From contig JAFGMI010000008.1 of the NCBI GenBank assembly GCA_016927595.1, positions 1 through 64,000 of the forward strand: a stretch of DNA of 64,000 nucleotides. Reading direction: 5' to 3'. The stretch's first letter is position 1. Each line of letters opens with the position of its first letter. Shown in pieces: positions 1 through 64,000 of the stretch. The notes beneath the pieces were generated by a model, which saw nothing but the letters and a program-made list of their open reading frames with translations, was not told where the DNA came from and searched no databases. The DNA comes from Melioribacteraceae bacterium. Its GTDB lineage: Bacteria; Bacteroidota; Ignavibacteria; Ignavibacteriales; Melioribacteraceae. The position numbers and the translations under genes are program-made.

Positions 1-1596
1 CTTTTTATATCTACTGCATTATTCGCAGCAGAGGCTGAAATATGGATGTTTATAAAAAACGGTACATCATGGATGTCCGCCCAGGTAGATGTCTACAAAG
101 CCATATCAGAAGGAGGATATTATTATTATGGCGGGAAGAAGGTACCTAGCTATCCAGATGGAGAAAACTGTAATGGCAGAATTGATATTGGATATGAAGA
201 TTACACAAGTGATCCTATATGTTCACCCCTCGATTACAATTCAACCTATATAATAGTTGTTGCAAATCAGGATTACCTAATAATCGATATAGGTTCTAGT
301 GGCGGGACGCCTGATGTTAATATACATTACGATTATCAGAGCCGTTCTTTTTGGGATTCAAATAATCATGGAACCGTTAGTTTAGCAGAACAGGGGAATA
401 ATGTGCCACAATATTTATTTTTCAACAATAATTTCCCGGGTGGATCCATATCTGTTTATAATGAATTAAAGACATCTTTACCATTTAATACTTATGAACT
501 GCCGGGACACAATATCCCATTGACCGCGGTCGAAAGTTCAACTCCAATAGAAGGGTATAAACGAGTCTGGTCGACCGGAAATAATCCAAGCGTATGGTTA
601 AAAACGGAGAATGGTAATCAATCATTATTTCCAAATCCAACGAACCAAACAAATTCTTATTCTGTTACAACCTATGATGATGTAACTATTCAAGCGGATC
701 AACGATTAGCAAAGGATATTACTTTTTCTAATCAATTTCCAGGTATAGGTTTAGTTGGAAATCATATCGTTGAGATCGTAGAAGGTAATCCGCATACTGA
801 AACGGCTGACGCAACAGGTCAGAGTAATGGTATATTTTTCACATTTGATCATTGGAGTACGGGATCGGATCCATACAGTAGAACACAAAGTTTTGAGTAC
901 AATGACGACGCCAGCATTCAGGCAATTTATAGTGCCAAGCCAATGTTCAACGATGTCAGTTACCGTTTCTTACAGATTTCAGCACAACCTACCGGTATGC
1001 ACACTGGTTGTATCAGACTTACGTGGCAAGAGCATCCTAACTCAAATGTAACATGGTACGCGGTATATAGAAAAATTGCAGTGAATGGTACTCCTCAGCT
1101 TTTACGAACATTGGTTCGTGGTAATACTGAATGCATCGACGGGGAATTTTTATACTACGGCGGTGAGATTATGGAAGCTTTATCGTACAGTGTATTAGCA
1201 AAATATTCGTATACTAACGAATGGTCTGAACATACATGGCTAAATGCTGCAGGAGGTGATTCAGGATTACCTGCACTCTGGAAGAAAGGAAATAATAATA
1301 CTTATCATGCCATTACTGAATATGCAATCGGTAACTTTCCAAATCCATTCAATCCCTCAGCCTGGATTAGTTATCAGCTTCCGGAAGCAGGCGTTGTTTC
1401 AATTAAAGTGTATGATATGCTCGGCAAAGAAGTTGCGGAACTAGTAAACGAAATGAAAGATATGGGAATATACAATGTTCAATTCAATGCTAATGATTTG
1501 GCAAGCGGTATTTATGTTTATACAATCAGGGTTGATGCTTTGAGTGAAGAGAGTACCGGATTTATTGCAAGTAAAAAAATGCTGCTGATGAAGTAA
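1..1596 (+). CDS. T9SS-sorted secreted protein, 5' end outside the window
   Basis: The reading frame is open from base 1, so the start codon lies upstream. The first residues (LFISTALFAAEAE) look like the hydrophobic core and cleavage site of a signal peptide, so only a few codons are missing. The body is rich in Asn, Tyr, Ser and Thr, as in surface proteins. A fibronectin-III-like stretch (motifs IRLTWQEHP and WYAVYRK) lies at about bases 985-1240. The last ~90 residues are a T9SS type A sorting domain: FPNPFNP, then SIKVYDMLGKEVAELV, then LASGIYVYTI and a terminal KKMLLMK. Known for the family: this domain directs export through the outer membrane and is removed or anchored at the surface. 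No enzymatic motif was recognised, so the function is unknown. An internal ATG at 46 would delete the signal peptide and is not the start. Confidence 0.88.
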   Translation, partial: LFISTALFAAEAEIWMFIKNGTSWMSAQVDVYKAISEGGYYYYGGKKVPSYPDGENCNGRIDIGYEDYTSDPICSPLDYNSTYIIVVANQDYLIIDIGSSGGTPDVNIHYDYQSRSFWDSNNHGTVSLAEQGNNVPQYLFFNNNFPGGSISVYNELKTSLPFNTYELPGHNIPLTAVESSTPIEGYKRVWSTGNNPSVWLKTENGNQSLFPNPTNQTNSYSVTTYDDVTIQADQRLAKDITFSNQFPGIGLVGNHIVEIVEGNPHTETADATGQSNGIFFTFDHWSTGSDPYSRTQSFEYNDDASIQAIYSAKPMFNDVSYRFLQISAQPTGMHTGCIRLTWQEHPNSNVTWYAVYRKIAVNGTPQLLRTLVRGNTECIDGEFLYYGGEIMEALSYSVLAKYSYTNEWSEHTWLNAAGGDSGLPALWKKGNNNTYHAITEYAIGNFPNPFNPSAWISYQLPEAGVVSIKVYDMLGKEVAELVNEMKDMGIYNVQFNANDLASGIYVYTIRVDALSEESTGFIASKKMLLMK

Positions 1597-1614
1597 GTTT
1601 TTGTACTCTTCTAC

Positions 1615-1769
1615 AAAGGGGCTGTCCCAAACTGTCATTCCTGCTTGCAGCAGGCAGGCTGAGGAGTCAGGGGGTTGCTTGACGAAGTGAGAATCAATAA
1701 TTAAACAAGATTTCACTCCCGCTAAAGCGGGATCGAATGGACAGTAATTACTTTTGGGACAATCCCTTT
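1615..1769. repeat. MITE-like element with imperfect terminal inverted repeats
   Basis: The left end (1615-1631) and right end (1753-1769) are 17-base inverted repeats matching at 15 of 17 positions, each with the core GTCCCAAA / TTTGGGAC. The arms continue inward imperfectly: ACTGTCATTC on the left faces GAATGGACAGT on the right. Inside is a small perfect hairpin, CCCGCT-AAA-AGCGGG-like, near 1718-1731. There is no coding capacity. The element lies directly behind the T9SS gene and could also fold in its 3' UTR. Target-site duplication was not identified by eye. Confidence 0.6.
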
Positions 1770-1951
1770 ATTAGTCTCTCACTTGTTGAATTACTTCATA
1801 TCCCTTCAGGCTCTTACTTTATTTTGAATCAATTGATTTTTTTTGCTTGCATGCTGCAAGCAGGATTGATTTCTGTGTTTCACAACTTTGCTCTTTATAC
1901 TTTAGATTATTAGCTTGTTTTTATTATTTTTGTCTCAACGCAGGAGATTTT

Positions 1952-2407
1952 ATGGCGAACAAACTTCTTTACCATTTTTTTGATGACGACGATTTTTTAA
2001 TGATTTCCGGGAAAATCAAGGAAATTGAAAAAATAACATCCGGAGAAATAAGGGTGGCTCTCAAAGATTCGTTATCATTCCGTGAAAGGAATAAATCCAT
2101 AAAAGAGCTTGCCGGCGGGGAATTCATCAGACTCGGCATGCACGATACGCGTGATAAAACGGGCATTCTGCTATACATAAATCTGAAATTGAGGAAATTC
2201 TATATTCTGGCTGATGACGGAATTAACAACAAAGTAGAACAGGAAACGTGGAACAATATTGCAGCCGGGATGGAAGCGGATTTTCAAATCGGTCAGTATA
2301 CTATGGGAATTATCAAGGCACTTGATAAAGTAGGCTCAATTCTAAACGAACATTTTCCAATCATGGCTGACGATACCAACGAGCTTTCGAACAAGGTTAT
2401 CGTGTGA
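1952..2407 (+). CDS. TPM-domain protein (TLP18.3/Psb32/MOLO-1 family)
   Basis: A protein of 151 residues. The frame is open further upstream (from 1847), but the ATG at 1952 is preceded by CAGGAGA at good spacing and removes an unconvincing low-complexity N-terminus. The pattern IKEIEKITSGEIRVAL, then KTGILLYINLKLRKFYILADDGI, matches the TPM fold, in which a conserved acidic/Gly region binds metal. It lacks the signal peptide and C-terminal Gly-rich tail of the longer exported TPM proteins, so it is a short cytoplasmic type. These are often paired with LemA, but no lemA is next to it here. Biochemical role unknown. Confidence 0.75.
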   Translation: MANKLLYHFFDDDDFLMISGKIKEIEKITSGEIRVALKDSLSFRERNKSIKELAGGEFIRLGMHDTRDKTGILLYINLKLRKFYILADDGINNKVEQETWNNIAAGMEADFQIGQYTMGIIKALDKVGSILNEHFPIMADDTNELSNKVIV

Positions 2408-2452
2408 TTTGAAACAGGGAATTTTTTGTAAAAAGAATTTGTTTCAGTAGTT

Positions 2453-3397
2453 ATGAAAACGACGAGACGAAAATTTATTAAGAAAAGCCTTTTAACTACC
2501 GGAGCAGCTTTTTTTGTACCCTCCCTGTTTAATGAAAACGATACTGCTGCATATCCTGTAAAGTTGAATTATAAACCCGATCCTAAAACCTGGTCTGATG
2601 CTGAAGTAAATATTGCATGGATCGGACATTCCACTATGCTTATTAATATTTACGGAAAAATTATTCTTACCGATCCGGTACTTTTTGATAGAGTAGGACT
2701 TTATTTTTTCGGCGGTAGTATTGGTCCTTCAAGACTTACACCACCAGCATTAACAATCGATGAAATACCGAAACCGGATCTGATACTTTTATCACATGGA
2801 CATATGGACCACACCGATTACCCTACATTAAAGGAGATTACGGAAAGATACCCTGATAAGATTGATGTGGTTACAGCTTATCTGACCAGAGATATAACCG
2901 AAGACCTTCCCTGGCGTTCGATGACCGTACTTGACTGGAACGAAGAAACTAATCTCCACGGGATAAACATCAAGGCTTACGAGGTGGAACATTTCGGCTG
3001 GCGTTTTCCGTGGGAAAAAGACAGATCCCGCGGGTACTTCAAGGACGGAAGAAGTTATAACGCTTACCTTATCGGGTATAAAGATAAAAAAATCCTTTTC
3101 GGCGGCGATACCAGAAATAGCAGCAAGCTGAATGTATTAAGGGATGAAAGTGTCGATGTAGCTTTGATGCCTGTCGGTGCTTATAATCCCTGGAAACAAT
3201 CGCATTGCAATCCCGAAGAAGCACTTCATATGGCTGACGGTTTTAATGCTAAGTATTTTATACCCATGCATTGCAAAACATTTCAGCAGGGCAGAGAGCC
3301 GTTTAACGAACCTATCGACTGGCTGAAAAAATCAGTCGGAAATTATAAAGTTAAACTCGGATTGGAGGAGATAGGACAAACATTTACGCTAACCTGA
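2453..3397 (+). CDS. Exported MBL-fold metallo-hydrolase (UlaG/NAPE-PLD-like)
   Basis: A 314-residue protein of the metallo-beta-lactamase fold. The N-terminus RRKFIKKSLLTTGAAF resembles a twin-arginine signal, suggesting export in folded, metal-loaded form. The zinc motif HGHMDH is at residues 115-120, and further ligands are likely in GGDTR (~217) and PMHCKTF (~280). The early AWIGHSTMLINI and DPVL motifs are typical of the UlaG-like/NAPE-PLD-like branch. The substrate cannot be read from the sequence; relatives hydrolyse phosphodiesters or lactones. It starts 45 bases after the TPM gene and its 3' end overlaps the convergent transporter gene by 9 bases. Confidence 0.85.
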   Translation: MKTTRRKFIKKSLLTTGAAFFVPSLFNENDTAAYPVKLNYKPDPKTWSDAEVNIAWIGHSTMLINIYGKIILTDPVLFDRVGLYFFGGSIGPSRLTPPALTIDEIPKPDLILLSHGHMDHTDYPTLKEITERYPDKIDVVTAYLTRDITEDLPWRSMTVLDWNEETNLHGINIKAYEVEHFGWRFPWEKDRSRGYFKDGRSYNAYLIGYKDKKILFGGDTRNSSKLNVLRDESVDVALMPVGAYNPWKQSHCNPEEALHMADGFNAKYFIPMHCKTFQQGREPFNEPIDWLKKSVGNYKVKLGLEEIGQTFTLT

Positions 3398-4303
3398 ATT
3401 ACCCGGTCTTAAAAGTGATATCAGTCCTCTGAACTTAATGTGTTGAATCGAAATTCCTCCGATAATAAATATCAAACCAATTACGGACGATAATAATATA
3501 GTCTCGCCCAGTACTGCTGAAATGAAAATCAAAGAAATGAATGGAGCCAGATAGGCAAGTGTAGAGGTTTTAGCCTTGTTCGTGCTTAATTCCAATCCCT
3601 TAAGCCAGACGAAAAAAGTAATTCCCATTTCGAAGAATCCTATATAAACAGCCCCTGACAGATATTCAATACCGTCGAAAGAAAACGAATCGAATAAGAT
3701 GATATATATCGCCGAGAATATTGAACCGAAGAAAAATGCTCCGAACAATTTGTAGTGAGCCTGGTTTTTATCCTTTAAATTAATTATCCAGTAGGTAGCC
3801 CATATAAGAGAACTTCCTGCAGCTAGAATTACACCCAACGTACTATGAAACTCGAGACTGAATATACTGCCCCTCGTGGCGATAATTATTACACCGGCAA
3901 ATGCTGATATAAGTCCTGCTACTGTTTTTAACGAGAGGTGATGGCTCAGGAAGAGGGCTGCGAAAACCGATATCATTATAGGCCAGGTAAAATTAAGCGC
4001 CTGTGCCTCCTGTGCCGGTAGGAGTGAATAAGCTTTGAAGAGGATTAAATAGTACAGAAAGGGATTGGTCAGTCCGATGACAGCGTTCTTAACAGATAAT
4101 GAATTTATAAATACTTCTTTTATATTTTTGTTCGATTTTATATATGCAATAATCCCCAATGCAACTGCACTTGATGATGATGAATAAAAAAGAAGCTGCG
4201 ACGATGACAATTCCTCTAAAGTCAATTTGAATGCCGTGGCTACGGTAGACCAGAAGAAGACAGCCGTTAGTGAATACAGAATGGATTTGGTTTTATTTTT
4301 CAA
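3389..4303 (-). CDS. DMT-superfamily transporter, EamA domains
   Basis: A 304-residue membrane protein with about ten hydrophobic segments arranged as two EamA repeats. The first starts at SLTAVFFWSTVATAFKL and the second at LGVILAAGSSLIWATYWII. Family members export or import small metabolites such as amino acids, nucleotides or sugars. The substrate is not predictable here. The last 9 bases overlap the 3' end of the metallo-hydrolase gene on the other strand. Upstream it faces aat divergently with a 62-base gap that should contain both promoters. Confidence 0.85.
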   Translation of the reverse strand: MKNKTKSILYSLTAVFFWSTVATAFKLTLEELSSSQLLFYSSSSSAVALGIIAYIKSNKNIKEVFINSLSVKNAVIGLTNPFLYYLILFKAYSLLPAQEAQALNFTWPIMISVFAALFLSHHLSLKTVAGLISAFAGVIIIATRGSIFSLEFHSTLGVILAAGSSLIWATYWIINLKDKNQAHYKLFGAFFFGSIFSAIYIILFDSFSFDGIEYLSGAVYIGFFEMGITFFVWLKGLELSTNKAKTSTLAYLAPFISLIFISAVLGETILLSSVIGLIFIIGGISIQHIKFRGLISLLRPGNSG

Positions 4304-4365
4304 ATGATATTATTATCATAATAGTGGATTTGCAAATTTAGTGAAATGATTTCTGGTTTTTAAAG

Positions 4366-4962
4366 ATGAATAAAAATAAACCGGATAAAAAGAACCTGCT
4401 TCTGCCAGAAAATATGATTTATATGTATGCTCATGGTGCGTTTCCGATGGCGGATAAAAACGACGGAATTGAATGGTATCTGCCCGGAACACGGGCGATT
4501 TTACGTCTGGATGATTATAATTTCCCGAGATCACTGCGTAAATTCATGAACGGTTCATCTTTTCAGTATAAATATGATGAAAATACGATGGAGGTTGTGG
4601 AGCGCTGTGCCGCACGTGAGCGGACATGGATTTCGGATAAGCTTATTAAGGCATACCGAGGACTTTATGAAGCAGGTCACCTCCATTCTGTTGAGGTTTT
4701 TAATGATGATTTACTTATCGGCGGACTTTACGGTGTTACTTTCCGGGGTGCATTTTTCGGCGAGTCGATGTTTTCTGATATAAGCCAGTCTTCCAAAGCT
4801 GCATTGATCAAGTTAATCGAAAGACTAAATGCTAAGGGATTTTCTCTGCTCGATATACAGTTTATTACCGGACACTTAAAGATGTTTGGTGCCGTCGAAA
4901 TATCTTTCGATAAGTTTCAGGAAATGTTGATATCTGCATATCTCCGCGATGTTTCATTCTGA
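4366..4962 (+). CDS. aat: Leucyl/phenylalanyl-tRNA-protein transferase
   Basis: A 198-residue enzyme that transfers Leu or Phe from aminoacyl-tRNA to proteins with N-terminal Arg or Lys, marking them for the ClpS/ClpAP N-degron pathway. Diagnostic blocks are present: YAHGAFPMAD near the N-terminus, EWYLPGTRAIL, a central GGLYGV, FFGESMF, and LLDIQFITGHLKMFGA near the C-terminus. The length is slightly below the ~230 of E. coli because the N-terminus is short, as in related phyla. The ATG at 4366 is the first good start. The 3' end overlaps the convergent MmcQ/YjbR gene by 9 bases. Confidence 0.93.
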   Translation: MNKNKPDKKNLLLPENMIYMYAHGAFPMADKNDGIEWYLPGTRAILRLDDYNFPRSLRKFMNGSSFQYKYDENTMEVVERCAARERTWISDKLIKAYRGLYEAGHLHSVEVFNDDLLIGGLYGVTFRGAFFGESMFSDISQSSKAALIKLIERLNAKGFSLLDIQFITGHLKMFGAVEISFDKFQEMLISAYLRDVSF

Positions 4963-5316
4963 TTTCATTTTCTCAAGTTCATCGCGCTCTTTCCTGCCGA
5001 GACTTTTTATAACAAGTCCGTATGAATGGTCAATTAATTCTTTGATAAATAATGGTTTTAAACGTCCCTGCAGATTCACAGAATTCCAGTGTTTTTTGTT
5101 CATATGGTAACCGGGCGTAATCTCTTCATGCTGCTCGCGAAGTTCCGCAGCAAGCTCGGGATCGCATTTAAGATTAATTGAATATGGCATATTGATGCTG
5201 CCAAGACAAAACATCTTGGACATTACTTTAAATACCAGCGTTTCATCATCAAACGGAAGACTCTCAGTTACTCCCTTTTTTCTCAAACAGTATTCCCTTA
5301 TATCTCCGATATCCAA
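4954..5316 (-). CDS. MmcQ/YjbR family protein
   Basis: A protein of 120 residues. The start MDIGDIREYCLRKKGVTES, the block DDETLVFKV-SKMFCL, and the closing segment PGYHMNKKHWNSV with IKELIDHSYGLVIKSL are the standard signature of the small MmcQ/YjbR family. This family has a CyaY-like fold and is often annotated as DNA-binding, although its function is not settled. It is a single gene, convergent with aat and divergent from prc. Confidence 0.9.
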   Translation of the reverse strand: MDIGDIREYCLRKKGVTESLPFDDETLVFKVMSKMFCLGSINMPYSINLKCDPELAAELREQHEEITPGYHMNKKHWNSVNLQGRLKPLFIKELIDHSYGLVIKSLGRKERDELEKMKSE

Positions 5317-5467
5317 TGCAGATTCCTTTTTACATTAAGTTTTTTAATACCACGTATCAATTTTAACAAAATTATACTTAATTTTGCGTTCGAACACAGA
5401 TATATTGATTTTTTGAAACAATTAATTTTATCGATTGTAACAGAACAGAAATAAAAGCGGATATTTG

Positions 5468-7525
5468 ATGAAAAAACTTATTGCTATATTTATTTTGATC
5501 TACACCGCCGTTGCTGCCCAGCATGCTCTTTCGCAGAACGGAATAATAGATACAAACAAAGTACTGGTGCCTGAATCTTATCACCCGCGGGTTAATCAGG
5601 TTGTAACGTCAATATTAACGAATTATCATTATCTCAAGACTGATCTTAACGATTCTCTCTCAGCAATAATATTCGATAATTATATCAACACGCTCGATCA
5701 TTCAAAATTGTATTTCCTGAAATCCGATATTGAAGAGTTCCGCAAAGAAAGATTTATGATTGATGATTATCTGCAAATTGGCAACGTCCAGTTTGCTTAT
5801 AAAGTGTTTAACAGATATAAAGAAAGATTAAATTCCAGGATCAAAAGTATAAACAATTTGCTAAAGAAGGAGTTTGATTATACTGTTGATGAATATTACG
5901 AACCTGACAGAGATAGTTCGGACTGGTCTGTTAAAATGTCTGAACTGGATGAAATATGGCGGAAGAGAATTAAAAATGATGCTCTCAATAAAAAATTATC
6001 GGGTGACGACTGGCAAAAAACTGCAGAGTCATTAAGTAAAAGATATTCCAATTTTCACACCGTAATACTTCAGTACAAATCGGAAGACGTTTTTCAGCTT
6101 TACATGAATGCCTTCGCAACCGCGATAGATCCGCATACGAGCTACTTTTCGCCGATAACCTCTGAAAATTTCAACATATCCATGGCGCGCTCACTCGAAG
6201 GAATCGGTGCACAGCTTACGAGTATAGACGGTTATACTACAATCGTGAAGGTTATTAAAGGTGGACCGGCAGATAAAAGCAATAATCTGTTTGAGAACGA
6301 CAGAATTGTCGCGGTAGGACAGGGTGAAGACGGCGAAATGGTAGATGTAGTCGGATGGAGAACCGATGATGTTGTTCAGCTTATCCGGGGTGATAAGGGC
6401 ACTACAGTACGTTTGGAAATTCTGCGGGCTGAGGATACACCGGATATGCCAACAACAACGATTAAACTTGTTAGGGAAAAGGTAACACTGGAAGACCAGT
6501 CCGTTAGCACGGAGACAATTTTACTTAATGAGAACAACAACAGTTTTAATCTGGGAGTTATAAAGATTCCTGCATTTTATCTCGACTTTAAAGCACGTGC
6601 CAGGGGAGACAGAGATTATAAAAGTACAACGCGTGATGTTAAGAAGGCGATTGTTGAACTTCAGAAACAGAATGTGGATGGAATAATTGTTGATTTAAGA
6701 GGTAACGGAGGCGGTTCTCTTCAGGAGGCAATAGAACTCACCGGTTTGTTTATTGAGGACGGACCAGTTGTTCAGGTAAAAGATACGCGTGGAATAATAG
6801 AGGTTAACAAAGATCCCGATCCCAGTATTTTCTACAGCGGTCCGATGGCGGTGCTGATAGACAGATACAGTGCTTCCGCATCTGAAATATTTTCAGCCGC
6901 TATTCAGGATTACGGACGCGGACTGATCATAGGCGAACAGACTTTCGGTAAGGGAACCGTACAGAATTTGATTGATCTCAACAGAATGTTAAGAAGCGGT
7001 GATACCGAATTCGGGAACGTTAAACTTACAATAGCCAAGTACTACAGAATAAACGGAAGCAGTACTCAGCTTAAAGGTGTTCTTCCCGATATCCCTTATC
7101 CCACCGTAACCGATCCCGGGGAAGTAGGCGAGGCTTCCTATCCGAGTGCCATGAAATGGGATCAGATTAGTACTTCTTATTATGACCGGTACGATAATTT
7201 TTCGGATTATTTACCCGAAATTCTGGAACGACATAATAACAGGATCGATAAAGATATAGAATTTCAATACATGCTTGAAGATATCCGGGAATACAAAATA
7301 AACAAAGAGAAAAAAAGGTTTTCACTCAGGGAATCAGTCAGAAAAGTAGAGCGCGAAGAAGCAGAACTTAAAAGAAAAACACGCGAGGAAGAAAGACAGA
7401 AAAGATCTGAGTTAAAAGTAGTTAAGAAAAATGAAGTAAACGCCGGTGAATCTGATCTCGGCGATCCGGAACTCGAAGAAAGCGGTCGAATCCTTGCCGA
7501 TTTGATTACCCTTAAATTCGGATGA
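5468..7525 (+). CDS. prc: Carboxy-terminal processing (tail-specific) protease
   Basis: A 685-residue periplasmic S41A peptidase, almost the same length as E. coli Prc. The signal peptide is MKKLIAIFILIYTAVAAQ. Order: N-terminal helical domain, DPHTSYFSP, a PDZ domain at about 243-320, and the S41 catalytic core with GIIVDLRGNGGGSLQEA. The Ser/Lys dyad is Ser470 in SASASEIF and Lys495 in GKGTVQ, with the same 25-residue spacing as E. coli. The C-terminal domain is charged and helical. It degrades or trims periplasmic proteins from their C-termini. A TTG one codon earlier (5465) is in frame, but the ATG at 5468 is the natural start. A hairpin follows the stop. Confidence 0.95.
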   Translation: MKKLIAIFILIYTAVAAQHALSQNGIIDTNKVLVPESYHPRVNQVVTSILTNYHYLKTDLNDSLSAIIFDNYINTLDHSKLYFLKSDIEEFRKERFMIDDYLQIGNVQFAYKVFNRYKERLNSRIKSINNLLKKEFDYTVDEYYEPDRDSSDWSVKMSELDEIWRKRIKNDALNKKLSGDDWQKTAESLSKRYSNFHTVILQYKSEDVFQLYMNAFATAIDPHTSYFSPITSENFNISMARSLEGIGAQLTSIDGYTTIVKVIKGGPADKSNNLFENDRIVAVGQGEDGEMVDVVGWRTDDVVQLIRGDKGTTVRLEILRAEDTPDMPTTTIKLVREKVTLEDQSVSTETILLNENNNSFNLGVIKIPAFYLDFKARARGDRDYKSTTRDVKKAIVELQKQNVDGIIVDLRGNGGGSLQEAIELTGLFIEDGPVVQVKDTRGIIEVNKDPDPSIFYSGPMAVLIDRYSASASEIFSAAIQDYGRGLIIGEQTFGKGTVQNLIDLNRMLRSGDTEFGNVKLTIAKYYRINGSSTQLKGVLPDIPYPTVTDPGEVGEASYPSAMKWDQISTSYYDRYDNFSDYLPEILERHNNRIDKDIEFQYMLEDIREYKINKEKKRFSLRESVRKVEREEAELKRKTREEERQKRSELKVVKKNEVNAGESDLGDPELEESGRILADLITLKFG

Positions 7526-7529
7526 ATAA

Positions 7530-7555
7530 TTCCGGGTATGTTTGCATGCCCGGAA
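7530..7555 (+). terminator. Hairpin after prc
   Basis: An 11-bp stem, TTCCGGGTATG paired with CATGCCCGGAA (one G-U pair), closed by a TTTG loop, begins five bases after the prc stop. The bases after it are not a clear U-tract, so it could be a weak terminator or an RNA-stabilising 3' hairpin. Confidence 0.5.
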
Positions 7556-7656
7556 AATACTCCAAGTAATGAATCACATCTTTTTGAATATTAATTTTTT
7601 TGTGTCCATTTTAGCACCTGGTGTTTAAAAGTTTAATAAGCGGCTCGGAGGCCTAA

Positions 7657-7863
7657 ATGAATTACAAAAAAATACTAATACTTATTACAACATTGCTGAT
7701 TCTGATATTTATTTTTCAAAATACGGAATCAACACCTGTTGTGTTTCTTACATTTGAATTTATAATGCCGCGGGCAGTATTACTTGCAGCCGTTTTTGCT
7801 GCAGGAATTATAGTAGGAGTTCTGCTGCCCTTTAATCTGAAAAAAGAAAAAAACGAAAAATAA
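7657..7863 (+). CDS. LapA-domain (DUF1049) small membrane protein
   Basis: A protein of 68 residues. Two hydrophobic helices (KILILITTLLILIFIFQN and AVLLAAVFAAGIIVGVLL) are separated by a short loop and followed by a Lys/Glu-rich cytoplasmic tail. The Q-N-x-x-x-V-x-x-x-F pattern after the first helix is the LapA/DUF1049 signature. In E. coli LapA takes part in control of lipopolysaccharide synthesis; whether that role holds here is inference. A strong GGAGG lies upstream of the ATG. The UPF0316 gene follows after 17 bases, probably co-transcribed. Confidence 0.8.
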   Translation: MNYKKILILITTLLILIFIFQNTESTPVVFLTFEFIMPRAVLLAAVFAAGIIVGVLLPFNLKKEKNEK

Positions 7864-7880
7864 AATGAGATGATTTAATC

Positions 7881-8399
7881 ATGTGGGAAATAATATTCGG
7901 CGCATCAATCATTATGATCATGCGCGTATGCGACGTTACAATCGGAACTATAAGAACAATTCTTGTTGTGCAGGGTAAAAAGTACCTGGCAGCTATTGCG
8001 GGATTTACAGAAGTCCTTATTTGGATATTTGCGATGCGCTATATTGTTAATCATCTGGATCATACCATAAATCTGTTTGCTTATGCAGGAGGTTTTGCGC
8101 TTGGTAATATACTGGGAATTACTCTTGAGGAGAAAATTGGGATAGGTTATGTACAACTGAATATTATTTCAAGAAATGCTGCTGATAAAATCGCTGGCAA
8201 ACTGAGGTCGTCAAAATTCGGTGTGACTCTGCTGCCCGCCGAAGGAGGATCGGGAGGTATGGCTATTCTTGTTGCTATTATAAGAAGAAGAGATTTGAAG
8301 AATGTTATTAAAATAGTAGAATCCGAAGACCCTAAATGTTTTATAACGGTTCAGCACTCCAGACCATACAGAGGGTTCATACACGGATCAAGAAAATGA
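7881..8399 (+). CDS. UPF0316 membrane protein (DUF2179 family)
   Basis: A 172-residue protein with three N-terminal membrane helices. The characteristic opening is FGASIIMIMRVCDVTIGTIRTI, here quoted in part as RVCDVTIGTIRT, followed by GFTEVLIWIFAM and AGGFALGNILGI. A soluble DUF2179-like domain occupies the C-terminal 65 residues. The whole protein matches the YebE/UPF0316 family, whose function is unknown. It starts 17 bases behind the LapA-like gene. Confidence 0.88.
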   Translation: MWEIIFGASIIMIMRVCDVTIGTIRTILVVQGKKYLAAIAGFTEVLIWIFAMRYIVNHLDHTINLFAYAGGFALGNILGITLEEKIGIGYVQLNIISRNAADKIAGKLRSSKFGVTLLPAEGGSGGMAILVAIIRRRDLKNVIKIVESEDPKCFITVQHSRPYRGFIHGSRK

Positions 8400-8477
8400 A
8401 GATACCGGAAATTATTATGCTTGTTATGGTAAATAATAGATCTTTAAAAGCCGTTTCATCAAATTCGGGATATATAA

Positions 8478-8942
8478 TTGAAGACCAATGCGGTAAGAAT
8501 TCTGGAATCGAATAAGATTGAGCATGATGTAAAGATGTATGAATTTAATGAAGGTGAAACAGATGCAGTTTCAGTTGCAAAGAAGATTTCGGTGGAGCCT
8601 GAAAAAGTTTTTAAGACTCTTGTTGCCAGAAACGAAAAGAATAGTATTTTTGTTTTTGTAATCCCCGCAAACTTTTCACTTGATTTAAAAAAAGCCGCTT
8701 CTGTATCAAATTCAAAAAAAATTGAAATGATTAAAGAAAAGGAATTACTGCCTCTGACCGGTTATATTAAAGGCGGGTGTTCTCCTATCGGTATGAAAAA
8801 ACAGTTTACGACATTTATCGATGAAACTGCATCGCTATGGGACAGAATCTTTGTGAGTGCGGGTGTGAGAGGTTCGCAGATCTTTTTAAGTCCGGACGAT
8901 TTACGAAACCTTGTCTCCGCTCAAATTGCCGAACTAATCTAG
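8478..8942 (+). CDS. ybaK: Cys-tRNA(Pro) deacylase, YbaK/EbsC family
   Basis: A 154-residue free-standing editing domain that hydrolyses Cys-tRNA(Pro) made by mistake by prolyl-tRNA synthetase. A TTG start at 8478 gives the canonical N-terminus MKTNAVRILESNKI. No ATG fits as well, and no obvious Shine-Dalgarno is visible. Family motifs: VFKTLVAR, then FVFVIPAN, LDLKKAA, the GYIKGGCSPIG loop, and SAGVRGSQIFLSP near the end. Its partner enzyme proS is encoded about 3.4 kb downstream on the other strand and has its own editing domain. Confidence 0.92.
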   Translation: MKTNAVRILESNKIEHDVKMYEFNEGETDAVSVAKKISVEPEKVFKTLVARNEKNSIFVFVIPANFSLDLKKAASVSNSKKIEMIKEKELLPLTGYIKGGCSPIGMKKQFTTFIDETASLWDRIFVSAGVRGSQIFLSPDDLRNLVSAQIAELI

Positions 8943-9010
8943 TTTAATCCAATATTTCCATTTTATAACAATTTTTAGTATACTTGCATTCTAAAATTTT
9001 CGGAGTAAAC

Positions 9011-9175
9011 ATGGCTAAACAACAATCTTTTGCTGATAAGGCAAAAAAGAAAGAAAAATCCGCACTGTTAACGGTTAAATACGTAAAAACAGTTAAATCG
9101 GTTAATGGCAGTTATAAATTTCAGGAAAAGCTAGTAAAACTTGACGATATCAACAAAGTTACAACACTAAAATAA
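9011..9175 (+). CDS. Small basic protein, DUF4295-like
   Basis: A protein of 54 residues, very Lys-rich. The start chosen is the ATG at 9011 (MAKQQSFADKAKKKEK), with GGAG ten bases upstream; an earlier in-frame codon at 8984 is not needed. The pattern MAK-, then TVKYVKTVKSVNGSYKF with EKLVKLDDI, resembles the ~50-residue DUF4295 proteins of Bacteroidota, which often accompany ribosomal protein genes. No such neighbour is present here. The size, charge and strong terminator suggest a highly expressed, possibly ribosome-associated protein; this is inference. Confidence 0.65.
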   Translation: MAKQQSFADKAKKKEKSALLTVKYVKTVKSVNGSYKFQEKLVKLDDINKVTTLK

Positions 9176-9200
9176 AGCGGTTATACCGCTTTTTCTTTTT
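9174..9200 (+). terminator. Rho-independent terminator
   Basis: A perfect 8-bp stem AAAGCGGT / ACCGCTTT with a 3-base loop is followed by TTCTTTTT. It overlaps the stop codon of the small basic protein gene. Confidence 0.88.
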
Positions 9201-9379
9201 ATTACCTAAAAACTTTCGTAGGTGTTTGATTAATTGTAATTTTTTTTTATCTTCAAACGCTACGCAGAGCGACTGACCTATTAAAACTAGATAAAATTTT
9301 ACTTCATGCGTGGTTAGATTTTTAACCGTTATCGCAGTGGCTTCATTTTGAAACGAGACGAAAAGAAAGGGAGTGTAAA

Positions 9380-10753
9380 ATGATAAAAGACAAAACAATG
9401 AAATTTTACGGAATGAGGGATTTGGACAGATTGCCTCAATTAACGGGATTATCGGAACATCAGAAATTTGAAATTAAGGTTGTATCTCATGTGTTGCCGT
9501 TCCGGACCAACAGTTATATTGTTGATGAACTAATAGACTGGAATAATATTCCGAACGATCCCATGTTTCAGCTTACTTTTGTACAGAAAGAAATGCTAGA
9601 ACCTGAACACTTTAACAAGATGGCAAAAGTTATTTCACGCGGATCAAATGCTGATGAGATAAAATCAGTTTCGCACGCAATCAGGATGGAATTAAAACCG
9701 CATCCGGCAGGGCAGATGACCGCAAATGTGCCGTTGATGGATGATGAACCCGTTCCTGGTGTTCAGCATAAATACAGGGAAACATGTCTGGTATTTCCTT
9801 CGAGCGGACAAACATGTCATGCTTACTGCACTTTTTGTTTCCGCTGGGCGCAGTTTGTAGGGATTAATGATTTAAAGTTTGCTACCGACGAGTCTAAAAG
9901 ATTCCAGAAATACATCCGTGAACATAAAGAACTTACTGATGTACTTTTCACCGGCGGCGATCCGATGGTTATGACACTGCCAAAACTCGAAGCCTACATC
10001 CTGCCTTTGCTTGAACCTGAATTCGATCATATTCAAAACATTCGTATCGGCACAAAATCGCTTTCATACTGGCCATACAAATATGTTACCGATAAAGACG
10101 CCGATGGAATAATGAGATTGTTTGAAAAAGTTGTTGAATCGGGGAAACATCTTGCAATTATGGCTCACTTCAGTCACTGGGTAGAGTTACAGACTCCGGT
10201 TGTACGGGAAGCAATCAAAAGAATAAGGAATACAGGTGCTGAAATAAGGTCGCAGTCTCCCGTACTAAGACATATAAATGACAACGCAGCTGTATGGTCG
10301 AGGATGTGGAAAGAGCAGGTAAAAATGGGAATTATTCCATATTACATGTTTGTGGAAAGAAAGACCGGTGCCGAGAACTATTTTGAAATTCCATTATATA
10401 AAACTTTTGAGATATTCAGGGAAGCTTATACGTCGCTTTCCGGATTGCACCGAACGGTTCGGGGACCGTCTATGTCCGCTATGCCCGGCAAGGTTGCGAT
10501 AGACGGTATTGAAACTATAAGAGGCGAGAAGGTATTCGTACTTAGTTTTATACAGGGCAGAAAAGCCGAATGGGTCAGGCGACCGTTTTTTGCAAAATAC
10601 AGCGAAACAGCTACATGGCTTGACCAACTTAAGCCGGCATGGAGAGAAGAGAAGTTTTTCTATAAAGATGAGCTTGATCAGATACTGCAGGAGAAAGCCG
10701 ATAAGTACGATAATCTGCCAAATATAAAACCATCTGTTTCCGGAGCCGCATAG
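9380..10753 (+). CDS. KamA-family radical SAM aminomutase-like enzyme
   Basis: A 457-residue relative of lysine 2,3-aminomutase. The radical-SAM cluster motif is C-H-A-Y-C-T-F-C, with Cys146, Cys150 and Cys153. The FTGGDPMV block that contacts SAM follows at about residue 193. The presumed PLP-binding lysine is Lys371 in SAMPGKVAIDG, where classical lysine aminomutases have a Gly-rich PGGGGK. AAGGGAG lies just upstream of the ATG. Known family members move an amino group on lysine, glutamate or related substrates; the substrate of this branch is not evident. No lysine-fermentation genes lie nearby, so a role in osmolyte (beta-amino acid) or amino-acid metabolism is only a guess. Confidence 0.85.
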   Translation: MIKDKTMKFYGMRDLDRLPQLTGLSEHQKFEIKVVSHVLPFRTNSYIVDELIDWNNIPNDPMFQLTFVQKEMLEPEHFNKMAKVISRGSNADEIKSVSHAIRMELKPHPAGQMTANVPLMDDEPVPGVQHKYRETCLVFPSSGQTCHAYCTFCFRWAQFVGINDLKFATDESKRFQKYIREHKELTDVLFTGGDPMVMTLPKLEAYILPLLEPEFDHIQNIRIGTKSLSYWPYKYVTDKDADGIMRLFEKVVESGKHLAIMAHFSHWVELQTPVVREAIKRIRNTGAEIRSQSPVLRHINDNAAVWSRMWKEQVKMGIIPYYMFVERKTGAENYFEIPLYKTFEIFREAYTSLSGLHRTVRGPSMSAMPGKVAIDGIETIRGEKVFVLSFIQGRKAEWVRRPFFAKYSETATWLDQLKPAWREEKFFYKDELDQILQEKADKYDNLPNIKPSVSGAA

Positions 10754-10951
10754 AGAGTAAATGAGGTTGTTGAAAAAGAAATCATTTTTATTTCGATTCC
10801 GGCACAACTTCCTTATAAGGTAAAACCTGATGGCGGGGAAGAAAACCTGATTCAATTAAAAACCGGACGGATACTAAGGAAGAATATATTACTGGAACGT
10901 AAGTTTAAGAAGTTTTAAGTCATGCTTTAAGAAAACTAACAGCTTGATAAT

Positions 10952-11494
10952 TTACCCGGAAACTACTTCCAGATTTGGGTTAACTTCACGTCTAAGAAGA
11001 TTTTCTATTGCGACCAGCGTACCTCTTATCGCACTCGGGCAGGATCCGCACGCACCCTGATACCTGATTGTTAAAATTGTCCCCTCAAGACCCAGTACTT
11101 CAAGACCACCGCCGTCACCGGCAAGTGCAGGTCTTACTCTTTGATCCAGAAGCTGATTGATTTGTTTAAGTAGCTCTGTCTCTGCAGCGGAGGTACCTTC
11201 GATCTTTTTTTCAGGCGGAATAAGATTTATATCAAAATTTTTTATGAACTCAACAAAAGGTTTTTGAATCTGTCCCCAGCTTGTTCCGGGATCCTTTTCA
11301 ATAGTTATAAATTTATCCATGTAAAATACCGATACGACACCATCAATTTCAAAAATACCTTTAGCCAGCGGATCTTTATCGGCTTCTTCCTTATTAGTAT
11401 AATTCCTTGTCTCGGCGTTTAGTAGCCTTTCATTCAAAATGAATTTAAGTGCCTGCGGATTTGGAGTAAGATCAACATCCTGAACTATAAGCAT
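10952..11494 (-). CDS. Nfu/NifU-type iron-sulfur carrier
   Basis: A 180-residue protein with two domains. Residues ~1-88 form the Nfu N-terminal domain (TPNPQALKFIL, then VVSVFYMDKFITI). Residues ~105-176 form the NifU C-terminal domain, whose GACGSCPS motif places the cluster-binding Cys149 and Cys152. The linker region VRPALAGDGGG is also typical. It would carry and hand over Fe-S clusters, for example to the radical SAM enzymes encoded nearby (KamA-like, MiaB). A GAGG Shine-Dalgarno precedes the ATG. It is convergent with the KamA-like gene. Confidence 0.93.
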   Translation of the reverse strand: MLIVQDVDLTPNPQALKFILNERLLNAETRNYTNKEEADKDPLAKGIFEIDGVVSVFYMDKFITIEKDPGTSWGQIQKPFVEFIKNFDINLIPPEKKIEGTSAAETELLKQINQLLDQRVRPALAGDGGGLEVLGLEGTILTIRYQGACGSCPSAIRGTLVAIENLLRREVNPNLEVVSG

Positions 11495-11610
11495 ATTTTC
11501 CTCTTTAATTACTTTTCTTAAATAACCACATTAAAATAATAATAGTTCAATTTACATTTTGTCGTAATAAAAATAAACGAACTTCTGGTAATAATATGTA
11601 GCCGTAATTA

Positions 11611-12297
11611 TTAACCGTGTCTCGTTCTGTTGTCAATAATTAAAACAAATTCTCCTTTCATTTTCCTTTTTTTTACAATTTCCGAAATTTCATGCACCGG
11701 ACCCCGATAAATATTTTCATCTTTTTCTGTGAGCCTGTAAGCAAGTACGACAGGTTGAAATTTACCGAAAAAACTCTCGACTTCTTCCAGCATTTTCTGA
11801 AGTCTGTAAGGAGTTTCCATTAATACAATGATATCGTTAATTCGTTTCAATGAAAGGTATTCTTTGCGGCGCTCATCTTTTTTGGGTGAAAGCCAGCCAT
11901 AAAAATAAAACTTTTCGATGTGTAAATTTGATCCTGTAATTGCCGGAATTAATGAGTTCACGCCGGGTATTATTACAATTTTAATCTTATAAGAAATTGC
12001 AAGGTCTAACAGATAATGACCAGGATCGGAAAACAGAGGTGTTCCGCAGTCGGATATGAGTGCAGCATTCTTTCCATTGTGAATGAGGTTTATTATTTCC
12101 GGTGAATTTTCCTTTTCGTTATGCTCGTTTACAGAATATAATTCTTTTTCAATTTCGTAATCCGATAGTAACCGTCGGGCAGCTTTAAACTCTTCGCAGA
12201 CAATAAAATCAACTTCCCTCAGTATTTTCAATGCACGTATAGTGATATCATCTTTATTGCCGATTGGCGTAGATACTATATAAAGTGTTCCTGCCAA
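11611..12297 (-). CDS. rsmI: RsmI-like tetrapyrrole-methylase-fold rRNA methyltransferase
   Basis: A 228-residue SAM-dependent methyltransferase. The start MAGTLYIVSTPIGNKDDITIRAL (here in part, LYIVSTPIGN), DFIVCEE, ALISDCGTPLFSDPG, IPGVNSL, and ETPYR are RsmI signature blocks. RsmI 2'-O-methylates C1402 of 16S rRNA. The protein is about 50 residues shorter than E. coli RsmI and lacks its C-terminal extension, so it may be a shortened orthologue or a paralogue with another target. It begins 15 bases after proS on the same strand and is probably co-transcribed. Confidence 0.82.
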   Translation of the reverse strand: MAGTLYIVSTPIGNKDDITIRALKILREVDFIVCEEFKAARRLLSDYEIEKELYSVNEHNEKENSPEIINLIHNGKNAALISDCGTPLFSDPGHYLLDLAISYKIKIVIIPGVNSLIPAITGSNLHIEKFYFYGWLSPKKDERRKEYLSLKRINDIIVLMETPYRLQKMLEEVESFFGKFQPVVLAYRLTEKDENIYRGPVHEISEIVKKRKMKGEFVLIIDNRTRHG

Positions 12298-12312
12298 AGT
12301 TAATCCGATGTG

Positions 12313-14001
12313 TTATTGTAATAATTCTTTCAACTTTAATTTTAGTTCGTCCAGAGCGATAGTATCTTTATCACCTGTACGTCTGTTTTTAATCTCCACC
12401 TTTCCTTCTTTTAGGTTGCGCTCGCCGATAATTATCTGCACGGGCATCCCCAGAAGATCGGCATCATTGAACTTAAATCCGGCTGATGCATCAATTCTGT
12501 CGTCGAATAAAACTTCATAACCTGCCTTTGAAAGCTCATCGTACAACTCGTTGCTTTTATTAGCAATAAGCTCGCTCTTCATGTTTAATGCGATAAGATG
12601 AATACTGAAAGGTGCAAGAGTTGTATCCCAAATGATACCTTTATCGTCATAATTCTGTTCAATGTAACAGGCAAGAACTCTTTCGCATCCAATGCCGTAG
12701 GATCCCATTATCGCCGGGTGAGACTCTCCTTTTTCGTCGAGATAATACACACCCAGTGCTTCAGAATATTTAGTACCGAGTTTAAAAATATGTCCGAGTT
12801 CTATAGCTTTGAAAACTTCAAGCTTACCGTTGCAACGCGGACAACCTTCGCCCGATTCAACGCTTCGCAGATCAAAATATTCGATTGCGGGAACATCTCT
12901 TTTCAAGTCTAATCCGCCGATGTGGTAATCATTCTTATTTGCGCCGCTGTAAAGATTATTCCCGTTTCTTAATCGGTTGTCTGCAATAATTCTATGTTTA
13001 AATCCTATTGGACCAATAGAACCGGCATCGGCACCTGTAATGTTCTGCAGCTCTTCCGGGTGACCGGGTCTTACGTCACCGCCAATCACCGTGTTAAGTT
13101 TTGTTTCGTTAACCTCATCGTTTCCCGACATAAGCACAAGCAGCGGCTCGCCGTTGTGTATGTAAACTCTGGACTTAGCAGTTTCGCGCTGGTTGATTTT
13201 CAGGAATTCACAAAGCTCGTCGATGCTTTTTACATCAGGTGTATGAATCTCATAAAGTTCTTTACTGTTATCATCTCTGTTAACTGTTTCAATTTTAGAA
13301 GTAGCAACTTCAACATTAGCAGCGTAACTGCAGCTTTCGCAGTAAGCCACAGTATCTTCACCGGCATCGGATTTTACCATAAACTCTTCGGATTTATTTC
13401 CGCCCATGGCGCCGCTCGAAGCACCAACAACAAAGTATTTTAATCCGCATCTGTCGAAAATTTTACGATACGCCTGGTCGTGCAACTCGTAAGCTTTATC
13501 AAGATCTTCCCAGGTCGCGTCAAACGTATAGGAATCCTTCATCAAAAATTGTCTGCCTCTTATCACACCGCTTCTTGGTCTTGGTTCGTTCCTGAATTTC
13601 GTCTGTATCTGGTACCAGATTTGCGGCAAATCCTTATAAGATTTAAGCGTTCCTTTTGCATGAAAGGCCATTATCTCTTCATGTGTAGGTGCAAGCACAT
13701 ATTCCCTGTTCTTAACATGAAACAATATATCACCGAAACCCTCAACCCTTCCGGTTGCCTCCCAGATTTCTTTGGGATTCAGACCAGGCAGATGAAATTC
13801 CTGCCCGCCGATTGCGTTCATTTCTTCACGAATAATGTCGGTTATTTTCCTGAGAACTTTATATCCCAGAGGGAGGAAAGAGTAAATACCGGCTGATACC
13901 ATTCTTACCATACCCGTCCGGAGCATTAAAATATGGCTTGGGATTACCGCATCGGCAGGTACTTCCTTGAGCGTCGGGACAAACGATTTGCTTAATTTCA
14001 T
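12313..14001 (-). CDS. proS: Prolyl-tRNA synthetase, bacterial type
   Basis: A 562-residue class II synthetase. Motif blocks: MVSAGIYSFLPLGYKVL near the N-terminus, APTHEEI (~132), the class II motif 2 region FRNEPRPRSGVIRGRQFLMKD (in part RPRSGVIRGREF-like), and GSYGIGCERVL (~433). Between motifs 2 and 3 is the ~180-residue insertion typical of bacterial ProRS, which removes Ala from tRNA(Pro). The separate YbaK protein at 8478-8942 would deal with Cys. The rsmI-like gene lies 15 bases downstream. Confidence 0.96.
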   Translation of the reverse strand: MKLSKSFVPTLKEVPADAVIPSHILMLRTGMVRMVSAGIYSFLPLGYKVLRKITDIIREEMNAIGGQEFHLPGLNPKEIWEATGRVEGFGDILFHVKNREYVLAPTHEEIMAFHAKGTLKSYKDLPQIWYQIQTKFRNEPRPRSGVIRGRQFLMKDSYTFDATWEDLDKAYELHDQAYRKIFDRCGLKYFVVGASSGAMGGNKSEEFMVKSDAGEDTVAYCESCSYAANVEVATSKIETVNRDDNSKELYEIHTPDVKSIDELCEFLKINQRETAKSRVYIHNGEPLLVLMSGNDEVNETKLNTVIGGDVRPGHPEELQNITGADAGSIGPIGFKHRIIADNRLRNGNNLYSGANKNDYHIGGLDLKRDVPAIEYFDLRSVESGEGCPRCNGKLEVFKAIELGHIFKLGTKYSEALGVYYLDEKGESHPAIMGSYGIGCERVLACYIEQNYDDKGIIWDTTLAPFSIHLIALNMKSELIANKSNELYDELSKAGYEVLFDDRIDASAGFKFNDADLLGMPVQIIIGERNLKEGKVEIKNRRTGDKDTIALDELKLKLKELLQ

Positions 14002-14237
14002 TCTAATTTTCTTTAATTGGTAAATAAAGTTTCAAAATTACGAAAAGTGGAGTGTAATTCAAAGATGGCTGTAGTCCGGCGATGGATATTATTATCGGTG
14101 CGTGTTAATGTCATTCGGTTTATTAGACAGTTATTAAGCGTTCTGATGAATTGTGCCTGTAGATAATTCTAACCTTAATTTAATTGAAAATAATATTTAC
14201 CTTGGCTAACTTGATTTACCGATAAATCTTTAAATAC

Positions 14238-14639
14238 TTGGAACGGATAAACATTAGTTCGGGTGCAAAGTGGGAAGACATTGTCGGCTACTCGCGGGCT
14301 GTAAGGACCGGCAATAATATATTTATTGCTGGCACAACCTCAGTTGATGAAAACGGATTTGTAGTCGGTAAGGGAGATGCATATGAGCAGACAGTATTTA
14401 TTCTCATGAAAATTGAGAAAGCCCTGAATAAAGCGGGAGCCTGTTTTAAAGATGTGGTCAGGACAAGAATGTATGTTACGGATATAAACTTATGAGAACA
14501 GATTGCGAAGGCTCATCATGAAATATTCAGCGGAATAAAACCGGAAGCCACAATGATTGAGGTGTCATCTTTAATTAATAAAGATCTTTTGATTGAAATT
14601 GAAGCCGGCGCAGTTATAACAAAAGAGATAAAAGAATGA
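14238..14639 (+). pseudogene. RidA-family gene interrupted by one in-frame TGA
   Basis: Codons 1-85 from a TTG start at 14238 encode MERINISSGAKWEDIVGYS and continue through RTRMYVTDINL, a normal RidA front half. A TGA follows at 14493-14495 where relatives carry a Trp codon (TGG). The same frame then runs on for 47 codons (EQIAKAHHEIFSGIKPEAT..., IEVSSL, LLIEIEAGAV) to a proper TGA at 14637-14639. That end overlaps the ATG of the next gene by four bases (ATGA), as expected for an intact operon gene. RidA proteins deaminate reactive enamine/imine intermediates. The likely explanations are a recent nonsense mutation, a sequencing error, or readthrough. UGA is a normal stop elsewhere in the window. 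Confidence 0.85.
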
Positions 14640-15478
14640 GCGAATTTAACCCTTTGTATCAGGATCCGCCGGGGAGAGATGATAATTTTCCTTCCACAAT
14701 GAAACCTTTGATTATTCCTAGTGAAGGGGAAAAACTTCTCGGGACGTTGATGATAGCTCAGGGAAAAAAGTCTCATCCACTCATTATTCTCTTGCACGGA
14801 TTCCCCGGCAATGAGACAAATATGGATATAGCACATGCTGCAAGGCGTGCAGGCTGGAACGTCTTAATATTTCATTACAGAGGATCATGGGGCAGCAGCG
14901 GAGATTACTCGTTCGGCAATTGTATTCAGGATGTACAGAATGTTATTGAATATATGACGGGGAAAACCGGCAATCATGAATATATTGTTGACGAATCGAA
15001 GATAGTACTTGCAGGACACAGTCTCGGCGGCTTTGCAGCTTTAATGAATTTAACGGTTCATGATAATATAAAAAATTGCGCTTTCCTGGCAGGATTCAAT
15101 TTCGGATATGTTTCAAAAATAATAAGCACACTTCCGAATGGTAAGGAACTGACTCTGGAAAGACTCGAATTCGATTCCAAAATGGTCAACAACGCCTCTT
15201 CCGAATCGCTTTTTAACGAGATGATTCTAAACCGTGAATCATGGGATCTTGCAGCTGTTGTCAAGAAATTAAATCACAAGAATCTGCTGATGATAGGTGC
15301 AGAGTACGATAATGTAGCCCCGATTGAACTGCATAACAAACCTTTGGTAAATGCAATAACTCAAAACAATTCAATAAAGTTACACGAACACATTATAAAA
15401 GCCGGTCATTCGTTTTCAGATAAAAGGATAGAACTGACATCAGTTTTTTTAGACTGGCTTGATAATATTAAACTCTAA
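14636..15478 (+). CDS. Alpha/beta hydrolase
   Basis: A 280-residue cytoplasmic hydrolase without a signal peptide. LLHGFPGNETN (~53) forms the oxyanion region, the nucleophile elbow is GHSLGG with Ser129, and the likely catalytic His is in IIKAGHSFSDK near the C-terminus. The fold resembles acyl-peptidase/esterase-type hydrolases (dienelactone-hydrolase-like). Substrate unknown. The ATG overlaps the stop of the ridA frame by four bases, and the decarboxylase gene follows directly, so ridA, hydrolase and decarboxylase probably form one transcript. Confidence 0.87.
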   Translation: MSEFNPLYQDPPGRDDNFPSTMKPLIIPSEGEKLLGTLMIAQGKKSHPLIILLHGFPGNETNMDIAHAARRAGWNVLIFHYRGSWGSSGDYSFGNCIQDVQNVIEYMTGKTGNHEYIVDESKIVLAGHSLGGFAALMNLTVHDNIKNCAFLAGFNFGYVSKIISTLPNGKELTLERLEFDSKMVNNASSESLFNEMILNRESWDLAAVVKKLNHKNLLMIGAEYDNVAPIELHNKPLVNAITQNNSIKLHEHIIKAGHSFSDKRIELTSVFLDWLDNIKL

Positions 15479-15488
15479 TAATCAAAGA

Positions 15489-16937
15489 ATGCGAATGAAA
15501 AATCTCAACGATATGCCGGCAGAAGAATTCAGGAAATATGGTCATGAATTAATAGACTGGGTTGCCGATTATCTGGTAGAAGTAGGGAACAAACCAGCTC
15601 TGGCGCAGATTAATCCGGGTGATATTAAATCCAAACTACCTGCCGATCCACCCAACGAACCAGAAGCTTTTGATTTAATCATAAAGGATTTGAATGAAAT
15701 AATTATTCCGGGTATGACTCACTGGAATCACCCGCGATTTAATGCGTACTTTAACTCTTCGGCGAGCGGACCGGGAATACTTGCAGAACTTGTCAGCGGG
15801 GCATTTAATATAAACGGGATGCTCTGGAAATCATGCCCTTCCGCTACCGAACTTGAAGAAGTTGTTTTGGGTTGGCTGAGGCAAATGATAGGCTTGCCGG
15901 ATAATTTCTGGGGAATAATTTACGAAGGCGGTTCAGTCAGCAGCATGCATGGTATTGCAGCGGCAAGAGAAAATATTAAAGATGCCTCTCTGAGACAGAA
16001 AGGGTTAACGGGAAGATCTGACCTTGGAAGGTTAAGATTGTATCTTACCGAGCATTCCCACAGTTCTGTTGAGAAAGGTGCTGTAACATTAGGCGTCGGT
16101 TTGGAAGGTATAAAAAAAATTCCTGTTGACGATAAATTCAGAATGATACCGGATGAACTTCAGAAAGCAATAGATGAGGATAGAAAAGCAGGTTGGCTGC
16201 CTTTTTGTGTCGTAGGTACCGTGGGTACAACATCCACCACAAGTATAGATCCAATTCCCGAAATTGCAGAAATATGTGAACGTGAAAAATTATGGCTGCA
16301 CGTTGACGCTGCACACGCCGGTACAGCTGCAATTGTTCCTGAGTTAAAACACATCCTGAACGGGTGCGAAAGAGCTGATTCATTTGTGCTTAATCCGCAT
16401 AAGTGGATGTTCGTCCCAATAGATTTAAGTGTATTCTATACGAAGAAACCTGAAATTTTGAAGCGAGCATTCAGCCTTGTTCCGGAATACCTGAAAACCG
16501 ATGAGGATTCGGAAGTTATCAATTATATGGATTACGGCATTACTCTTGGACGACGTTTTCGCTCGCTAAAACTTTGGTTTGTAATCCGATATTTTGGAGT
16601 AAACGGAATAATTGAAAGGATCCGCGAACACATAAGGCTCGGAAAATTGTTTGAGAAATTTATTGATGAAAGCAGCAGGTTTGAGAAATTGGCGCCGGTA
16701 ACGTTAAGTACGGTTTGTTTTCGTGCACTCGTTCAGGATATGAATGCGTCAGAATTGAATAATTTCAACAGGAATCTGATGAATAATGTCAATAACACAG
16801 GTATTACCTTTATTTCTCATACGATACTGAACGGAATATTTACAATCAGATTTGTAGTATCGAGCATAAGAACGAAAGAAGAAGATGTTATTAAAGTCTG
16901 GAAGATTTTAAATGGGGTTTATGAAAGAATGATATAA
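15489..16937 (+). CDS. PLP-dependent (group II, AADC-like) decarboxylase
   Basis: About 482 residues from the ATG at 15489; an in-frame start at 15459 would overlap the hydrolase gene, and 15495 is also possible. The protein aligns in pattern with aromatic-L-amino-acid decarboxylases: WNHPRFNAYFN, AATELE-like SATELEEVVL, HVDAAHAG with Asp273 contacting the PLP ring nitrogen, and LNPHKWMF with Lys305 as the Schiff-base lysine. Family members decarboxylate Trp, Tyr, Dopa, Phe or Glu-like substrates. The specificity cannot be decided here. A strong terminator follows. Confidence 0.9.
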   Translation: MRMKNLNDMPAEEFRKYGHELIDWVADYLVEVGNKPALAQINPGDIKSKLPADPPNEPEAFDLIIKDLNEIIIPGMTHWNHPRFNAYFNSSASGPGILAELVSGAFNINGMLWKSCPSATELEEVVLGWLRQMIGLPDNFWGIIYEGGSVSSMHGIAAARENIKDASLRQKGLTGRSDLGRLRLYLTEHSHSSVEKGAVTLGVGLEGIKKIPVDDKFRMIPDELQKAIDEDRKAGWLPFCVVGTVGTTSTTSIDPIPEIAEICEREKLWLHVDAAHAGTAAIVPELKHILNGCERADSFVLNPHKWMFVPIDLSVFYTKKPEILKRAFSLVPEYLKTDEDSEVINYMDYGITLGRRFRSLKLWFVIRYFGVNGIIERIREHIRLGKLFEKFIDESSRFEKLAPVTLSTVCFRALVQDMNASELNNFNRNLMNNVNNTGITFISHTILNGIFTIRFVVSSIRTKEEDVIKVWKILNGVYERMI

Positions 16938-16938
16938 A

Positions 16939-16970
16939 AAACTAAGGCGGTAAAATTACCGCCTTAGTTT
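16939..16970. terminator. Bidirectional terminator between the decarboxylase and csp genes
   Basis: A perfect 15-bp inverted repeat, AAACTAAGGCGGTAA / TTACCGCCTTAGTTT, with only two central bases. A-runs on one side and T-runs on the other give a U-tract in either direction. It serves the decarboxylase gene on the plus strand and the cold-shock gene on the minus strand. Confidence 0.92.
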
Positions 16971-16977
16971 CTTCAAT

Positions 16978-17187
16978 TTATGCAATTGAAACATCTTTGG
17001 CTTGTGGTCCTTTTTCTCCGTCCGTTACTTCAAACTCTACTTTTTGTCCCTCTTTTAAAGTTTTAAACCCATCTGTGTTGATTGATGAGAAATGAACAAA
17101 AATATCCGAACCGTCTTCTTTAGTTATGAAACCATATCCCTTGGATTCATTAAACCACTTAACAGTGCCCCGAGATCGCTCTGCCAT
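16978..17187 (-). CDS. csp: Cold-shock-domain protein
   Basis: A 69-residue single OB-fold RNA/DNA-binding protein. [15 protein letters not shown] carries RNP1 (KGYGFI), and DIFVHFSSI carries RNP2. The length is standard for CspA-type RNA chaperones. AAGGAG lies seven bases before the ATG. The ~385-base gap upstream leaves room for the long 5' leader that controls many csp mRNAs. Confidence 0.96.
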
Positions 17188-17572
17188 GGGTACTCCTTAC
17201 TTATTTGTTACTTTAGTTACTTAAAAAGAGCAGAGTTTTAACTATCAGTTACTGATTTAAAGAGCCTGTTTTTCAAACTGCTTTAACTGCTCATAATAAA
17301 TGTACAACTAAAATTTTTACTTTCAAATAAATAATTGCGTTTAACCGCAGAATTTCAACTTTTACCGCAAAGAGCATTTAACAGCACTTCAACAGTTTTT
17401 TAGAAGTAAATAAACATATAGTATTTTGGATTACATAAGCAGGAAAACTAATTAAGATTGCGAAAAGACATAATGGTTTGCAGTGAAATCAAACTGATTT
17501 TTCACATATAAAATGTGGTTTAAAAAACTGAAACAGAAAATCTGTATATTTATTTAATTTTAATCGGACAGT
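17188..17572. other. Divergent csp / trpF-like intergenic region
   Basis: There is no gene in this 385-base, AT-rich region. It must hold the promoters of csp (minus) and of the trpF-like gene (plus). The part next to csp has several short inverted repeats (for example TCAGTTACTGA near 17245) and could be a structured, temperature-responsive leader. No well-defined promoter boxes stood out. Confidence 0.5.
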
Positions 17573-18268
17573 ATGAGAATTTCAAAAATAAAAGTTAAAA
17601 TTTGCTGTATTTCGTCTTCCGAAGAAGCAATGCTTGCTATCAAGTATGGGGCAGACGCAGTTGGATTAGTATCAAGCATGCCGAGTGGACCGGGTGTAAT
17701 TGAAGATGAAAAAATTTCTGAAATCGCCGCTTTAATTCCTCCGGGCATCGATTCGTTTCTTCTGACGAGTAAACAGAATGTGAACGAAATAGTAAAACAG
17801 CACGGTATATGCAGAACCAAAACCATTCAGCTTTGCGACAGGCTCTTGTACGGGACTTACCGTGAATTAAAAGAAAGACTTCCTGGGATTTCAATTGTGC
17901 AGGTTGTTCATGTTACTGATAAATCATCAGTCGATGAAGCCTGTTCTTTATCCGGTAACGTTGATGCAATACTACTCGACTCGGGGAATCAGAAACTGAA
18001 GATAAAGGAATTGGGCGGAACCGGGAGAACTCATGACTGGGAACTGAGCAGGCAAATTGTACAATTATCCGGTAAGCCTGTTTTTCTGGCAGGCGGATTG
18101 AATTCTGAAAATGTTGTTGATGCAGTTAATATTGTAAAGCCATACGGTGTGGATTTATGCTCGGGAGTAAGAACAAATGGGAAACTTAATGAAGATAAAC
18201 TAACCAGGTTTTTCAAATCATTAAGAGTTTTCAGCCACAACGGTGAAGAAGAGAATAGCGGAGTTTAG
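17573..18268 (+). CDS. trpF: Phosphoribosylanthranilate isomerase-like protein
   Basis: A 231-residue TIM-barrel protein. The catalytic pair is present: Cys11 in VKICCI and Asp136 in AILLDSG, and the phosphate-binding parts GGTGRTHDW and FLAGGLNSENV are typical. Two differences from classical TrpF are clear: KICG becomes KICC, and the usual F-x-x-x-SPR-x-V loop is replaced by LVSSMPSGPGVI. No other tryptophan gene is nearby. It may be the housekeeping isomerase placed outside the trp operon, or a paralogue with a different substrate. It is convergent with the DUF4956 gene, 13 bases apart. Confidence 0.78.
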   Translation: MRISKIKVKICCISSSEEAMLAIKYGADAVGLVSSMPSGPGVIEDEKISEIAALIPPGIDSFLLTSKQNVNEIVKQHGICRTKTIQLCDRLLYGTYRELKERLPGISIVQVVHVTDKSSVDEACSLSGNVDAILLDSGNQKLKIKELGGTGRTHDWELSRQIVQLSGKPVFLAGGLNSENVVDAVNIVKPYGVDLCSGVRTNGKLNEDKLTRFFKSLRVFSHNGEEENSGV

Positions 18269-18281
18269 TTTAGAACCGTAA

Positions 18282-18959
18282 TCAGAAATACTCTTCGTCG
18301 AAAAATAAATTCACCTGTCTTATACCTTTTAATTTTTTCAATTCACTTATAAACTCACCGCTTGAAACCTTATGTTTGAATCCGATATAATATGAGTATT
18401 CCATAGATTCGCTTTCACCCACGGACTTAACATTAATAAGATTAATTCTTCTGCAGTACTTGTTTAATATTTCCAGATGCCGGTTGTCATTCTCTCCGGA
18501 ATCACCGGCTTGCGCAAATTGAAGAAGATAATCTCTTTTTGAAGGAGTAAGAAAAGGACTTCTGTTTAAAACAAATGATACTACTCCTATAACTACCGTT
18601 GAGAACAGTGCCAGACCATGAAGCCCGACTCCGGCAGCCATTCCAACTGCCAGCGAAAAGAATATATAAATAATATCCTGTGTTTCTTTTACCGCTGTAC
18701 GAAATCTTATTATCGACATTGCGCCAACCAGTCCGAAAGCTCTGGCAAGGTTGTTGCCTATAATCATAATAACAATCGCCGTAATCATCGAGAGTATGAT
18801 AAGAGAATTTACGAATGAATTGAGGTAGCCCGGACCCTGATAGGTTTTCCTGTAGAAGAAAGAAATCAGAAGACCACATATAAAAGCGACAATCAGATTC
18901 TCAACTATCTGATCAAATGTAATACTGATTTCAAAAATTGTGTTCAAATCATCAAGCAT
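18282..18959 (-). CDS. DUF4956 membrane protein
   Basis: A 225-residue protein with four hydrophobic segments in its first ~135 residues, including FVNSLIILSMITAIVIMIIG, then GLVGAMSIIRFRTAVKETQD, a highly conserved DUF4956 motif (here GAMSIIRFRT), and a soluble ~85-residue C-terminal domain. It is the last gene of the HlyD-VTC-DUF4956 unit, seven bases after the VTC gene. DUF4956 proteins are repeatedly found next to VTC-domain genes in bacteria. The function is unknown, but a membrane partner of the VTC enzyme is a reasonable inference. Confidence 0.9.
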   Translation of the reverse strand: MLDDLNTIFEISITFDQIVENLIVAFICGLLISFFYRKTYQGPGYLNSFVNSLIILSMITAIVIMIIGNNLARAFGLVGAMSIIRFRTAVKETQDIIYIFFSLAVGMAAGVGLHGLALFSTVVIGVVSFVLNRSPFLTPSKRDYLLQFAQAGDSGENDNRHLEILNKYCRRINLINVKSVGESESMEYSYYIGFKHKVSSGEFISELKKLKGIRQVNLFFDEEYF

Positions 18960-18966
18960 CTGCAGA

Positions 18967-19749
18967 TTATTCCCCGTGATATGTATGAAATTCTGTGAAC
19001 GACTCGCTTAAGCCTATTAAAGATCTCCTGTTAGCCGGATTAATAATCTTTTCGTTCTCAAGGCACATTGTGTATTTGGATAGAGCTCTTCTGGAAAGAT
19101 TAAACTTGCTTAATAAATTCTGCAGCCACTTAGGAAAACCGTTTGAAAACTTGATCTCAAGTATAAAATTGTTAGTAAATATACCGCACAAGTCCTGCTC
19201 GCTGTATAGCATATCGAGCGACGGAAACATAAGATAGCGCAGATTCTTATCTAATGTTATCCTTAAACGAGGATCAAATTTTGAGAAAAAGGCTTCACGG
19301 TCATAAACTATAAGTATTATAGGTTTTAATGATCGCTTATAGATATGGTGCAGAAAATATTCTGCGTCTCTGACCGAATCGGCAAATCCATTCTCCTTAA
19401 GCACATAGCTTTCAATATCTTTAGTTCTTATCAACTCGCTGAGATTGTATAACTTAAGTGCCGATCGGTTCTTGTTGATATAATTTTCATACTTTCTTTT
19501 TATTTCCAGAAAGATAACGCTTTCATCTTCAGGAGCATTATATCCGCGAATCCTCAGCTTTTTTCTTACTTGAATCCCATTAATCTTTTCATGGTAGTAT
19601 TTAAGTCTGGATGTATCGAAATAAATGCTGCGTACAGTATATTCGGGGGAATCGTTGTATTGGGAATCGTATTCAACAAACGGCAATAAAGCTTTCCGCA
19701 AATCAGCAAGCCTGTTGCTGGATACAAGGTATTTATACTCAAGTCTCAT
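18967..19749 (-). CDS. VTC-domain (polyphosphate polymerase-like) protein
   Basis: A 260-residue protein with the VTC/CYTH-type tunnel fold. RLEYKYLVS at the start, VRSIYFDTSRL, the basic strand RKKLRIRGY, VIFLEIKRKY, and the late LEIKFSNGFP carry the alternating Lys/Arg/Glu residues that bind polyphosphate and metal in yeast Vtc4. The catalytic residues therefore appear retained, but activity is not proven. It has no membrane segment. It starts three bases after the HlyD gene and runs to within seven bases of DUF4956, a very tight operon. Confidence 0.88.
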   Translation of the reverse strand: MRLEYKYLVSSNRLADLRKALLPFVEYDSQYNDSPEYTVRSIYFDTSRLKYYHEKINGIQVRKKLRIRGYNAPEDESVIFLEIKRKYENYINKNRSALKLYNLSELIRTKDIESYVLKENGFADSVRDAEYFLHHIYKRSLKPIILIVYDREAFFSKFDPRLRITLDKNLRYLMFPSLDMLYSEQDLCGIFTNNFILEIKFSNGFPKWLQNLLSKFNLSRRALSKYTMCLENEKIINPANRRSLIGLSESFTEFHTYHGE

Positions 19750-19752
19750 AAC

Positions 19753-20823
19753 CTAAAATAAATTCCTGATGAAAAGCCAGATGTATTCGCGTAAAATTTT
19801 TGATTCAGATTTTACGTATCCTTCAATGTTCAATCCCGGAATAATTTTGTTTCCATCATCCGTTATTCTTGCAGAAGCAACCAGGTACTGGTTCTGAGCC
19901 GCAGGCTGAATTGATTTATCAATGCTTTCAAGTATGCCCCTGGTAGTAATATCCAAAGTTGATGATTCAATAACTACATCCAAACCGGTTCTAAGATATT
20001 TCGCATCTTCAATCATTACCGGGAAAAAGCATAAAAATTCAGTAGTGTCGCTTATAATGAGTAAAGTATCACTTGAAAAAATACGTTCAATAATTCCATT
20101 GACAGGCGACTGTATAACAAAGTCTGAGAATTTTTTTTCAAGTACATTTATCTGTTTTGACAGACCATCGATTCTGGATTTGATAAAATCTATTTCTTCC
20201 TCTTTTGCACCTGTGGTAACGGTCTTCAACATTTCCTCAGCTATATCCACATTTATCTTAAACAGGTTAACAGCACCTTCGGCAATATCATATTCTTCCT
20301 GTGATATAAGATCCCTTTCATGCAATGCTTTCTGTCTTATGAAAAGCTTTTCCTGTTCCTCAAGCTGTTTCCTGGCGTATTCCAGTCTTTGTTCCTCACT
20401 CTTAACAACTGCTTCTTTTTCATTGCTGAGACTGACTTTAAGAAGTGCTTTTTCTGAAGTAAGCTCGGATTTCAAATCAATCAGCTGTTTCTCGGTTTCA
20501 TTGGAATAGACCGTTCCTATAGTGTCGTTTACAACAACCTGCCTGCCTGAATAAATGTTGCTATTTAATTTAAACTTAACCGCATCACCTCTTTCGAACT
20601 GAGTCAGGGTATAGTTTTCATTTACACCTTTTATATAGTTTACCATTGATGTAATTAAATTGCCATCGGGACTCTTAATCAACAACCACTGCCGTGCAGG
20701 TAATATTTTACCGCTTATCTGGATATGATGAGGGACTTTGACGGGGACGATCAAAACTGCAAGGACTAAAACAGCAATTACTCCCCAGATCACATAGTTG
20801 TATAATTTGCTCTTTAAGTTCAT
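19753..20823 (-). CDS. HlyD-family membrane fusion protein
   Basis: A 356-residue protein with one N-terminal membrane helix (~12-30), a lipoyl-like half (PARQWLLIKSPDGNLI), a long coiled coil of heptads (~120-240), the second lipoyl half (FVIQSPVNGIIERIF), and a beta-barrel. This is the periplasmic adaptor architecture of type I or tripartite export systems. No ABC ATPase or outer-membrane channel is next to it. It heads the operon with the VTC-like and DUF4956 genes, three bases before the VTC start, so the adaptor probably works with them at the envelope. Confidence 0.87.
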   Translation of the reverse strand: MNLKSKLYNYVIWGVIAVLVLAVLIVPVKVPHHIQISGKILPARQWLLIKSPDGNLITSMVNYIKGVNENYTLTQFERGDAVKFKLNSNIYSGRQVVVNDTIGTVYSNETEKQLIDLKSELTSEKALLKVSLSNEKEAVVKSEEQRLEYARKQLEEQEKLFIRQKALHERDLISQEEYDIAEGAVNLFKINVDIAEEMLKTVTTGAKEEEIDFIKSRIDGLSKQINVLEKKFSDFVIQSPVNGIIERIFSSDTLLIISDTTEFLCFFPVMIEDAKYLRTGLDVVIESSTLDITTRGILESIDKSIQPAAQNQYLVASARITDDGNKIIPGLNIEGYVKSESKILREYIWLFIRNLF

Positions 20824-21001
20824 TATTCCTTAGAAGTTTGATATTAATAATAAGCATTTAATGTTAAAAATGAGAGTAATTCGTCAGATTAACATTGATA
20901 TAGTGAGCATTTGATTGAGATGAATCATTTTTAGATACTACACGCTATTATTATAATTTATAAATTTATACCTCTGATTTTGACACATAAATAAGTTTGA
21001 A

Positions 21002-23356
21002 ATGAAAAAATTTATCACGCTCCTGATTTTTGCCGGTTTCCCGAATATTTATCCGCAGGTTGATACCATAACATACCAATGGCCCGATGTACCGTTTGAT
21101 CAAAGTAAAGTAATAAACGGCACATTTGCGGAGTTCCGGGATACAGGCACCAACGATCATTTCCATAACGCGGTTGATATCGGGGAACCCGATGGCAATC
21201 CGATTTATGCTTGTATGGACGGTATTGTCCAGTCAATTGTAACAAGTGCCGGATCTAATTCTTATGTAGGCACCAAATCGAATATTAACGGTCAGTGGAA
21301 ACGATTAACTTACCTGCATATTGTTCCGAATCCTTCTCTGTATGTTGGACAATCTGTTAAAGCCGGGCAGACAATAATGGGAACTATTTATCAGGGAATG
21401 GGACATGTTCATCTGATAGAAAGAGAACTTGTGCCGAATCCTGATGAATACTATGCTGTGGAAATCAATAACATAAGACCGGACGGAGGATTAAAACCTT
21501 ATACAGATACTTACCCCCCGGTCATATTTGAAAACACGGTAAAATTTTACCGGAACAATTCCTCTGAAGAACTTTCTGCTGATGTACTTTACGACAAAGT
21601 AGATATACAGGTAAGGGTAGAAGATAAAAACGGCACAACATACAGCGGTTCCAATAACGGTACGTATATTCTCGGTTACCGAGTATGGAACAAAGATACT
21701 TCTGAGGTAGTCTTTGAACCTTTCGGCAATGGAATTGTATACATGTTCGATCGCAAACCTCTCGAAAGCGATGTACACAAGGTATTTGTAAAAGGCAAAG
21801 CTACCTTAAGCGACCCGGTTTACTGGCTGACGAACGGTGCTGGCGCGGATGTTATTAATAGTACCCAACATGTCAGTGATAATTATCTTGATGCTGCAAT
21901 GCTCGAAGAAGGCAAGTATGTCCTCGAAATCTTCAGTGAAGATACAAGAAGCAACAAAGTGAACTACTTTAAAGAAATTGGTATAGCAACACCACCGGAG
22001 CCGCCTGCACTGGAAACAGTACTGAATTTTGACAACAGGCATTCTGTGAAGTTCGAATGGGCAGAAAGCACCGATTCCGATCTGCTTGGTTACAGATTGT
22101 ACTATTCAATAGATACCCAATTGAACAACTGGAATCTTGTAGCCGACGAAAAAATTCTTGGTAAATCCGTTACTTCATATTCCATTAATTCACCAGGTGA
22201 ATTTCAGGAACCTGTAAGTACTCCGGTATACTTTTTCTATCTTACCGCTGTTGATTCAAGCGGGACGCAGAGCAAACCTAGTGATATTTATTCTCGTGCG
22301 CCTCATAATAACGGAACAGATTACCCTACAGCATTAATTGTAGACGGATTCGACAGGTTCGGAAATTCCGGCGCATGGACTAGTTCCACGCATAAATTTA
22401 ATACCAGTTATTTTATCCCGCTTTTTATTTCAGACAGTATTGTTATTTCGTCTTCGTCGGACGATGCAGTCGCGCAGGGAAAGGTGAAACTCGGCGATTA
22501 TGATATGGTCTTCTGGTTCGTAGGCGATGGCGGAGGACCCGAAAAATCGTTTACACTTGATCAGCAGCTCGCGGTTCAGGATTATTTGTCAGGCGGAGGT
22601 AAAATTGTTGTCAGCGGATCCGAAATCGGACTTGATCTCGGCAGCAGCCACAGTTATTCTCTTGAAAACGATTCATCTTTTTATCGTGATTATCTTAAAT
22701 CAAAATTTGTTCATAACGGACTGTCTTCAATGGAAACTGCCTCAGGTATGGAAAGCACTGTATTCTCAGGTCTTAAAATGTCTTTCGGGAAGGAATTTGT
22801 ACAGAAATATCCTGATGATTTTGATCCGGTTGACGGAGCTGAAATATTAATGACTTACAATACCAACCGGACAGTTGATGAACCCCGTATTGCTGCTGTA
22901 GGATATAAAGGTTTATTCGGAGATGGCACATTGCCGGGAGCGGTTATTACTATTGGATTTGCGGTTGAATCGGTATCCGACCTTAATCAGCGCAGAATAT
23001 TTATGACGAAGGTATTGCAGTATTTCGGTTTCATAACGGATGTGAATGATGAGAGCGAACGCTTTCCTGACAACTTTAACTTATCGCAGAATTATCCTAA
23101 TCCGTTTAATCCCGTTACAACAATTGAGTACACAGTTTCGGAAAAATCTGAATCTAAAATGTCAGATTACAATAAGGTTTCCTTAATAGTTTATGATATT
23201 CTCGGACGCGAGGTTTCGGTACTTGTGGATGAATATCAAAAACCCGGAAAGTATAGAGTTTTATTCAATGGTAAAAACCTGTCATCAGGAATTTACTTTT
23301 GTATATTAAAAACCGGTACTTTCAAAACAGCACGAAAAATGTTATTAATAAAATAA
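21002..23356 (+). CDS. T9SS-secreted M23-type metallopeptidase
   Basis: A 784-residue exported protein. A short signal peptide (to about residue 19) is followed by an M23/lysostaphin-like domain at ~35-150: His55 and Asp59 in HFHNAVDIG, His106 in YLHI, and His135/His137 in GHVHL, with the VGQSVKAGQ turn between them. The middle (~170-420) has Ig/Fn3-like segments, and ~440-680 resembles a glutamine-amidotransferase-like or flavodoxin-like domain (YDMVFWFVGDGGG, GGGKIVVSGSEIG). The C-terminus is a T9SS sorting domain (NYPNPFNPVTTIEY, then LSSGIYFCIL). It probably cleaves peptidoglycan or proteins outside the cell. An exported hypothetical protein gene follows after 11 bases. Confidence 0.87.
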   Translation: MKKFITLLIFAGFPNIYPQVDTITYQWPDVPFDQSKVINGTFAEFRDTGTNDHFHNAVDIGEPDGNPIYACMDGIVQSIVTSAGSNSYVGTKSNINGQWKRLTYLHIVPNPSLYVGQSVKAGQTIMGTIYQGMGHVHLIERELVPNPDEYYAVEINNIRPDGGLKPYTDTYPPVIFENTVKFYRNNSSEELSADVLYDKVDIQVRVEDKNGTTYSGSNNGTYILGYRVWNKDTSEVVFEPFGNGIVYMFDRKPLESDVHKVFVKGKATLSDPVYWLTNGAGADVINSTQHVSDNYLDAAMLEEGKYVLEIFSEDTRSNKVNYFKEIGIATPPEPPALETVLNFDNRHSVKFEWAESTDSDLLGYRLYYSIDTQLNNWNLVADEKILGKSVTSYSINSPGEFQEPVSTPVYFFYLTAVDSSGTQSKPSDIYSRAPHNNGTDYPTALIVDGFDRFGNSGAWTSSTHKFNTSYFIPLFISDSIVISSSSDDAVAQGKVKLGDYDMVFWFVGDGGGPEKSFTLDQQLAVQDYLSGGGKIVVSGSEIGLDLGSSHSYSLENDSSFYRDYLKSKFVHNGLSSMETASGMESTVFSGLKMSFGKEFVQKYPDDFDPVDGAEILMTYNTNRTVDEPRIAAVGYKGLFGDGTLPGAVITIGFAVESVSDLNQRRIFMTKVLQYFGFITDVNDESERFPDNFNLSQNYPNPFNPVTTIEYTVSEKSESKMSDYNKVSLIVYDILGREVSVLVDEYQKPGKYRVLFNGKNLSSGIYFCILKTGTFKTARKMLLIK

Positions 23357-23367
23357 CAAAGGATATT

Positions 23368-24315
23368 ATGAAACAATTGTTAACAGCATTTCTGATTGTA
23401 GCCTCAATTACTTTTTCAGCAGAAAACCAATACAGGGTTGAAAGAAAAATTAACGGTAATGCTTATAATCCCGGTGAGGTAAATGAAATTGTGTTCGAAG
23501 TTTATGATGCAAGTGATAATCTGATTTACAGTATAACTGAAAAAGTAGCATACGATATTCCTTATCCCTCCGCCGTTGTTTTTAACGATGCCACACTGGC
23601 TGTTGTAAATACGTTTTCGGCTGAAATAAAATTTTACAACCAGGAGAAATTTACCGGTACTTACAGATTTTTCAATTATAACAATTTTGAATATGAACGT
23701 TCGGCATATTGTAAAACGGATAACGACAAAATGCTTGTTGTACTATCGGATGAATATTCGGGCAGGTCGTTCGTCAAAATAATTAATAACCGCCTGGAAG
23801 TTTTAAGCGAATTTTTTATCGGCAGTAAGCATACCACTGGTATAGCCATAAACGATGAACTGAATGTAATTGCTGTTTCAAATAATAAAAGCAGGGGAGA
23901 GGTTTTCGACAAACGGACGAAATTCATGAACTACAGCGGGCAACAAATAGCCGTTGTTAATTCGCTCTTCCACTCAGGTGAACTTACAGAGAACGGCAGG
24001 TTTATTGGTTTCGATAACCGTAATGCTTTTGAGTATAATTTAAACAGCAAGGAATTAACGAAGTATGAAGTGTCGGATGGGAATGAAGTAATCCTTAATG
24101 CTGCGCTTATAAACGGGCAAATGACCGTCGTAACTTCAGAAATCCCGGTTCTCAGTAATGGCATCTGGAAATACAAAGATTTAAAAAAGCGTTACATTCA
24201 TGGAAATAATTCAGCTACTGTAGAGAAAATAACCACTGATCGTTACTTTCATTCCGTTTCATTTGATAAAAGCACCAACCGGTTGAATATCAATTATAAT
24301 AAAACCGTGGAATAG
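23368..24315 (+). CDS. Exported protein of unknown function, possibly a beta-propeller
   Basis: A protein of 315 residues from the ATG at 23368, which has AAGGA upstream. An upstream in-frame codon at 23299 lies inside the M23 gene and was rejected. The signal peptide is MKQLLTAFLIVASITFSAEN. The rest is a series of beta-rich units of about 40-50 residues with repeated hydrophobic strands and Asn/Gly turns, like a WD40- or YVTN-type propeller. No catalytic motif was found and the family was not recognised. Its position 11 bases behind the secreted M23 peptidase suggests they are co-expressed. It has no T9SS sorting domain, so it is probably periplasmic. Confidence 0.75.
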   Translation: MKQLLTAFLIVASITFSAENQYRVERKINGNAYNPGEVNEIVFEVYDASDNLIYSITEKVAYDIPYPSAVVFNDATLAVVNTFSAEIKFYNQEKFTGTYRFFNYNNFEYERSAYCKTDNDKMLVVLSDEYSGRSFVKIINNRLEVLSEFFIGSKHTTGIAINDELNVIAVSNNKSRGEVFDKRTKFMNYSGQQIAVVNSLFHSGELTENGRFIGFDNRNAFEYNLNSKELTKYEVSDGNEVILNAALINGQMTVVTSEIPVLSNGIWKYKDLKKRYIHGNNSATVEKITTDRYFHSVSFDKSTNRLNINYNKTVE

Positions 24316-24325
24316 AATTACAATA

Positions 24326-24838
24326 TCAGTGTGTAAGCCAGTTAGTAACTGATTTAACCGTTTTTTCTATGAATTCCCTTTTGTGAATTTTATCTCTCTC
24401 TTTAGCGATATAAGATTCGTGACCAATGGAGACGAGATAAATCACCTTATCATAAAAACTGTTCACTCTCTGGAAAAATTCAAAAGCCTGCTGCAGATCG
24501 AAGGCATTGTTAATTATACCCTGGTTAAGTATATATCGCCAGAGCACTACCCTTGACAGCAGTATTGCATAAAGGAGTTCACTCAGCTTTATGTTTTCGG
24601 ATGCTCTTTCACTTCCGAGTTTCAGATAAAATTCACCTGTTTCCATATCGCCGGGGTCATTCTGCATTATCCAGTAATGAAGTTTTTTGTACAAATCGAA
24701 AATTCTTTTTACGAGGAGATCGTCCGACATAGTTTTGTAACTCGTTGTGGCAGGATTTTTTTTAACTTCTTCGGTCCACCGTTTTGTGAGCTCTTCGGCA
24801 TGATCTTCAACTAACTGAATAAACTTAGCATACAGCAT
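24326..24838 (-). CDS. RsbRD N-terminal-domain-like protein
   Basis: A 170-residue all-helical protein. The pattern LVEDHAEELTKRWTEEVKKNP, then YKTMSDDLLVKRIFDLYKKL, LSELLYAILLSRVVLWRY and FYDKVIYLVSIGHE fits the sensory N-terminal domain of RsbR/RsbRD stressosome proteins, which has a haem-free globin fold. The usual C-terminal STAS domain is missing, so this is a stand-alone sensor module. It follows the lipoprotein gene by 16 bases on the same strand and is convergent with the exported hypothetical protein gene. Confidence 0.68.
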   Translation of the reverse strand: MLYAKFIQLVEDHAEELTKRWTEEVKKNPATTSYKTMSDDLLVKRIFDLYKKLHYWIMQNDPGDMETGEFYLKLGSERASENIKLSELLYAILLSRVVLWRYILNQGIINNAFDLQQAFEFFQRVNSFYDKVIYLVSIGHESYIAKERDKIHKREFIEKTVKSVTNWLTH

Positions 24839-24854
24839 GTCATCCTCCCGTTAG

Positions 24855-25274
24855 TTATTCGCTTAAATTAAATTTAACCTCCGCAGTGTCCTTTGTCTGA
24901 GAATAATTGTCCAACGCATAAAAAACCAGCTTGTATTCACCTGTAGGAAAAGCCGAATTAATTTCAATCTGCGATTCAATCATAAGATCCATCAGTTCTT
25001 CTTCAAATTGTTCGTTCAATTCCCCGGCATCCAAATGCTTTATGGTGTCGACGGGTGTAATCATATCGATGGTGTATGATATTGATGCCGCATATAATTC
25101 ATTGCTATCTTTCTGTTCAAATCCTGAAGCTACAACCGTTGCGTTTAACTCCCAGCCGTTATCCAGAGCATATGCAAAAGCCTCGGGACTTGAAAGCTTA
25201 ATCTGAGGCTTTTCTGTTGAACATGATACTAATATGATGATTAGTAATACTGACGACAGATTTCTTTGAACCAT
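24855..25274 (-). CDS. Lipoprotein of unknown function
   Basis: A protein of 139 residues. The N-terminal SVLLIIILVSCS gives a clear lipobox with the modified Cys in LVSC. The mature part is acidic and contains a beta-rich domain ending in GEYKLVFYALDNYSQTKDTAEVKFNL, reminiscent of a small Ig-like domain. No family was recognised. It is probably co-transcribed with the RsbRD-like gene 16 bases downstream. Confidence 0.75.
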   Translation of the reverse strand: MVQRNLSSVLLIIILVSCSTEKPQIKLSSPEAFAYALDNGWELNATVVASGFEQKDSNELYAASISYTIDMITPVDTIKHLDAGELNEQFEEELMDLMIESQIEINSAFPTGEYKLVFYALDNYSQTKDTAEVKFNLSE

Positions 25275-25314
25275 GATAATATTCCTTATTAAGAGAAGAT
25301 GTTTAACCTAACTG

Positions 25315-25349
25315 AAAATAAAAAAGCCCTCAACAATAATCGAGGGCTT
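25315..25349 (-). terminator. Terminator of serC
   Basis: Read on the minus strand, an 8-bp stem AAGCCCTC / GAGGGCTT with a 10-base loop is followed by TTTTTTATTTT. It lies 22 bases downstream of the serC stop. Confidence 0.9.
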
Positions 25350-25371
25350 AACATCATTATTTTTACGTCAT

Positions 25372-26460
25372 TTAGTTTTTAGACTTAAAATCACTCATGA
25401 ACTGAACTAAATCCTCAACTCCCTTTAGCGGGAAAGCATTGTATATTGAAGCTCTTATTCCGCCGACGGATCTGTGACCTTTCAATCCCGCGAATCCGGC
25501 TTCAGTTGCTTCTGCCACAAATTTCTTTTCAAGTTCTTCAGAACCCAGTCTGAAAGTCACATTCATTATTGATCTGTCCCCAGCATCTGCAACAGTACCT
25601 TTATAATAACCGTCGCTGCTATCGATAGCATTGTACAGCAAGGATGATTTTTCCAGATTAAGTTTGTGCATTTCATCCAGTCCGCCCATATTAAGAAGCC
25701 ATTTAGTGACCAGACCTATTATATAAATGCCGAATGTATTGGGTGTATTGTAGAGAGACTCGGCATCTGCATGAACTTTATAGTTAAAATAAGTATGAAG
25801 AGAATCGGAAGATCTTTCAAGCAGATCATTGCGGATAATTACAAGAACAACTCCGGATGGTCCAATGTTTTTCTGTGCACCGGCGTATATCAATCCGTAT
25901 TTGTTCACATCAATCTTTTTATGAAGAAAATCCGAAGATGCATCACACACTAACGGAATGCTGCCAACTTCCGGTTCTGTTTTATACTGTGTGCCGAAAA
26001 TCGTATTGTTGGATGTAAAATGCACATAAGAAGAATCCGGATCAAGATTCAGTTCATCCTGCTTTGGTAATCTTTTAAAATTCTCACTTTCTGTTGAGCC
26101 TGCAATGTTTACAGTACCGACTTTCTTTGCTTCCTTAACAGCTTTTTTCGCCCATGAACCCGTAACGATGTAATCGGCTTTATTTACCGGGGGCATAAGG
26201 TTCAGCGGAACCATACTGAACTGCAGTGTAGCGCCTCCCTGCAGAAAGAGTACCGAATAGTTATCTTTAATGTCCAAAAGTTTTCTTATATCCTGATCAG
26301 CCGACTTAATAATGCCGTCGTAAGTTTTGGAGCGGTGACTCATTTCCATTACCGACATGCCCGAATCCTTGTAATTAAACAAATCTTTCTGAGCCTCTAG
26401 TAATACTTCTTCCGGTAATACAGCCGGTCCTGCGCTGAAGTTATAAATTCTTTTGCTCAT
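25372..26460 (-). CDS. serC: Phosphoserine aminotransferase
   Basis: A 362-residue PLP enzyme of serine (and possibly pyridoxine) biosynthesis, converting 3-phosphohydroxypyruvate and glutamate to phosphoserine. Signature parts: YNFSAGPAVLPEEVL at the start, GGATLQFSMVPLNL, TSNNTIFGTQY, DASSDFL, and IYAGAQKNIGPSG with Lys197 as the Schiff-base lysine. The length is standard. DUF1015 is encoded 30 bases upstream on the same strand, and a strong terminator follows. Confidence 0.96.
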   Translation of the reverse strand: MSKRIYNFSAGPAVLPEEVLLEAQKDLFNYKDSGMSVMEMSHRSKTYDGIIKSADQDIRKLLDIKDNYSVLFLQGGATLQFSMVPLNLMPPVNKADYIVTGSWAKKAVKEAKKVGTVNIAGSTESENFKRLPKQDELNLDPDSSYVHFTSNNTIFGTQYKTEPEVGSIPLVCDASSDFLHKKIDVNKYGLIYAGAQKNIGPSGVVLVIIRNDLLERSSDSLHTYFNYKVHADAESLYNTPNTFGIYIIGLVTKWLLNMGGLDEMHKLNLEKSSLLYNAIDSSDGYYKGTVADAGDRSIMNVTFRLGSEELEKKFVAEATEAGFAGLKGHRSVGGIRASIYNAFPLKGVEDLVQFMSDFKSKN

Positions 26461-26490
26461 GTTTATCCTCGAATAATAGTTTATACGAAA

Positions 26491-27723
26491 TTAAATTAAA
26501 TGCACAACCAATCCGTCTCGGAGTTTCGGCTCGAACCAGGTGGATTTCGGTGGCATTGTTTCACCTGCGTTGGATATCCTTATCAGATCGTCCACCTCAA
26601 CCGGATAGAGTGAAAAAGCCACGGCTGCTTTACCGCTGGTAACCAGTTTTTCCAATTCATCAGTTCCTCTTATACCGCCGATGAAATCAATATTTTCATT
26701 TGTTCTCGGGTCATCTATATCAAGAATAGGGTGCAGCAGGAAATTCTGCAGAATACTTACATCTAGTTTGTCACCCACCGCGTTACCCGGCACGACACTG
26801 CTATTTGGTGTTAACCTGTACCATTTACCACCCTGATACATACAGATCACACCTTTGTTGGGCGGATTCGGATCATCCGTATCTGCAATATCAAAATATT
26901 TCTTCACCAATTCCCTGAACTGATCGTTATCGATTCCTTTAAGATCAAACACAACCCTGTTGTAGGGCATAATTTTAAGCTGCTCTGCGGGAAACAGGAC
27001 TGCAAGAAAGTAGTTATATTCCTCATCGCCTGTGTGATTAGGATTTTTCTCTTTCATAACTTTTTGTGCTCTGCTTGAACTTGCTGCCCTGTGGTGCCCG
27101 TCGGCAATGTACAGTTTATCAACTTTACCGATTTCAAATTGAACAACATCGTGGTAATCGGACGGCATAATCCACATCGTGTGCTTAATTCCATCAGGCG
27201 AAGTAAAATCGTACAACGGCTCGGTTTCCATAGTTTCGTTTACGATTCCATTAATTTCATCAATCCCCCTGTATGTCAGAAACACCGCCCCGGTCTGAGC
27301 CCCGGTAATTGTTATATGATTTGTTCTGTCGTCTTCTTTAACGCGTCTTGTTTTCTCATGCTTCATTATAACATCATTATCATAATCCTCAACGCTGAAA
27401 GTAGCCGCAATTCCAACTTGCGAATGGTTACCCATCTTTAACCTATAGACGTAGAAATGCGGCGTTTCATCCTGTACCAAGGGAGCTTCTTCTCTGATCC
27501 TGTTGAAAATTTCCTTAGCTTTCAGGTAGACTTCTTCAGAATACGGGTCTGTGTTTTTACTTAATTCAATTTCAGATCGCGTTACGCGCAGAAAGTTGAT
27601 CGGATTGTCCTTGGCTAGTTCCGCAGCTTCTTCTTTGTTTACAACATCATACGGAACGCTGGCAACCAAACCGGCAACTTTTTTGTGTGGTCTTACCGCT
27701 TTAAAGGTTCTGATTACAGCCAT
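26491..27723 (-). CDS. DUF1015 family protein
   Basis: A protein of 410 residues from the ATG at 27723, which has CCGGAG upstream; the longer frame from 27804 adds an unlikely N-terminus. MAVIRTFKAVRPHKKVA, VPYDVVNKEEA, HEKTRR, the strongly conserved LYIADGHHRAASS and PYNRVVFDL are DUF1015 hallmarks. The function of the family is not established. It is frequently linked with serA/serC in many phyla, as here (30 bases before serC), which suggests a part in serine metabolism. The D-G-H-H-R motif recalls ParB/Srx-fold kinases, but that resemblance is only a suggestion. Confidence 0.9.
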   Translation of the reverse strand: MAVIRTFKAVRPHKKVAGLVASVPYDVVNKEEAAELAKDNPINFLRVTRSEIELSKNTDPYSEEVYLKAKEIFNRIREEAPLVQDETPHFYVYRLKMGNHSQVGIAATFSVEDYDNDVIMKHEKTRRVKEDDRTNHITITGAQTGAVFLTYRGIDEINGIVNETMETEPLYDFTSPDGIKHTMWIMPSDYHDVVQFEIGKVDKLYIADGHHRAASSSRAQKVMKEKNPNHTGDEEYNYFLAVLFPAEQLKIMPYNRVVFDLKGIDNDQFRELVKKYFDIADTDDPNPPNKGVICMYQGGKWYRLTPNSSVVPGNAVGDKLDVSILQNFLLHPILDIDDPRTNENIDFIGGIRGTDELEKLVTSGKAAVAFSLYPVEVDDLIRISNAGETMPPKSTWFEPKLRDGLVVHLI

Positions 27724-27868
27724 AATTACTCCGGATAAAAAAGTAGTGATAAACTGGTAGTGAAATTTAAGACTTTTTAAAATGATTCTCTTTAAAATGT
27801 ACATAAAAAGAAAAGTTCACTTTTGGCGTATAAGTATTCCTCGCGGGTATTAGATGAAAATATTCGGA

Positions 27869-27917
27869 AGACCTTCAGGAATTAATACACTTTATGCGGA
27901 TTACTCACTGAAGGTCT
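27869..27917 (-). terminator. Hairpin downstream of the thioredoxin-domain lipoprotein gene
   Basis: A perfect 10-bp inverted repeat, AGACCTTCAG / CTGAAGGTCT, is separated by 29 bases and lies eight bases beyond the stop of the minus-strand gene. The following bases are only moderately T-rich, so this is a possible terminator rather than a strong one. Confidence 0.45.
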
Positions 27918-27924
27918 GGTAAAA

Positions 27925-29793
27925 CTAAGATTCCTTAGCAAGTTTAATCATTGCTGAAATTTTGTCAGCCATCATATCGGTATTCCCATCAAATCCAATT
28001 TCCCTGAACCGGATATTTCCATTACCGTCGAGAATAAATTTTGTTGGTATTCCCGCCACCTTGAAATCTGTAATAACTTTATTCTCTGTATCCATAAGTA
28101 CGTTAAACTGATAATTATTCTCCTTAATAAAGTTAGACGCGTTGGCAGCTTTATCATCTGCTCTCTCCCAGGAGTTTACGAAAAGGAATTCAACCAAATC
28201 ATCATCCGCAAATTTTTCAACGGCTTTTTGCATTCCTGGAAAAGATTGGCGGCAAGGTCCGCACCAGGTTGCCCAGAAATCAATTATTACAACTTTTCCT
28301 TTTAAATCAGAAAGCGAAATAGTTTCTCCCTTAAGGTTTGTAAGACTGAATTGCGGCGCAGGTTCGCTGATCATTTCGGATCGTTTCTTCTCAATTAAAC
28401 CGGACAAAGCCTGTTCCTCAATCTCATCGAGAAATTTTTTATAATCCGATTCCGTTTTGCCGCTGTGCGCCAGATAATTTTCCCTGAGGATATTTTTAAT
28501 TTGGTTGTTTGATTTACCACTTACAATAAAATCTTTTGCGCTTTCAATCAGCTGTTCCAGTTCGCCATTCTTAGCAAGCATTTCGATGTAAAGTTGATTT
28601 ACATCAGCATCCTGCTTGTTTGTATGTTCTACCGCTTTAGCGGCGGATATTGCCGCGTCCGCAGTCATACCTTTTTTATCCTGTGATTTCGCGAGATGAT
28701 ATAATGCATACCCATGACTGTTCTTCCTGGATTCATTCCATTTTTTAAGTGTGAATTCTTTAGGCTGAGTTTTCATAGGATTGTTGAGCTCATTCCCCGT
28801 TACATTCACTTCAAGTAACGCAGCATCATAAGCCAGGTCGTATGCTTCTTTTTCCAATGCTGAATTAATTAGTCTCTCGTATATATATGAGTTAGGTAAA
28901 CCAGGATCATTCTTAAGAATATTTACAGCCCCGTTCAAATCACCGCTCTTTATATAATCATAGATCACATAATAATATAAATTTTCGGTGTAATTACTTG
29001 ATGGGAATCTCGTTTTGAAGTTTTCAGCCATTGAGAGTTTTAATGTCAAATCCTGCTCCTGACGGATTTTCATAAATTCCTCTGCCTCTGCCGATGCATT
29101 GTCGGGGAATTTTTCATTCAGCATATTTTTGTATTCAGCGGCTTTATCGGGGTTACCGATCCCATTGTACCATTCTGAAAGGACTATTAGTAGATCCTCG
29201 TCATCAAGGCTGTAAGTTTCAAATTTTGCCAAAGCATCTTCGATTAATTTTTCTTTATTATTACCCGCGGTCCTCCATACAGCTTTGAAATAATTCGATG
29301 CGTATTTTGCCATAAGTTTATCATCCTCAGCAAAAACATCGGTGAACATTTCCACCGCTCTGCCGTAATCAATATCCATATTCACGGAATAAGCCCACGA
29401 TGCAAGCATATTAGCGTAAGCGGCTTTTGCCTCGGGCAGTTTTAATTCAACAAGGTATCCGTCACCTCCGCTGTCGTCAATTAATTCATCAGAGCCGTCG
29501 GTGAATTTAATAATTATGCCTGCTGTATTGTCAGGCACAGTAATTTCGGCGAAATAACCTTTCCCTTCATTAGTCATAATCACATTTTCAGTTTTCAACA
29601 GCTCCTTCTCGTAATAATGTGCAATAAGTTCAATGCTTTGAGAATTTTTAAGTTTGGTGTCAGCTGCTTTATAATAAATTTCGACATCACTGCCGTTGAT
29701 GTCATAATCAAAAGTTGAATCGTAGTTACGGCTTGAACACGAATTTATTACGATTGCTAAAGTCAGAATCAGTACAAATCGTATTTTTTGCAT
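27925..29793 (-). CDS. Lipoprotein with helical-repeat region and TlpA-type thioredoxin domain
   Basis: A 622-residue protein. The signal peptide ends in VINSCSS, a lipobox. An N-terminal beta-sandwich (~25-120) is followed by ~330 residues of TPR-like helical repeats, and then a TlpA/ResA-type thioredoxin domain from ~480. That domain has Cys511 and Cys514 in DFWATWCGPCRQSF and the cis-Pro loop VAGIPTKFIL. It would act as a membrane-tethered thiol-disulfide reductase in the periplasm, with the repeats binding a partner. The target is unknown. Confidence 0.87.
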   Translation of the reverse strand: MQKIRFVLILTLAIVINSCSSRNYDSTFDYDINGSDVEIYYKAADTKLKNSQSIELIAHYYEKELLKTENVIMTNEGKGYFAEITVPDNTAGIIIKFTDGSDELIDDSGGDGYLVELKLPEAKAAYANMLASWAYSVNMDIDYGRAVEMFTDVFAEDDKLMAKYASNYFKAVWRTAGNNKEKLIEDALAKFETYSLDDEDLLIVLSEWYNGIGNPDKAAEYKNMLNEKFPDNASAEAEEFMKIRQEQDLTLKLSMAENFKTRFPSSNYTENLYYYVIYDYIKSGDLNGAVNILKNDPGLPNSYIYERLINSALEKEAYDLAYDAALLEVNVTGNELNNPMKTQPKEFTLKKWNESRKNSHGYALYHLAKSQDKKGMTADAAISAAKAVEHTNKQDADVNQLYIEMLAKNGELEQLIESAKDFIVSGKSNNQIKNILRENYLAHSGKTESDYKKFLDEIEEQALSGLIEKKRSEMISEPAPQFSLTNLKGETISLSDLKGKVVIIDFWATWCGPCRQSFPGMQKAVEKFADDDLVEFLFVNSWERADDKAANASNFIKENNYQFNVLMDTENKVITDFKVAGIPTKFILDGNGNIRFREIGFDGNTDMMADKISAMIKLAKES

Positions 29794-29916
29794 GTTGGTT
29801 TTCCTGTTTAAGTATTAAAATATTGTTGCAAAAATAGTACAATGAATATAAAAATATAGTGTAAAAGAAAAGAGACAATTATTTTTTGGGAGAACTGACA
29901 GTATGATATTTTGCTT

Positions 29917-29979
29917 GTGTCAGCCTGCATTTATGAGGCTGGTCTCATCACCAGGTTGTCATAAATTGCAGGTTGACAA
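29917..29979. repeat. Intergenic long stem-loop element
   Basis: GTCAGCCTGCATTTATGA (29919-29936) faces TCATAAATTGCAGGTTGAC (29959-29977), a near-perfect ~18-bp inverted repeat with one G-U/A change and one bulged base. The 22-base centre contains a smaller GGTCTCATCACC-type hairpin. It lies between osmC-like and the lipoprotein gene. It could terminate the osmC-like transcript or be a short palindromic repeat element. Confidence 0.6.
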
Positions 29980-29994
29980 ATGTAAACCGCTGAA

Positions 29995-30420
29995 TTATTC
30001 TGTTATTATTTTGTAAGAGTGTGTAATTTCAACTGCTTTCTGCAGCATTGCCGTAACACCGCAGTATTTCGTAAAAGATAATTCTATAGCTCGTTCCAGA
30101 TCCGCTTCCTTAAGTCCTTCTCCTTTAAATAAGAACTCGATATTAATTTTAGTGTAAACTTGCGGGTGATCTTCCGTTGAATCGGCAGTAAGATTAATCT
30201 CAAATCCCTTAAGTGGCACTCTTTTTTTGGCAAGAATCGACGCAACATCGCTGCCGGTGCATCCGCCAAGAGAAAGTAACAGAAGTTCCTTCGGTCTTAT
30301 AGCCGCATCACTGCCGCCGAACTTATCGGGACCATCAATCATAACCCAGTGACCTGAATCGGTTTTCCCCGCGAAGGTTATTCCCTGAAGCTGTTTAATA
30401 TAAGCTGTTTTAATTGCCAT
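29995..30420 (-). CDS. OsmC-family thiol peroxidase-like protein
   Basis: About 141 residues from the ATG at 30420, preceded by GAGGTGA; a GTG two codons earlier overlaps that Shine-Dalgarno. Family motifs: RPKELLLLSLGGCTGSDVASIL, with the first reactive Cys in GGCTGSDV, and AIELSFTKYCGVTAML, with the second Cys in KYCGV. Ohr/OsmC proteins reduce organic hydroperoxides using these two cysteines. This shorter YhfA-like form may be specialised for other substrates. Confidence 0.9.
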   Translation of the reverse strand: MAIKTAYIKQLQGITFAGKTDSGHWVMIDGPDKFGGSDAAIRPKELLLLSLGGCTGSDVASILAKKRVPLKGFEINLTADSTEDHPQVYTKINIEFLFKGEGLKEADLERAIELSFTKYCGVTAMLQKAVEITHSYKIITE

Positions 30421-30482
30421 TATCACCTCATTTGTTCAATTTTAATAAGAATGCGATGAAATTGAGACCGGAAGGATTCATA

Positions 30483-31484
30483 TCAATCAAAAAATTCTCG
30501 TGTAAGTTTTCCGCAGTAATCCAGTTCGTAACCTACTGCCAGATGACCCCTGTTATTATTCAGGAAGATAATTTCGGAACCGGTTGTTTGGGCGAATATT
30601 CTCGTGTTTTTATCATGAACGAGATGATCGGTTTCAGCCGAAATTATCATTACCTCTGCGGTTATGTGATCTTTCAGATTATCAAAAGTAATACTATTCA
30701 ATCTATATATGTCGTGATCCAGCATTGCCTCAAGCTGTGATTTATAATTGTCGATTGTAAAGATGCTGTCAGGTTCGGAATCAAATTTAGTCATGTATTT
30801 ATCGAATTCATCCTCATTAATTTCATAAGCTAGGTAATCAGGTGTTCTTGCGTGAAGAGAACTTTCCATACGTAGAATTTTATGAATTTGTTTATCCGGC
30901 GCACCCAGTCTGCGGTACGACTCAATAATCTCCTTTCTGATATTCCATTGTAAAAGATCGTATGAGGTAGGCTTGGGAGTAGAGACATAGGCAACGGCTT
31001 TCGTTATATAGCCCGGATAAGCGGCAATCCATTCGAAAACCTGCATGCCGCCCATCGATCCGCCAATAATGCCATGGATATTCTTAAATTTAAAATGTCT
31101 GGTAAGCATTAAATATTGGGTGTTTACCATGTCTCTTATATTTATATGCGGGAATGCTCTAGCACCGGTATAGTTTGACGGCGAACTGGAAATCCCGTTC
31201 GATAATGCGTCTATTGCAATAACAAAATATTTTGTGCTGTCCACCAATTTATCCTGCCCGATTAAGTCCTTCAAATTAGCCGATTCCCCGCCGAACCAGG
31301 TGGGGTAAATAATAACGTTTGATGAATCACTATTAATATTGCCGAATGTTCTGTATCCGAGCACACAATTAAAAATTGTATCTCCTGAAACGGTTGTATA
31401 AGTACCTGCATCGAAGAATTGCTGCTGAGGATAAACGGAATATGTAATTATAAACAAGATAGTTGGAATAAAAAATTTTTTCAT
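30483..31484 (-). CDS. Exported MetX-like alpha/beta hydrolase
   Basis: A 333-residue member of the homoserine O-acyltransferase (MetX) branch of alpha/beta hydrolases. It has LGYRTFGNIN, YPTWFGGESANL, the nucleophile Ser143 in IGGSMGGMQVFEW, ISAETDHLVHD for the Asp, and NNRGHLAVGYE for the His. Unlike biosynthetic MetX it begins with a signal peptide (KKFFIPTILFIITYSVYPQ), so it should act outside the cytoplasm, where acetyl-CoA is absent. Hydrolysis of an ester or amide is therefore more likely than methionine synthesis. It begins 25 bases after cdsA. Confidence 0.83.
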   Translation of the reverse strand: MKKFFIPTILFIITYSVYPQQQFFDAGTYTTVSGDTIFNCVLGYRTFGNINSDSSNVIIYPTWFGGESANLKDLIGQDKLVDSTKYFVIAIDALSNGISSSPSNYTGARAFPHINIRDMVNTQYLMLTRHFKFKNIHGIIGGSMGGMQVFEWIAAYPGYITKAVAYVSTPKPTSYDLLQWNIRKEIIESYRRLGAPDKQIHKILRMESSLHARTPDYLAYEINEDEFDKYMTKFDSEPDSIFTIDNYKSQLEAMLDHDIYRLNSITFDNLKDHITAEVMIISAETDHLVHDKNTRIFAQTTGSEIIFLNNNRGHLAVGYELDYCGKLTREFFD

Positions 31485-31509
31485 AATACTTGTCTTAAAA
31501 TTGTAATGA

Positions 31510-32337
31510 TTAATTGTTTATTACGAAGGACAAATATAAATAAACCATCGGTGAACAGTAGAGGAGTGAATCGAACCGGTCCATAATTCCACCGTGACCC
31601 GGAATTATTGATGAAGAATCCTTTACACCTGAATCCCGTTTTAAAATGCTCTCAACCAGATCGCCAAGCTGCCCGAAGATGCCTACAATGGTACCTATAA
31701 TTATCGCATCAGCAACCGTAATAAAGTCTGTTAAAAGACTTTGCAGAGCCATCATTGTTATGATTGAGAAAATGAATCCCGCTGCCGCACCCTCCCAGCT
31801 TTTATTGGGACTAACTCTGGGGAACAGCTTATGTTTGCCGAAGGCTGTACCAAGAAAATATGCTGCAGAATCGCATACCCAGATTGTTATAAATAGTGCT
31901 ATAATTATATAACCGCCCTGATCGTAAAGAAAAGCATTATAGCTGTAATACTCTCTTATACCTATGATTGAGCCGGCGAAAAACGAAACATAGAAGAGGG
32001 AAATCAATAATACGCCAATGTTAATTATTGCTGAACCCTTGTTGCGGAATAACTCGATTGCAAGTATAAGCAGAACAGCGATGAGCAATAAATACTTAAA
32101 AGAAATAAAAACGAAGTAGAAATTCAAAATCAGAATTAATGACAGCAGAAAGGATGTGAAATAGTCGGGGGAAGCATTTTTCTGTTCCGATAATTTAAGT
32201 AATTCGTAACCGGAAATCAGAGCGATTGCCGTTACAAATGCTAAAAACCAAATTCCGCCCAGATAAGTTAAAAACAGAATCAGAGGAATAGAAATTGCCG
32301 AGACTATTATTCTTACTGTTCTATTACTGTACGGCAT
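31510..32337 (-). CDS. cdsA: Phosphatidate cytidylyltransferase
   Basis: A 275-residue inner-membrane enzyme making CDP-diacylglycerol from phosphatidate and CTP. It has about eight hydrophobic segments and the diagnostic C-terminal block: SPNKSWEGAAAGF, then GQLGDLVESILKRDSGVKD (in part GDLVESILKRD), and PGHGGIMDRFDSL. The length is standard. Its ATG directly follows the stop codon of the zinc-ribbon gene with no spacer, so translation is likely coupled. Confidence 0.94.
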   Translation of the reverse strand: MPYSNRTVRIIVSAISIPLILFLTYLGGIWFLAFVTAIALISGYELLKLSEQKNASPDYFTSFLLSLILILNFYFVFISFKYLLLIAVLLILAIELFRNKGSAIINIGVLLISLFYVSFFAGSIIGIREYYSYNAFLYDQGGYIIIALFITIWVCDSAAYFLGTAFGKHKLFPRVSPNKSWEGAAAGFIFSIITMMALQSLLTDFITVADAIIIGTIVGIFGQLGDLVESILKRDSGVKDSSSIIPGHGGIMDRFDSLLYCSPMVYLYLSFVINN

Positions 32338-32676
32338 TTACTCTTCATCATCAGTTGTTGAATTAATATCCTTTATTATCATCAGCGCATCATCGGCATC
32401 TTTCTTTTTAACAAGAAGTTTGATGTTGCCAGAATCTGTGATGAGATGCAGGCTGCTGTCTTTCTGGGAAAGTATTGTAGTTTCGATATCACCGCCTTCC
32501 AGATTAGATTTAATCATTTCAGCCTCAACCTGGTCGAACGTCGTATAAATTACAACCCAATCCGAATTATGCACCAGGTTGCCTTCGAATTCCTCCGCTG
32601 TAACGAGAGCTACATGACAATCCGGACACTCAGTAATTCCCTCAATATATTCGTATTCACACTTTGGACAAATCAT
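32338..32676 (-). CDS. Zinc-ribbon / DUF2007 protein
   Basis: A protein of 112 residues. The N-terminus MICPKCEYEYIEGITECPDC is a four-Cys zinc ribbon (CPKC and CPDC). The remainder, WVVIYTTFDQVEAEMIKSNL followed by a beta strand pair and VKKKDADDALMII, matches the DUF2007 (putative signal-transducing) domain, which resembles a small ACT/GlnB-like fold. The role is unknown. It overlaps the CPBP protease gene by 20 bases and abuts cdsA. Confidence 0.82.
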   Translation of the reverse strand: MICPKCEYEYIEGITECPDCHVALVTAEEFEGNLVHNSDWVVIYTTFDQVEAEMIKSNLEGGDIETTILSQKDSSLHLITDSGNIKLLVKKKDADDALMIIKDINSTTDDEE

Positions 32677-33637
32677 AACGGCTCCTTTTAATTGATGAGT
32701 AATATTTTTTTACCAGGAATATAAATCCGGTAAAAACAATTGCAAGAATTATAAAACCTGTAATATGTGTCGGAATATTTTCAACGGTTGCTAAATTGGT
32801 TTCCATAAAGTCGTCACTTCCGAAAATAAAGAAAATCATGATCGCCGTAAAGTTATTTAAAAAGTGAAGAATCATCGGCACGACTATTGAATTGCTCATA
32901 TATGCAGCAAATCCAAGATATACCCCGAGTATTATAAGTGCTATTAAGCCGTAAGGATTAAAATGATAAAATCCGAAAAAGACTGCCGTAATAACAGATG
33001 AGATAAGTGGACTGAATCTGAATTCAAAACTCCTTTGTATAAAGCCTCTGAAAAATATTTCCTCGCATATTGCCGGTGTTATCGAAACAACAATTATTAT
33101 TAAAGCTGCTTCGAGTAAATTTTCAGCTCTGAGAAGATCAGAATAAGTCTTCTCGACAAACTCATTAATAGTATCCAGGAACTGTTTTATTGAATTAATG
33201 AAGCCGCTGCTGCCAGCCCATAGCTCAATTAAATAAGACTGGACATAAAGAAAACTCTGTAAAAGTGGAATCAGTATCACCAATCCGGTAATGAATATTA
33301 AAAGTTCGGACATACCGGGTAGTTTTATTCTTAATATAAACGAGACATCATGATATACATATTTCGTTAATATTAGTGACGGAACTAATATAAGCAGAAA
33401 CTGCCCAGCGCCGGTCAGCAGTCTTAAAGCGTTTAAATCTGCGTTTTGAAAATCCAGCCCGAATATTGCCAGAGTGAGTAAACTTCCGCCGATCTGATAA
33501 AGCAGAAATACTGACACAAGCCCGAATATGGCAGTTTGCAGCGGAGGCATAACAGGATTGGGAATGCGCCTGAATAAATCTTCAGGATCATTCAAGCTTT
33601 CTTCATTCGGTTCAGAATTATTAGTGTTATCACTCAT
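32657..33637 (-). CDS. CPBP-family intramembrane metalloprotease
   Basis: About 326 residues from the ATG at 33637 (MSDNTNNSEP); the frame extends further upstream but that N-terminus looks unlikely. It has about eight hydrophobic segments. The Abi/CAAX-protease motifs are intact: EEIFFRGFIQRSF (the EExxxR motif), FFGFYHFNPYGL (FxxxH), and MILHFLNNF (HxxxN/D). These are glutamic-type (Rce1-like) proteases embedded in the membrane. The substrate is unknown. It is the first gene of an overlapping run with the zinc-ribbon protein, cdsA and the MetX-like gene. Confidence 0.87.
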   Translation of the reverse strand: MSDNTNNSEPNEESLNDPEDLFRRIPNPVMPPLQTAIFGLVSVFLLYQIGGSLLTLAIFGLDFQNADLNALRLLTGAGQFLLILVPSLILTKYVYHDVSFILRIKLPGMSELLIFITGLVILIPLLQSFLYVQSYLIELWAGSSGFINSIKQFLDTINEFVEKTYSDLLRAENLLEAALIIIVVSITPAICEEIFFRGFIQRSFEFRFSPLISSVITAVFFGFYHFNPYGLIALIILGVYLGFAAYMSNSIVVPMILHFLNNFTAIMIFFIFGSDDFMETNLATVENIPTHITGFIILAIVFTGFIFLVKKYYSSIKRSRYDLSKV

Positions 33638-33744
33638 CAATGAACGGCTGCCGGTTTTTAGTAAATTATCATCGATCCAATTTATAAAAAAAACATATAA
33701 AACACTCTGCAAGGTTATAATTGAATATTCCGCAGAATATATTA

Positions 33745-34518
33745 CTAAAGTTTTCTTGATGCCAGTTCGCCCAAAATTCCTTCATACGATTTCAGTTCCG
33801 CATCTATCGAACCGATGATTACTTTCGTTTTAACTTTTACTGGCATTTTTACTTCATCATCTGTCAGCCAGATAATGATACTACCCTCATTCTTAAACAG
33901 ACCACCCTCTTTTACGAGAGGCTCAATCATGATGCAGTCGAAAGTTCCCGCTTCAACCGTAACGGTTTCCTTGCCATGATATTCAACATCGAGAGGGTAA
34001 ACACTGTCCTTGTAAAAATTCTGCAGGTTAATTTTATCACCGGGAATAAGTTTACTGTAGTCCAGCGTACGCACAAAATAAAACGCTGAAACAATATCGT
34101 GAACATAAGGAGGAATTTCGTATGAACCTTTTTTAGTTTTCGCTATTCCTCTTCTCTGATCGAAAAACGCCGAGAAGTCCCGTTTATATTTTCCTTCGCG
34201 AACATGCTGTTCAAATCTCCATGGAAACAGTCCTTCGGCATCCATATATGTTTCGTATCTGTCGCGGACCTTAAAGAAGGGGTCAAAACTGGGGACAGAA
34301 TTAACTCTGAACATTATATGGTATGCTTCTCTTCCGGAAATTCTTTTTATCTGAGGAATCTCCATTTCAGCAATTCCGGCAGTTATAAAACCATAGTTAA
34401 CGTTGAAGGTAAGTTTTTCACCTTCGGAGAATGCTTTATTTTCAAGTACCCTGAACTGAGTTTCCTGTGAAATAATCATTCCCTGAGTTATCAGTATTAT
34501 CATAAATAACTTCTTCAT
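33745..34518 (-). CDS. DUF3108 exported protein
   Basis: About 257 residues from the ATG at 34518, with a GGCGG just upstream. The signal peptide is MKKLFMIILITQGMIIS. The blocks SEGEKLTFNVNYGFITAG, RDRYETYMD, YVHDIVSAFYFVRT and VEAGTFDCIMIEPLV are typical of DUF3108, a periplasmic family with a lipocalin- or LolA-like barrel seen in many Gram-negatives. Its function is not established. Confidence 0.85.
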   Translation of the reverse strand: MKKLFMIILITQGMIISQETQFRVLENKAFSEGEKLTFNVNYGFITAGIAEMEIPQIKRISGREAYHIMFRVNSVPSFDPFFKVRDRYETYMDAEGLFPWRFEQHVREGKYKRDFSAFFDQRRGIAKTKKGSYEIPPYVHDIVSAFYFVRTLDYSKLIPGDKINLQNFYKDSVYPLDVEYHGKETVTVEAGTFDCIMIEPLVKEGGLFKNEGSIIIWLTDDEVKMPVKVKTKVIIGSIDAELKSYEGILGELASRKL

Positions 34519-34699
34519 TTTACCGCCTTTATAATGCTGGATCATTATATAATTATTTATTAATTGTGTTCCAATATTTTTTTTTGCTCATATTGTATGC
34601 CAGTAATCAGAATATAAAATTGATAGATATTTAATGTTTTTTCGATTTAAAATGCAGGATTCAAGACCTTGTGTATAATTAATTGTACAGGAAAACGGT

Positions 34700-35317
34700 C
34701 TAGCGAGATAGAAATTCATTATCTTTAATGTAGAATCTCCATAGTAAATGTTTGGATTTGCTTATCCCTATTCGCTCCGTGGTAATAATGTTTTCACTTT
34801 TAATATTCCGGTATTCGGTCATATAAATTTTATCCCCCAGAAGACTAATCCCGTTGTGCTTTCTATCGATTCCCAGTGCAATGCACAATTTACCAGGTCC
34901 GTTTGATATATTTTTCATCCGTTCATCAGCACTCTTTACCAGGTGTCTGTTTTTTATCATTTCTTCAGCACCTTCGACCGGCTGAAGCGCTCTTATAAGC
35001 ACTGCCTCGCCTTCACCCGCTTTGCCGGTAACAACGTTGCAGCAATGGTACATACCGTAAGTGAAATATACATATAAATATCCTCCTTCATAATACATTA
35101 CCTCGTTGCGCTTAGTCTTTCCGTTGAAGGTATGTGAAGCTGCATCATCAGTACCCCGGTAGGCTTCGACTTCGACAATCATACCGCTAAGTATTCGACT
35201 ATTATAATTTTTTACCAAAAGCTTTCCCAGAAGTTTCGGCGCAACTGATAGTGCATCCTGACGGTAAAAATCCCTGGTGAGTTTTTGAAGTGATTTATCT
35301 TGTATACTTTCGGACAT
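34700..35317 (-). CDS. mpg: 3-methyladenine DNA glycosylase, AAG/MPG type
   Basis: A 205-residue base-excision repair enzyme that removes alkylated purines and hypoxanthine. Family motifs: APKLLGKLLV, the catalytic region VEVEAYRGTDDAASH, RNEVMYYEGGYLYVYFTYGMYHCCNVV (in part YVYFTYGMYHC), AVLIRALQP, and NGPGKLCIALGI. It follows the TPR gene by eight bases and is the last gene of the sigma-54 regulator / lptE / GT2 run. Confidence 0.94.
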   Translation of the reverse strand: MSESIQDKSLQKLTRDFYRQDALSVAPKLLGKLLVKNYNSRILSGMIVEVEAYRGTDDAASHTFNGKTKRNEVMYYEGGYLYVYFTYGMYHCCNVVTGKAGEGEAVLIRALQPVEGAEEMIKNRHLVKSADERMKNISNGPGKLCIALGIDRKHNGISLLGDKIYMTEYRNIKSENIITTERIGISKSKHLLWRFYIKDNEFLSR

Positions 35318-35325
35318 TTACAAAA

Positions 35326-36024
35326 TTATTTTCGACCCATCTGATTTTTGATTTGATCGATCTGTTTCTGATAATACTCTTTATTGCTCGGCTGAATTTC
35401 TAATAATGTTTCGTAAATTGACAATGCTTCATTATAATTTCCCTGGTTGAAATAAATTTTAGCAAGAGTTTCAGAGACAAGACTTTTTCCCGGGAAGTGT
35501 GGTTGTTCAGGTTCTTCCTGCTTTAGTTCCTCTTCACCGACTTCGGGAATCCTGGCATCCTGAAGTTTCCGGGCAAGCTGCTGAAGTTCATCTTCTTCAT
35601 CGTCAGAATTTATTCTTTCAAAACGTGTTTTCGTTGGCTGGTGATCATCCGTTTTATCAGCGTCAGTAAAAAGATTTTCCGAAACTTTGAAATCAACATT
35701 TTCATCAAGCTTTACAATTTGTTCAATTTTATTAAGGTAATACTCTTTCAGTTTTACATTGTTGGTTATATCATCCAACCGGTCTATTGTATTTCTTGCT
35801 TCCTCTTTCTTCCCGGCTTTTGCAAGTGCGATTGAATATAATATTATAGCGGTCGGATAGTAGGGGTGAATTTTAATGCCGTCTTCCAGAATCCCGAGCG
35901 CCTTGCTGGTCTCATCGGATTGCAGATGCCCGGCGGCAACTCTTGTAAAGAGCGGGGAAGTTTTGTTGAACTCGTATATCAATGCGAACTTATCGGCTTT
36001 AATTTTTTCCTGATCCGAACTCAA
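35326..36024 (-). CDS. TPR-repeat protein
   Basis: A 232-residue cytoplasmic protein. N-terminal TPR-like helices (~15-110) are followed by an acidic, low-complexity linker (~120-175, rich in Asp, Glu and Gln). A final canonical TPR, AKIYFNQGNYNEALSIYETL, ends the protein. No signal peptide. It probably acts as a protein-interaction scaffold. The start overlaps the end of the GT2 gene by four bases (ATGA). Confidence 0.82.
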   Translation of the reverse strand: MSSDQEKIKADKFALIYEFNKTSPLFTRVAAGHLQSDETSKALGILEDGIKIHPYYPTAIILYSIALAKAGKKEEARNTIDRLDDITNNVKLKEYYLNKIEQIVKLDENVDFKVSENLFTDADKTDDHQPTKTRFERINSDDEEDELQQLARKLQDARIPEVGEEELKQEEPEQPHFPGKSLVSETLAKIYFNQGNYNEALSIYETLLEIQPSNKEYYQKQIDQIKNQMGRK

Positions 36025-37490
36025 GTTTTTAGTCCCTGCTTTTTTAAAATATTTTGTCTGAACGACAAATATGAAACAACACCGAAACCGACGAAAAACA
36101 TTAATTGAAAAGGGAGTGCGGCAATTTCAAAAAAATAAACAGATGCCGCCACACCGATAAAACAGTAAACAGCTAAAATCAGTTCTACAAATGCTGAAGC
36201 ATCGAATTTAGTATTTTGAAAATACTTGTTCTTAATATACGATTTGTTTTGATTATCTATTTTATATTTCGGTGTCCTGACAAACTCGCTTTTTCTGCTC
36301 AATAATCCTTCCATCACTGCCCTGGTGTTGTTTACAGCCAGTCCCATACTGCCGGCCATGAAAATAGGGAAGAGGGTTATTTTTTTGCGCCAATCCAGGT
36401 AAACATCTCTCTGGGCATTGAGATAAAACAGGAATGAGCTGATAAAAGCCAGCACGAAAACAGACATATAATTAAATACGGTATCGTAAGGGCCACTGTT
36501 TTTGATGAAAATTAAAGGAACATTAAGGATTCCCGCTACAAGAATGAACGGAAACACAATATTGTTGGTAAGATGGAAAGTTGACTGAAGTTTCATTTTG
36601 AGGTTGAGATCCGAATTCCATACCATAGGCAAGAGTTTTTTCGCTGTCTCTATTGCACCTTTCGTCCATCTGAATTGCTGCGCTTTAAGAGCATTTATTT
36701 CTGCCGGAAGTTCAGCAGGTGTGGTCAGATCCCTCAGAAAAATGAATTTCCATCCTTTCAACTGAGCGCGGTAGCTTAAATCGAGATCCTCGGTTAAGGT
36801 ATCGTCCTGCCAGTTACCCGCGTCTTCAATACATTTTTTTTTCCAGATACCGCCGGTACCATTAAAATTTATAAAAAATCCGGCTTTGTTTCTTACCGTT
36901 TGCTCAATTACGAAATGACCGTTTAAAGCTAGAGCCTGTATTCTTGTCAGCAACGAATAATCTTCGTTTATGTGTTCCCACCTGGTCTGCACCATGCCAA
37001 CACGATTATCTGAAAAGTAACCCATAGTTGTTTTCAGGAAATCGGGTCTGGGCACAAAGTCCGCATCGAATATGGCAATAAATTCGCCGCGTGCGGTTAG
37101 AAGTCCTTCTTTCAACGCACCTGCTTTATAACCTTTTCTGTTAGTCCTGTGAATGTGTTTAATGTTGAAGCCTTCTTTACGTTTTTCTTCAACTATTTCA
37201 TTTACTATTTCAGTGGTGCTGTCGGTAGAGTCGTCGAGCACCTGAATTTCTAGTTTCGACCTTTCATATTCGATACAGCAAACTGAATCGATTAATCTTT
37301 CAGCAACATACATTTCATTATATAACGGCAGCTGAATTGTTACTGCGGGAAGATCGGCATTCGTTTCCGCTTTTGAATGAGAACTGTTCCTGAATTTATT
37401 ACGGTAGTAAATCATAATAAATCCGTGACTGGAAAAAATAAGTATCACTGTAAGCGTGAAAATGTAAAGAGAGAGTATTAATTCATTCAT
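36021..37490 (-). CDS. Membrane glycosyltransferase, GT2 (cellulose-synthase-like)
   Basis: About 489 residues from the ATG at 37490; an in-frame start at 37523 would overlap lptE by 17 bases. One N-terminal helix, a cytoplasmic GT-A domain, and four or so C-terminal helices are visible. The GT2 motifs are complete: FIAIFDADFVPRPDF (DxD), TLTEDLDLSYRAQ (TED), and QQFRWTKG (QxxRW). Processive polymerases of this type build beta-glucans and related polysaccharides; the sugar cannot be inferred. The gene sits between lptE and the TPR gene, with which it overlaps by four bases. Confidence 0.88.
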   Translation of the reverse strand: MNELILSLYIFTLTVILIFSSHGFIMIYYRNKFRNSSHSKAETNADLPAVTIQLPLYNEMYVAERLIDSVCCIEYERSKLEIQVLDDSTDSTTEIVNEIVEEKRKEGFNIKHIHRTNRKGYKAGALKEGLLTARGEFIAIFDADFVPRPDFLKTTMGYFSDNRVGMVQTRWEHINEDYSLLTRIQALALNGHFVIEQTVRNKAGFFINFNGTGGIWKKKCIEDAGNWQDDTLTEDLDLSYRAQLKGWKFIFLRDLTTPAELPAEINALKAQQFRWTKGAIETAKKLLPMVWNSDLNLKMKLQSTFHLTNNIVFPFILVAGILNVPLIFIKNSGPYDTVFNYMSVFVLAFISSFLFYLNAQRDVYLDWRKKITLFPIFMAGSMGLAVNNTRAVMEGLLSRKSEFVRTPKYKIDNQNKSYIKNKYFQNTKFDASAFVELILAVYCFIGVAASVYFFEIAALPFQLMFFVGFGVVSYLSFRQNILKKQGLKT

Positions 37491-37506
37491 AAATAATCCG
37501 GAATTG

Positions 37507-38022
37507 TTACCAGTTAGAAACAACCCCCAATAAAATATCGTCAGTTAATATGTCAATCAGTTCGGTAACGGCGTTTAATCTTGCCTGGTATGCATCTTCA
37601 GTTGTACTGTATGTGGCATAGTTACTAAAGTTTTTATCAAGTATCGTTTGTTTTTTAATAAGGTCCTTATAAACAACCTTAACGTTTAACGTTAATCTGC
37701 GTTCTGTTGCAGTTTCAGCTTTACCTGAAACAGTTTCGGCGCGGTCCTGCAGAGAAGTTATTGTACATTCGAGAAGAGCGTCTGCACTGGTTTTATCTGC
37801 GACATCAAGGTTGTTATCGTCGAGGAATTTTTGTATTAATTCATTTGTAAAATCCGTGCTGAGATTGGGCTCTGCCGAACCGCTTCTGTCTTTAACGATG
37901 GGGATGGATATGCTGTTTAAGTGAGGAGGCACCGAAGCTCCGGTAAAAGAGTAACTGCAGGCTTCCAGCAGAAATGCCAGGATGGTAAATGATAGTAACC
38001 TGATCAATCTAACGTAAATCAT
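37507..38022 (-). CDS. lptE: LPS-assembly lipoprotein LptE-like
   Basis: A 171-residue lipoprotein with the lipobox LLEAC. SYSFTGASVPPHLNSISIPIV, then ELIQKFLDDNNLDVAD, DALLECTITSL and the late ATYSTTEDAYQARLNAVTEL (in part) match the LptE/RlpB family of Bacteroidota, which plugs LptD and helps place LPS in the outer membrane. Its N-terminal codons overlap the sigma-54 regulator gene by 14 bases, a gene order conserved in the phylum. Confidence 0.88.
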   Translation of the reverse strand: MIYVRLIRLLSFTILAFLLEACSYSFTGASVPPHLNSISIPIVKDRSGSAEPNLSTDFTNELIQKFLDDNNLDVADKTSADALLECTITSLQDRAETVSGKAETATERRLTLNVKVVYKDLIKKQTILDKNFSNYATYSTTEDAYQARLNAVTELIDILTDDILLGVVSNW

Positions 38023-39115
38023 ATTCTTTTATCTTTCTGTACAAAGTTCGTTCACTAATATCAAGCAATTTCGCAGCCTTCTTCTTATTCCACTTCGTAT
38101 AATTCAGTGCGTTTAAAATAGCATTTTTTTCTATTATACTCATCGGTATTACCTCATCGATACTATTAATGCCTGCTTGGTGAGTCTCGTTACCGACATT
38201 AACTCCCGCAATATTTTTTAGTTCCATCAAATCTTTTTTGATTTCGATAAGTGCCCTGTATATCATCTCCCTGTCGAGATCCTCCGGGGCTTTGTTTAAC
38301 GGTACTGGTAAATTCTTAATTTCCCTCGATTCATTATAAGTTGAAAGCAAAGGAGAGAAGGCACTTAAATCCAGTATCCCGTCTTTAGATAGTGCGGCTG
38401 CTGTTTCGATAACATTTTTAAGCTCCCTCACATTCCCGGGCCAGTAATATCCGGTAAGCAGTTCTCGGGCCTGATCGGTTATAACCAGGTCTTCAATCCT
38501 GTTCTTATTCTGATATTCATTCATGAAGTGGTCGATCAGCAGATTAATATCCTCGCGTCTTTCGCGCAGCGGCGGTATTGATAGTGTAACGGCTTTAAGT
38601 CTGAAATAGAGGTCATTTCTGAATTTATGTTTTCCTACTTCTTCCTGAAGATTTTTATTTGAAGCGGCGATTATTCTTACGTTAACCCTTGTTACCTTTT
38701 CGCTGCCGAGTCTCATAAATTCGCTTGTCTCGAGGACTCTCAGAAGTTTAACCTGTGTAGTCAGCGGCATTTCGCCGATTTCATCCAAAAAAAGTGTTCC
38801 ACCGTCCGCAATCTCGAAATAACCTTTGCGGCTGTCCGAGGCACCCGTAAAGGAGCCTTTTTCATGACCGAAAAGTTCGCTTTCTAAAATCCCTTCCGGA
38901 ATAGCGCCGCAGTTAACACTTACGAGTTTCTGATTTGCACGGGAACTTCCTGCATGAATTGCTTTGGCAAATATTTCTTTGCCCGTTCCGCTCTCACCAT
39001 GAATAAGCACCGAAATGTCAGACTTAGCCACCTGCATCACTATATCAACCAGGTCGCGAATCTCTTTGGATTTGCCAATAATATTATGTGCTTTCTGAAA
39101 TTTGTCCCTATCCAT
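38009..39115 (-). CDS. Sigma-54-dependent transcriptional activator without receiver domain
   Basis: A 368-residue protein starting almost directly with the AAA+ domain. Walker A is GESGTGKE (40-47), Walker B is GGTLFLDEIGEM, the sigma-54 contact loop reads GSFTGA rather than GAFTGA, and sensor II is in WPGNVREL. A C-terminal Fis-type helix-turn-helix (KKKAAKLLDISERTLYRKI) binds DNA. There is no N-terminal receiver, GAF or PAS domain, so activity must be set by expression level or a partner. It overlaps lptE by 14 bases and probably belongs to the same transcript as the miaB block. Confidence 0.92.
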   Translation of the reverse strand: MDRDKFQKAHNIIGKSKEIRDLVDIVMQVAKSDISVLIHGESGTGKEIFAKAIHAGSSRANQKLVSVNCGAIPEGILESELFGHEKGSFTGASDSRKGYFEIADGGTLFLDEIGEMPLTTQVKLLRVLETSEFMRLGSEKVTRVNVRIIAASNKNLQEEVGKHKFRNDLYFRLKAVTLSIPPLRERREDINLLIDHFMNEYQNKNRIEDLVITDQARELLTGYYWPGNVRELKNVIETAAALSKDGILDLSAFSPLLSTYNESREIKNLPVPLNKAPEDLDREMIYRALIEIKKDLMELKNIAGVNVGNETHQAGINSIDEVIPMSIIEKNAILNALNYTKWNKKKAAKLLDISERTLYRKIKEYDLR

Positions 39116-39218
39116 CAGCGAGGTCTATTGTTAAAACCAAAATTATGCATTTTTTAAAAATTATACGATAATAATATATGGAAATTAAGATGTTATTGGT
39201 AATGTGCAGTTTATCAGG

Positions 39219-39968
39219 TTAAATTCTTATAACCAAACCATCAAAAGCTTTAATAATATTTAACTCTGAATCCAGGGCGGCGAGTTTTTTATCCAGTTCA
39301 TCCTCAGAGTTTTCATCGATATGAGTTAAAATAATATTCCCTGTTGAAAATTTTGCGACTTCCGATAAAATTCCGTCTATATTTACGTGAGTTGCTTCGC
39401 TGATTAATAAATCCAGTGGAATTTCCTTAAACAATAATAAGTCCTCCGGGCAGCCGATATCGCTTGTATATGCAACAGATTTTTCTGCAGTTTTCAGCAG
39501 TAGGCTGAAGGAGTAATATATATCGGAATCTTCCAGGTCATTATTATTAATAATATGTGAATTCCTGTATGGAATTATTTTTAAATCGTCTGAAAGAATA
39601 ATTTCTTCACCCGCATCATATCCTTTTATTTCAATTCCAAGCTTACTCTGAATTGACAGGAGATAACTGTGTTTGAATAGTTGAATGGTAAACGGAATCA
39701 TATTCTGATGAACATATATTATAAGTTTTTCCGATCTACCGGTCAGATACATGTTTACTATTAATGACGTTAATCCGCTGTAGTGATCGGGATGAAAATG
39801 AGTAATAACAATATTCCCGATTGCGTTTATACCGGTTGAACCTGAAAGCAGCGCCCGTGTAGTTGAATCGCCGCAGTCGATCAGGGTGTAATTATTAATG
39901 AGTATGGATGAGTGGAATCTTTTAAGAGAAGTAATCCCGGAGCCGGTACCGATGAATTTAATTTCCAT
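39219..39968 (-). CDS. RNase Z-like MBL-fold hydrolase
   Basis: A 249-residue metallo-beta-lactamase-fold protein. The FIGTGSGITS opening, LIDCGDSTTRAL, the zinc motif HFHPDH (57-62), AYTSDIG and a late ILTHIDEN resemble RNase Z and related phosphodiesterases. It is shorter than RNase Z and lacks an obvious exosite arm, so tRNA processing is not certain. It starts two bases after the SPOR protein gene and is the third gene of the miaB run. Confidence 0.82.
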   Translation of the reverse strand: MEIKFIGTGSGITSLKRFHSSILINNYTLIDCGDSTTRALLSGSTGINAIGNIVITHFHPDHYSGLTSLIVNMYLTGRSEKLIIYVHQNMIPFTIQLFKHSYLLSIQSKLGIEIKGYDAGEEIILSDDLKIIPYRNSHIINNNDLEDSDIYYSFSLLLKTAEKSVAYTSDIGCPEDLLLFKEIPLDLLISEATHVNIDGILSEVAKFSTGNIILTHIDENSEDELDKKLAALDSELNIIKAFDGLVIRI

Positions 39969-39970
39969 AT

Positions 39971-40654
39971 TTAATCCCTGGAAATTACCCTGCCTTTAAC
40001 AGCATATTCTTTTTCCAGCCTGTCACGGAAAATATCGGCTTCCGCTTTGTTTCCAAATTCACCGACTGTCACGATATTAAAAATTGAACCACCTATTTCC
40101 TTAATCGACAAGCCGGATACAAAACCTTCATCAATAAATCTCTGATATAAATTCCTTGCATTAGCCGCATTCAAAAAAGCACCTGCCTGAATTGTAAAAT
40201 TTTTTCTTTCAGATTCTGAAGGAACCGAATAATCCGGTGTGCTTATTCCGGTAAATGCATCCTGATCGGGAATGTTTCTGTCAACGGCTTTAATATAGGG
40301 TGAGGAAGGATATTTATTTATTAATAATTCTTTATACTCTTCAGCTTTATTATACAGACCCAGCGAGTAATAATATGAGAAAATCCTGAACACTGAGGCG
40401 TCAGCATATTCACTGGATGGGTAATGGGTTGCTATCTTCAGGTAAATGGTGTTTGCCGTTTCGCCATTTTCCGTAAGGACTGCTTCCAGAAATAAAACGG
40501 AGGGATTATCAGGGTCGCTTCTTTTAAGTTCAGCCAGAGCTCCCTTGGCATTATTAATATTACCGAACTCAATCATCTTAAGGTAAGGCACAATATTAAT
40601 AACCTGTGCTGAAACAGAAAGCTGAATAACAAATAATAAAACAATGATTCTCAT
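39971..40654 (-). CDS. Exported TPR / SPOR-domain protein
   Basis: A protein of 227 residues. The signal peptide is MRIIVLLFVIQLSVSAQ. TPR-like helices (~25-125, with GLYNKAEEYKELLINKYPSSPY) are followed by a SPOR domain (~150-225: FTIQAGAFLNAANARNLYQ and VTVGEFGNKAEADIF). SPOR domains bind denuded peptidoglycan at division sites, so the protein is likely to act in the periplasm on the cell wall. It follows miaB by nine bases. Confidence 0.88.
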   Translation of the reverse strand: MRIIVLLFVIQLSVSAQVINIVPYLKMIEFGNINNAKGALAELKRSDPDNPSVLFLEAVLTENGETANTIYLKIATHYPSSEYADASVFRIFSYYYSLGLYNKAEEYKELLINKYPSSPYIKAVDRNIPDQDAFTGISTPDYSVPSESERKNFTIQAGAFLNAANARNLYQRFIDEGFVSGLSIKEIGGSIFNIVTVGEFGNKAEADIFRDRLEKEYAVKGRVISRD

Positions 40655-40663
40655 CAGATGATT

Positions 40664-42010
40664 TTAAATTATAATTTCTTCTTTTGTTTTAACAGCATCA
40701 ACCGGTTCAACGGTATCGGCAAATAATGTTGCTGAAGTAGCCCGTATTATCTCCGCATTAATATAATCACCTCTTTTGAGTTTTTCATCAGCAGGGAATA
40801 TAACTACTTTGTTAGTGTCAGTTCTGCCAGCCATAAAGTCATCCGACTTTCTGCTGAAGCCTTCGACCAGCACCAATTCTTTTGTGCCGATCAGATTTTG
40901 GTTGAGTTCGAATGAAATCTGATGCTGGAGGTCAATTATTTCATTTAGTCTTTTTGTTTTTGTTTCGTCGGGAACGTCGTCATCCATTTTAAATGCTTTA
41001 GTACCTTCTCTCGGTGAATATTTAAACATGTAAGCTCCGTCGTATTTTACCTGCTGCATTACATCGAGTGTCATAACATGGTCTTCGAAAGTCTCTGTAG
41101 GGAAACCCGAGATAATATCGGTTGAAAAACTTACACCATTAATAATAGTGCGTGCTTTCTCAATAATTTTCAGATAATGGTCTATGGTATACGTGCGGTT
41201 CATCAGTTTTAGTATTCTGTCCGATCCGCTTTGAACAGGAAGGTGTATGTAGTTGCATATATTATTATGTTCCGCAATTGCGCAGATGAGTTTATCCGAA
41301 ATATCCTGAGGATGTGAAGTTGTAAATCTTATCCTCATATGTCCATCTACTTTGGCGCTCGCTGCAAGCAAATCAGCAAAATCGTTATTGCCGTCTTTGT
41401 AGGAGTTAACATTCTGACCGAGCAAAGTAACTTCCCTGAAACCTTTTTGAGAAAGAATTTTTATTTCATCAACAACTGATTCCAGAGTGCGGCTTCTTTC
41501 CCTTCCTCTTGTAAAAGGGACAACGCAGAAGGTACAGAACTTATCGCAGCCTCTCATCACAGAAATCCACGCAGACAGACCGTCTTCTCTGAAAGGAATA
41601 ATATCGTCGTATGTTTCGGTCCGTGACAATTTAACTCCGATACCTTTTTCACCGGCAAATGCAGTATCAATAAATTCGGGGAGTCTGCGGTATTCATCCG
41701 GACCTACAACGAGATCGACCATTTTTTTATCTTCAATCAAATCCTTACGGAGCCTCTCTGCCATACAACCCAAAATGCCTATAACAGTTGCAGGTTTGAT
41801 TTCTTTAATTTTTTTTAAGTTGCCGAGTCTGCCGTAGATTCTTTGTTCCGCATTTTCCCTCACACTGCAGGTATTGAGAAGAATTACATCTGCATCCTTT
41901 ATATTACCGGTAATATTGTATCCTTTATTCTGCAGTATTCCCATTACCAGTTCGGAATCCGCAACATTCATTTGGCAGCCGTATGTTTCTATATATATAT
42001 TATTGTCCAT
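40664..42010 (-). CDS. miaB: tRNA-i6A37 methylthiotransferase
   Basis: A 448-residue radical SAM enzyme that adds a methylthio group to i6A37 of tRNAs reading UNN codons. The N-terminal UPF0004 domain carries Cys12, Cys48 and Cys82 for the auxiliary cluster. The SAM motif C-D-K-F-C-T-F-C gives Cys155, Cys159 and Cys162. The VPFTRGRERSR block is typical of MiaB, and a TRAM domain ends the protein. The length is standard. It heads a minus-strand run with the SPOR and RNase Z-like genes and faces ~1 kb of repeat-rich DNA. Confidence 0.96.
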   Translation of the reverse strand: MDNNIYIETYGCQMNVADSELVMGILQNKGYNITGNIKDADVILLNTCSVRENAEQRIYGRLGNLKKIKEIKPATVIGILGCMAERLRKDLIEDKKMVDLVVGPDEYRRLPEFIDTAFAGEKGIGVKLSRTETYDDIIPFREDGLSAWISVMRGCDKFCTFCVVPFTRGRERSRTLESVVDEIKILSQKGFREVTLLGQNVNSYKDGNNDFADLLAASAKVDGHMRIRFTTSHPQDISDKLICAIAEHNNICNYIHLPVQSGSDRILKLMNRTYTIDHYLKIIEKARTIINGVSFSTDIISGFPTETFEDHVMTLDVMQQVKYDGAYMFKYSPREGTKAFKMDDDVPDETKTKRLNEIIDLQHQISFELNQNLIGTKELVLVEGFSRKSDDFMAGRTDTNKVVIFPADEKLKRGDYINAEIIRATSATLFADTVEPVDAVKTKEEIII

Positions 42011-42109
42011 CTATACACTTTCAATATTAGTTCTAAAAATTGTTTTTCAGTTTCATGAGAATGACAGTATTAATTCGATGGTCATTCAGTTTGTTATTCA
42101 ATCGTAGTC

Positions 42110-42600
42110 TTGATCTTTGTCTTAATCTAATCCTCACACTTCGACAAGGCTCAGTGTGAGCTCCGTTAGGTTCACACTGAGCATCGAAGAAGGAGCCCTG
42201 CAAACCTAAAGATAGTTTATCCAAATTACAATTGAGAAAGAAGCGGTGTGAAAAGTGGAGAGTTTGTAAAGCGGTAAGGTTTGTAAAGTGGAAACTGTCA
42301 TACTGAACCTGCTTTCGGTAAACAAGCTTGTCTTCGGTAAGCAGGCTCATTTCAGTATCCGGGTGTTTTATGAGACGGATCCCGAAACAAGTTCGGGATG
42401 ACAAATGATTTTTTTTCAGGTGGAGCAAGTACATTTCACTGTGCTCGTTCCGGAATGACGACATAGGGTATTGAACATGAGCCCATCGGAAACTTCATCC
42501 TGATCCTTATCTTAATCTTGGTCTTTATCTTGATCATGACAAAGATCATGACAAAGATCATGAATATGATTTAGATAAATGACACTACGCTTTGCTTGTT
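42110..42600. repeat. Cluster of palindromic repeats and GATAAAGA-type short repeats
   Basis: At least three imperfect hairpins are visible. The first is CTTCGA...GCTCAGTGTGA facing TCACACTGAGC-ATCGAAG (42139-42189). The second is TACTGAACCTGCTT facing AAGCAGGCTCATTTCAGTA (about 42300-42357). The third is ATCCCGAA-ACAAG-TTCGGGAT (about 42379-42400). They are separated by GGAATGAC-type ends (near 42450 and 42580). Two stretches, around 42105-42130 and 42500-42555, consist of short repeats such as GATCATGACAAA and, on the minus strand, GATAAAGACCAAGAT. The same two ingredients recur inside the rpiA gene. Confidence 0.75.
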
Positions 42601-42733
42601 CCGGAATGACAATAAATACTTCACTTTGTTAGTTTGGGAATTCTTTAGCAATATCCCAAAGAATATCAGTTATACAATTACTATATACTCATTGATACTC
42701 AATGCTTACTCTTTACTTATTAATACTTAATCA

Positions 42734-42793
42734 TTACTTCTTGATTCTTACTTCTTGATTCTTACTTCTTGATTCTTACTTCTTGATTCTTAC
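42734..42793. repeat. 14-base tandem repeat, four perfect copies
   Basis: The unit TTACTTCTTGATTC is repeated four times without change (42734, 42748, 42762, 42776) and ends with a partial copy (TTAC). A degenerate unit (TAATACTTAATCA) precedes it. Such arrays change copy number by slippage and sit here upstream of rpiA. Confidence 0.92.
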
Positions 42794-43044
42794 TACCGCA
42801 CACTTCTTCTCCTCTTCATCAATCCTGAATATAATCGTAATCAGATTCATTCAATAAATTTTCACTTTTTACTTTGCGATATATATTTTATTTTATTGTT
42901 GTTGTTCATCAAATTATAAATAGTCATTTTAATTTTTCATTTATTTTGTTCGTCATCACTAAAATTAATAATGTAATACAAATCACTACCAATATTTCTA
43001 TATTTTTAATAAGATGTATTTCAGATATATTTTGATTGAATAAT

Positions 43045-43905
43045 ATGACTCATATAATTAATAAAGATTACATGAAAAGAATAGCGGCGGAGAAAGCGGC
43101 TGAGTTTATTGAGTCGGGGATGATTATTGGGCTGGGTTCAGGCAGTACTGCTTATTACGTGATCAAAAAAGTCGGTGAACTTATTTCAACGGGGAAGATT
43201 AAAAATTTTTTGTGCGTACCGACATCGGGTGAAACAAAAAGGATTGCAGAGGAGCTGAATATTCCATTAACTACTCTTGATGCGAATCCTGTTATTGATT
43301 TAACGATTGACGGAGCTGATGAAGTTTCATTTGTTTTTGATGATGATAAAGATCGGGATAAAGATTATGATCAGGACAAAGACAAAGATAAAAGATCACG
43401 CTTCGGCTCAGCTCGCTCCGGCTCAGCTCGCTTCGACTTCGCTCGCTTCGACTTCGCTCAGCGTGACATTAAAAGAATAGATTGTATTAAAGGCGGCGGC
43501 GGTGCGTTGCTGCACGAAAAAATAATTGCAGAGGCAAGTAAAGAATATATTATTGTTGTTGATGAGTCTAAACTTTCAGACAGACTGTTCGATAATTTTA
43601 GGCTGCCAATTGAAATTATTAGGATGGCGCGTGTAACCAGCCAAAAATTTATCGAGTCAATTTGTGAGGAAGCGGAATTGCGACTTGATTCAAATCACAA
43701 CTCATATTTAACTGATGAAGGCAACTTTATTATCGATGCCAGATTTGCCGGAGGTACAGATCCTGCTGAAATTGATTCTCTGTTAAACGGCAGGGCTGGC
43801 ATAGTTGAAAACGGATTATTCCTCGGTCTGGCTGATAAAGTTGTTGTGGGAAACGCTGCAGGTGTGAAAATTATAACTAATTGTCAAGACCTGCAAAAAA
43901 TTTAA
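43045..43905 (+). CDS. rpiA: Ribose-5-phosphate isomerase A with a ~47-residue internal insertion
   Basis: 286 residues from the ATG at 43045 (in-frame TTG at 43036 and ATG at 43072 are alternatives). It interconverts ribose-5-phosphate and ribulose-5-phosphate in the pentose phosphate pathway. IGLGSGSTAYYVI, VPTSGETKRIAEELNIPL, the catalytic TIDGADEV, IKGGGGALLHEKIIA and FIIDARFAGG are all intact. Between GADEV and IKGGGGAL, where RpiA normally has about six residues, this protein has 53 (residues 95-147). They comprise an Asp/Lys-rich run (DDDKDRDKDYDQDKDKDK) and an Arg/Ser/Phe-rich run (SARFDFARFDFAQRD). The insertion is in frame and the rest is conserved, so the gene is probably functional. 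Confidence 0.92.
   Translation: MTHIINKDYMKRIAAEKAAEFIESGMIIGLGSGSTAYYVIKKVGELISTGKIKNFLCVPTSGETKRIAEELNIPLTTLDANPVIDLTIDGADEVSFVFDDDKDRDKDYDQDKDKDKRSRFGSARSGSARFDFARFDFAQRDIKRIDCIKGGGGALLHEKIIAEASKEYIIVVDESKLSDRLFDNFRLPIEIIRMARVTSQKFIESICEEAELRLDSNHNSYLTDEGNFIIDARFAGGTDPAEIDSLLNGRAGIVENGLFLGLADKVVVGNAAGVKIITNCQDLQKI
43327..43485 (+). repeat. In-frame repeat-derived insertion within rpiA
   Basis: The first half is a run of GATAAAGA / GACAAAGA-type units and the second half repeats GCTCGCTTCGACTTC and ends in CGCTCAGCGTGACATT. These match the short GATAAAGA repeats and the CTTCGACNNNGCTCAGYGTGA palindrome arm in the intergenic cluster 42110-42600. The boundaries are approximate; they are taken from where RpiA homology stops and resumes. 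Confidence 0.75.
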
Positions 43906-44181
43906 TTATTGCAAAAAATAAAAATATTGTTTGCTTATTTTGACAAATAATGTAATATTTATCATGATATTTATAGAGAATTCTTTATTGTTAAACTTCA
44001 CATCTCAATACAAAATAACTTTGAAAGAAGCGAATCAATCCTTTAATATATTACCTGTTTCATTTTCTAAGAGGAGAATTAATATATAAAAAGGTCTTGA
44101 GATTTGGTTTTTAATTTACAATGAGCCCTGTGGGATTTATTTATAGTTAAAATTATATAATTATTATTTTCTGTGGAAATG

Positions 44182-44208
44182 TTGACAAACAGATCAAATT
44201 TGTATATT
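44182..44208 (+). promoter_or_regulatory. Possible sigma-70-type promoter of the giant surface-protein gene
   Basis: TTGACA (44182-44187) and TATATT (44203-44208) are separated by 15 bases, slightly shorter than ideal, about 230 bases upstream of the ATG. The surrounding DNA is so AT-rich that chance is a real possibility. Confidence 0.3.
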
Positions 44209-44296
44209 TTTCAAAAAATTGATAAAAATACTTGATCTCATTTATTGTTATAAGGGGCAATTTAAAGTAGAACTTAAAATATTATAAGGAATAAGT

Positions 44297-44437
44297 GTGA
44301 ATTTTTTTATTAATAATAACAAACAAACATGGAGGATAATAGATGAAGAAAAGTCTACCACCTTAAATTTTAAAACTAATTGTTGTTATTTCGAAAAACG
44401 AGATTTAGAATTTCTAAATAATCAGGAGAACAAATAA
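44297..44437 (+). CDS. Possible short leader frame ending next to the giant gene
   Basis: A 46-codon frame starts at GTG 44297, six bases after AAGGA, and stops with TAA at 44435-44437, one base before the ATG of the 2507-residue protein. The predicted peptide (VNFFINNNKQTWRIIDEEKS...) matches nothing I recognise. A second, seven-codon frame (MKKSLPP, 44343-44366) with a strong GGAGG lies inside it in another phase. Either could be a translated leader coupled to the giant gene, or both may be chance in AT-rich DNA. Confidence 0.25.
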   Translation: MNFFINNNKQTWRIIDEEKSTTLNFKTNCCYFEKRDLEFLNNQENK

Positions 44438-44438
44438 T

Positions 44439-47400
44439 ATGAACTTTTACAAGCTACTTAAGCAATTGAGCTTTATTGCGGTTATGCTTGCTTTCGGTGC
44501 AAGTTCCCTCATTGCTCAGACTTATGTTAGTAACACGAACGGTAATGACGTTACCGGTACTGGTACGGCTCTAAGCCCGTATAAAACCATTGCTGTCGGT
44601 ATGACCAATACTGCTTCGGGTGGAACCATAATCGTCGATCCAGATACTTATGCCGAAGGTGGTGCTCAGCTGGTAATAGGCGATGCATATACTTTCGTTG
44701 CAGAAGATTTTTGGACTACACCGAGTGGTTTAACGGTTGTTACAATTACTAACGGTATTGAAATAGCTCCTGGAGCAGGGAAAACTGTTTCTATTGGTGA
44801 AACCGGACTTACCTGGAATTTAGGTGCCACTGCAAATGCGTTAGAATTGACAGATGGTGCTTTGAATATAGTAACCGCTAACGTAACTATTGCTTCCGGC
44901 GGTACTGTTACTAGAACAGCAGGTACTCTTAATCAGGCGTTGACAACTACAAATGTTAATGTAACGTATGACGGCACGCTTGATATTGCTGCTGGTCCTG
45001 AAGTTCCGGCAGATTTGGGAACAGGTTTGCTGACCGTTAATATTACAGCCGGCAAAACCGTCACATTTGCAAATGCTATTGAAACAACAGGTGGCATTAC
45101 GGTTACTACAGGTAATGCAACTTTTAATGGCAACCTTGATCTTTCGACAAGTACATTTACAAATACACCTGCCGGCAATGCAATTTCAATTACTGGCAAC
45201 ATGAGTTTTACTTCCGGTAGAATATTAAACTCTAATACCGGTGTGGTAGTAATTGATGGAAATGTAAGCTGGTCTTTGGGTGCAGATCTTGTGGCTAGTG
45301 CCGTTGATAACAATGGCAACGGAACAATCACACTTAACGGCACTGTAAGTTTTACTCATGACGCAGTCGCAGTAGGCGATTGGGATGCTGTTATCGATAA
45401 TAATGGCACTGGTACAATCACATTGGCTCAGGGTTTCTCGAGTAATGATGCTGCCGCCAATAAAACGACAAGAGTTTCACTTACTAATGTTAGTACAGGT
45501 AATCTTATTTCTAATAGTACTATTACAGCATGGGATGTTACTCAGGCAGCCGCTGCAGGTGCTATTAAAGTAGCAGGCGGAACTGTAAAGAACGCAATCT
45601 CAGTTGGCGCGGCTGGTACTCTCGAATTAACAGCCGATTTAACAGCTAGCGGAGCAGTTGCGCATAACAATGCTGGTACAATTAAACTGAATTCTAATAC
45701 ACTTACAATATCCGGAGCAGGTGGTAACCTTCCTGGCGGCGGTAATGTAATCTCAACAACAGCTGCCACAGTTGGTTCAGGTACACTGAGCGTAACAAAT
45801 GCTATTACAGTTACCCAGGCTCAACTGCCTAACGTTAGTATTAGCGGCGCTGCAGGTAAATTAACACTCGGCGGTGCTACGGTTGCTTATGGTAACGTAG
45901 TGCTTAATTCAGCAGTAAACGGCGCTCTTACTGACGGCGGATTTAATCTGACGCTGCATGGCAATTTTACAAGATCGGATAATACCCCGACAAACCATGC
46001 ACTGACAGGTACTTTAACATTTGCTAATACTACTACAGCGCAGACACTTACTCCTGGCGCTTCACTTAGTTTGAATAATCTTACTCTTAATAAAGCCGCA
46101 GGTGTTGTTGTAACTCTGCAGGCTTCAATTATCGTAAAGAATAACTTAACAATTACTGCGGGTAGCCTGAACGTAGGTGACGCAAATTTGAATATGACCG
46201 GTACTGGTGTTACTTTTGATAACAGCGGTAGTGCATATTCCTCAACCGGTAATGGTTATGTAGTATTTGAAAACGCTTCCGCAGGCGGCGCTCTAACAGC
46301 AACAATACAAGGTACTGGTACTTTTGGTAATATTCTTATAAACCTTGTTGATGCTACTGATCATGTCGCAACCGGTTCGAATATTTCATTTTCTGGCATA
46401 TTATATATTAATAAAGGTGATCTTGATGTTGATGGAGCTGCTGAGACCCTCACCTTCACGAATACTCTTGTAGCTAGTCCTACAATCAAGATAAATACTA
46501 CTGCTGCTAACAGTGCTTCACTCGTAGCTACAGCCGGAGCAGTTGCAGTCGCAGCAGCAACCACAATAAATCTTGAATATTTTGGTACTACAGCTTTTGC
46601 AGCTGCTCTTGAATGGTCGGTTGGTACAGCTACAAAGCTTAACAATGTTACAATTAACACTACAAACGTTGCCGTTACTGGTTACAACGGTGCATCCACA
46701 ATAGCAGGCGTTCTTACGGTTGCCAGCGGTGCTACGTTAACCCAGGGCGCTAACGTTTATACGTTATCAGGTGCTTCCAAGACCCATTCGGTTCTCGGTA
46801 CAGTAGGCGGCGGTACATTAACTGTTACCGGTGCCGGCTCAGCGATTAACGGTGGTGTTGCAGCTGCTGACGCTGCTAAAATAAATAATCTTATAATTAA
46901 CCTTACAAATGCAACCGATGTCTTTACTTCTTCCAACTTGAAGGAAATTGCAGACCTTACCGTTACAAAAGGCGATGCTGCAATTACAATGACAACTACT
47001 GTTTCTAAGGTTGCCAACGTAACATTAACAGCTGGTTCACTTAATCTGAATATGCCTGGTACTACGGCAGTTTCAAATACACACACTGGTGATTTGACTC
47101 TGACATCAGGTACATTAACCTATACCAGAACTGCTGCCCAAAATACAATTGCCGGTAAAGTAACTTTAACTGCCGGAGATTTAATTCTGGGTTCAAATGT
47201 GTTGGTAGCTGGCGATGGTGCTGATGGTATTTTGCAGGATGACGGTAACATAAATCTTGGTGGATTTGACCTTACATTACAACCAGCTGCAGCATTCGCT
47301 GCCGATTATGACAGAACCGCTGCTGGCGCTGCAGGTACGATTACTAATGGTACTTTAGTATTAGACGCAACAACACAGGCTATTGACTTAAGCCCGGGTA

Positions 47401-50400
47401 CTTCCTTTGTTTTACCTAATGTTGAGTGTGTCGGTACTGCTAACGGTGTTACATTTAATGCCTCATTGGAAATCGGCGGAACTTTATTGGTTGATAATGC
47501 AGGTACTTTAACACAAGGTGCAGGCGTTCTTACAGTTTCCGGCGGTTCAATTCATATTGAAAGTGACGCCGGTGCGTTTACAGGTGCTATGACTATAACC
47601 GGCACAACTGTAACCTTAGAAAAAGACTATGCTATTCCTACTTTAGTAATTAACTCCGCCGGAACAGTTTCTGTAGTAAGCGATCCTGTTGCAACGGTAC
47701 GTACATTAACCGTAGGAACCGCATTTACACTTACACAGGGTACCTTGGCGATGGGTGATCATCACCTCGCCGTTAGTACTGCATTTACTTATACAGCAGG
47801 TTCAATTACTCAGGAAGACGGTATCTTGAAACTTAATGTTGCTCTTCCTACCTTACCTGCTACCGGATTTGCTGTGGATAATCTTCAGGTTCTTACTACT
47901 GCAACAAGCTTTGGAACAAGCGCTGTTACAGTAAATAAAAATCTGATTATGGATGTATCCATTACTACGAGTGCCGATGGAAAATTAACATTAGGCGACG
48001 GTTGTTTGATAACAAGAACAGCTAACGCTGCTGTGTTATCAAAACTGCCTACATTCGGTGCAAATACAGATGTAAAATATATGACATTTACAGGCGGTGA
48101 TATTAGTACTGCAAAAGAACTTCCCGCAACTGTAAGAAACTTAACTCTTGTTTCTTCAGATGCGACAGCTAATAACGCAGATGCGGTTGAAGTTTTATTA
48201 ACAGCAAATGTAACTGTTAGTGGTACATTATCGCTGGCTGATAAATTAGACGCTGTTACTAATTCAAAAACTGTTACGATGGGAGACGGATCAACATTGG
48301 AACTTAAAGTTAACGGTACTGTTGCTTTAGATAAAAATGTTGTTAAATCCGGTGCTATGGATTTAGTATATAATGGTGCTACGAACACATCACTGAGAGA
48401 ATTTGGTACAATAACCAGTGGTGCGCATCCGACATACACAGGTGATATTACATTCAAGAACGATGTAAATCTTGATGCTGCCACACATACTATAAATGGT
48501 ACAGTTACTTTGGATGGTGGAAATATTATCACCAATAGTGATGCGGTTAATGCTGCTGCAATGGATGCTGCAGTTACTGCAGCTAGCCCTGTTGTAATCA
48601 CAATTAACGGTCACGGACTTACAACCGGTACTGAAGTATATATAAGAGGAAACTCTGAAATTGCTGATGGTGAATATGCTGTAACAGCTATCAACGCAAA
48701 CACATTCAGTGTTCCTTTTGATAATACAGCTGGCGCTGGTGCTGCTACTGATGGTACAGTTTACAAAACAGACAGGACTTTGAACTTACAGGGTAACGTA
48801 GCGGAAACTGCAAATAAAGGCTGGTTCAGAGGCACCGGAAATGTTAATTTCACAGGCGCAAACGACCAGACACTTACAATTGTTGAAAACAAAACAATTG
48901 CAGCTTATTCGTCTTTTGCAGTTAATAAAACAAATGCTGATGATTATGTACTGCTTAGTGGTGGTAATCTCGACTTTGCAGCAAATTCAATTAACCTTGG
49001 TCTTACTAAAGGTGTGTTGAATACTGATGCAACAAGCAAAATTATTCTTAAGCAGTCTGTATCGGGCGGTCAGCCGACTCAGGGTTTTGCAAGAACAGCT
49101 GGTGTTGTTGCTGGTAATGTTGAGAAATTCATTGATAGATCAACAACTGTAGATATAAGCAAGGTTGAATTCCCGACCGGTTCTCTTGCCGGCGAATACA
49201 GACCTGCAAACTTCTACTTTAAGTCCACTCCGCAGTCTTCAATTAACCTCTTGGTTAATCATGAAGAAGTATCTCCTGGTGGCGAAAACGGTATTCCGCT
49301 TACAGTTAATTCTACCTTGACTGTTACAAACTATCCTGATTTCTTCTGGTTTGCTAGATCAGACATAGCTCTTGCTCCGTCTTACAAGTTCGACGTTGAA
49401 TTCCAGGCTCAAGGTTATAATGATTATGTGCTCGATGGAATCGAAAATGTTCGTTTGATGAGAAGAGATTCGGGTAACGTTGCTAACAACTGGGTACTCC
49501 AGGGCGGAACAACCGCTACATACGATAACTCGACAATAGATGCAAACTGGCCTCTGGTTAAAGTAATTGACGCTACTGGTGGTATAACACAACAAGGCTC
49601 TAGATTTACTTACAGCCAGTCCAACAAGGCTCCGGTTGTAGCAAAAACGGCTACGAAAAATAGCGCAGTTCTTGATGTTTCTGCCGGTACAGCTACAATC
49701 AATGAAAAGACGGATACACTTGTTGTAACCTACACAGTCAGCGATCCCGACATAGGTGATGCAGCAACTTTATCAAGCACACTTCTGCCTACGGGCGCTA
49801 CATGGGCTAACAGTAAGGTAACGTGGACACCAGGTTACGATCAGGCTGGAACCCATGAAATTATTATAACAGGTACAGATACTTACAATCAAATGACACA
49901 CGACACATTGACTGTAACCGTAAATAATGTTAATCAGCCTCCTACATGGACAGCTGCTCCTACGGATACGACCAATGTTTACGAAAATACAGCTTCAACA
50001 TTCACATTCACAGCAGTTGACGCCGACGTTCAGGATGTGACCTACACATTTGCGGTTACTGCCGGTACATCTCCGGACAGCATTTCAATCGTTGACACTA
50101 CAGGCGTTCTTTATATTATGCCTGCATTCGGCGAAGCCGGTAACGTATTCAGCGTAAAAGTAACAGCTACTGACGGAGCAAGTCCAATTGACTCTACGGT
50201 TGTGTTCAAAGTTAACAACGTGAACAGAGTTCCTGTTGTTGATACGGCTATGCCTGATACAACAGTAGCCGAAGCTGCTACATTGACTTTGGATTTCGGT
50301 CCTAATTTCAGTGATCCTGATGCTGAAGCTCTTACATTTACACATAAATTATTAAAAGCCGGTGTTGCTGTTGACTCTGCATTGGCAGGTGCTATGACCG

Positions 50401-51962
50401 CAGCAGGCGTATTTACATGGACGCCTTCATATGTTCAAGCCGGTGATTATGTATTAGTTGCTACTGCATCCGACGGTCTAGGCGCAACAGACGATACGGT
50501 TGCTGTTGTAGTTACGGATGTTAATGCCGCTCCTACATTTACTGAAGTTCTGGTTAACGACACAGTATTTGTCGGTGAATCGTTCGAATTCATTTACGAA
50601 GCTGTTGACCTTGATGGCGATGCATTAACATTCAGCTTTGCTGATGAAAATCCGACTGGATCAACTATAACTGCAATAAACGATACAAGCGCTAAATTCT
50701 CATGGACACCTGAAGTTCAGGCTACAGCTATCTATCTGATTAAAGTAAAAGTATCGGATGGAACAGCCGAAGCTAACACAACAGGCGAACTTCTTGTTAA
50801 AGTTACAACTGTTGATCTGAGCGGTAAGGTTACATATGCAGACGGCGCGCTTGCAATTGCAAATGCAGAAGTTACATTAAATACAGCTAAAGATACAACA
50901 GATGCAAACGGTGATTTCGGATTTACTGGTGTAGCTGCAGGATCATATACTCTTACTGCAAGCAAGACCGGTAACAGCGGCGGTATTTCATCTGCAGATG
51001 CTTTGGCTGCGGCTTTGTTCTTTGTAGACGACTCTGTAAACGCATTAACCGATATGCAGCAGTTAGCAGCAGACGTGAATGAAGACGCCACAGTAAACCT
51101 GACTGATGCTCTCCTTATTCTGAGAAAATCTGTAGGTTTCGACGACGCAACATTCACAGCTGACGAATGGCTGTTTGAATCCGAAAGCGTTACAGTTACT
51201 ACATCAAATGTTACACAGAACTTTGCAGGTATTGTAGCCGGCGACGTTAATGCAAGCTTTACACTAAGCATGGCTAAACAAGCTGCTCCAATATCGGTTA
51301 ACAGTTCAGAAATACTTAAGATTAAACCTCAGGCAGAATTTGAATTGCCTGTTAAAGTTAGTGCTCCGGCTGAAGTTAGTGCTTACAACTTAGCGTTCAG
51401 CTACCCTGCAGATCTTATGGAATTTGTAGGCGTAAGCGGTGCATCTAACATTATATATAACGATGAAGAAGGATTGGTTAAAATTGCTTTTGCAGACTTC
51501 ACCGGTAAGAAACCGCTTAGTGTTGATGAAGACGGTGCTATTGCGCTTCTCAAATTCAAAGCTACCGAAGCATTTGCTAAATCTAGTGAAGCAAGTGTAA
51601 CCTTACAGGAAGGTGAAGTAGTTAACAGGTTTGGTAAAGATGCTAATGTTGCGTTGAATGTTGCTACAGTATCTGTATCAATACCTACAACTTTCGCGTT
51701 GATGCAGAACTATCCGAACCCATTCAATCCGTCAACAACTATATCTTACGACTTACCGGAAAACGGCAAAGTAACATTGACCATTTACAACACTATCGGT
51801 CAGGAAGTTGCTACACTGGTTAACGGTACAGTACAGGAAGCAGGTTCATATAAGGTTAATTGGAATGCTTCAAATCTGGCTAGTGGTATTTATCTCTACA
51901 GAATTAACGTAGAAGGTGCAAAAAACCACGTAGTTGTTAAGAAAATGATGCTTATGAAGTAA
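44439..51962 (+). CDS. Giant T9SS surface protein: beta-helix, Ig-like, dockerin and cohesin segments
   Basis: 2507 residues, with AGGAG upstream of the ATG and a signal peptide ending in SLIAQT. Residues ~28-1700 are Ala/Gly/Thr/Asn-rich strands of ~20-30 residues, typical of a right-handed beta-helix adhesin; the start resembles DUF1565 (GTGTALSPYKTI). An FCCH-like module (HGLTTGTEVYIRG, NTFSVPFD) interrupts it at ~1384-1446. Ig/cadherin-like domains follow at ~1729-2127, then a carboxypeptidase-regulatory-like domain (~2125-2178). A dockerin segment occupies ~2178-2234, with the calcium loop DVNEDATVNLTD from Asp2212 and a degenerate first repeat. A cohesin-like domain is at ~2282-2414 and a T9SS sorting domain at ~2419-2507. 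Likely a surface scaffold or adhesin; ligand unknown. Confidence 0.88.
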   Translation: MNFYKLLKQLSFIAVMLAFGASSLIAQTYVSNTNGNDVTGTGTALSPYKTIAVGMTNTASGGTIIVDPDTYAEGGAQLVIGDAYTFVAEDFWTTPSGLTVVTITNGIEIAPGAGKTVSIGETGLTWNLGATANALELTDGALNIVTANVTIASGGTVTRTAGTLNQALTTTNVNVTYDGTLDIAAGPEVPADLGTGLLTVNITAGKTVTFANAIETTGGITVTTGNATFNGNLDLSTSTFTNTPAGNAISITGNMSFTSGRILNSNTGVVVIDGNVSWSLGADLVASAVDNNGNGTITLNGTVSFTHDAVAVGDWDAVIDNNGTGTITLAQGFSSNDAAANKTTRVSLTNVSTGNLISNSTITAWDVTQAAAAGAIKVAGGTVKNAISVGAAGTLELTADLTASGAVAHNNAGTIKLNSNTLTISGAGGNLPGGGNVISTTAATVGSGTLSVTNAITVTQAQLPNVSISGAAGKLTLGGATVAYGNVVLNSAVNGALTDGGFNLTLHGNFTRSDNTPTNHALTGTLTFANTTTAQTLTPGASLSLNNLTLNKAAGVVVTLQASIIVKNNLTITAGSLNVGDANLNMTGTGVTFDNSGSAYSSTGNGYVVFENASAGGALTATIQGTGTFGNILINLVDATDHVATGSNISFSGILYINKGDLDVDGAAETLTFTNTLVASPTIKINTTAANSASLVATAGAVAVAAATTINLEYFGTTAFAAALEWSVGTATKLNNVTINTTNVAVTGYNGASTIAGVLTVASGATLTQGANVYTLSGASKTHSVLGTVGGGTLTVTGAGSAINGGVAAADAAKINNLIINLTNATDVFTSSNLKEIADLTVTKGDAAITMTTTVSKVANVTLTAGSLNLNMPGTTAVSNTHTGDLTLTSGTLTYTRTAAQNTIAGKVTLTAGDLILGSNVLVAGDGADGILQDDGNINLGGFDLTLQPAAAFAADYDRTAAGAAGTITNGTLVLDATTQAIDLSPGTSFVLPNVECVGTANGVTFNASLEIGGTLLVDNAGTLTQGAGVLTVSGGSIHIESDAGAFTGAMTITGTTVTLEKDYAIPTLVINSAGTVSVVSDPVATVRTLTVGTAFTLTQGTLAMGDHHLAVSTAFTYTAGSITQEDGILKLNVALPTLPATGFAVDNLQVLTTATSFGTSAVTVNKNLIMDVSITTSADGKLTLGDGCLITRTANAAVLSKLPTFGANTDVKYMTFTGGDISTAKELPATVRNLTLVSSDATANNADAVEVLLTANVTVSGTLSLADKLDAVTNSKTVTMGDGSTLELKVNGTVALDKNVVKSGAMDLVYNGATNTSLREFGTITSGAHPTYTGDITFKNDVNLDAATHTINGTVTLDGGNIITNSDAVNAAAMDAAVTAASPVVITINGHGLTTGTEVYIRGNSEIADGEYAVTAINANTFSVPFDNTAGAGAATDGTVYKTDRTLNLQGNVAETANKGWFRGTGNVNFTGANDQTLTIVENKTIAAYSSFAVNKTNADDYVLLSGGNLDFAANSINLGLTKGVLNTDATSKIILKQSVSGGQPTQGFARTAGVVAGNVEKFIDRSTTVDISKVEFPTGSLAGEYRPANFYFKSTPQSSINLLVNHEEVSPGGENGIPLTVNSTLTVTNYPDFFWFARSDIALAPSYKFDVEFQAQGYNDYVLDGIENVRLMRRDSGNVANNWVLQGGTTATYDNSTIDANWPLVKVIDATGGITQQGSRFTYSQSNKAPVVAKTATKNSAVLDVSAGTATINEKTDTLVVTYTVSDPDIGDAATLSSTLLPTGATWANSKVTWTPGYDQAGTHEIIITGTDTYNQMTHDTLTVTVNNVNQPPTWTAAPTDTTNVYENTASTFTFTAVDADVQDVTYTFAVTAGTSPDSISIVDTTGVLYIMPAFGEAGNVFSVKVTATDGASPIDSTVVFKVNNVNRVPVVDTAMPDTTVAEAATLTLDFGPNFSDPDAEALTFTHKLLKAGVAVDSALAGAMTAAGVFTWTPSYVQAGDYVLVATASDGLGATDDTVAVVVTDVNAAPTFTEVLVNDTVFVGESFEFIYEAVDLDGDALTFSFADENPTGSTITAINDTSAKFSWTPEVQATAIYLIKVKVSDGTAEANTTGELLVKVTTVDLSGKVTYADGALAIANAEVTLNTAKDTTDANGDFGFTGVAAGSYTLTASKTGNSGGISSADALAAALFFVDDSVNALTDMQQLAADVNEDATVNLTDALLILRKSVGFDDATFTADEWLFESESVTVTTSNVTQNFAGIVAGDVNASFTLSMAKQAAPISVNSSEILKIKPQAEFELPVKVSAPAEVSAYNLAFSYPADLMEFVGVSGASNIIYNDEEGLVKIAFADFTGKKPLSVDEDGAIALLKFKATEAFAKSSEASVTLQEGEVVNRFGKDANVALNVATVSVSIPTTFALMQNYPNPFNPSTTISYDLPENGKVTLTIYNTIGQEVATLVNGTVQEAGSYKVNWNASNLASGIYLYRINVEGAKNHVVVKKMMLMK

Positions 51963-51975
51963 GACTGATTAAATT

Positions 51976-52010
51976 CAGGGTGTAAGTTAAAACTTACACC
52001 CTGTTTTTTA
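51976..52010 (+). terminator. Strong terminator after the giant surface-protein gene
   Basis: A perfect 13-bp stem CAGGGTGTAAGTT / AACTTACACCCTG with a minimal loop is followed by TTTTTTAT. It separates the two large secreted-protein genes, so the second needs its own promoter or readthrough; only ~30 bases remain before its ATG. Confidence 0.93.
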
Positions 52011-52041
52011 TAATCTATGTTTAATTTTGAGAGGAACTTAT

Positions 52042-55000
52042 ATGAAAAAAATCACATCAATTTTGAGCTTAATTTTTCTTTTTGGTTTTTCCGTTCTCCA
52101 GGCTCAAGTTGCAACTATAAGTTTATCAGATACCACAGCTGTTGAAGGTTCTGCAATAAACGTTCCCCTCAGTACAAACAATGATCTCGAAGATGTTAGC
52201 TCTCTTACATTTAATATAAAATATGATGCCGCTGTATTAACATTCAATAATGAAATTGCAAACAGCCAGTTATTAACAACCGGTAATTTGCAGGTTAATC
52301 ATACGGAAGACGGAGCTAACAGTATTATTTCAATTGGATGGTTTAGCACTACGCCAATCACAATTCAAGATTTAATTTTGGATTTGAAATTTGTTTATAT
52401 TGAGGGTACTTCTCCGTTAACATTTACGGGTACTAATGAAGTAACCACAGCAGCTGCTATTATCGATGTTGCTTTTGATGACGGCAGTGTTTTCTTGGCT
52501 GGTCAGGGTCCATTAACATTTTCTCTTTCGGACGAAACTTCAGATCAGAATCAGTCTGTAGCTGTTGATCTCAGAGGAATGAATCTGAATGAAGTAGGAG
52601 CTATGCAGTTTACTGTTGAATACGACACTACTGCATTAGATTTTGTTGAATTACAAAACGACATTGTGGGTTTTACCATAAACTCGGATGTTGATGGTGT
52701 AATTACGCTGGGATGGTTCTCAACTGACGGTTTGTCGGTTATTAACTCAATTCTGGCGCAGCTCGTATTTAATTATACAAGTGGAAATGTTCCCGTTACT
52801 TTTGATCAGGCAGCATGTGAAATCACTAAGCTCGATCAGACAACATTAGTTGCAACTTATAATGACGGTAGTGTTGCTCAGACTACCGCTACTTTAAGCC
52901 TGGCTGACGTTACAGCCCATATCGGCGATACTGTAAATGTTAGCTTCAGTGCTAAAAACATTGTCGATCTCGGCGCGATGACAGTTAAAATTAATTATAA
53001 TGCTACAAATCTTTCATTTTTAGGATTAGTAAACCAAACAGCAGCCGGAAACTTTAGCGCAAATTCTGCCGGCGGTGTTCTAACACTAGGATATTTTAAT
53101 ATTGACGGTCTTGATGTGGTAAGTGATCAGCTGGTAGACCTTCAGTTTGTTTATAATGCCGGAACATCAAACGCTCTGGTATTCGATGAAGCAGACCCCG
53201 AAGTAATAGAAGTAGACGCCACACCAATCAATGTTGCGTTTGTGGATGGGTCTGTCAGTGAAGATACAGCAAACGTAGCCCCGGTATTCACGGCTGTACT
53301 CGGTGCTGCTGAAATTACAGGAGGCGATACACTTTCATTTACATATACAGCAACCGATGTAAATGATGATACTCTAGTATTTGCACTTGTTTCCGGACCG
53401 GAAGGAATGACAGTTGACAGTACCGGCGTTCTTAACTGGGCTACAACTCTGACTACAGCGGGTACTTTCGATGTTGTTGTTTCTGTAAGTGATGGGGAAC
53501 TTGCTAATTTAGATTCCTCAACCGTATTGGTAAATGATATAGCGGTTGAAGTTACAATCAAACAAATACAAACACCTGTAGATTCCACCGATGCTTCCCC
53601 ATATGCTGGTCAGTATGTCAGAACTACTGGTGTTGTTACAGCAGTCGATGCTTATGGAAGCAGTAAAGGATTCTTCCTGCAGGATGGCACAGGTGCTTAC
53701 AGCGGCGTTTTCGTTTATGATCGTGCAGAACCTGTTGTCGAAATAGGCGATAATGTTACTGTTACTACTAAAGTATCTGAATACTACGGTTTAACAGAAC
53801 TGGATTATGACCATAACCCGGTTGCTCTCGTTGTGAACAGCACGGGCAATTCTGTTCCATCAGCAACTACTATTACCGCTGCTGATATGGGCGAAGAGTA
53901 TGAAAGTGTCCTTATCAGAATAGCAGATGCAACGGTAACAAATGATAGTCTTGGTTTCGGTGAATGGGAAGTCAGCGATGCAAGCGGTTCAATTGTTGTT
54001 GATAATGAACTTATGTCCTTTACACCTGAAGACGGCGCTGTTTATCATGTTACCGGTGTTGGTTATTATTCTTATGATCAGTATAAAATAGCACCTAGAG
54101 ACGAATTTGATATCGTCGTAGGAGCTGATGTTTTATATACATGGTTTGAAGTTCCGGCTGGCTCGGAAATATTCCTGAGTGCAACGGATAACAACCAGAG
54201 AGGTATGGCTTACAACCCGGCTACCGGAAATGTTCTTGTTGCTTCAAGAACCGGCGATAACAAAATATACGTTCTCGACGGAATTACGGGAGAATATCTC
54301 GCAGATCTCGATATGGGTAATGTTAATGATTCATCTTATCAGTACAGAGTTAATCAGGTTGTTGTTACCGATGACGGTGTAATTTATGCCTGTAATATGG
54401 TGGCATTCAGCTTTGCAGCTAATTCTTTCGTAATTCACAGATGGGCTGATGAAGATGCTACACCCACTATCGCTTATAAAGGGACACTCACAACAAGAAA
54501 CGGCGATGCAATGGCAGTTGTCGGTACAGGAACATCTACAGTAATTTACGCCGGTGGTGCAAATTCTGCAGAATTGAGAAAGTATACAACTGCTGACGGT
54601 GAAAACTTTGTGCTCGAATCCACAATTACGTGGGCAAACGGAGTGCATGGTATTGCTCCGGTATCAGCCGATGCCAATTCTAATATCTGGGTCAACAAAG
54701 CCGGTCAGGCTGTAACCCTAATAGATCAGAGTGGTACAGTGCTTGCAACCGTACCGTCATCAGTTCTTTCACTCGACTTTTCCGGTGTTGATTATCTCGC
54801 AATGGGAGACGGAACTCAATTGCTTGCAATCGGAGCCAGCACAACTGCTGATAATGCTCTGAAGGTAAAAGTTGTTGATGTTACCGATTTAGACCATCCG
54901 AGAGTTACATGGATGGGTGAAAGATCTACTGCGTATAACTTAAACAACATTACAAGCGGCGGCGTAGTAAACATTGCAGCTTACGAAGACGGATTCAAAC

Positions 55001-56217
55001 TATACTCGTTAGTTTGTAATAACGGCGTGGGTGCATTTGGAACTGTTGAGGCTCCTCCTCCGCCATTCAGACTGAGAACGTTAACACACGACACCGGTAA
55101 TCTTAAATTCCAGATTTGGAACGATGGTACATACGGTGCAAGTATTAACGGAACTTCAGGTTTGATTGAATGGAACGGTCAGGACGGTCTCTGGAGAGGC
55201 TCTCCTCTCTGGGGTAGAACATCTGTTGGTAAAGTAAGCGGTTCAGCTTATCTGGGTGGCTCGGCAACACGCTATAATGATTTAACAGGTGTTGCAGATG
55301 AGTTCAGATATGGTTTCACTGAAATGGCTGAATTTGATCAGGTTGCAGACTACACTATTACCGACGGTAATAATTCTGCAGGCTACGGTTTACCGGTAAA
55401 TGTTGTAAGCATGTCTAAATCAGGTCTTGAAGCTGTTATTGTGTGGTTTGGATTTGTTAACAATACAGCTGAATCAATAGATGACCTTTACGGTGGTCTG
55501 TTCCTGGATTTCGATGTTGACGGTGATACTTATGAAACGAATTCTGGCGGATACAGTGAAGGCGAAAGACTTGTCTATGTTTATGACTCACAGTCTCCAT
55601 ATTATTACGGCGTTTCTGCGGTATATGGATTTGACGGCTATCTTGCTACAACATCATCCGCTTCCGATCTTAATGATTCCCGTACCAAAGCGTTTCAGGG
55701 GATTTCAACTCCAGACGCAGACGGACCGGATACAAACGGTGATATACGGACATTTATCGGCAGCAAGGTTGATGCTATTGCTCCTGGTGATACAGGATGG
55801 GTTGCATTTGTAATCTCTGCTGGTGATGAATTGATTAATTTAAGGGATAATATCAGTCATGCAATTACCGTTGCCAAGTATTACTTCGACAATAGTATTG
55901 TTGTAACTGATGTCGAGCAGGAACCTGGAATACCGGAAGATTATTCATTGTCACAGAACTATCCTAACCCGTTCAATCCGACTACTACAATTAAGTTCGG
56001 ATTGCCGGTTGCTAGTCAAGTAAAAGTTAAAGTATATAATTTGCTGGGTGAAACTGTTCAGGTTCTTGTGGATCAGAGCATGGCAGCCGGTTCTTATAAT
56101 ATTAACTTTAATGCAAGCAATCTGGCATCGGGTGTTTACTTCTATAATATAGAAGCTAAATCGGTTGATGGCTCAAAGGACTTTAATATTGTCAAGAAAA
56201 TGATGCTTGTTAAATAG
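52042..56217 (+). CDS. T9SS surface protein with three cohesin-like domains
   Basis: 1391 residues from the ATG at 52042 (GAGAGGAAC upstream; an in-frame TTG at 52027 was rejected). The signal peptide ends at VLQAQ. Three tandem cohesin-like domains lie at ~23-152, ~157-278 and ~284-407. Each shows the alternating pattern of cohesins: (I/L)SLxD, then IKYDxxxL or equivalent, GWFST/GYFN, LxLxFxY, and a closing DGSV. They are followed by an Ig-like domain (~412-498), an OB-fold (~503-690, GFFLQDGTGAYSGVFVY), a propeller-like region (~700-1003), an unassigned region (~1007-1290) and a T9SS sorting domain (~1297-1391). Cohesins bind dockerins; the preceding gene encodes one, so the two products may form a complex. 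Confidence 0.87.
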   Translation: MKKITSILSLIFLFGFSVLQAQVATISLSDTTAVEGSAINVPLSTNNDLEDVSSLTFNIKYDAAVLTFNNEIANSQLLTTGNLQVNHTEDGANSIISIGWFSTTPITIQDLILDLKFVYIEGTSPLTFTGTNEVTTAAAIIDVAFDDGSVFLAGQGPLTFSLSDETSDQNQSVAVDLRGMNLNEVGAMQFTVEYDTTALDFVELQNDIVGFTINSDVDGVITLGWFSTDGLSVINSILAQLVFNYTSGNVPVTFDQAACEITKLDQTTLVATYNDGSVAQTTATLSLADVTAHIGDTVNVSFSAKNIVDLGAMTVKINYNATNLSFLGLVNQTAAGNFSANSAGGVLTLGYFNIDGLDVVSDQLVDLQFVYNAGTSNALVFDEADPEVIEVDATPINVAFVDGSVSEDTANVAPVFTAVLGAAEITGGDTLSFTYTATDVNDDTLVFALVSGPEGMTVDSTGVLNWATTLTTAGTFDVVVSVSDGELANLDSSTVLVNDIAVEVTIKQIQTPVDSTDASPYAGQYVRTTGVVTAVDAYGSSKGFFLQDGTGAYSGVFVYDRAEPVVEIGDNVTVTTKVSEYYGLTELDYDHNPVALVVNSTGNSVPSATTITAADMGEEYESVLIRIADATVTNDSLGFGEWEVSDASGSIVVDNELMSFTPEDGAVYHVTGVGYYSYDQYKIAPRDEFDIVVGADVLYTWFEVPAGSEIFLSATDNNQRGMAYNPATGNVLVASRTGDNKIYVLDGITGEYLADLDMGNVNDSSYQYRVNQVVVTDDGVIYACNMVAFSFAANSFVIHRWADEDATPTIAYKGTLTTRNGDAMAVVGTGTSTVIYAGGANSAELRKYTTADGENFVLESTITWANGVHGIAPVSADANSNIWVNKAGQAVTLIDQSGTVLATVPSSVLSLDFSGVDYLAMGDGTQLLAIGASTTADNALKVKVVDVTDLDHPRVTWMGERSTAYNLNNITSGGVVNIAAYEDGFKLYSLVCNNGVGAFGTVEAPPPPFRLRTLTHDTGNLKFQIWNDGTYGASINGTSGLIEWNGQDGLWRGSPLWGRTSVGKVSGSAYLGGSATRYNDLTGVADEFRYGFTEMAEFDQVADYTITDGNNSAGYGLPVNVVSMSKSGLEAVIVWFGFVNNTAESIDDLYGGLFLDFDVDGDTYETNSGGYSEGERLVYVYDSQSPYYYGVSAVYGFDGYLATTSSASDLNDSRTKAFQGISTPDADGPDTNGDIRTFIGSKVDAIAPGDTGWVAFVISAGDELINLRDNISHAITVAKYYFDNSIVVTDVEQEPGIPEDYSLSQNYPNPFNPTTTIKFGLPVASQVKVKVYNLLGETVQVLVDQSMAAGSYNINFNASNLASGVYFYNIEAKSVDGSKDFNIVKKMMLVK

Positions 56218-56241
56218 CAATAGATTCGATGAGTTTTACTC

Positions 56242-56270
56242 AAAGCCCGGCATTTATGTCGGGCTTTTTT
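56242..56270 (+). terminator. Terminator after the triple-cohesin gene
   Basis: The stem AAAGCCCG / CGGGCTTT with a 10-base loop is followed by TTTTAT. It lies 24 bases after the stop codon. Confidence 0.9.
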
Positions 56271-56455
56271 ATTTCACCAATCCCATATAAAAAATGCATT
56301 TATTTTGGAACCATGGCGCAGCCGGATTGTATCAGTACTTGAAAATTTATTTCTAATGTATGCAAATTATTATTTTGTAGATATGATTCTTAATTCCTTG
56401 AAAAAAAATCTCCTAGTTTATAACTTTACACCTTCAATAATTATTCAAAAGTCTT

Positions 56456-57388
56456 ATGAATATTCAAGTAACAAATCTTACTAAAAAGTACGGTACTCAG
56501 AGAGCCGTAGATAATATTTCCTTTAATGTCAGCACAGGCGAAATACTGGGATTTCTGGGACCTAACGGTGCAGGTAAAACAACAACTATGAAGATTCTCA
56601 CATGCTTCATGGCTCCCACGGATGGGGATGTAAATATCGGAGGATATTCCATCCATGAGGATGCTGCGGAAATAAAACGAAGAATCGGTTATCTTCCGGA
56701 AAATAATCCGCTTTATCTTGATATGCAGATGCTTGATTATCTTGAATTTGTTGCTCATCTGCATGGAGTTGATAAGAACAAAATTGATAAGCGTATCGCC
56801 GAAATGATTGCAGTGTGCGGATTGAACGTGGAAAAACATAAGAAAATCGGCGAGCTTTCAAAGGGATACCGCCAGCGGGTGGGTCTGGCTCAGGCGATGA
56901 TACACGACCCGGATATTCTGATTCTGGATGAACCTACGACAGGGCTCGATCCGAACCAGATTGTAGAGATCAGGAAACTTATCAGGGAAATAGGCAAAGA
57001 GAAGACAGTGATATTGAGTACTCACATACTGCCGGAAGTTGAAGCTACCTGCGATAGAATACTTATAATTAATAACGGAAAAATTGTGGCAGACGGTACC
57101 TCGGAAGTCTTGCGAAAGCAGGCTCAGAGCGAGGAAACTTTGCGTGTTCAGATACTTGATGCTAAAAATAAGGATGAAATAATTACTTCCGTAAGTGCGC
57201 TTGATTCAGTTTCGATGATCGATCCTGTTAGTGATATGGATAATACGTTTATTATTAATAGCCGGGCGAACCAATCATCAAAACGAAACTTGTTTAATTT
57301 ATGTGTGGAGAAGAAGTGGGTTCTTACTGAAATGACCCCGCTTGAAACCAAACTCGAAGATATATTTAGAGAATTAACAACAAACTGA
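56456..57388 (+). CDS. gldA: Gliding-motility-type ABC transporter ATPase
   Basis: A 310-residue ABC ATPase. Walker A is GPNGAGKTT (35-43), the signature is ELSKGYRQRVGLAQAM, Walker B is ILILDEPTTGLDP, and the H-loop is LSTHILPE. The C-terminal ~70 residues form the extension seen in GldA-type proteins. It would energise a transporter with the GldF permease and GldG encoded directly downstream (7-base gap to gldF). In Flavobacterium this set is needed for gliding, but it also occurs in non-gliding bacteria. Confidence 0.88.
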   Translation: MNIQVTNLTKKYGTQRAVDNISFNVSTGEILGFLGPNGAGKTTTMKILTCFMAPTDGDVNIGGYSIHEDAAEIKRRIGYLPENNPLYLDMQMLDYLEFVAHLHGVDKNKIDKRIAEMIAVCGLNVEKHKKIGELSKGYRQRVGLAQAMIHDPDILILDEPTTGLDPNQIVEIRKLIREIGKEKTVILSTHILPEVEATCDRILIINNGKIVADGTSEVLRKQAQSEETLRVQILDAKNKDEIITSVSALDSVSMIDPVSDMDNTFIINSRANQSSKRNLFNLCVEKKWVLTEMTPLETKLEDIFRELTTN

Positions 57389-57395
57389 AAAAATT

Positions 57396-58121
57396 ATGAA
57401 TGAAATTTTAGTTTTAGCTCACAAGGAACTGCGGACTTTTTTCGATTCATTAATCGCCTATATTCTTATAACTATTTTCCTCGGAATGAGTGGGTTCTTT
57501 ACATGGCTGTTCGGTTCGGATATTTTCTTTATCGGGCAGGCTACGCTGCAGCCCTTTTTCTCTATCGCTTACTGGACACTATTCTTTTTTATACCTGCAC
57601 TGACCATGCGTATGCTGTCAGAGGAGAAGAGGAGTGGCACGCTTGAACTACTCCTGACAAAACCGCTTTCGGACTGGCAGGTAGTTATGGGAAAATTTCT
57701 GGCGTGTTTGGAATTAATTGTTATTGCGCTTCTTTTTACATTGCCGTATTACATTACTGTTTCGTTCATCGGTCCAATAGATCACGGGGCAGTAATCAGC
57801 GGATACTTCGGTATGCTTCTGATGAGCGCAGCTTTGATCAGCATCGGTCTGTTCGCAAGCAGCATTACAAATAACCAGATAGTTGCATTCCTTTTGTCAC
57901 TTGTAATCGGTGTATTTTTCCTGATAATTTTTGATGTTCTCTCTAATAGTTTTACCGGATCATTCGGTCAGTTTCTGAACTATCTGAGTTTATCAACTCA
58001 TTATGAATCCGTTTCGAGAGGTGTTATTGATTCCCGCAACATAATTTATTTCTTGTCCCTGGGGTACCTCGGACTGTTTCTTGCGGAGTCCGTATTGTCA
58101 AAAAGAAATATAGTTGAATAA
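57396..58121 (+). CDS. gldF: ABC-2 permease, GldF-like
   Basis: A 241-residue membrane protein with six hydrophobic segments. LAHKELRTFFDSLIAYI at the start, MRMLSEEKRSGTLELLLTKPL (in part EEKRSGTLELLLT), which is the conserved cytoplasmic loop of ABC-2 permeases, and the C-terminal SRGVIDSRNIIYFLSL are typical of GldF and related permeases. It lies between gldA and gldG with 7- and 10-base gaps. Confidence 0.88.
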   Translation: MNEILVLAHKELRTFFDSLIAYILITIFLGMSGFFTWLFGSDIFFIGQATLQPFFSIAYWTLFFFIPALTMRMLSEEKRSGTLELLLTKPLSDWQVVMGKFLACLELIVIALLFTLPYYITVSFIGPIDHGAVISGYFGMLLMSAALISIGLFASSITNNQIVAFLLSLVIGVFFLIIFDVLSNSFTGSFGQFLNYLSLSTHYESVSRGVIDSRNIIYFLSLGYLGLFLAESVLSKRNIVE

Positions 58122-58131
58122 TGGTATAATT

Positions 58132-59658
58132 ATGCTAACTAGAAAAAAATTACAAACAACAGTATTACTAATCGTAGGAATTCTGGTCTTAGTCAATATT
58201 ATCGCCGATAAGCTCTTCTTCAGGCTTGATTTCACTGCAGACCAGCGTTACAGTTTAAGCAGGGCTACAACTGATATCCTGAATGAACTCAACGATCCTG
58301 TTACTGTAACAGCCTATTTTTCAGAAGATCTTCCGCCTGATGTTGCTAAGGTTAAAACAGACTTCAAAGATATGCTTATAGAGTATTCAAATAACTCCGG
58401 CGGTCAGATTGTATACGAGTTCATAAATCCCAATGAGGATCAGGAAACCGAAATGCAGGCTCAGCAGAACGGTATTCAGCCTATTATGATCAATGTGAGG
58501 GAGAGAGATCAGGTTAAACAGCAAAGGGCATATCTCGGCGCAGTACTGCAGCTCGGCGAGAAGAAGGAAATAATCCCTTTCATACAGCCCGGCGCAGCAA
58601 TGGAGTTTGCTTTGTCCTCTAATATCAAAAAATTATCCGTTCAGCAAAAACAAAAGGTCGGGTTTCTGCAGGGTCATGGCGAACCTTCTCTTTCTTCAAT
58701 GCAGCAGGTTGATCAGGCTTTAAGTGTAATGTATAACACCGACACGGTTACGGTAACTCCTGTGAGAGGCGTTCCCGGCGATATAAATACACTGGTAGTT
58801 ATTGCTCCGAAAGATACTGTAAATGGATATGTATTTGATCATCTCGATAATTTTATTGCTCGGGGTGGCAGAATTTTACTTGCACTCAACAGAGTTGAAG
58901 GCGATTTATCAGCAAGCAGCGGGAAAACAATTTATACGGGATTTGAAGACTGGGTTAAAGAGAAGGGTATTGAGATCGAGGATAATTTCCTGATCGATAT
59001 AAACTGCAGCAATGTTATGGTTCGTCAGCAGCAGGGAATGTTCGTAATGAACACGCCAATTAGTTTTCCGTATTTGCCCATTATTTCAAATTTTGCAGAT
59101 CATCCCATAACAGAGGGACTTGAAGCGGTTGTTTTACCTTTCGCAAGCGGAATTAAAATAAATCCGATTGATACATCACTGGCATTCATGCCTTTAGCAT
59201 TAAGTTCTGAAAAATCGGGGACTAAGAATACACCGTTATATTTCGACATATCAAAACAGTGGAGACCAAGTGATTTTCCGCTCAGTTCAATTCCGGTTGG
59301 TGTCGCCGTAGAAGGGAGAATTTCCGGCGATGTATTTAATAAGATGGTTGTTTTCGGGGATGGAGATTTTGCCGTAAACGGGGAAGGTCAGCAGGCACAG
59401 CAGCTGCAGCCCGATAACATAAGCCTTCTGGTAAATGCCATCGACTGGCTTTCGGACGATACAGGATTAATTGAGTTAAGAACAAAGGGAGTAACCTCCC
59501 GACCCATTGACGCTGATTTGGAAGACGGTACAAAAACTTTACTGAAATACGTTAATTTCCTCCTCCCGATTATATTGATTGTTGCATACGGCATTTTCCG
59601 TTTTCAGGTTAATAGAAATATCAGAAACAAATTAAAGTCGATTGATTATGTCAAATAA
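58132..59658 (+). CDS. gldG: GldG-family protein (ABC-associated auxiliary component)
   Basis: About 508 residues from the ATG at 58132; a TTG at 58114 overlaps gldF and was rejected. One N-terminal helix (TVLLIVGILVLVNIIA) and one C-terminal helix flank a large periplasmic domain. RLDFTADQRYSLSRAT, VTVTAYFSEDLPP, QQKQKVGFLQGHGEPSL and a DUF4350-like region (~240-330) match GldG. It would act with GldA and GldF. The DUF4340 gene overlaps its last 11 bases. Confidence 0.88.
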   Translation: MLTRKKLQTTVLLIVGILVLVNIIADKLFFRLDFTADQRYSLSRATTDILNELNDPVTVTAYFSEDLPPDVAKVKTDFKDMLIEYSNNSGGQIVYEFINPNEDQETEMQAQQNGIQPIMINVRERDQVKQQRAYLGAVLQLGEKKEIIPFIQPGAAMEFALSSNIKKLSVQQKQKVGFLQGHGEPSLSSMQQVDQALSVMYNTDTVTVTPVRGVPGDINTLVVIAPKDTVNGYVFDHLDNFIARGGRILLALNRVEGDLSASSGKTIYTGFEDWVKEKGIEIEDNFLIDINCSNVMVRQQQGMFVMNTPISFPYLPIISNFADHPITEGLEAVVLPFASGIKINPIDTSLAFMPLALSSEKSGTKNTPLYFDISKQWRPSDFPLSSIPVGVAVEGRISGDVFNKMVVFGDGDFAVNGEGQQAQQLQPDNISLLVNAIDWLSDDTGLIELRTKGVTSRPIDADLEDGTKTLLKYVNFLLPIILIVAYGIFRFQVNRNIRNKLKSIDYVK

Positions 59659-60577
59659 ATTTTCAAACAAAACACTTGCGATTGTTTTCGGCGTATTACT
59701 GCTTGCAGTTATAGTTATCTTTTTTTCCGACGGCAGTGATGAGCGTTCCTTCAGAACTGAACTTGTTGATATCGATACTTCTAAAGTTAACAGGATTTTA
59801 ATATATCCCGGATCTGAACAGTTCAGTGAAATAAATTTAGTTAAGGATATAAATACCTGGAAAGTAACATTGGCAAACGGCAAAGTCGCTTCAGTGCCTG
59901 ACTCAAAGATTTATAAATTACTAAATACACTTATCGATATTAAGCCGTTAAGACTTGCAGCAAGAGGCGAGTCTAAATGGACCGAGTTTGAAGTTGATTC
60001 CTCAGGAACACGGGTGCAGGTTTTTCAGGGAGATGAACAGGTTCTGGATCTTGTAATCGGAAGATTTGCTTTTCAGCAGCCCAGAACTATGAATTCGTAC
60101 GTACGCCTTTTTAACGACGCTGATGTGTATGAAGTGGAAGGCTATCTCTCAGCGGCATTTAATACGGGTCCGGATAGTTACAGAGACAATACCATAATAA
60201 AGGGGGATTACAAAAACTGGAATAATCTGTCATTTAATTATCAGGGGGATTCCTCATTTGTCCTTTCAAAATTTGATGATAAATGGTTTGTTAATGATGA
60301 ACCTGCTGATTCGGCTGAAACAGTAAAATATTTCAGATCGATAGAGAGGCTTACAAGTTCAAATTTTATTGATGGTCTGTCTGAAGAAGATATGATTGAG
60401 GCAACTCACTCTTTAACAATACAAACCAATGATACAACTCAGATAATTGTGAAAGGTATTACAACCGATTCGTTGTATGTTGTAAATTCATCGATGAACA
60501 AGGAAAGCTATTTTGATGGAAGCAAGAATAATCTTCGAGACAAACTGTTTATTGGTAAAAGCAGGTTTATAAAATAA
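59648..60577 (+). CDS. DUF4340 protein
   Basis: About 309 residues from the ATG at 59648, overlapping gldG by 11 bases. One N-terminal membrane helix (TLAIVFGVLLLAVIVIFF) anchors a periplasmic domain with repeats of the DUF4340 pattern, such as VNRILIYPGSEQFSEINLV, DLVIGRFAFQQPRTMNSYVR (in part) and DNTIIKGDYKNWNNL. DUF4340 is a frequent partner of GldG-type transporters. Its function is unknown; translational coupling suggests it is a fourth component here. Confidence 0.87.
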   Translation: MSNKFSNKTLAIVFGVLLLAVIVIFFSDGSDERSFRTELVDIDTSKVNRILIYPGSEQFSEINLVKDINTWKVTLANGKVASVPDSKIYKLLNTLIDIKPLRLAARGESKWTEFEVDSSGTRVQVFQGDEQVLDLVIGRFAFQQPRTMNSYVRLFNDADVYEVEGYLSAAFNTGPDSYRDNTIIKGDYKNWNNLSFNYQGDSSFVLSKFDDKWFVNDEPADSAETVKYFRSIERLTSSNFIDGLSEEDMIEATHSLTIQTNDTTQIIVKGITTDSLYVVNSSMNKESYFDGSKNNLRDKLFIGKSRFIK

Positions 60578-60623
60578 GTATCGAATCTAATAAAGCCTCA
60601 TCCACAAATAATATGAATACCTG

Positions 60624-62720
60624 TTATCCAGTTAACAGCTCCTTAAGCATCTGAACATCAGTAACCGGAAGGTTGCACTGGTAATTCTCGCATATATATA
60701 CTGTTGTTTTATTTTCAATCGTGGAATAATTATTTGTGAACGGTGCCAGCAGTCCAATCGTTGGATTTTCATCCGTGGTATTTTTATAGAGAACTATTTT
60801 ATTCGGCAGAAATAACTTATTGATCTCCCTTATCATTTCATCACGGTTATCTGCTTTTCTGTTACCGGCAATTATTATTTCTGTTTTTGAATTCAGCATG
60901 AAATCAAGTCCGCAAAGAAACATACACGAACCGTATAAATTTTCCTTCATTCTCCCCGCAAATAGTTTTACCAGCCCTTCAATATAGAAGGTGTATTTCT
61001 CGTCTGATGTTAAACTTTTAATTTTCAGCAGGTTCAGAAAAGAAACAGAATTGCCGGAAGGTATGGCACCGTCGTATACTTCTTTATTCCTGACCAGTAA
61101 TTCCTCGGAAAATGATGAAGTTAAATAGAACCCTTTCTGTTCGTTATCCCAGAAATATTCAATTTGTTTACTTTGCAATTCAACCGCTTTGATGAGATAA
61201 TCTTCATTAAAAGTTGATTCGTATAATTCCAGCAATCCCCAAATCATAAATGCATAATCATCAAGCATACCATCATACTTCGACTCATTGTTTCTGAATC
61301 TGTGCAGCAGATTACCATTCTCGTCAGTGAGATTGGTATAAATAAATTCAACTGCTCTCTCTGCCTGAAGGATAGAGGAATCATTATTCAATATTCTTCC
61401 TGCGCGTGCAAGTGCCGCAATCATCAGTCCGTTCCAGTCGGTCAGTATTTTATCATCCTTTAACGGATGAACTCTTTTGTCTCTATGCTTTAACAAAAGA
61501 TCATTTATTCCATTAATTTTTTTGCGGAGCTCATCTGCTTGAATCGGTAGTTCATCAATATGTTCATCAATTTCTTTTTTCAAGATAGGAATATTAGCAC
61601 CGGTTCTATTGCCTGTAGCTTCCTCTTTATAATTACCGTCGCTGCTAATATTGAATATCTTCACGTATAAATCCGCATCATCTGTGGGCAGAATCGAGTA
61701 TAATTCATCCATTGTCCAAACATAGAATTTACCTTCTTCGCCTTCACTGTCGGCATCTTCCGCGGAATAAAATCCTCCTTGCTCGTGCAGCATATTTCCG
61801 ATTACATAATCAATTGTTTCACCGGCACAACCGGCAAAAAATTTATTATTTGTTGCCTGAAAGGTTTCGAGATATACAAGTGCTAGCATCGCCTGATCAT
61901 AAAGCATTTTTTCAAAATGAGGAAGAATCCAAGCTGAATCTGTTGAGTATCTGTGAAATCCCTTTCCAACCTGGTCGAATATTCCCCCGAGTCTCATACT
62001 TTTAAGAGTTTTCCGAACCATTTCAAGAGCTTTTTCCTCACCCGAACTTTTCCAGTATCTCAACAGAAACATAAGATTATGAGGGGAAGGGAATTTAGGC
62101 GCTGTTCCGAATCCACCGTTTGTCTCATCAAATCTCTCGGCAAAGAAATCGTATGCACGGTTTAAATCATTCACTGAAAAATGTTCAGCGTTATCTTTCC
62201 CGGCAGTGTATTCAATAAGTGCCCGGGTAATACTTTCGGAACCCGATAATATTGTATCTCTTTGCGTTCTCCATACGTCACTGATCCGCTTCATCAGATC
62301 GATGAACCCGATTCTTCCATATTTTGAGTGCTTCGGGAAATATGTTCCTGCAAAAAAAGGTTTCTTGTCAGGCGTCATAACAATTGATAAAGGCCACCCG
62401 CCATGACCGGTGATGATTTGACAAACCGTCATGTAAATGCTGTCGATATCGGGTCTTTCTTCACGATCTACTTTTATTGAAACAAAATAATCATTGAGCA
62501 ATGCTGCCACCTCATCATCTTCAAAAGATTCTTTTTCCATAACGTGGCACCAGTGGCAAGTTGAGTATCCTATTGAAACGAATACCGGTTTGTCCTTTTC
62601 GCGGGCTTCAATAAATGCTTCTTCGCACCAGGGAAACCATGAAACGGGATTAAACGCATGCTGCAGGAGGTAAGGACTTTTTTCGTTGATAAGCGCGTTC
62701 GGTTGATATTCGGATTTCAT
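60624..62720 (-). CDS. DUF255 / thioredoxin-domain protein (YyaL/SSP411 family)
   Basis: A 698-residue protein. [17 protein letters not shown] at the start, the thioredoxin-like CHWCH motif (Cys55, Cys58), and [15 protein letters not shown] define the N-terminal domain (~1-165). The rest (~190-690) is an (alpha/alpha)6-barrel resembling N-acylglucosamine 2-epimerase, with [11 protein letters not shown] and [15 protein letters not shown]. The family is widely conserved, but its reaction is unknown. No signal peptide. It overlaps nothing, and the SirB1-like gene lies 30 bases upstream on the same strand. Confidence 0.92.
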
Positions 62721-62750
62721 ATTTTCTGAAATAAATGAGTGTAGTTGTTA

Positions 62751-63578
62751 TTAATTAACCGGAGTTGATTGTAGAATTTCCGAAAATAAAAATCTGTTAA
62801 GCTGATCGTGTTCTTCCTTGTATGCGTTTATCAGGTTGCTTACAACACGTCTGATAATTGTATTCGCAGTAGTGTTCTCATTCAGTATATCCATAATGCT
62901 TTCATATGAATCGTACAACAGTTCTTTCAGCTCATCTTCATAGACTATTCTTCCGTTATTAAAACAATCCACAAATACAGTCTGACTGCTGTCTTTAAAC
63001 TTAGTTAAAAAATGACCGGGGAAATTGCAGCCATCAATATTCATCCCGATCCGCTTACCGACAAGCATATATATTATACTAAGTGTAATAGGCAGCCCGC
63101 GTTTCTCAGTTATAGCGAACAAAACATTGCTGTTCTTCGGATTATAGAAATCCAGTTTTTCGCCCTCAATTCTTTCGTCCATAAACAAGAATCGTGCAAG
63201 ATCATATTCATCGCCGTGAGGATAAAACTGCACGAACTTTATCATCAGATTATTCAGTTCGTCCGCCAGATTTTTTTCATAAGACATTCCGTACTGATAT
63301 CTTGAAATAAGAGTGCATGCTGATTCGATCCTGCTGTATTCATCTTCAAGTGTCTGCCAGGTGATCCAATTTTCTTTCAGCCATATTCTGCGGCTTGATT
63401 CTATAATCGGACGGATTAATTCAATCTTGTTTGAGTCAAGTATATTAATAAATTCATAAAGATCCTGTTCCAGATGAGAACCGTAATTTGATAATTCCCT
63501 TAAAACCTCATCCCGTACTTCGCTTATATCATCATCAATCAGACTAACAAGGTAAGGCAGATCCTTTTTTTCAGCCAT
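62751..63578 (-). CDS. SirB1-type transglutaminase-like protein
   Basis: A 275-residue protein. The N-terminal ~90 residues are helical, HEAT-like (DDISEVRDEVLRELSNYG), and the rest is the transglutaminase-like core of SirB1/YchA: DEYDLARFLFMDERIEG, RGLPITLSIIYMLVGKRIGM (in part), GCNFPGHFLTKF and VFVDCFNNG. Enzymatic activity has not been shown for this family. It probably forms a two-gene unit with the DUF255 gene 30 bases downstream. Confidence 0.85.
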   Translation of the reverse strand: MAEKKDLPYLVSLIDDDISEVRDEVLRELSNYGSHLEQDLYEFINILDSNKIELIRPIIESSRRIWLKENWITWQTLEDEYSRIESACTLISRYQYGMSYEKNLADELNNLMIKFVQFYPHGDEYDLARFLFMDERIEGEKLDFYNPKNSNVLFAITEKRGLPITLSIIYMLVGKRIGMNIDGCNFPGHFLTKFKDSSQTVFVDCFNNGRIVYEDELKELLYDSYESIMDILNENTTANTIIRRVVSNLINAYKEEHDQLNRFLFSEILQSTPVN

Positions 63579-63721
63579 TTAATTCACCTTTTTTATTTAC
63601 CAAACAACGTGTTGCTGCAAATAATTCAACTTTACCGGAATTATGCTGATAAGCATTATCCGTAAATGATAACTTAAAAAGTTATATATTTTATATCAAA
63701 TAAAACAGCGGTGGGAATCAG

Positions 63722-64000
63722 TTGCCCATAAAGGGTGAAATATTGCCGATAATCTGTTTGATTATTTGTATATGGAATCAAAGTGTTTCAGCTGCCTCAT
63801 TCGATACAACTTCCGCCTCACAAGGAAATTACAGATTCCATCTGCTTAAGTCAGCATGGCATGTCGGCATACTATTGACTGTTGACTCCTTGTCTGAATC
63901 AAATCTTATTGCATTGGATGATTTTACAAATTACAATTTTGTTGATATAGGATGGGGCGATCAGGAGTTTTACCAGGATCCGGATGATGATATAGTTAAA
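63722..64000 (+). CDS. DUF2459 exported protein, 3' end outside the window
   Basis: The frame runs from a TTG at 63722 to the end of the window (93 codons). GGTGGG lies about 8 bases upstream, and an in-frame stop at 63701 rules out an earlier start. The first residues (LPIKGEILPIICLIICIWNQ) look like a signal peptide. The rest contains SAWHVGILLTVD and FVDIGWGDQEFYQ, which match the conserved His-Gly and GWGD-x-x-FY blocks of DUF2459, a family of unknown function. An ATG further downstream would remove the signal sequence. Confidence 0.75.
   Translation, partial: MPIKGEILPIICLIICIWNQSVSAASFDTTSASQGNYRFHLLKSAWHVGILLTVDSLSESNLIALDDFTNYNFVDIGWGDQEFYQDPDDDIVK

Follow-up and report, generated by a model that had tools for sequence, protein, structure and literature searches.

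Cellulosome-type assemblies are known mostly from Gram-positive anaerobes. Two large neighbouring genes of a Melioribacteraceae bacterium (Bacteroidota; Ignavibacteria), here called P1 and P2, raise the question of whether such an assembly can also be built on a different secretion system, the T9SS. Both genes lie in the 64,000-nucleotide stretch of contig JAFGMI010000008.1 (assembly GCA_016927595.1) that was analysed as a whole, hereafter 'the window'. Judging from sequence, the pair is probably a cellulosome-like surface assembly, because a dockerin and four cohesins are carried on two large secreted proteins and because the pair recurs in Bacteroidota. It joins a compound dockerin–cohesin cassette to a tandem-cohesin neighbour, and its partners are testable.

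Layout of the two genes and their cohesins

From the N- to the C-terminus, P1 consists of a signal peptide, a long region rich in T, A, G and N, Ig-like domains (He_PIG, 24.1 bits over four stretches in the Pfam scan, cut-off 24), a CarboxypepD_reg domain (PF13620, 36.3 bits, profile positions 2-58 of 82, Pfam scan) together with a dockerin-like module, a cohesin, and a T9SS type A tail (Table 1). The open reading frame of P2 is listed from a TTG, but the ATG at 52042, with AGAGG upstream, is the likelier start. The match of P2 to NF033681 (48.6 bits, profile positions 1-117 of 546) lies far under the family cut-off of 300 and denotes a domain only; much of P2 is without an assigned domain. 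Searches of PDB sequences with phmmer gave weak matches only for the P1 tail and one match, by chance, for P2. The terminator-like hairpin between the genes counts against a joint assembly in so far as they need not share a transcript.

Table 1. Features of P1 and P2, in window coordinates
Feature	Coordinates	Strand	Basis
P1, 2507 aa	44439..51962	+	ORF, domain profiles, composition
P1 Ig-like / cadherin-like stretch, residues about 1729-2118	49623..50792 (limits approximate)	+	He_PIG
P1 CarboxypepD_reg (transthyretin-like) sandwich, first part, residues 2127-2178	50817..50972	+	PF13620, fold match
P1 dockerin-like module, residues 2185-2231	50991..51131	+	PF00404, model, family profile
P1 second calcium loop DVNEDATVNLTD, from residue 2212	51072-51107	+	Read from sequence
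P1 strands 3' of dockerin, end GDVNASF	51168..51257	+	Model strands 126-128, 131-135, 144-148
P1 cohesin, dockerin-adjacent lineage	51291..51674	+	PF00963, VIA, tree
P1 T9SS type A sorting domain	51711..51959	+	PF18962, TIGR04183
Terminator-like hairpin between P1 and P2	51976..52003	+	Match to consensus only; 12-pair stem followed by a T-rich tail
P2	52042..56217	+	Likely start ATG 52042; ORF listed from TTG 52027
P2 cohesin 1	52114..52404	+	PF00963 31.4 bits
P2 cohesin 2	52543..52875	+	PF00963 29.4 bits; model pLDDT 95.6; Foldseek 6kgc_A E 4.6e-12
P2 cohesin 3	52891..53256	+	PF00963 26.8 bits
P2 putative Ig domain (He_PIG)	53281..53502	+	PF05345 24.3 bits, cut-off 24
P2 region resembling N-terminus of ExeM/NucH nucleases	53623..53946	+	NF033681
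P2 T9SS type A sorting domain	55960..56199	+	PF18962 49.6 bits, TIGR04183

Both proteins end in T9SS sorting domains, as originally predicted: PF18962 and TIGR04183 score over cut-off on each, and Por_Secre_tail reaches 36.2 bits in P1 and 44.0 bits in P2 (cut-off 27; Pfam scan). Their N-termini are hydrophobic (simple script), and each protein thus combines a Sec signal peptide with a type A tail. SprA, the T9SS component that was searched for, is encoded in the same genome (G000; SprA_N on C16, 184.7 bits).

The cohesin-like domains of the original prediction, one in P1 and three in tandem in P2, are genuine cohesins by profile and predicted fold. PF00963 (cut-off 24.1) scores 49.5 bits over three stretches of P2 in the Pfam scan; the P1 domain reaches 38.3 bits when the genome is searched and 36.4 and 39.4 bits when fragments are scanned, while a Pfam scan of the full 2507 residues does not return it. 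Among the predicted models, which cover the P1 cohesin and P2 cohesin 2, the former matches 6kge_A (VIA Z 13.5, 119 residues, 1.9 Å) and the latter 6kgc_A (Foldseek TM 0.90). These profile and fold matches rule out misread beta-sandwiches.

The dockerin-like module of P1

A dockerin in P1 had been predicted from a calcium loop, which was located at residue 2212. By profile, this module stays below cut-off: P1 matches PF00404 (Dockerin_1, cut-off 22.9) at 18.5 bits in the genome search and 15.6 bits as a fragment, over the second half of the profile only. Such a match is unconvincing alone, since at E ≤ 1 control genomes match too (9 of 14, over cut-off in 2), and the case for dockerin identity therefore rests on the relatives. 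Six of eight modules from relatives exceed the cut-off (27.3-47.0 bits, against 16.9 and 21.8 for the remaining pair), as do three of four in a second set (the fourth, 18.8 bits), and PF00404 is matched at E ≤ 1e-5 by 32 of the 37 relatives with a C-terminal module. A profile of the family retrieves the solved dockerins 4uyp_B, 4uyq_B, 4dh2_B and 1ohz_B from the PDB, where NOMO2, which is CarboxypepD_reg-like and no dockerin, ranks first. The model of the P1 dockerin has three helices (67-78, 87-93 and 103-113). A VIA search with the cassette model placed no dockerin chain among the 50 rows listed, which is uninformative because cohesins fill much of that list.

P1 does not have both calcium-binding loops of the PF00404 type I dockerin. 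Its first calcium loop (KTGNSGGISSAD) is degenerate and lacks ligands; calcium ligands are present, as read by eye, in the canonical second loop alone. The family behaves likewise: the pattern D1-[DN]3-D12 occurs in loop 1 of none and in loop 2 of 105 of the 122 modules that could be parsed (the parser demanded D12, and 32 of 154 modules were left unparsed), and loop 1 has Asp at position 1 in 0 of 122. Because the pattern of the contig scan spanned loop 1 from position 6 onward, the search itself biases conservation at those positions but not at positions 1-5; among modules outside the pattern-scan loci, loop 2 conforms in 27 of 38. With its single calcium site, the module may be a new format of dockerin.

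The missing loop-1 Asp and the sub-threshold score of P1 would also be expected if the dockerin were a degenerate relic and the cohesins ordinary beta-sandwich blocks of giant T9SS adhesins that dock nothing. Proteins of the same genome that bear cohesins without a dockerin (on C14 and C32) fit that reading, yet it appears unlikely to us, given the conserved second loop, the relatives' enzymes that end in a dockerin and the recurring gene order.

The original description also needs amending here: the P1 dockerin belongs to a composite module with the CarboxypepD_reg domain. The CarboxypepD_reg fold match (VIA) runs over model range 7..149 with 77 residues aligned, and the strands that follow the dockerin would close the sandwich; the model thus suggests that the dockerin is inserted within it. 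For the cassette in full, the predicted model reaches a pTM of 0.90.

Docking partners and gene order

In the P1–P2 genome (99.8% complete), P1 holds the only dockerin match and the only full module that the searches found, and PF00963 gives eight cohesin matches in four ORFs. The family profile finds 31 matches at E ≤ 10, of which P1 alone spans the module; the other 30 stop at or before position 106 of 150 and were rejected as free dockerin enzymes, the longest (C2:2579-2890) having no dockerin or cohesin by profiles. The search for further dockerin proteins that could dock on P2 thus found none besides P1, which makes P1 the sole source found for P2's three cohesins. With no dockerin enzymes found, the assembly is likely to be adhesive or structural rather than degradative. 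This agrees, for this genome, with the earlier suggestion that the pair need not serve to degrade polysaccharide; some relatives, however, carry the same dockerin at the C-terminus of deacetylases, GH18 proteins and peptidases without a T9SS tail.

From these sequence features we lean towards a complex of adhesive or structural role, displayed by the T9SS, in which the P1 dockerin docks on a P2 cohesin. Both proteins would be exported by the T9SS, be attached through their tails and assemble non-covalently: the calcium-dependent dockerin, in its CarboxypepD_reg frame, would plug into one P2 cohesin, P1 would contribute a long N-terminal region that is probably fibrous or adhesive, and P2 would act as a multi-socket scaffold that in some relatives may also take up enzymes ending in the same dockerin.

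Gene order in the relatives is consistent with this pairing. A cohesin gene directly follows a gene of the dockerin–cohesin–T9SS type in 44 of 72 cases (28 lack one there) and precedes it in 8 of 75. These counts pool loci picked in three ways, for which adjacency is 23/41, 11/13 (own locus included) and 13/21, the last biased upward because both hit lists were known when its regions were chosen. Of the 44 following genes, 39 lack a dockerin and five are themselves dockerin genes; 31 encode at least two cohesins, and eight are cut by contig ends. The distance to the first Met of the next gene is 6-107 bases in 41 pairs and 165-432 in three. Many MAGs titled Bacteroidota or Ignavibacteria share the gene pair, as do two strains with species names, Natronoflexus pectinivorans (L146) and Alkalitalea saponilacus (L148). 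Given 93 matches to T9SS tails in the genome, and rows of genes with such tails in several loci, it could be argued that P1 and P2 adjoin only because T9SS cargo genes cluster and duplicate; cohesins are nevertheless rare in this genome and so often stand next to the dockerin gene that we consider this very improbable.

The dockerin of P1 could instead be occupied by P1's own adjacent cohesin, either within the chain, as a rigid joint, or head to tail, as a P1 polymer, with the partners of P2 being independent. Of 154 dockerin ORFs, 75 encode a single chain in which a cohesin sits beside the dockerin and a T9SS tail is present, and the cassette model suggests a fixed placement of dockerin and cohesin relative to each other. 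In a quick tree (179 of 276 cohesins, 121 columns), dockerin-adjacent cohesins mostly branch apart from tandem cohesins, 49 of 60 falling in one branch of 51 rows with an SH-aLRT of 91, short of the 95 at which the tool awards a star; changes of label between dockerin-adjacent and other cohesins number 6, against a shuffled mean of 50.3. The tree took 60 of 71 dockerin-adjacent cohesins, all 34 of the further cohesins in dockerin proteins and 85 of 171 remaining ones. Since the dockerin-adjacent cohesins are mostly one branch, dockerin and cohesin look inherited as one cassette. Against pairing within P1 stand the frequency of a cohesin gene next door and the 37 of 154 dockerin ORFs that lack a T9SS match and stop no more than 60 residues past the dockerin, two of them carrying cohesins: many dockerin proteins have no cohesin beside the dockerin, so the module also exists alone. 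On balance, we hold self-pairing of P1 to be rather doubtful.

Across genomes, cohesins occur in 26 of 28 with the full module and in 54 of 118 without it, among the matches listed (Fisher p 2e-6); the genomes are related, and since a cohesin is fused to many of the modules, part of the association is built in. Full modules were counted at E ≤ 1e-20, among the matches listed, since a limit of E ≤ 1e-4 lets in 141 of 146 genomes, mostly through the CarboxypepD_reg part of the family profile; in many genomes at most 26 candidates were scored in the first pass of this search. A few of the 54 cohesin-bearing genomes counted as lacking the full module do carry a dockerin, with no CarboxypepD_reg part, and G105 and G131 have the full module with no cohesin, among the matches listed. 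Cohesins are thus common in relatives without the full module, as they might be if they served as building blocks only, and alone they are no proof of docking. For the T9SS-exported surface scaffold put forward originally, this leaves the domains, the tails, SprA and the recurring gene order as the features that fit.

The tail-less dockerin proteins raise the question of how enzymes without a T9SS tail reach a scaffold. The 5' end is intact in 30 of their ORFs; 25 of the 30 begin with a signal-peptide-like stretch, in no case with a lipobox (simple script). The CarboxypepD_reg-nested dockerin might replace the T9SS tail as a handle for both export and display in Bacteroidota: Sec-exported enzymes without tail or lipobox would bind cohesins of T9SS proteins in the periplasm and cross the outer membrane together with them. 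P1-type and P2-type (tandem-cohesin) proteins would then be a carrier pair, present in stripped-down form in this genome. We offer this as a speculative and quite unlikely extension.

Relation to known systems

The T9SS context had been held to differ from known cellulosomes, but a scaffoldin-like protein that carries tandem cohesins and ends in a T9SS-type domain has already been proposed from MAGs for Ca. Stygibacter (Cloacimonadota), alongside signal-peptide enzymes with C-terminal dockerins (PMC8542988). The P1–P2 pair is therefore a variant and not the first of its kind. Compared by description, that scaffoldin resembles P2 in its tandem cohesins and T9SS-type tail; it differs in carrying CBM2/CBM3 and in being accompanied by free dockerin enzymes, whereas P2 has no CBM by Pfam and no such enzymes were found in its genome, and P1, unlike that complex, fuses dockerin and cohesin (PMC8542988). 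A literature search at listing level, with thin coverage of subscription papers, returned no paper on such a gene pair in Bacteroidota.

The likeness to the clostridial cellulosome lies in a multi-cohesin protein with a dockerin partner. Unlike that system, P1 and P2 show no sortase or SLH domain among their Pfam matches and no CBM among those at E ≤ 1, and the genome search found no dockerin enzymes. The P1 cohesin fold resembles those of type I CipA (1aoh), CaCohA2 (6kgc/6kge) and the non-cellulosomal cohesin of Archaeoglobus fulgidus (2xdh), with VIA Z 11.2-13.5. The modelled cohesins of P1 and P2 are 13-26% identical to solved ones. Across the loci studied, cohesins form two lineages split by neighbourhood.

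In the type II X-dockerin of clostridial scaffoldins (4wi0_B, 4u3s_B, 2b59_B), a beta-sandwich X domain adjoins the dockerin. Against these chains, the family profile covers both parts of the module in one stretch (positions 14-106; 4wi0_B, E 1.2e-6). The P1 module differs in that its sandwich is CarboxypepD_reg-like, the dockerin apparently lies inside it, and a cohesin and a T9SS tail follow.

The gene pair and its surroundings

The two adjacent giant open reading frames (ORFs) of the original prediction are present in the ORF listing at the positions predicted for them (see table). P1, the 2507-residue T9SS cargo protein, has a signal-peptide-like N-terminus (simple script) followed by a Thr/Ala/Gly/Asn-rich region of ~1700 residues (composition count). 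Profile searches then place Ig-like domains, a CarboxypepD_reg domain and a dockerin-like stretch ahead of a cohesin and the terminal T9SS type A tail. In P2, its tandem-cohesin neighbour, a signal-peptide-like start precedes three cohesins, which are followed by an Ig-like domain and a stretch resembling the N-terminus of ExeM/NucH nucleases; ~670 further residues have no Pfam match over the cut-off, and a T9SS tail ends the protein. The host genome (3.85 Mb, 59 contigs, 99.8% complete) contains SprA and, with a limit of E <= 0.01, 93 matches to the T9SS tail.

Features of the P1–P2 region
Feature	Window coordinates	Position	Basis
rpiA-like gene	43036-43902	upstream of P1	family profile match
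P1	44439-51962 (+)		ORF listing
P1 counterpart of the 'Serine protease' chain match	50991-51131	dockerin part of P1	family profile
Terminator-like hairpin, T-rich tail, then TATAAT-like hexamer	51976-52014	between P1 and P2	consensus match only
P2	likely start codon ATG 52042; end 56217 (+)		ORF listing
gldA-, gldF-, gldG-like ABC transporter genes	56456-59655	directly downstream of P2	scores below equivalog cut-offs

Given the hairpin and hexamer between them, P1 and P2 may be two transcription units here; in contrast, the gap from stop codon to first Met is just 6–13 bases at several other loci (e.g. L094, L133 and L146). Similar gld-like genes seem, by eye, to be placed after the pair in two other genomes as well (G002 and G007; loci L054 and L055). 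The rpiA-like gene matches its family in two separate stretches and thus may carry an insertion.

The dockerin-like module

The dockerin originally predicted in P1 is weak in that protein alone, falling below the Pfam cut-off in two scans, and sub-threshold matches of that kind turn up frequently (at E <= 1, in 9 of 14 control genomes); the family of modules to which it belongs is firmer. The module exceeds the Pfam dockerin cut-off in 6/8 relatives of one set and 3/4 of a second; where the module is C-terminal, PF00404 matches at E <= 1e-5 in 32 of 37 relatives. The family profile, constructed from 20 of these modules, recovers X-dockerins and, from solved complexes, dockerins such as 4uyp_B (E 4.6e-10); its best match is the CarboxypepD_reg-like NOMO2. 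Across its dockerin part it also matches a chain of known structure for which the only name given is 'Serine protease' (8x39_A, 8x3a_A).

The first calcium loop is degenerate, with Asp at position 1 in 0/122 parsed modules, and the second retains D1-[DN]3-D12 in 105/122, or 27/38 outside the loci picked by a pattern over the first loop from position 6 onward. Because loop 1 is degenerate and the ligands of loop 2 are kept, the module probably holds a single calcium ion.

P1 residues 2119–2412 were modelled with 58 sequences (pLDDT 92.6, pTM 0.90). In this model, residues ~167–294 resemble solved cohesins (6kge_A, Z 13.5, 1.9 A, 119 residues), and its range 7–149 resembles carboxypeptidase transthyretin-like domains (1qmu_A, Z 11.1, 77 residues, 1.6 A). 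As these 77 aligned residues span 143, and as PF13620 covers just profile positions 2–58 of 82 ahead of the dockerin, we infer from the alignment ranges that the dockerin is an insert within the CarboxypepD_reg sandwich, which would be closed by strands ending GDVNxS. The model of P2 cohesin 2 (pLDDT 95.6) reaches a TM of up to 0.90 to cohesins.

Recurrence and two kinds of cohesin

Among the matches listed, the full module (the CarboxypepD_reg and dockerin composite) occurs at E <= 1e-20 in 28 of 146 genomes (own, family and order). Cohesins (E <= 1e-4 and over the cut-off) are found in 26 of these 28 genomes vs 54 of the 118 others, module status being taken from the matches listed (Fisher p 2e-6, kinship ignored). 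In G105 and G131 the module occurs without any cohesin match, and some of the 118 (e.g. G017, G068, G070 and G127) have a dockerin without CarboxypepD_reg beside a cohesin. A scan of named genomes yielded 78 loci, mostly titled Bacteroidetes, Ignavibacteriales, Bacteroidales and similar, the remaining titles including nine Sphingomonadales and three uncultured bacterium. The records titled Sphingomonadales (L103, L105, L113, L116, L124, L126, L127, L135 and L140) are MAGs with this otherwise Bacteroidota-type module, and their titles may be wrong.

The 154 distinct dockerin ORFs from all loci examined comprise 75 with dockerin, adjacent cohesin and T9SS tail (the P1 type), 13 with dockerin and T9SS tail, 1 with dockerin and cohesin without a T9SS match, 37 ending <=60 residues past the dockerin without a T9SS match, 22 others and 6 truncated at contig ends. 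ORFs with a dockerin close to the N-terminus or mid-protein, then other sequence and no T9SS match, occur at L103, L107, L112, L113, L115, L117, L123 and L130. Of the 72 P1-type genes with 500 bases or more beyond them, 44 have a cohesin in the gene directly after, vs 5/35 for C-terminal-dockerin genes; 39 of these 44 next genes lack a dockerin, 31 contain at least two cohesins and 8 are truncated at a contig end, and the first Met follows the stop codon by 6–107 bases in 41/44 pairs. By the way loci were found, the rate is 23/41, 11/13 and 13/21, in subsets that overlap slightly and of which the last was chosen with cohesin matches in view.

In a quick tree of 179 of the 276 cohesins, 49 of 60 dockerin-adjacent cohesins fall within one 51-row branch (SH-aLRT 91, under the program's threshold of 95 for marked support), eleven being placed elsewhere, and P2's three cohesins lie on the opposite side. 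The adjacency label changes 6 times on the tree vs a shuffled mean of 50.3 (0/500 shuffles as low, near-copies helping). As dockerin-adjacent cohesins mostly share one branch with few label changes, the dockerin and its adjacent cohesin look, from sequence, to have been passed on together as one cassette, separate from the tandem sockets.

Candidate partners and cargo

The original prediction proposed searching the genome for further dockerin proteins that might dock on P2, and none was found: PF00404 gives one match at E <= 1, and the family profile 31 matches, full-length in one. No docking enzyme was therefore found. The genome has eight cohesin matches in four ORFs, on contigs C5 (P1 and P2), C14 and C32, and profile searches gave no dockerin match in the proteins on the latter two contigs; candidates for pairing with the P1 dockerin, the only one found, are thus the cohesins of P2, P1, C14 and C32. 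Docking of P1 on P2 would be the most likely arrangement. It is rather unlikely that the P1 cassette instead closes on itself or polymerises; the pTM of 0.90 for the entire cassette would be compatible with the cohesin being held in a set position against the frame of the dockerin. That no docking occurs at all we judge unlikely.

The T9SS-anchored scaffold of the original prediction is not a new idea, since the proposal for Ca. Stygibacter (PMC8542988) already combines dockerin enzymes with a scaffoldin that has tandem cohesins and a T9SS C-terminal domain. The present system resembles that proposal in its tandem-cohesin protein bearing a T9SS tail; a literature search of limited coverage found no description of a P1/P2-type pair, a nested dockerin or the cohesin split in Bacteroidota.

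The 37 C-terminal-dockerin proteins of relatives, which were classed by their lack of a T9SS match, include 12 polysaccharide deacetylase, 3 GH18, 3 DMFA2_C and 2 CARDB matches, with single proteins of CotH, subtilase, M43, S9, alpha-amylase and beta-lactamase families; two of the 37 bear cohesins. A simple script found a signal-peptide-like start in 25/30 with an intact 5' end and a lipobox in 0/25. Piggyback export as their route to a surface scaffold is the boldest reading, and quite improbable. One MAG, RA.bin97 (L084, L087, L090, L096, L099, L100, L107, L110 and L143), has many dockerin genes, several of P1 type without a cohesin gene after them, which are possibly a large docking system.
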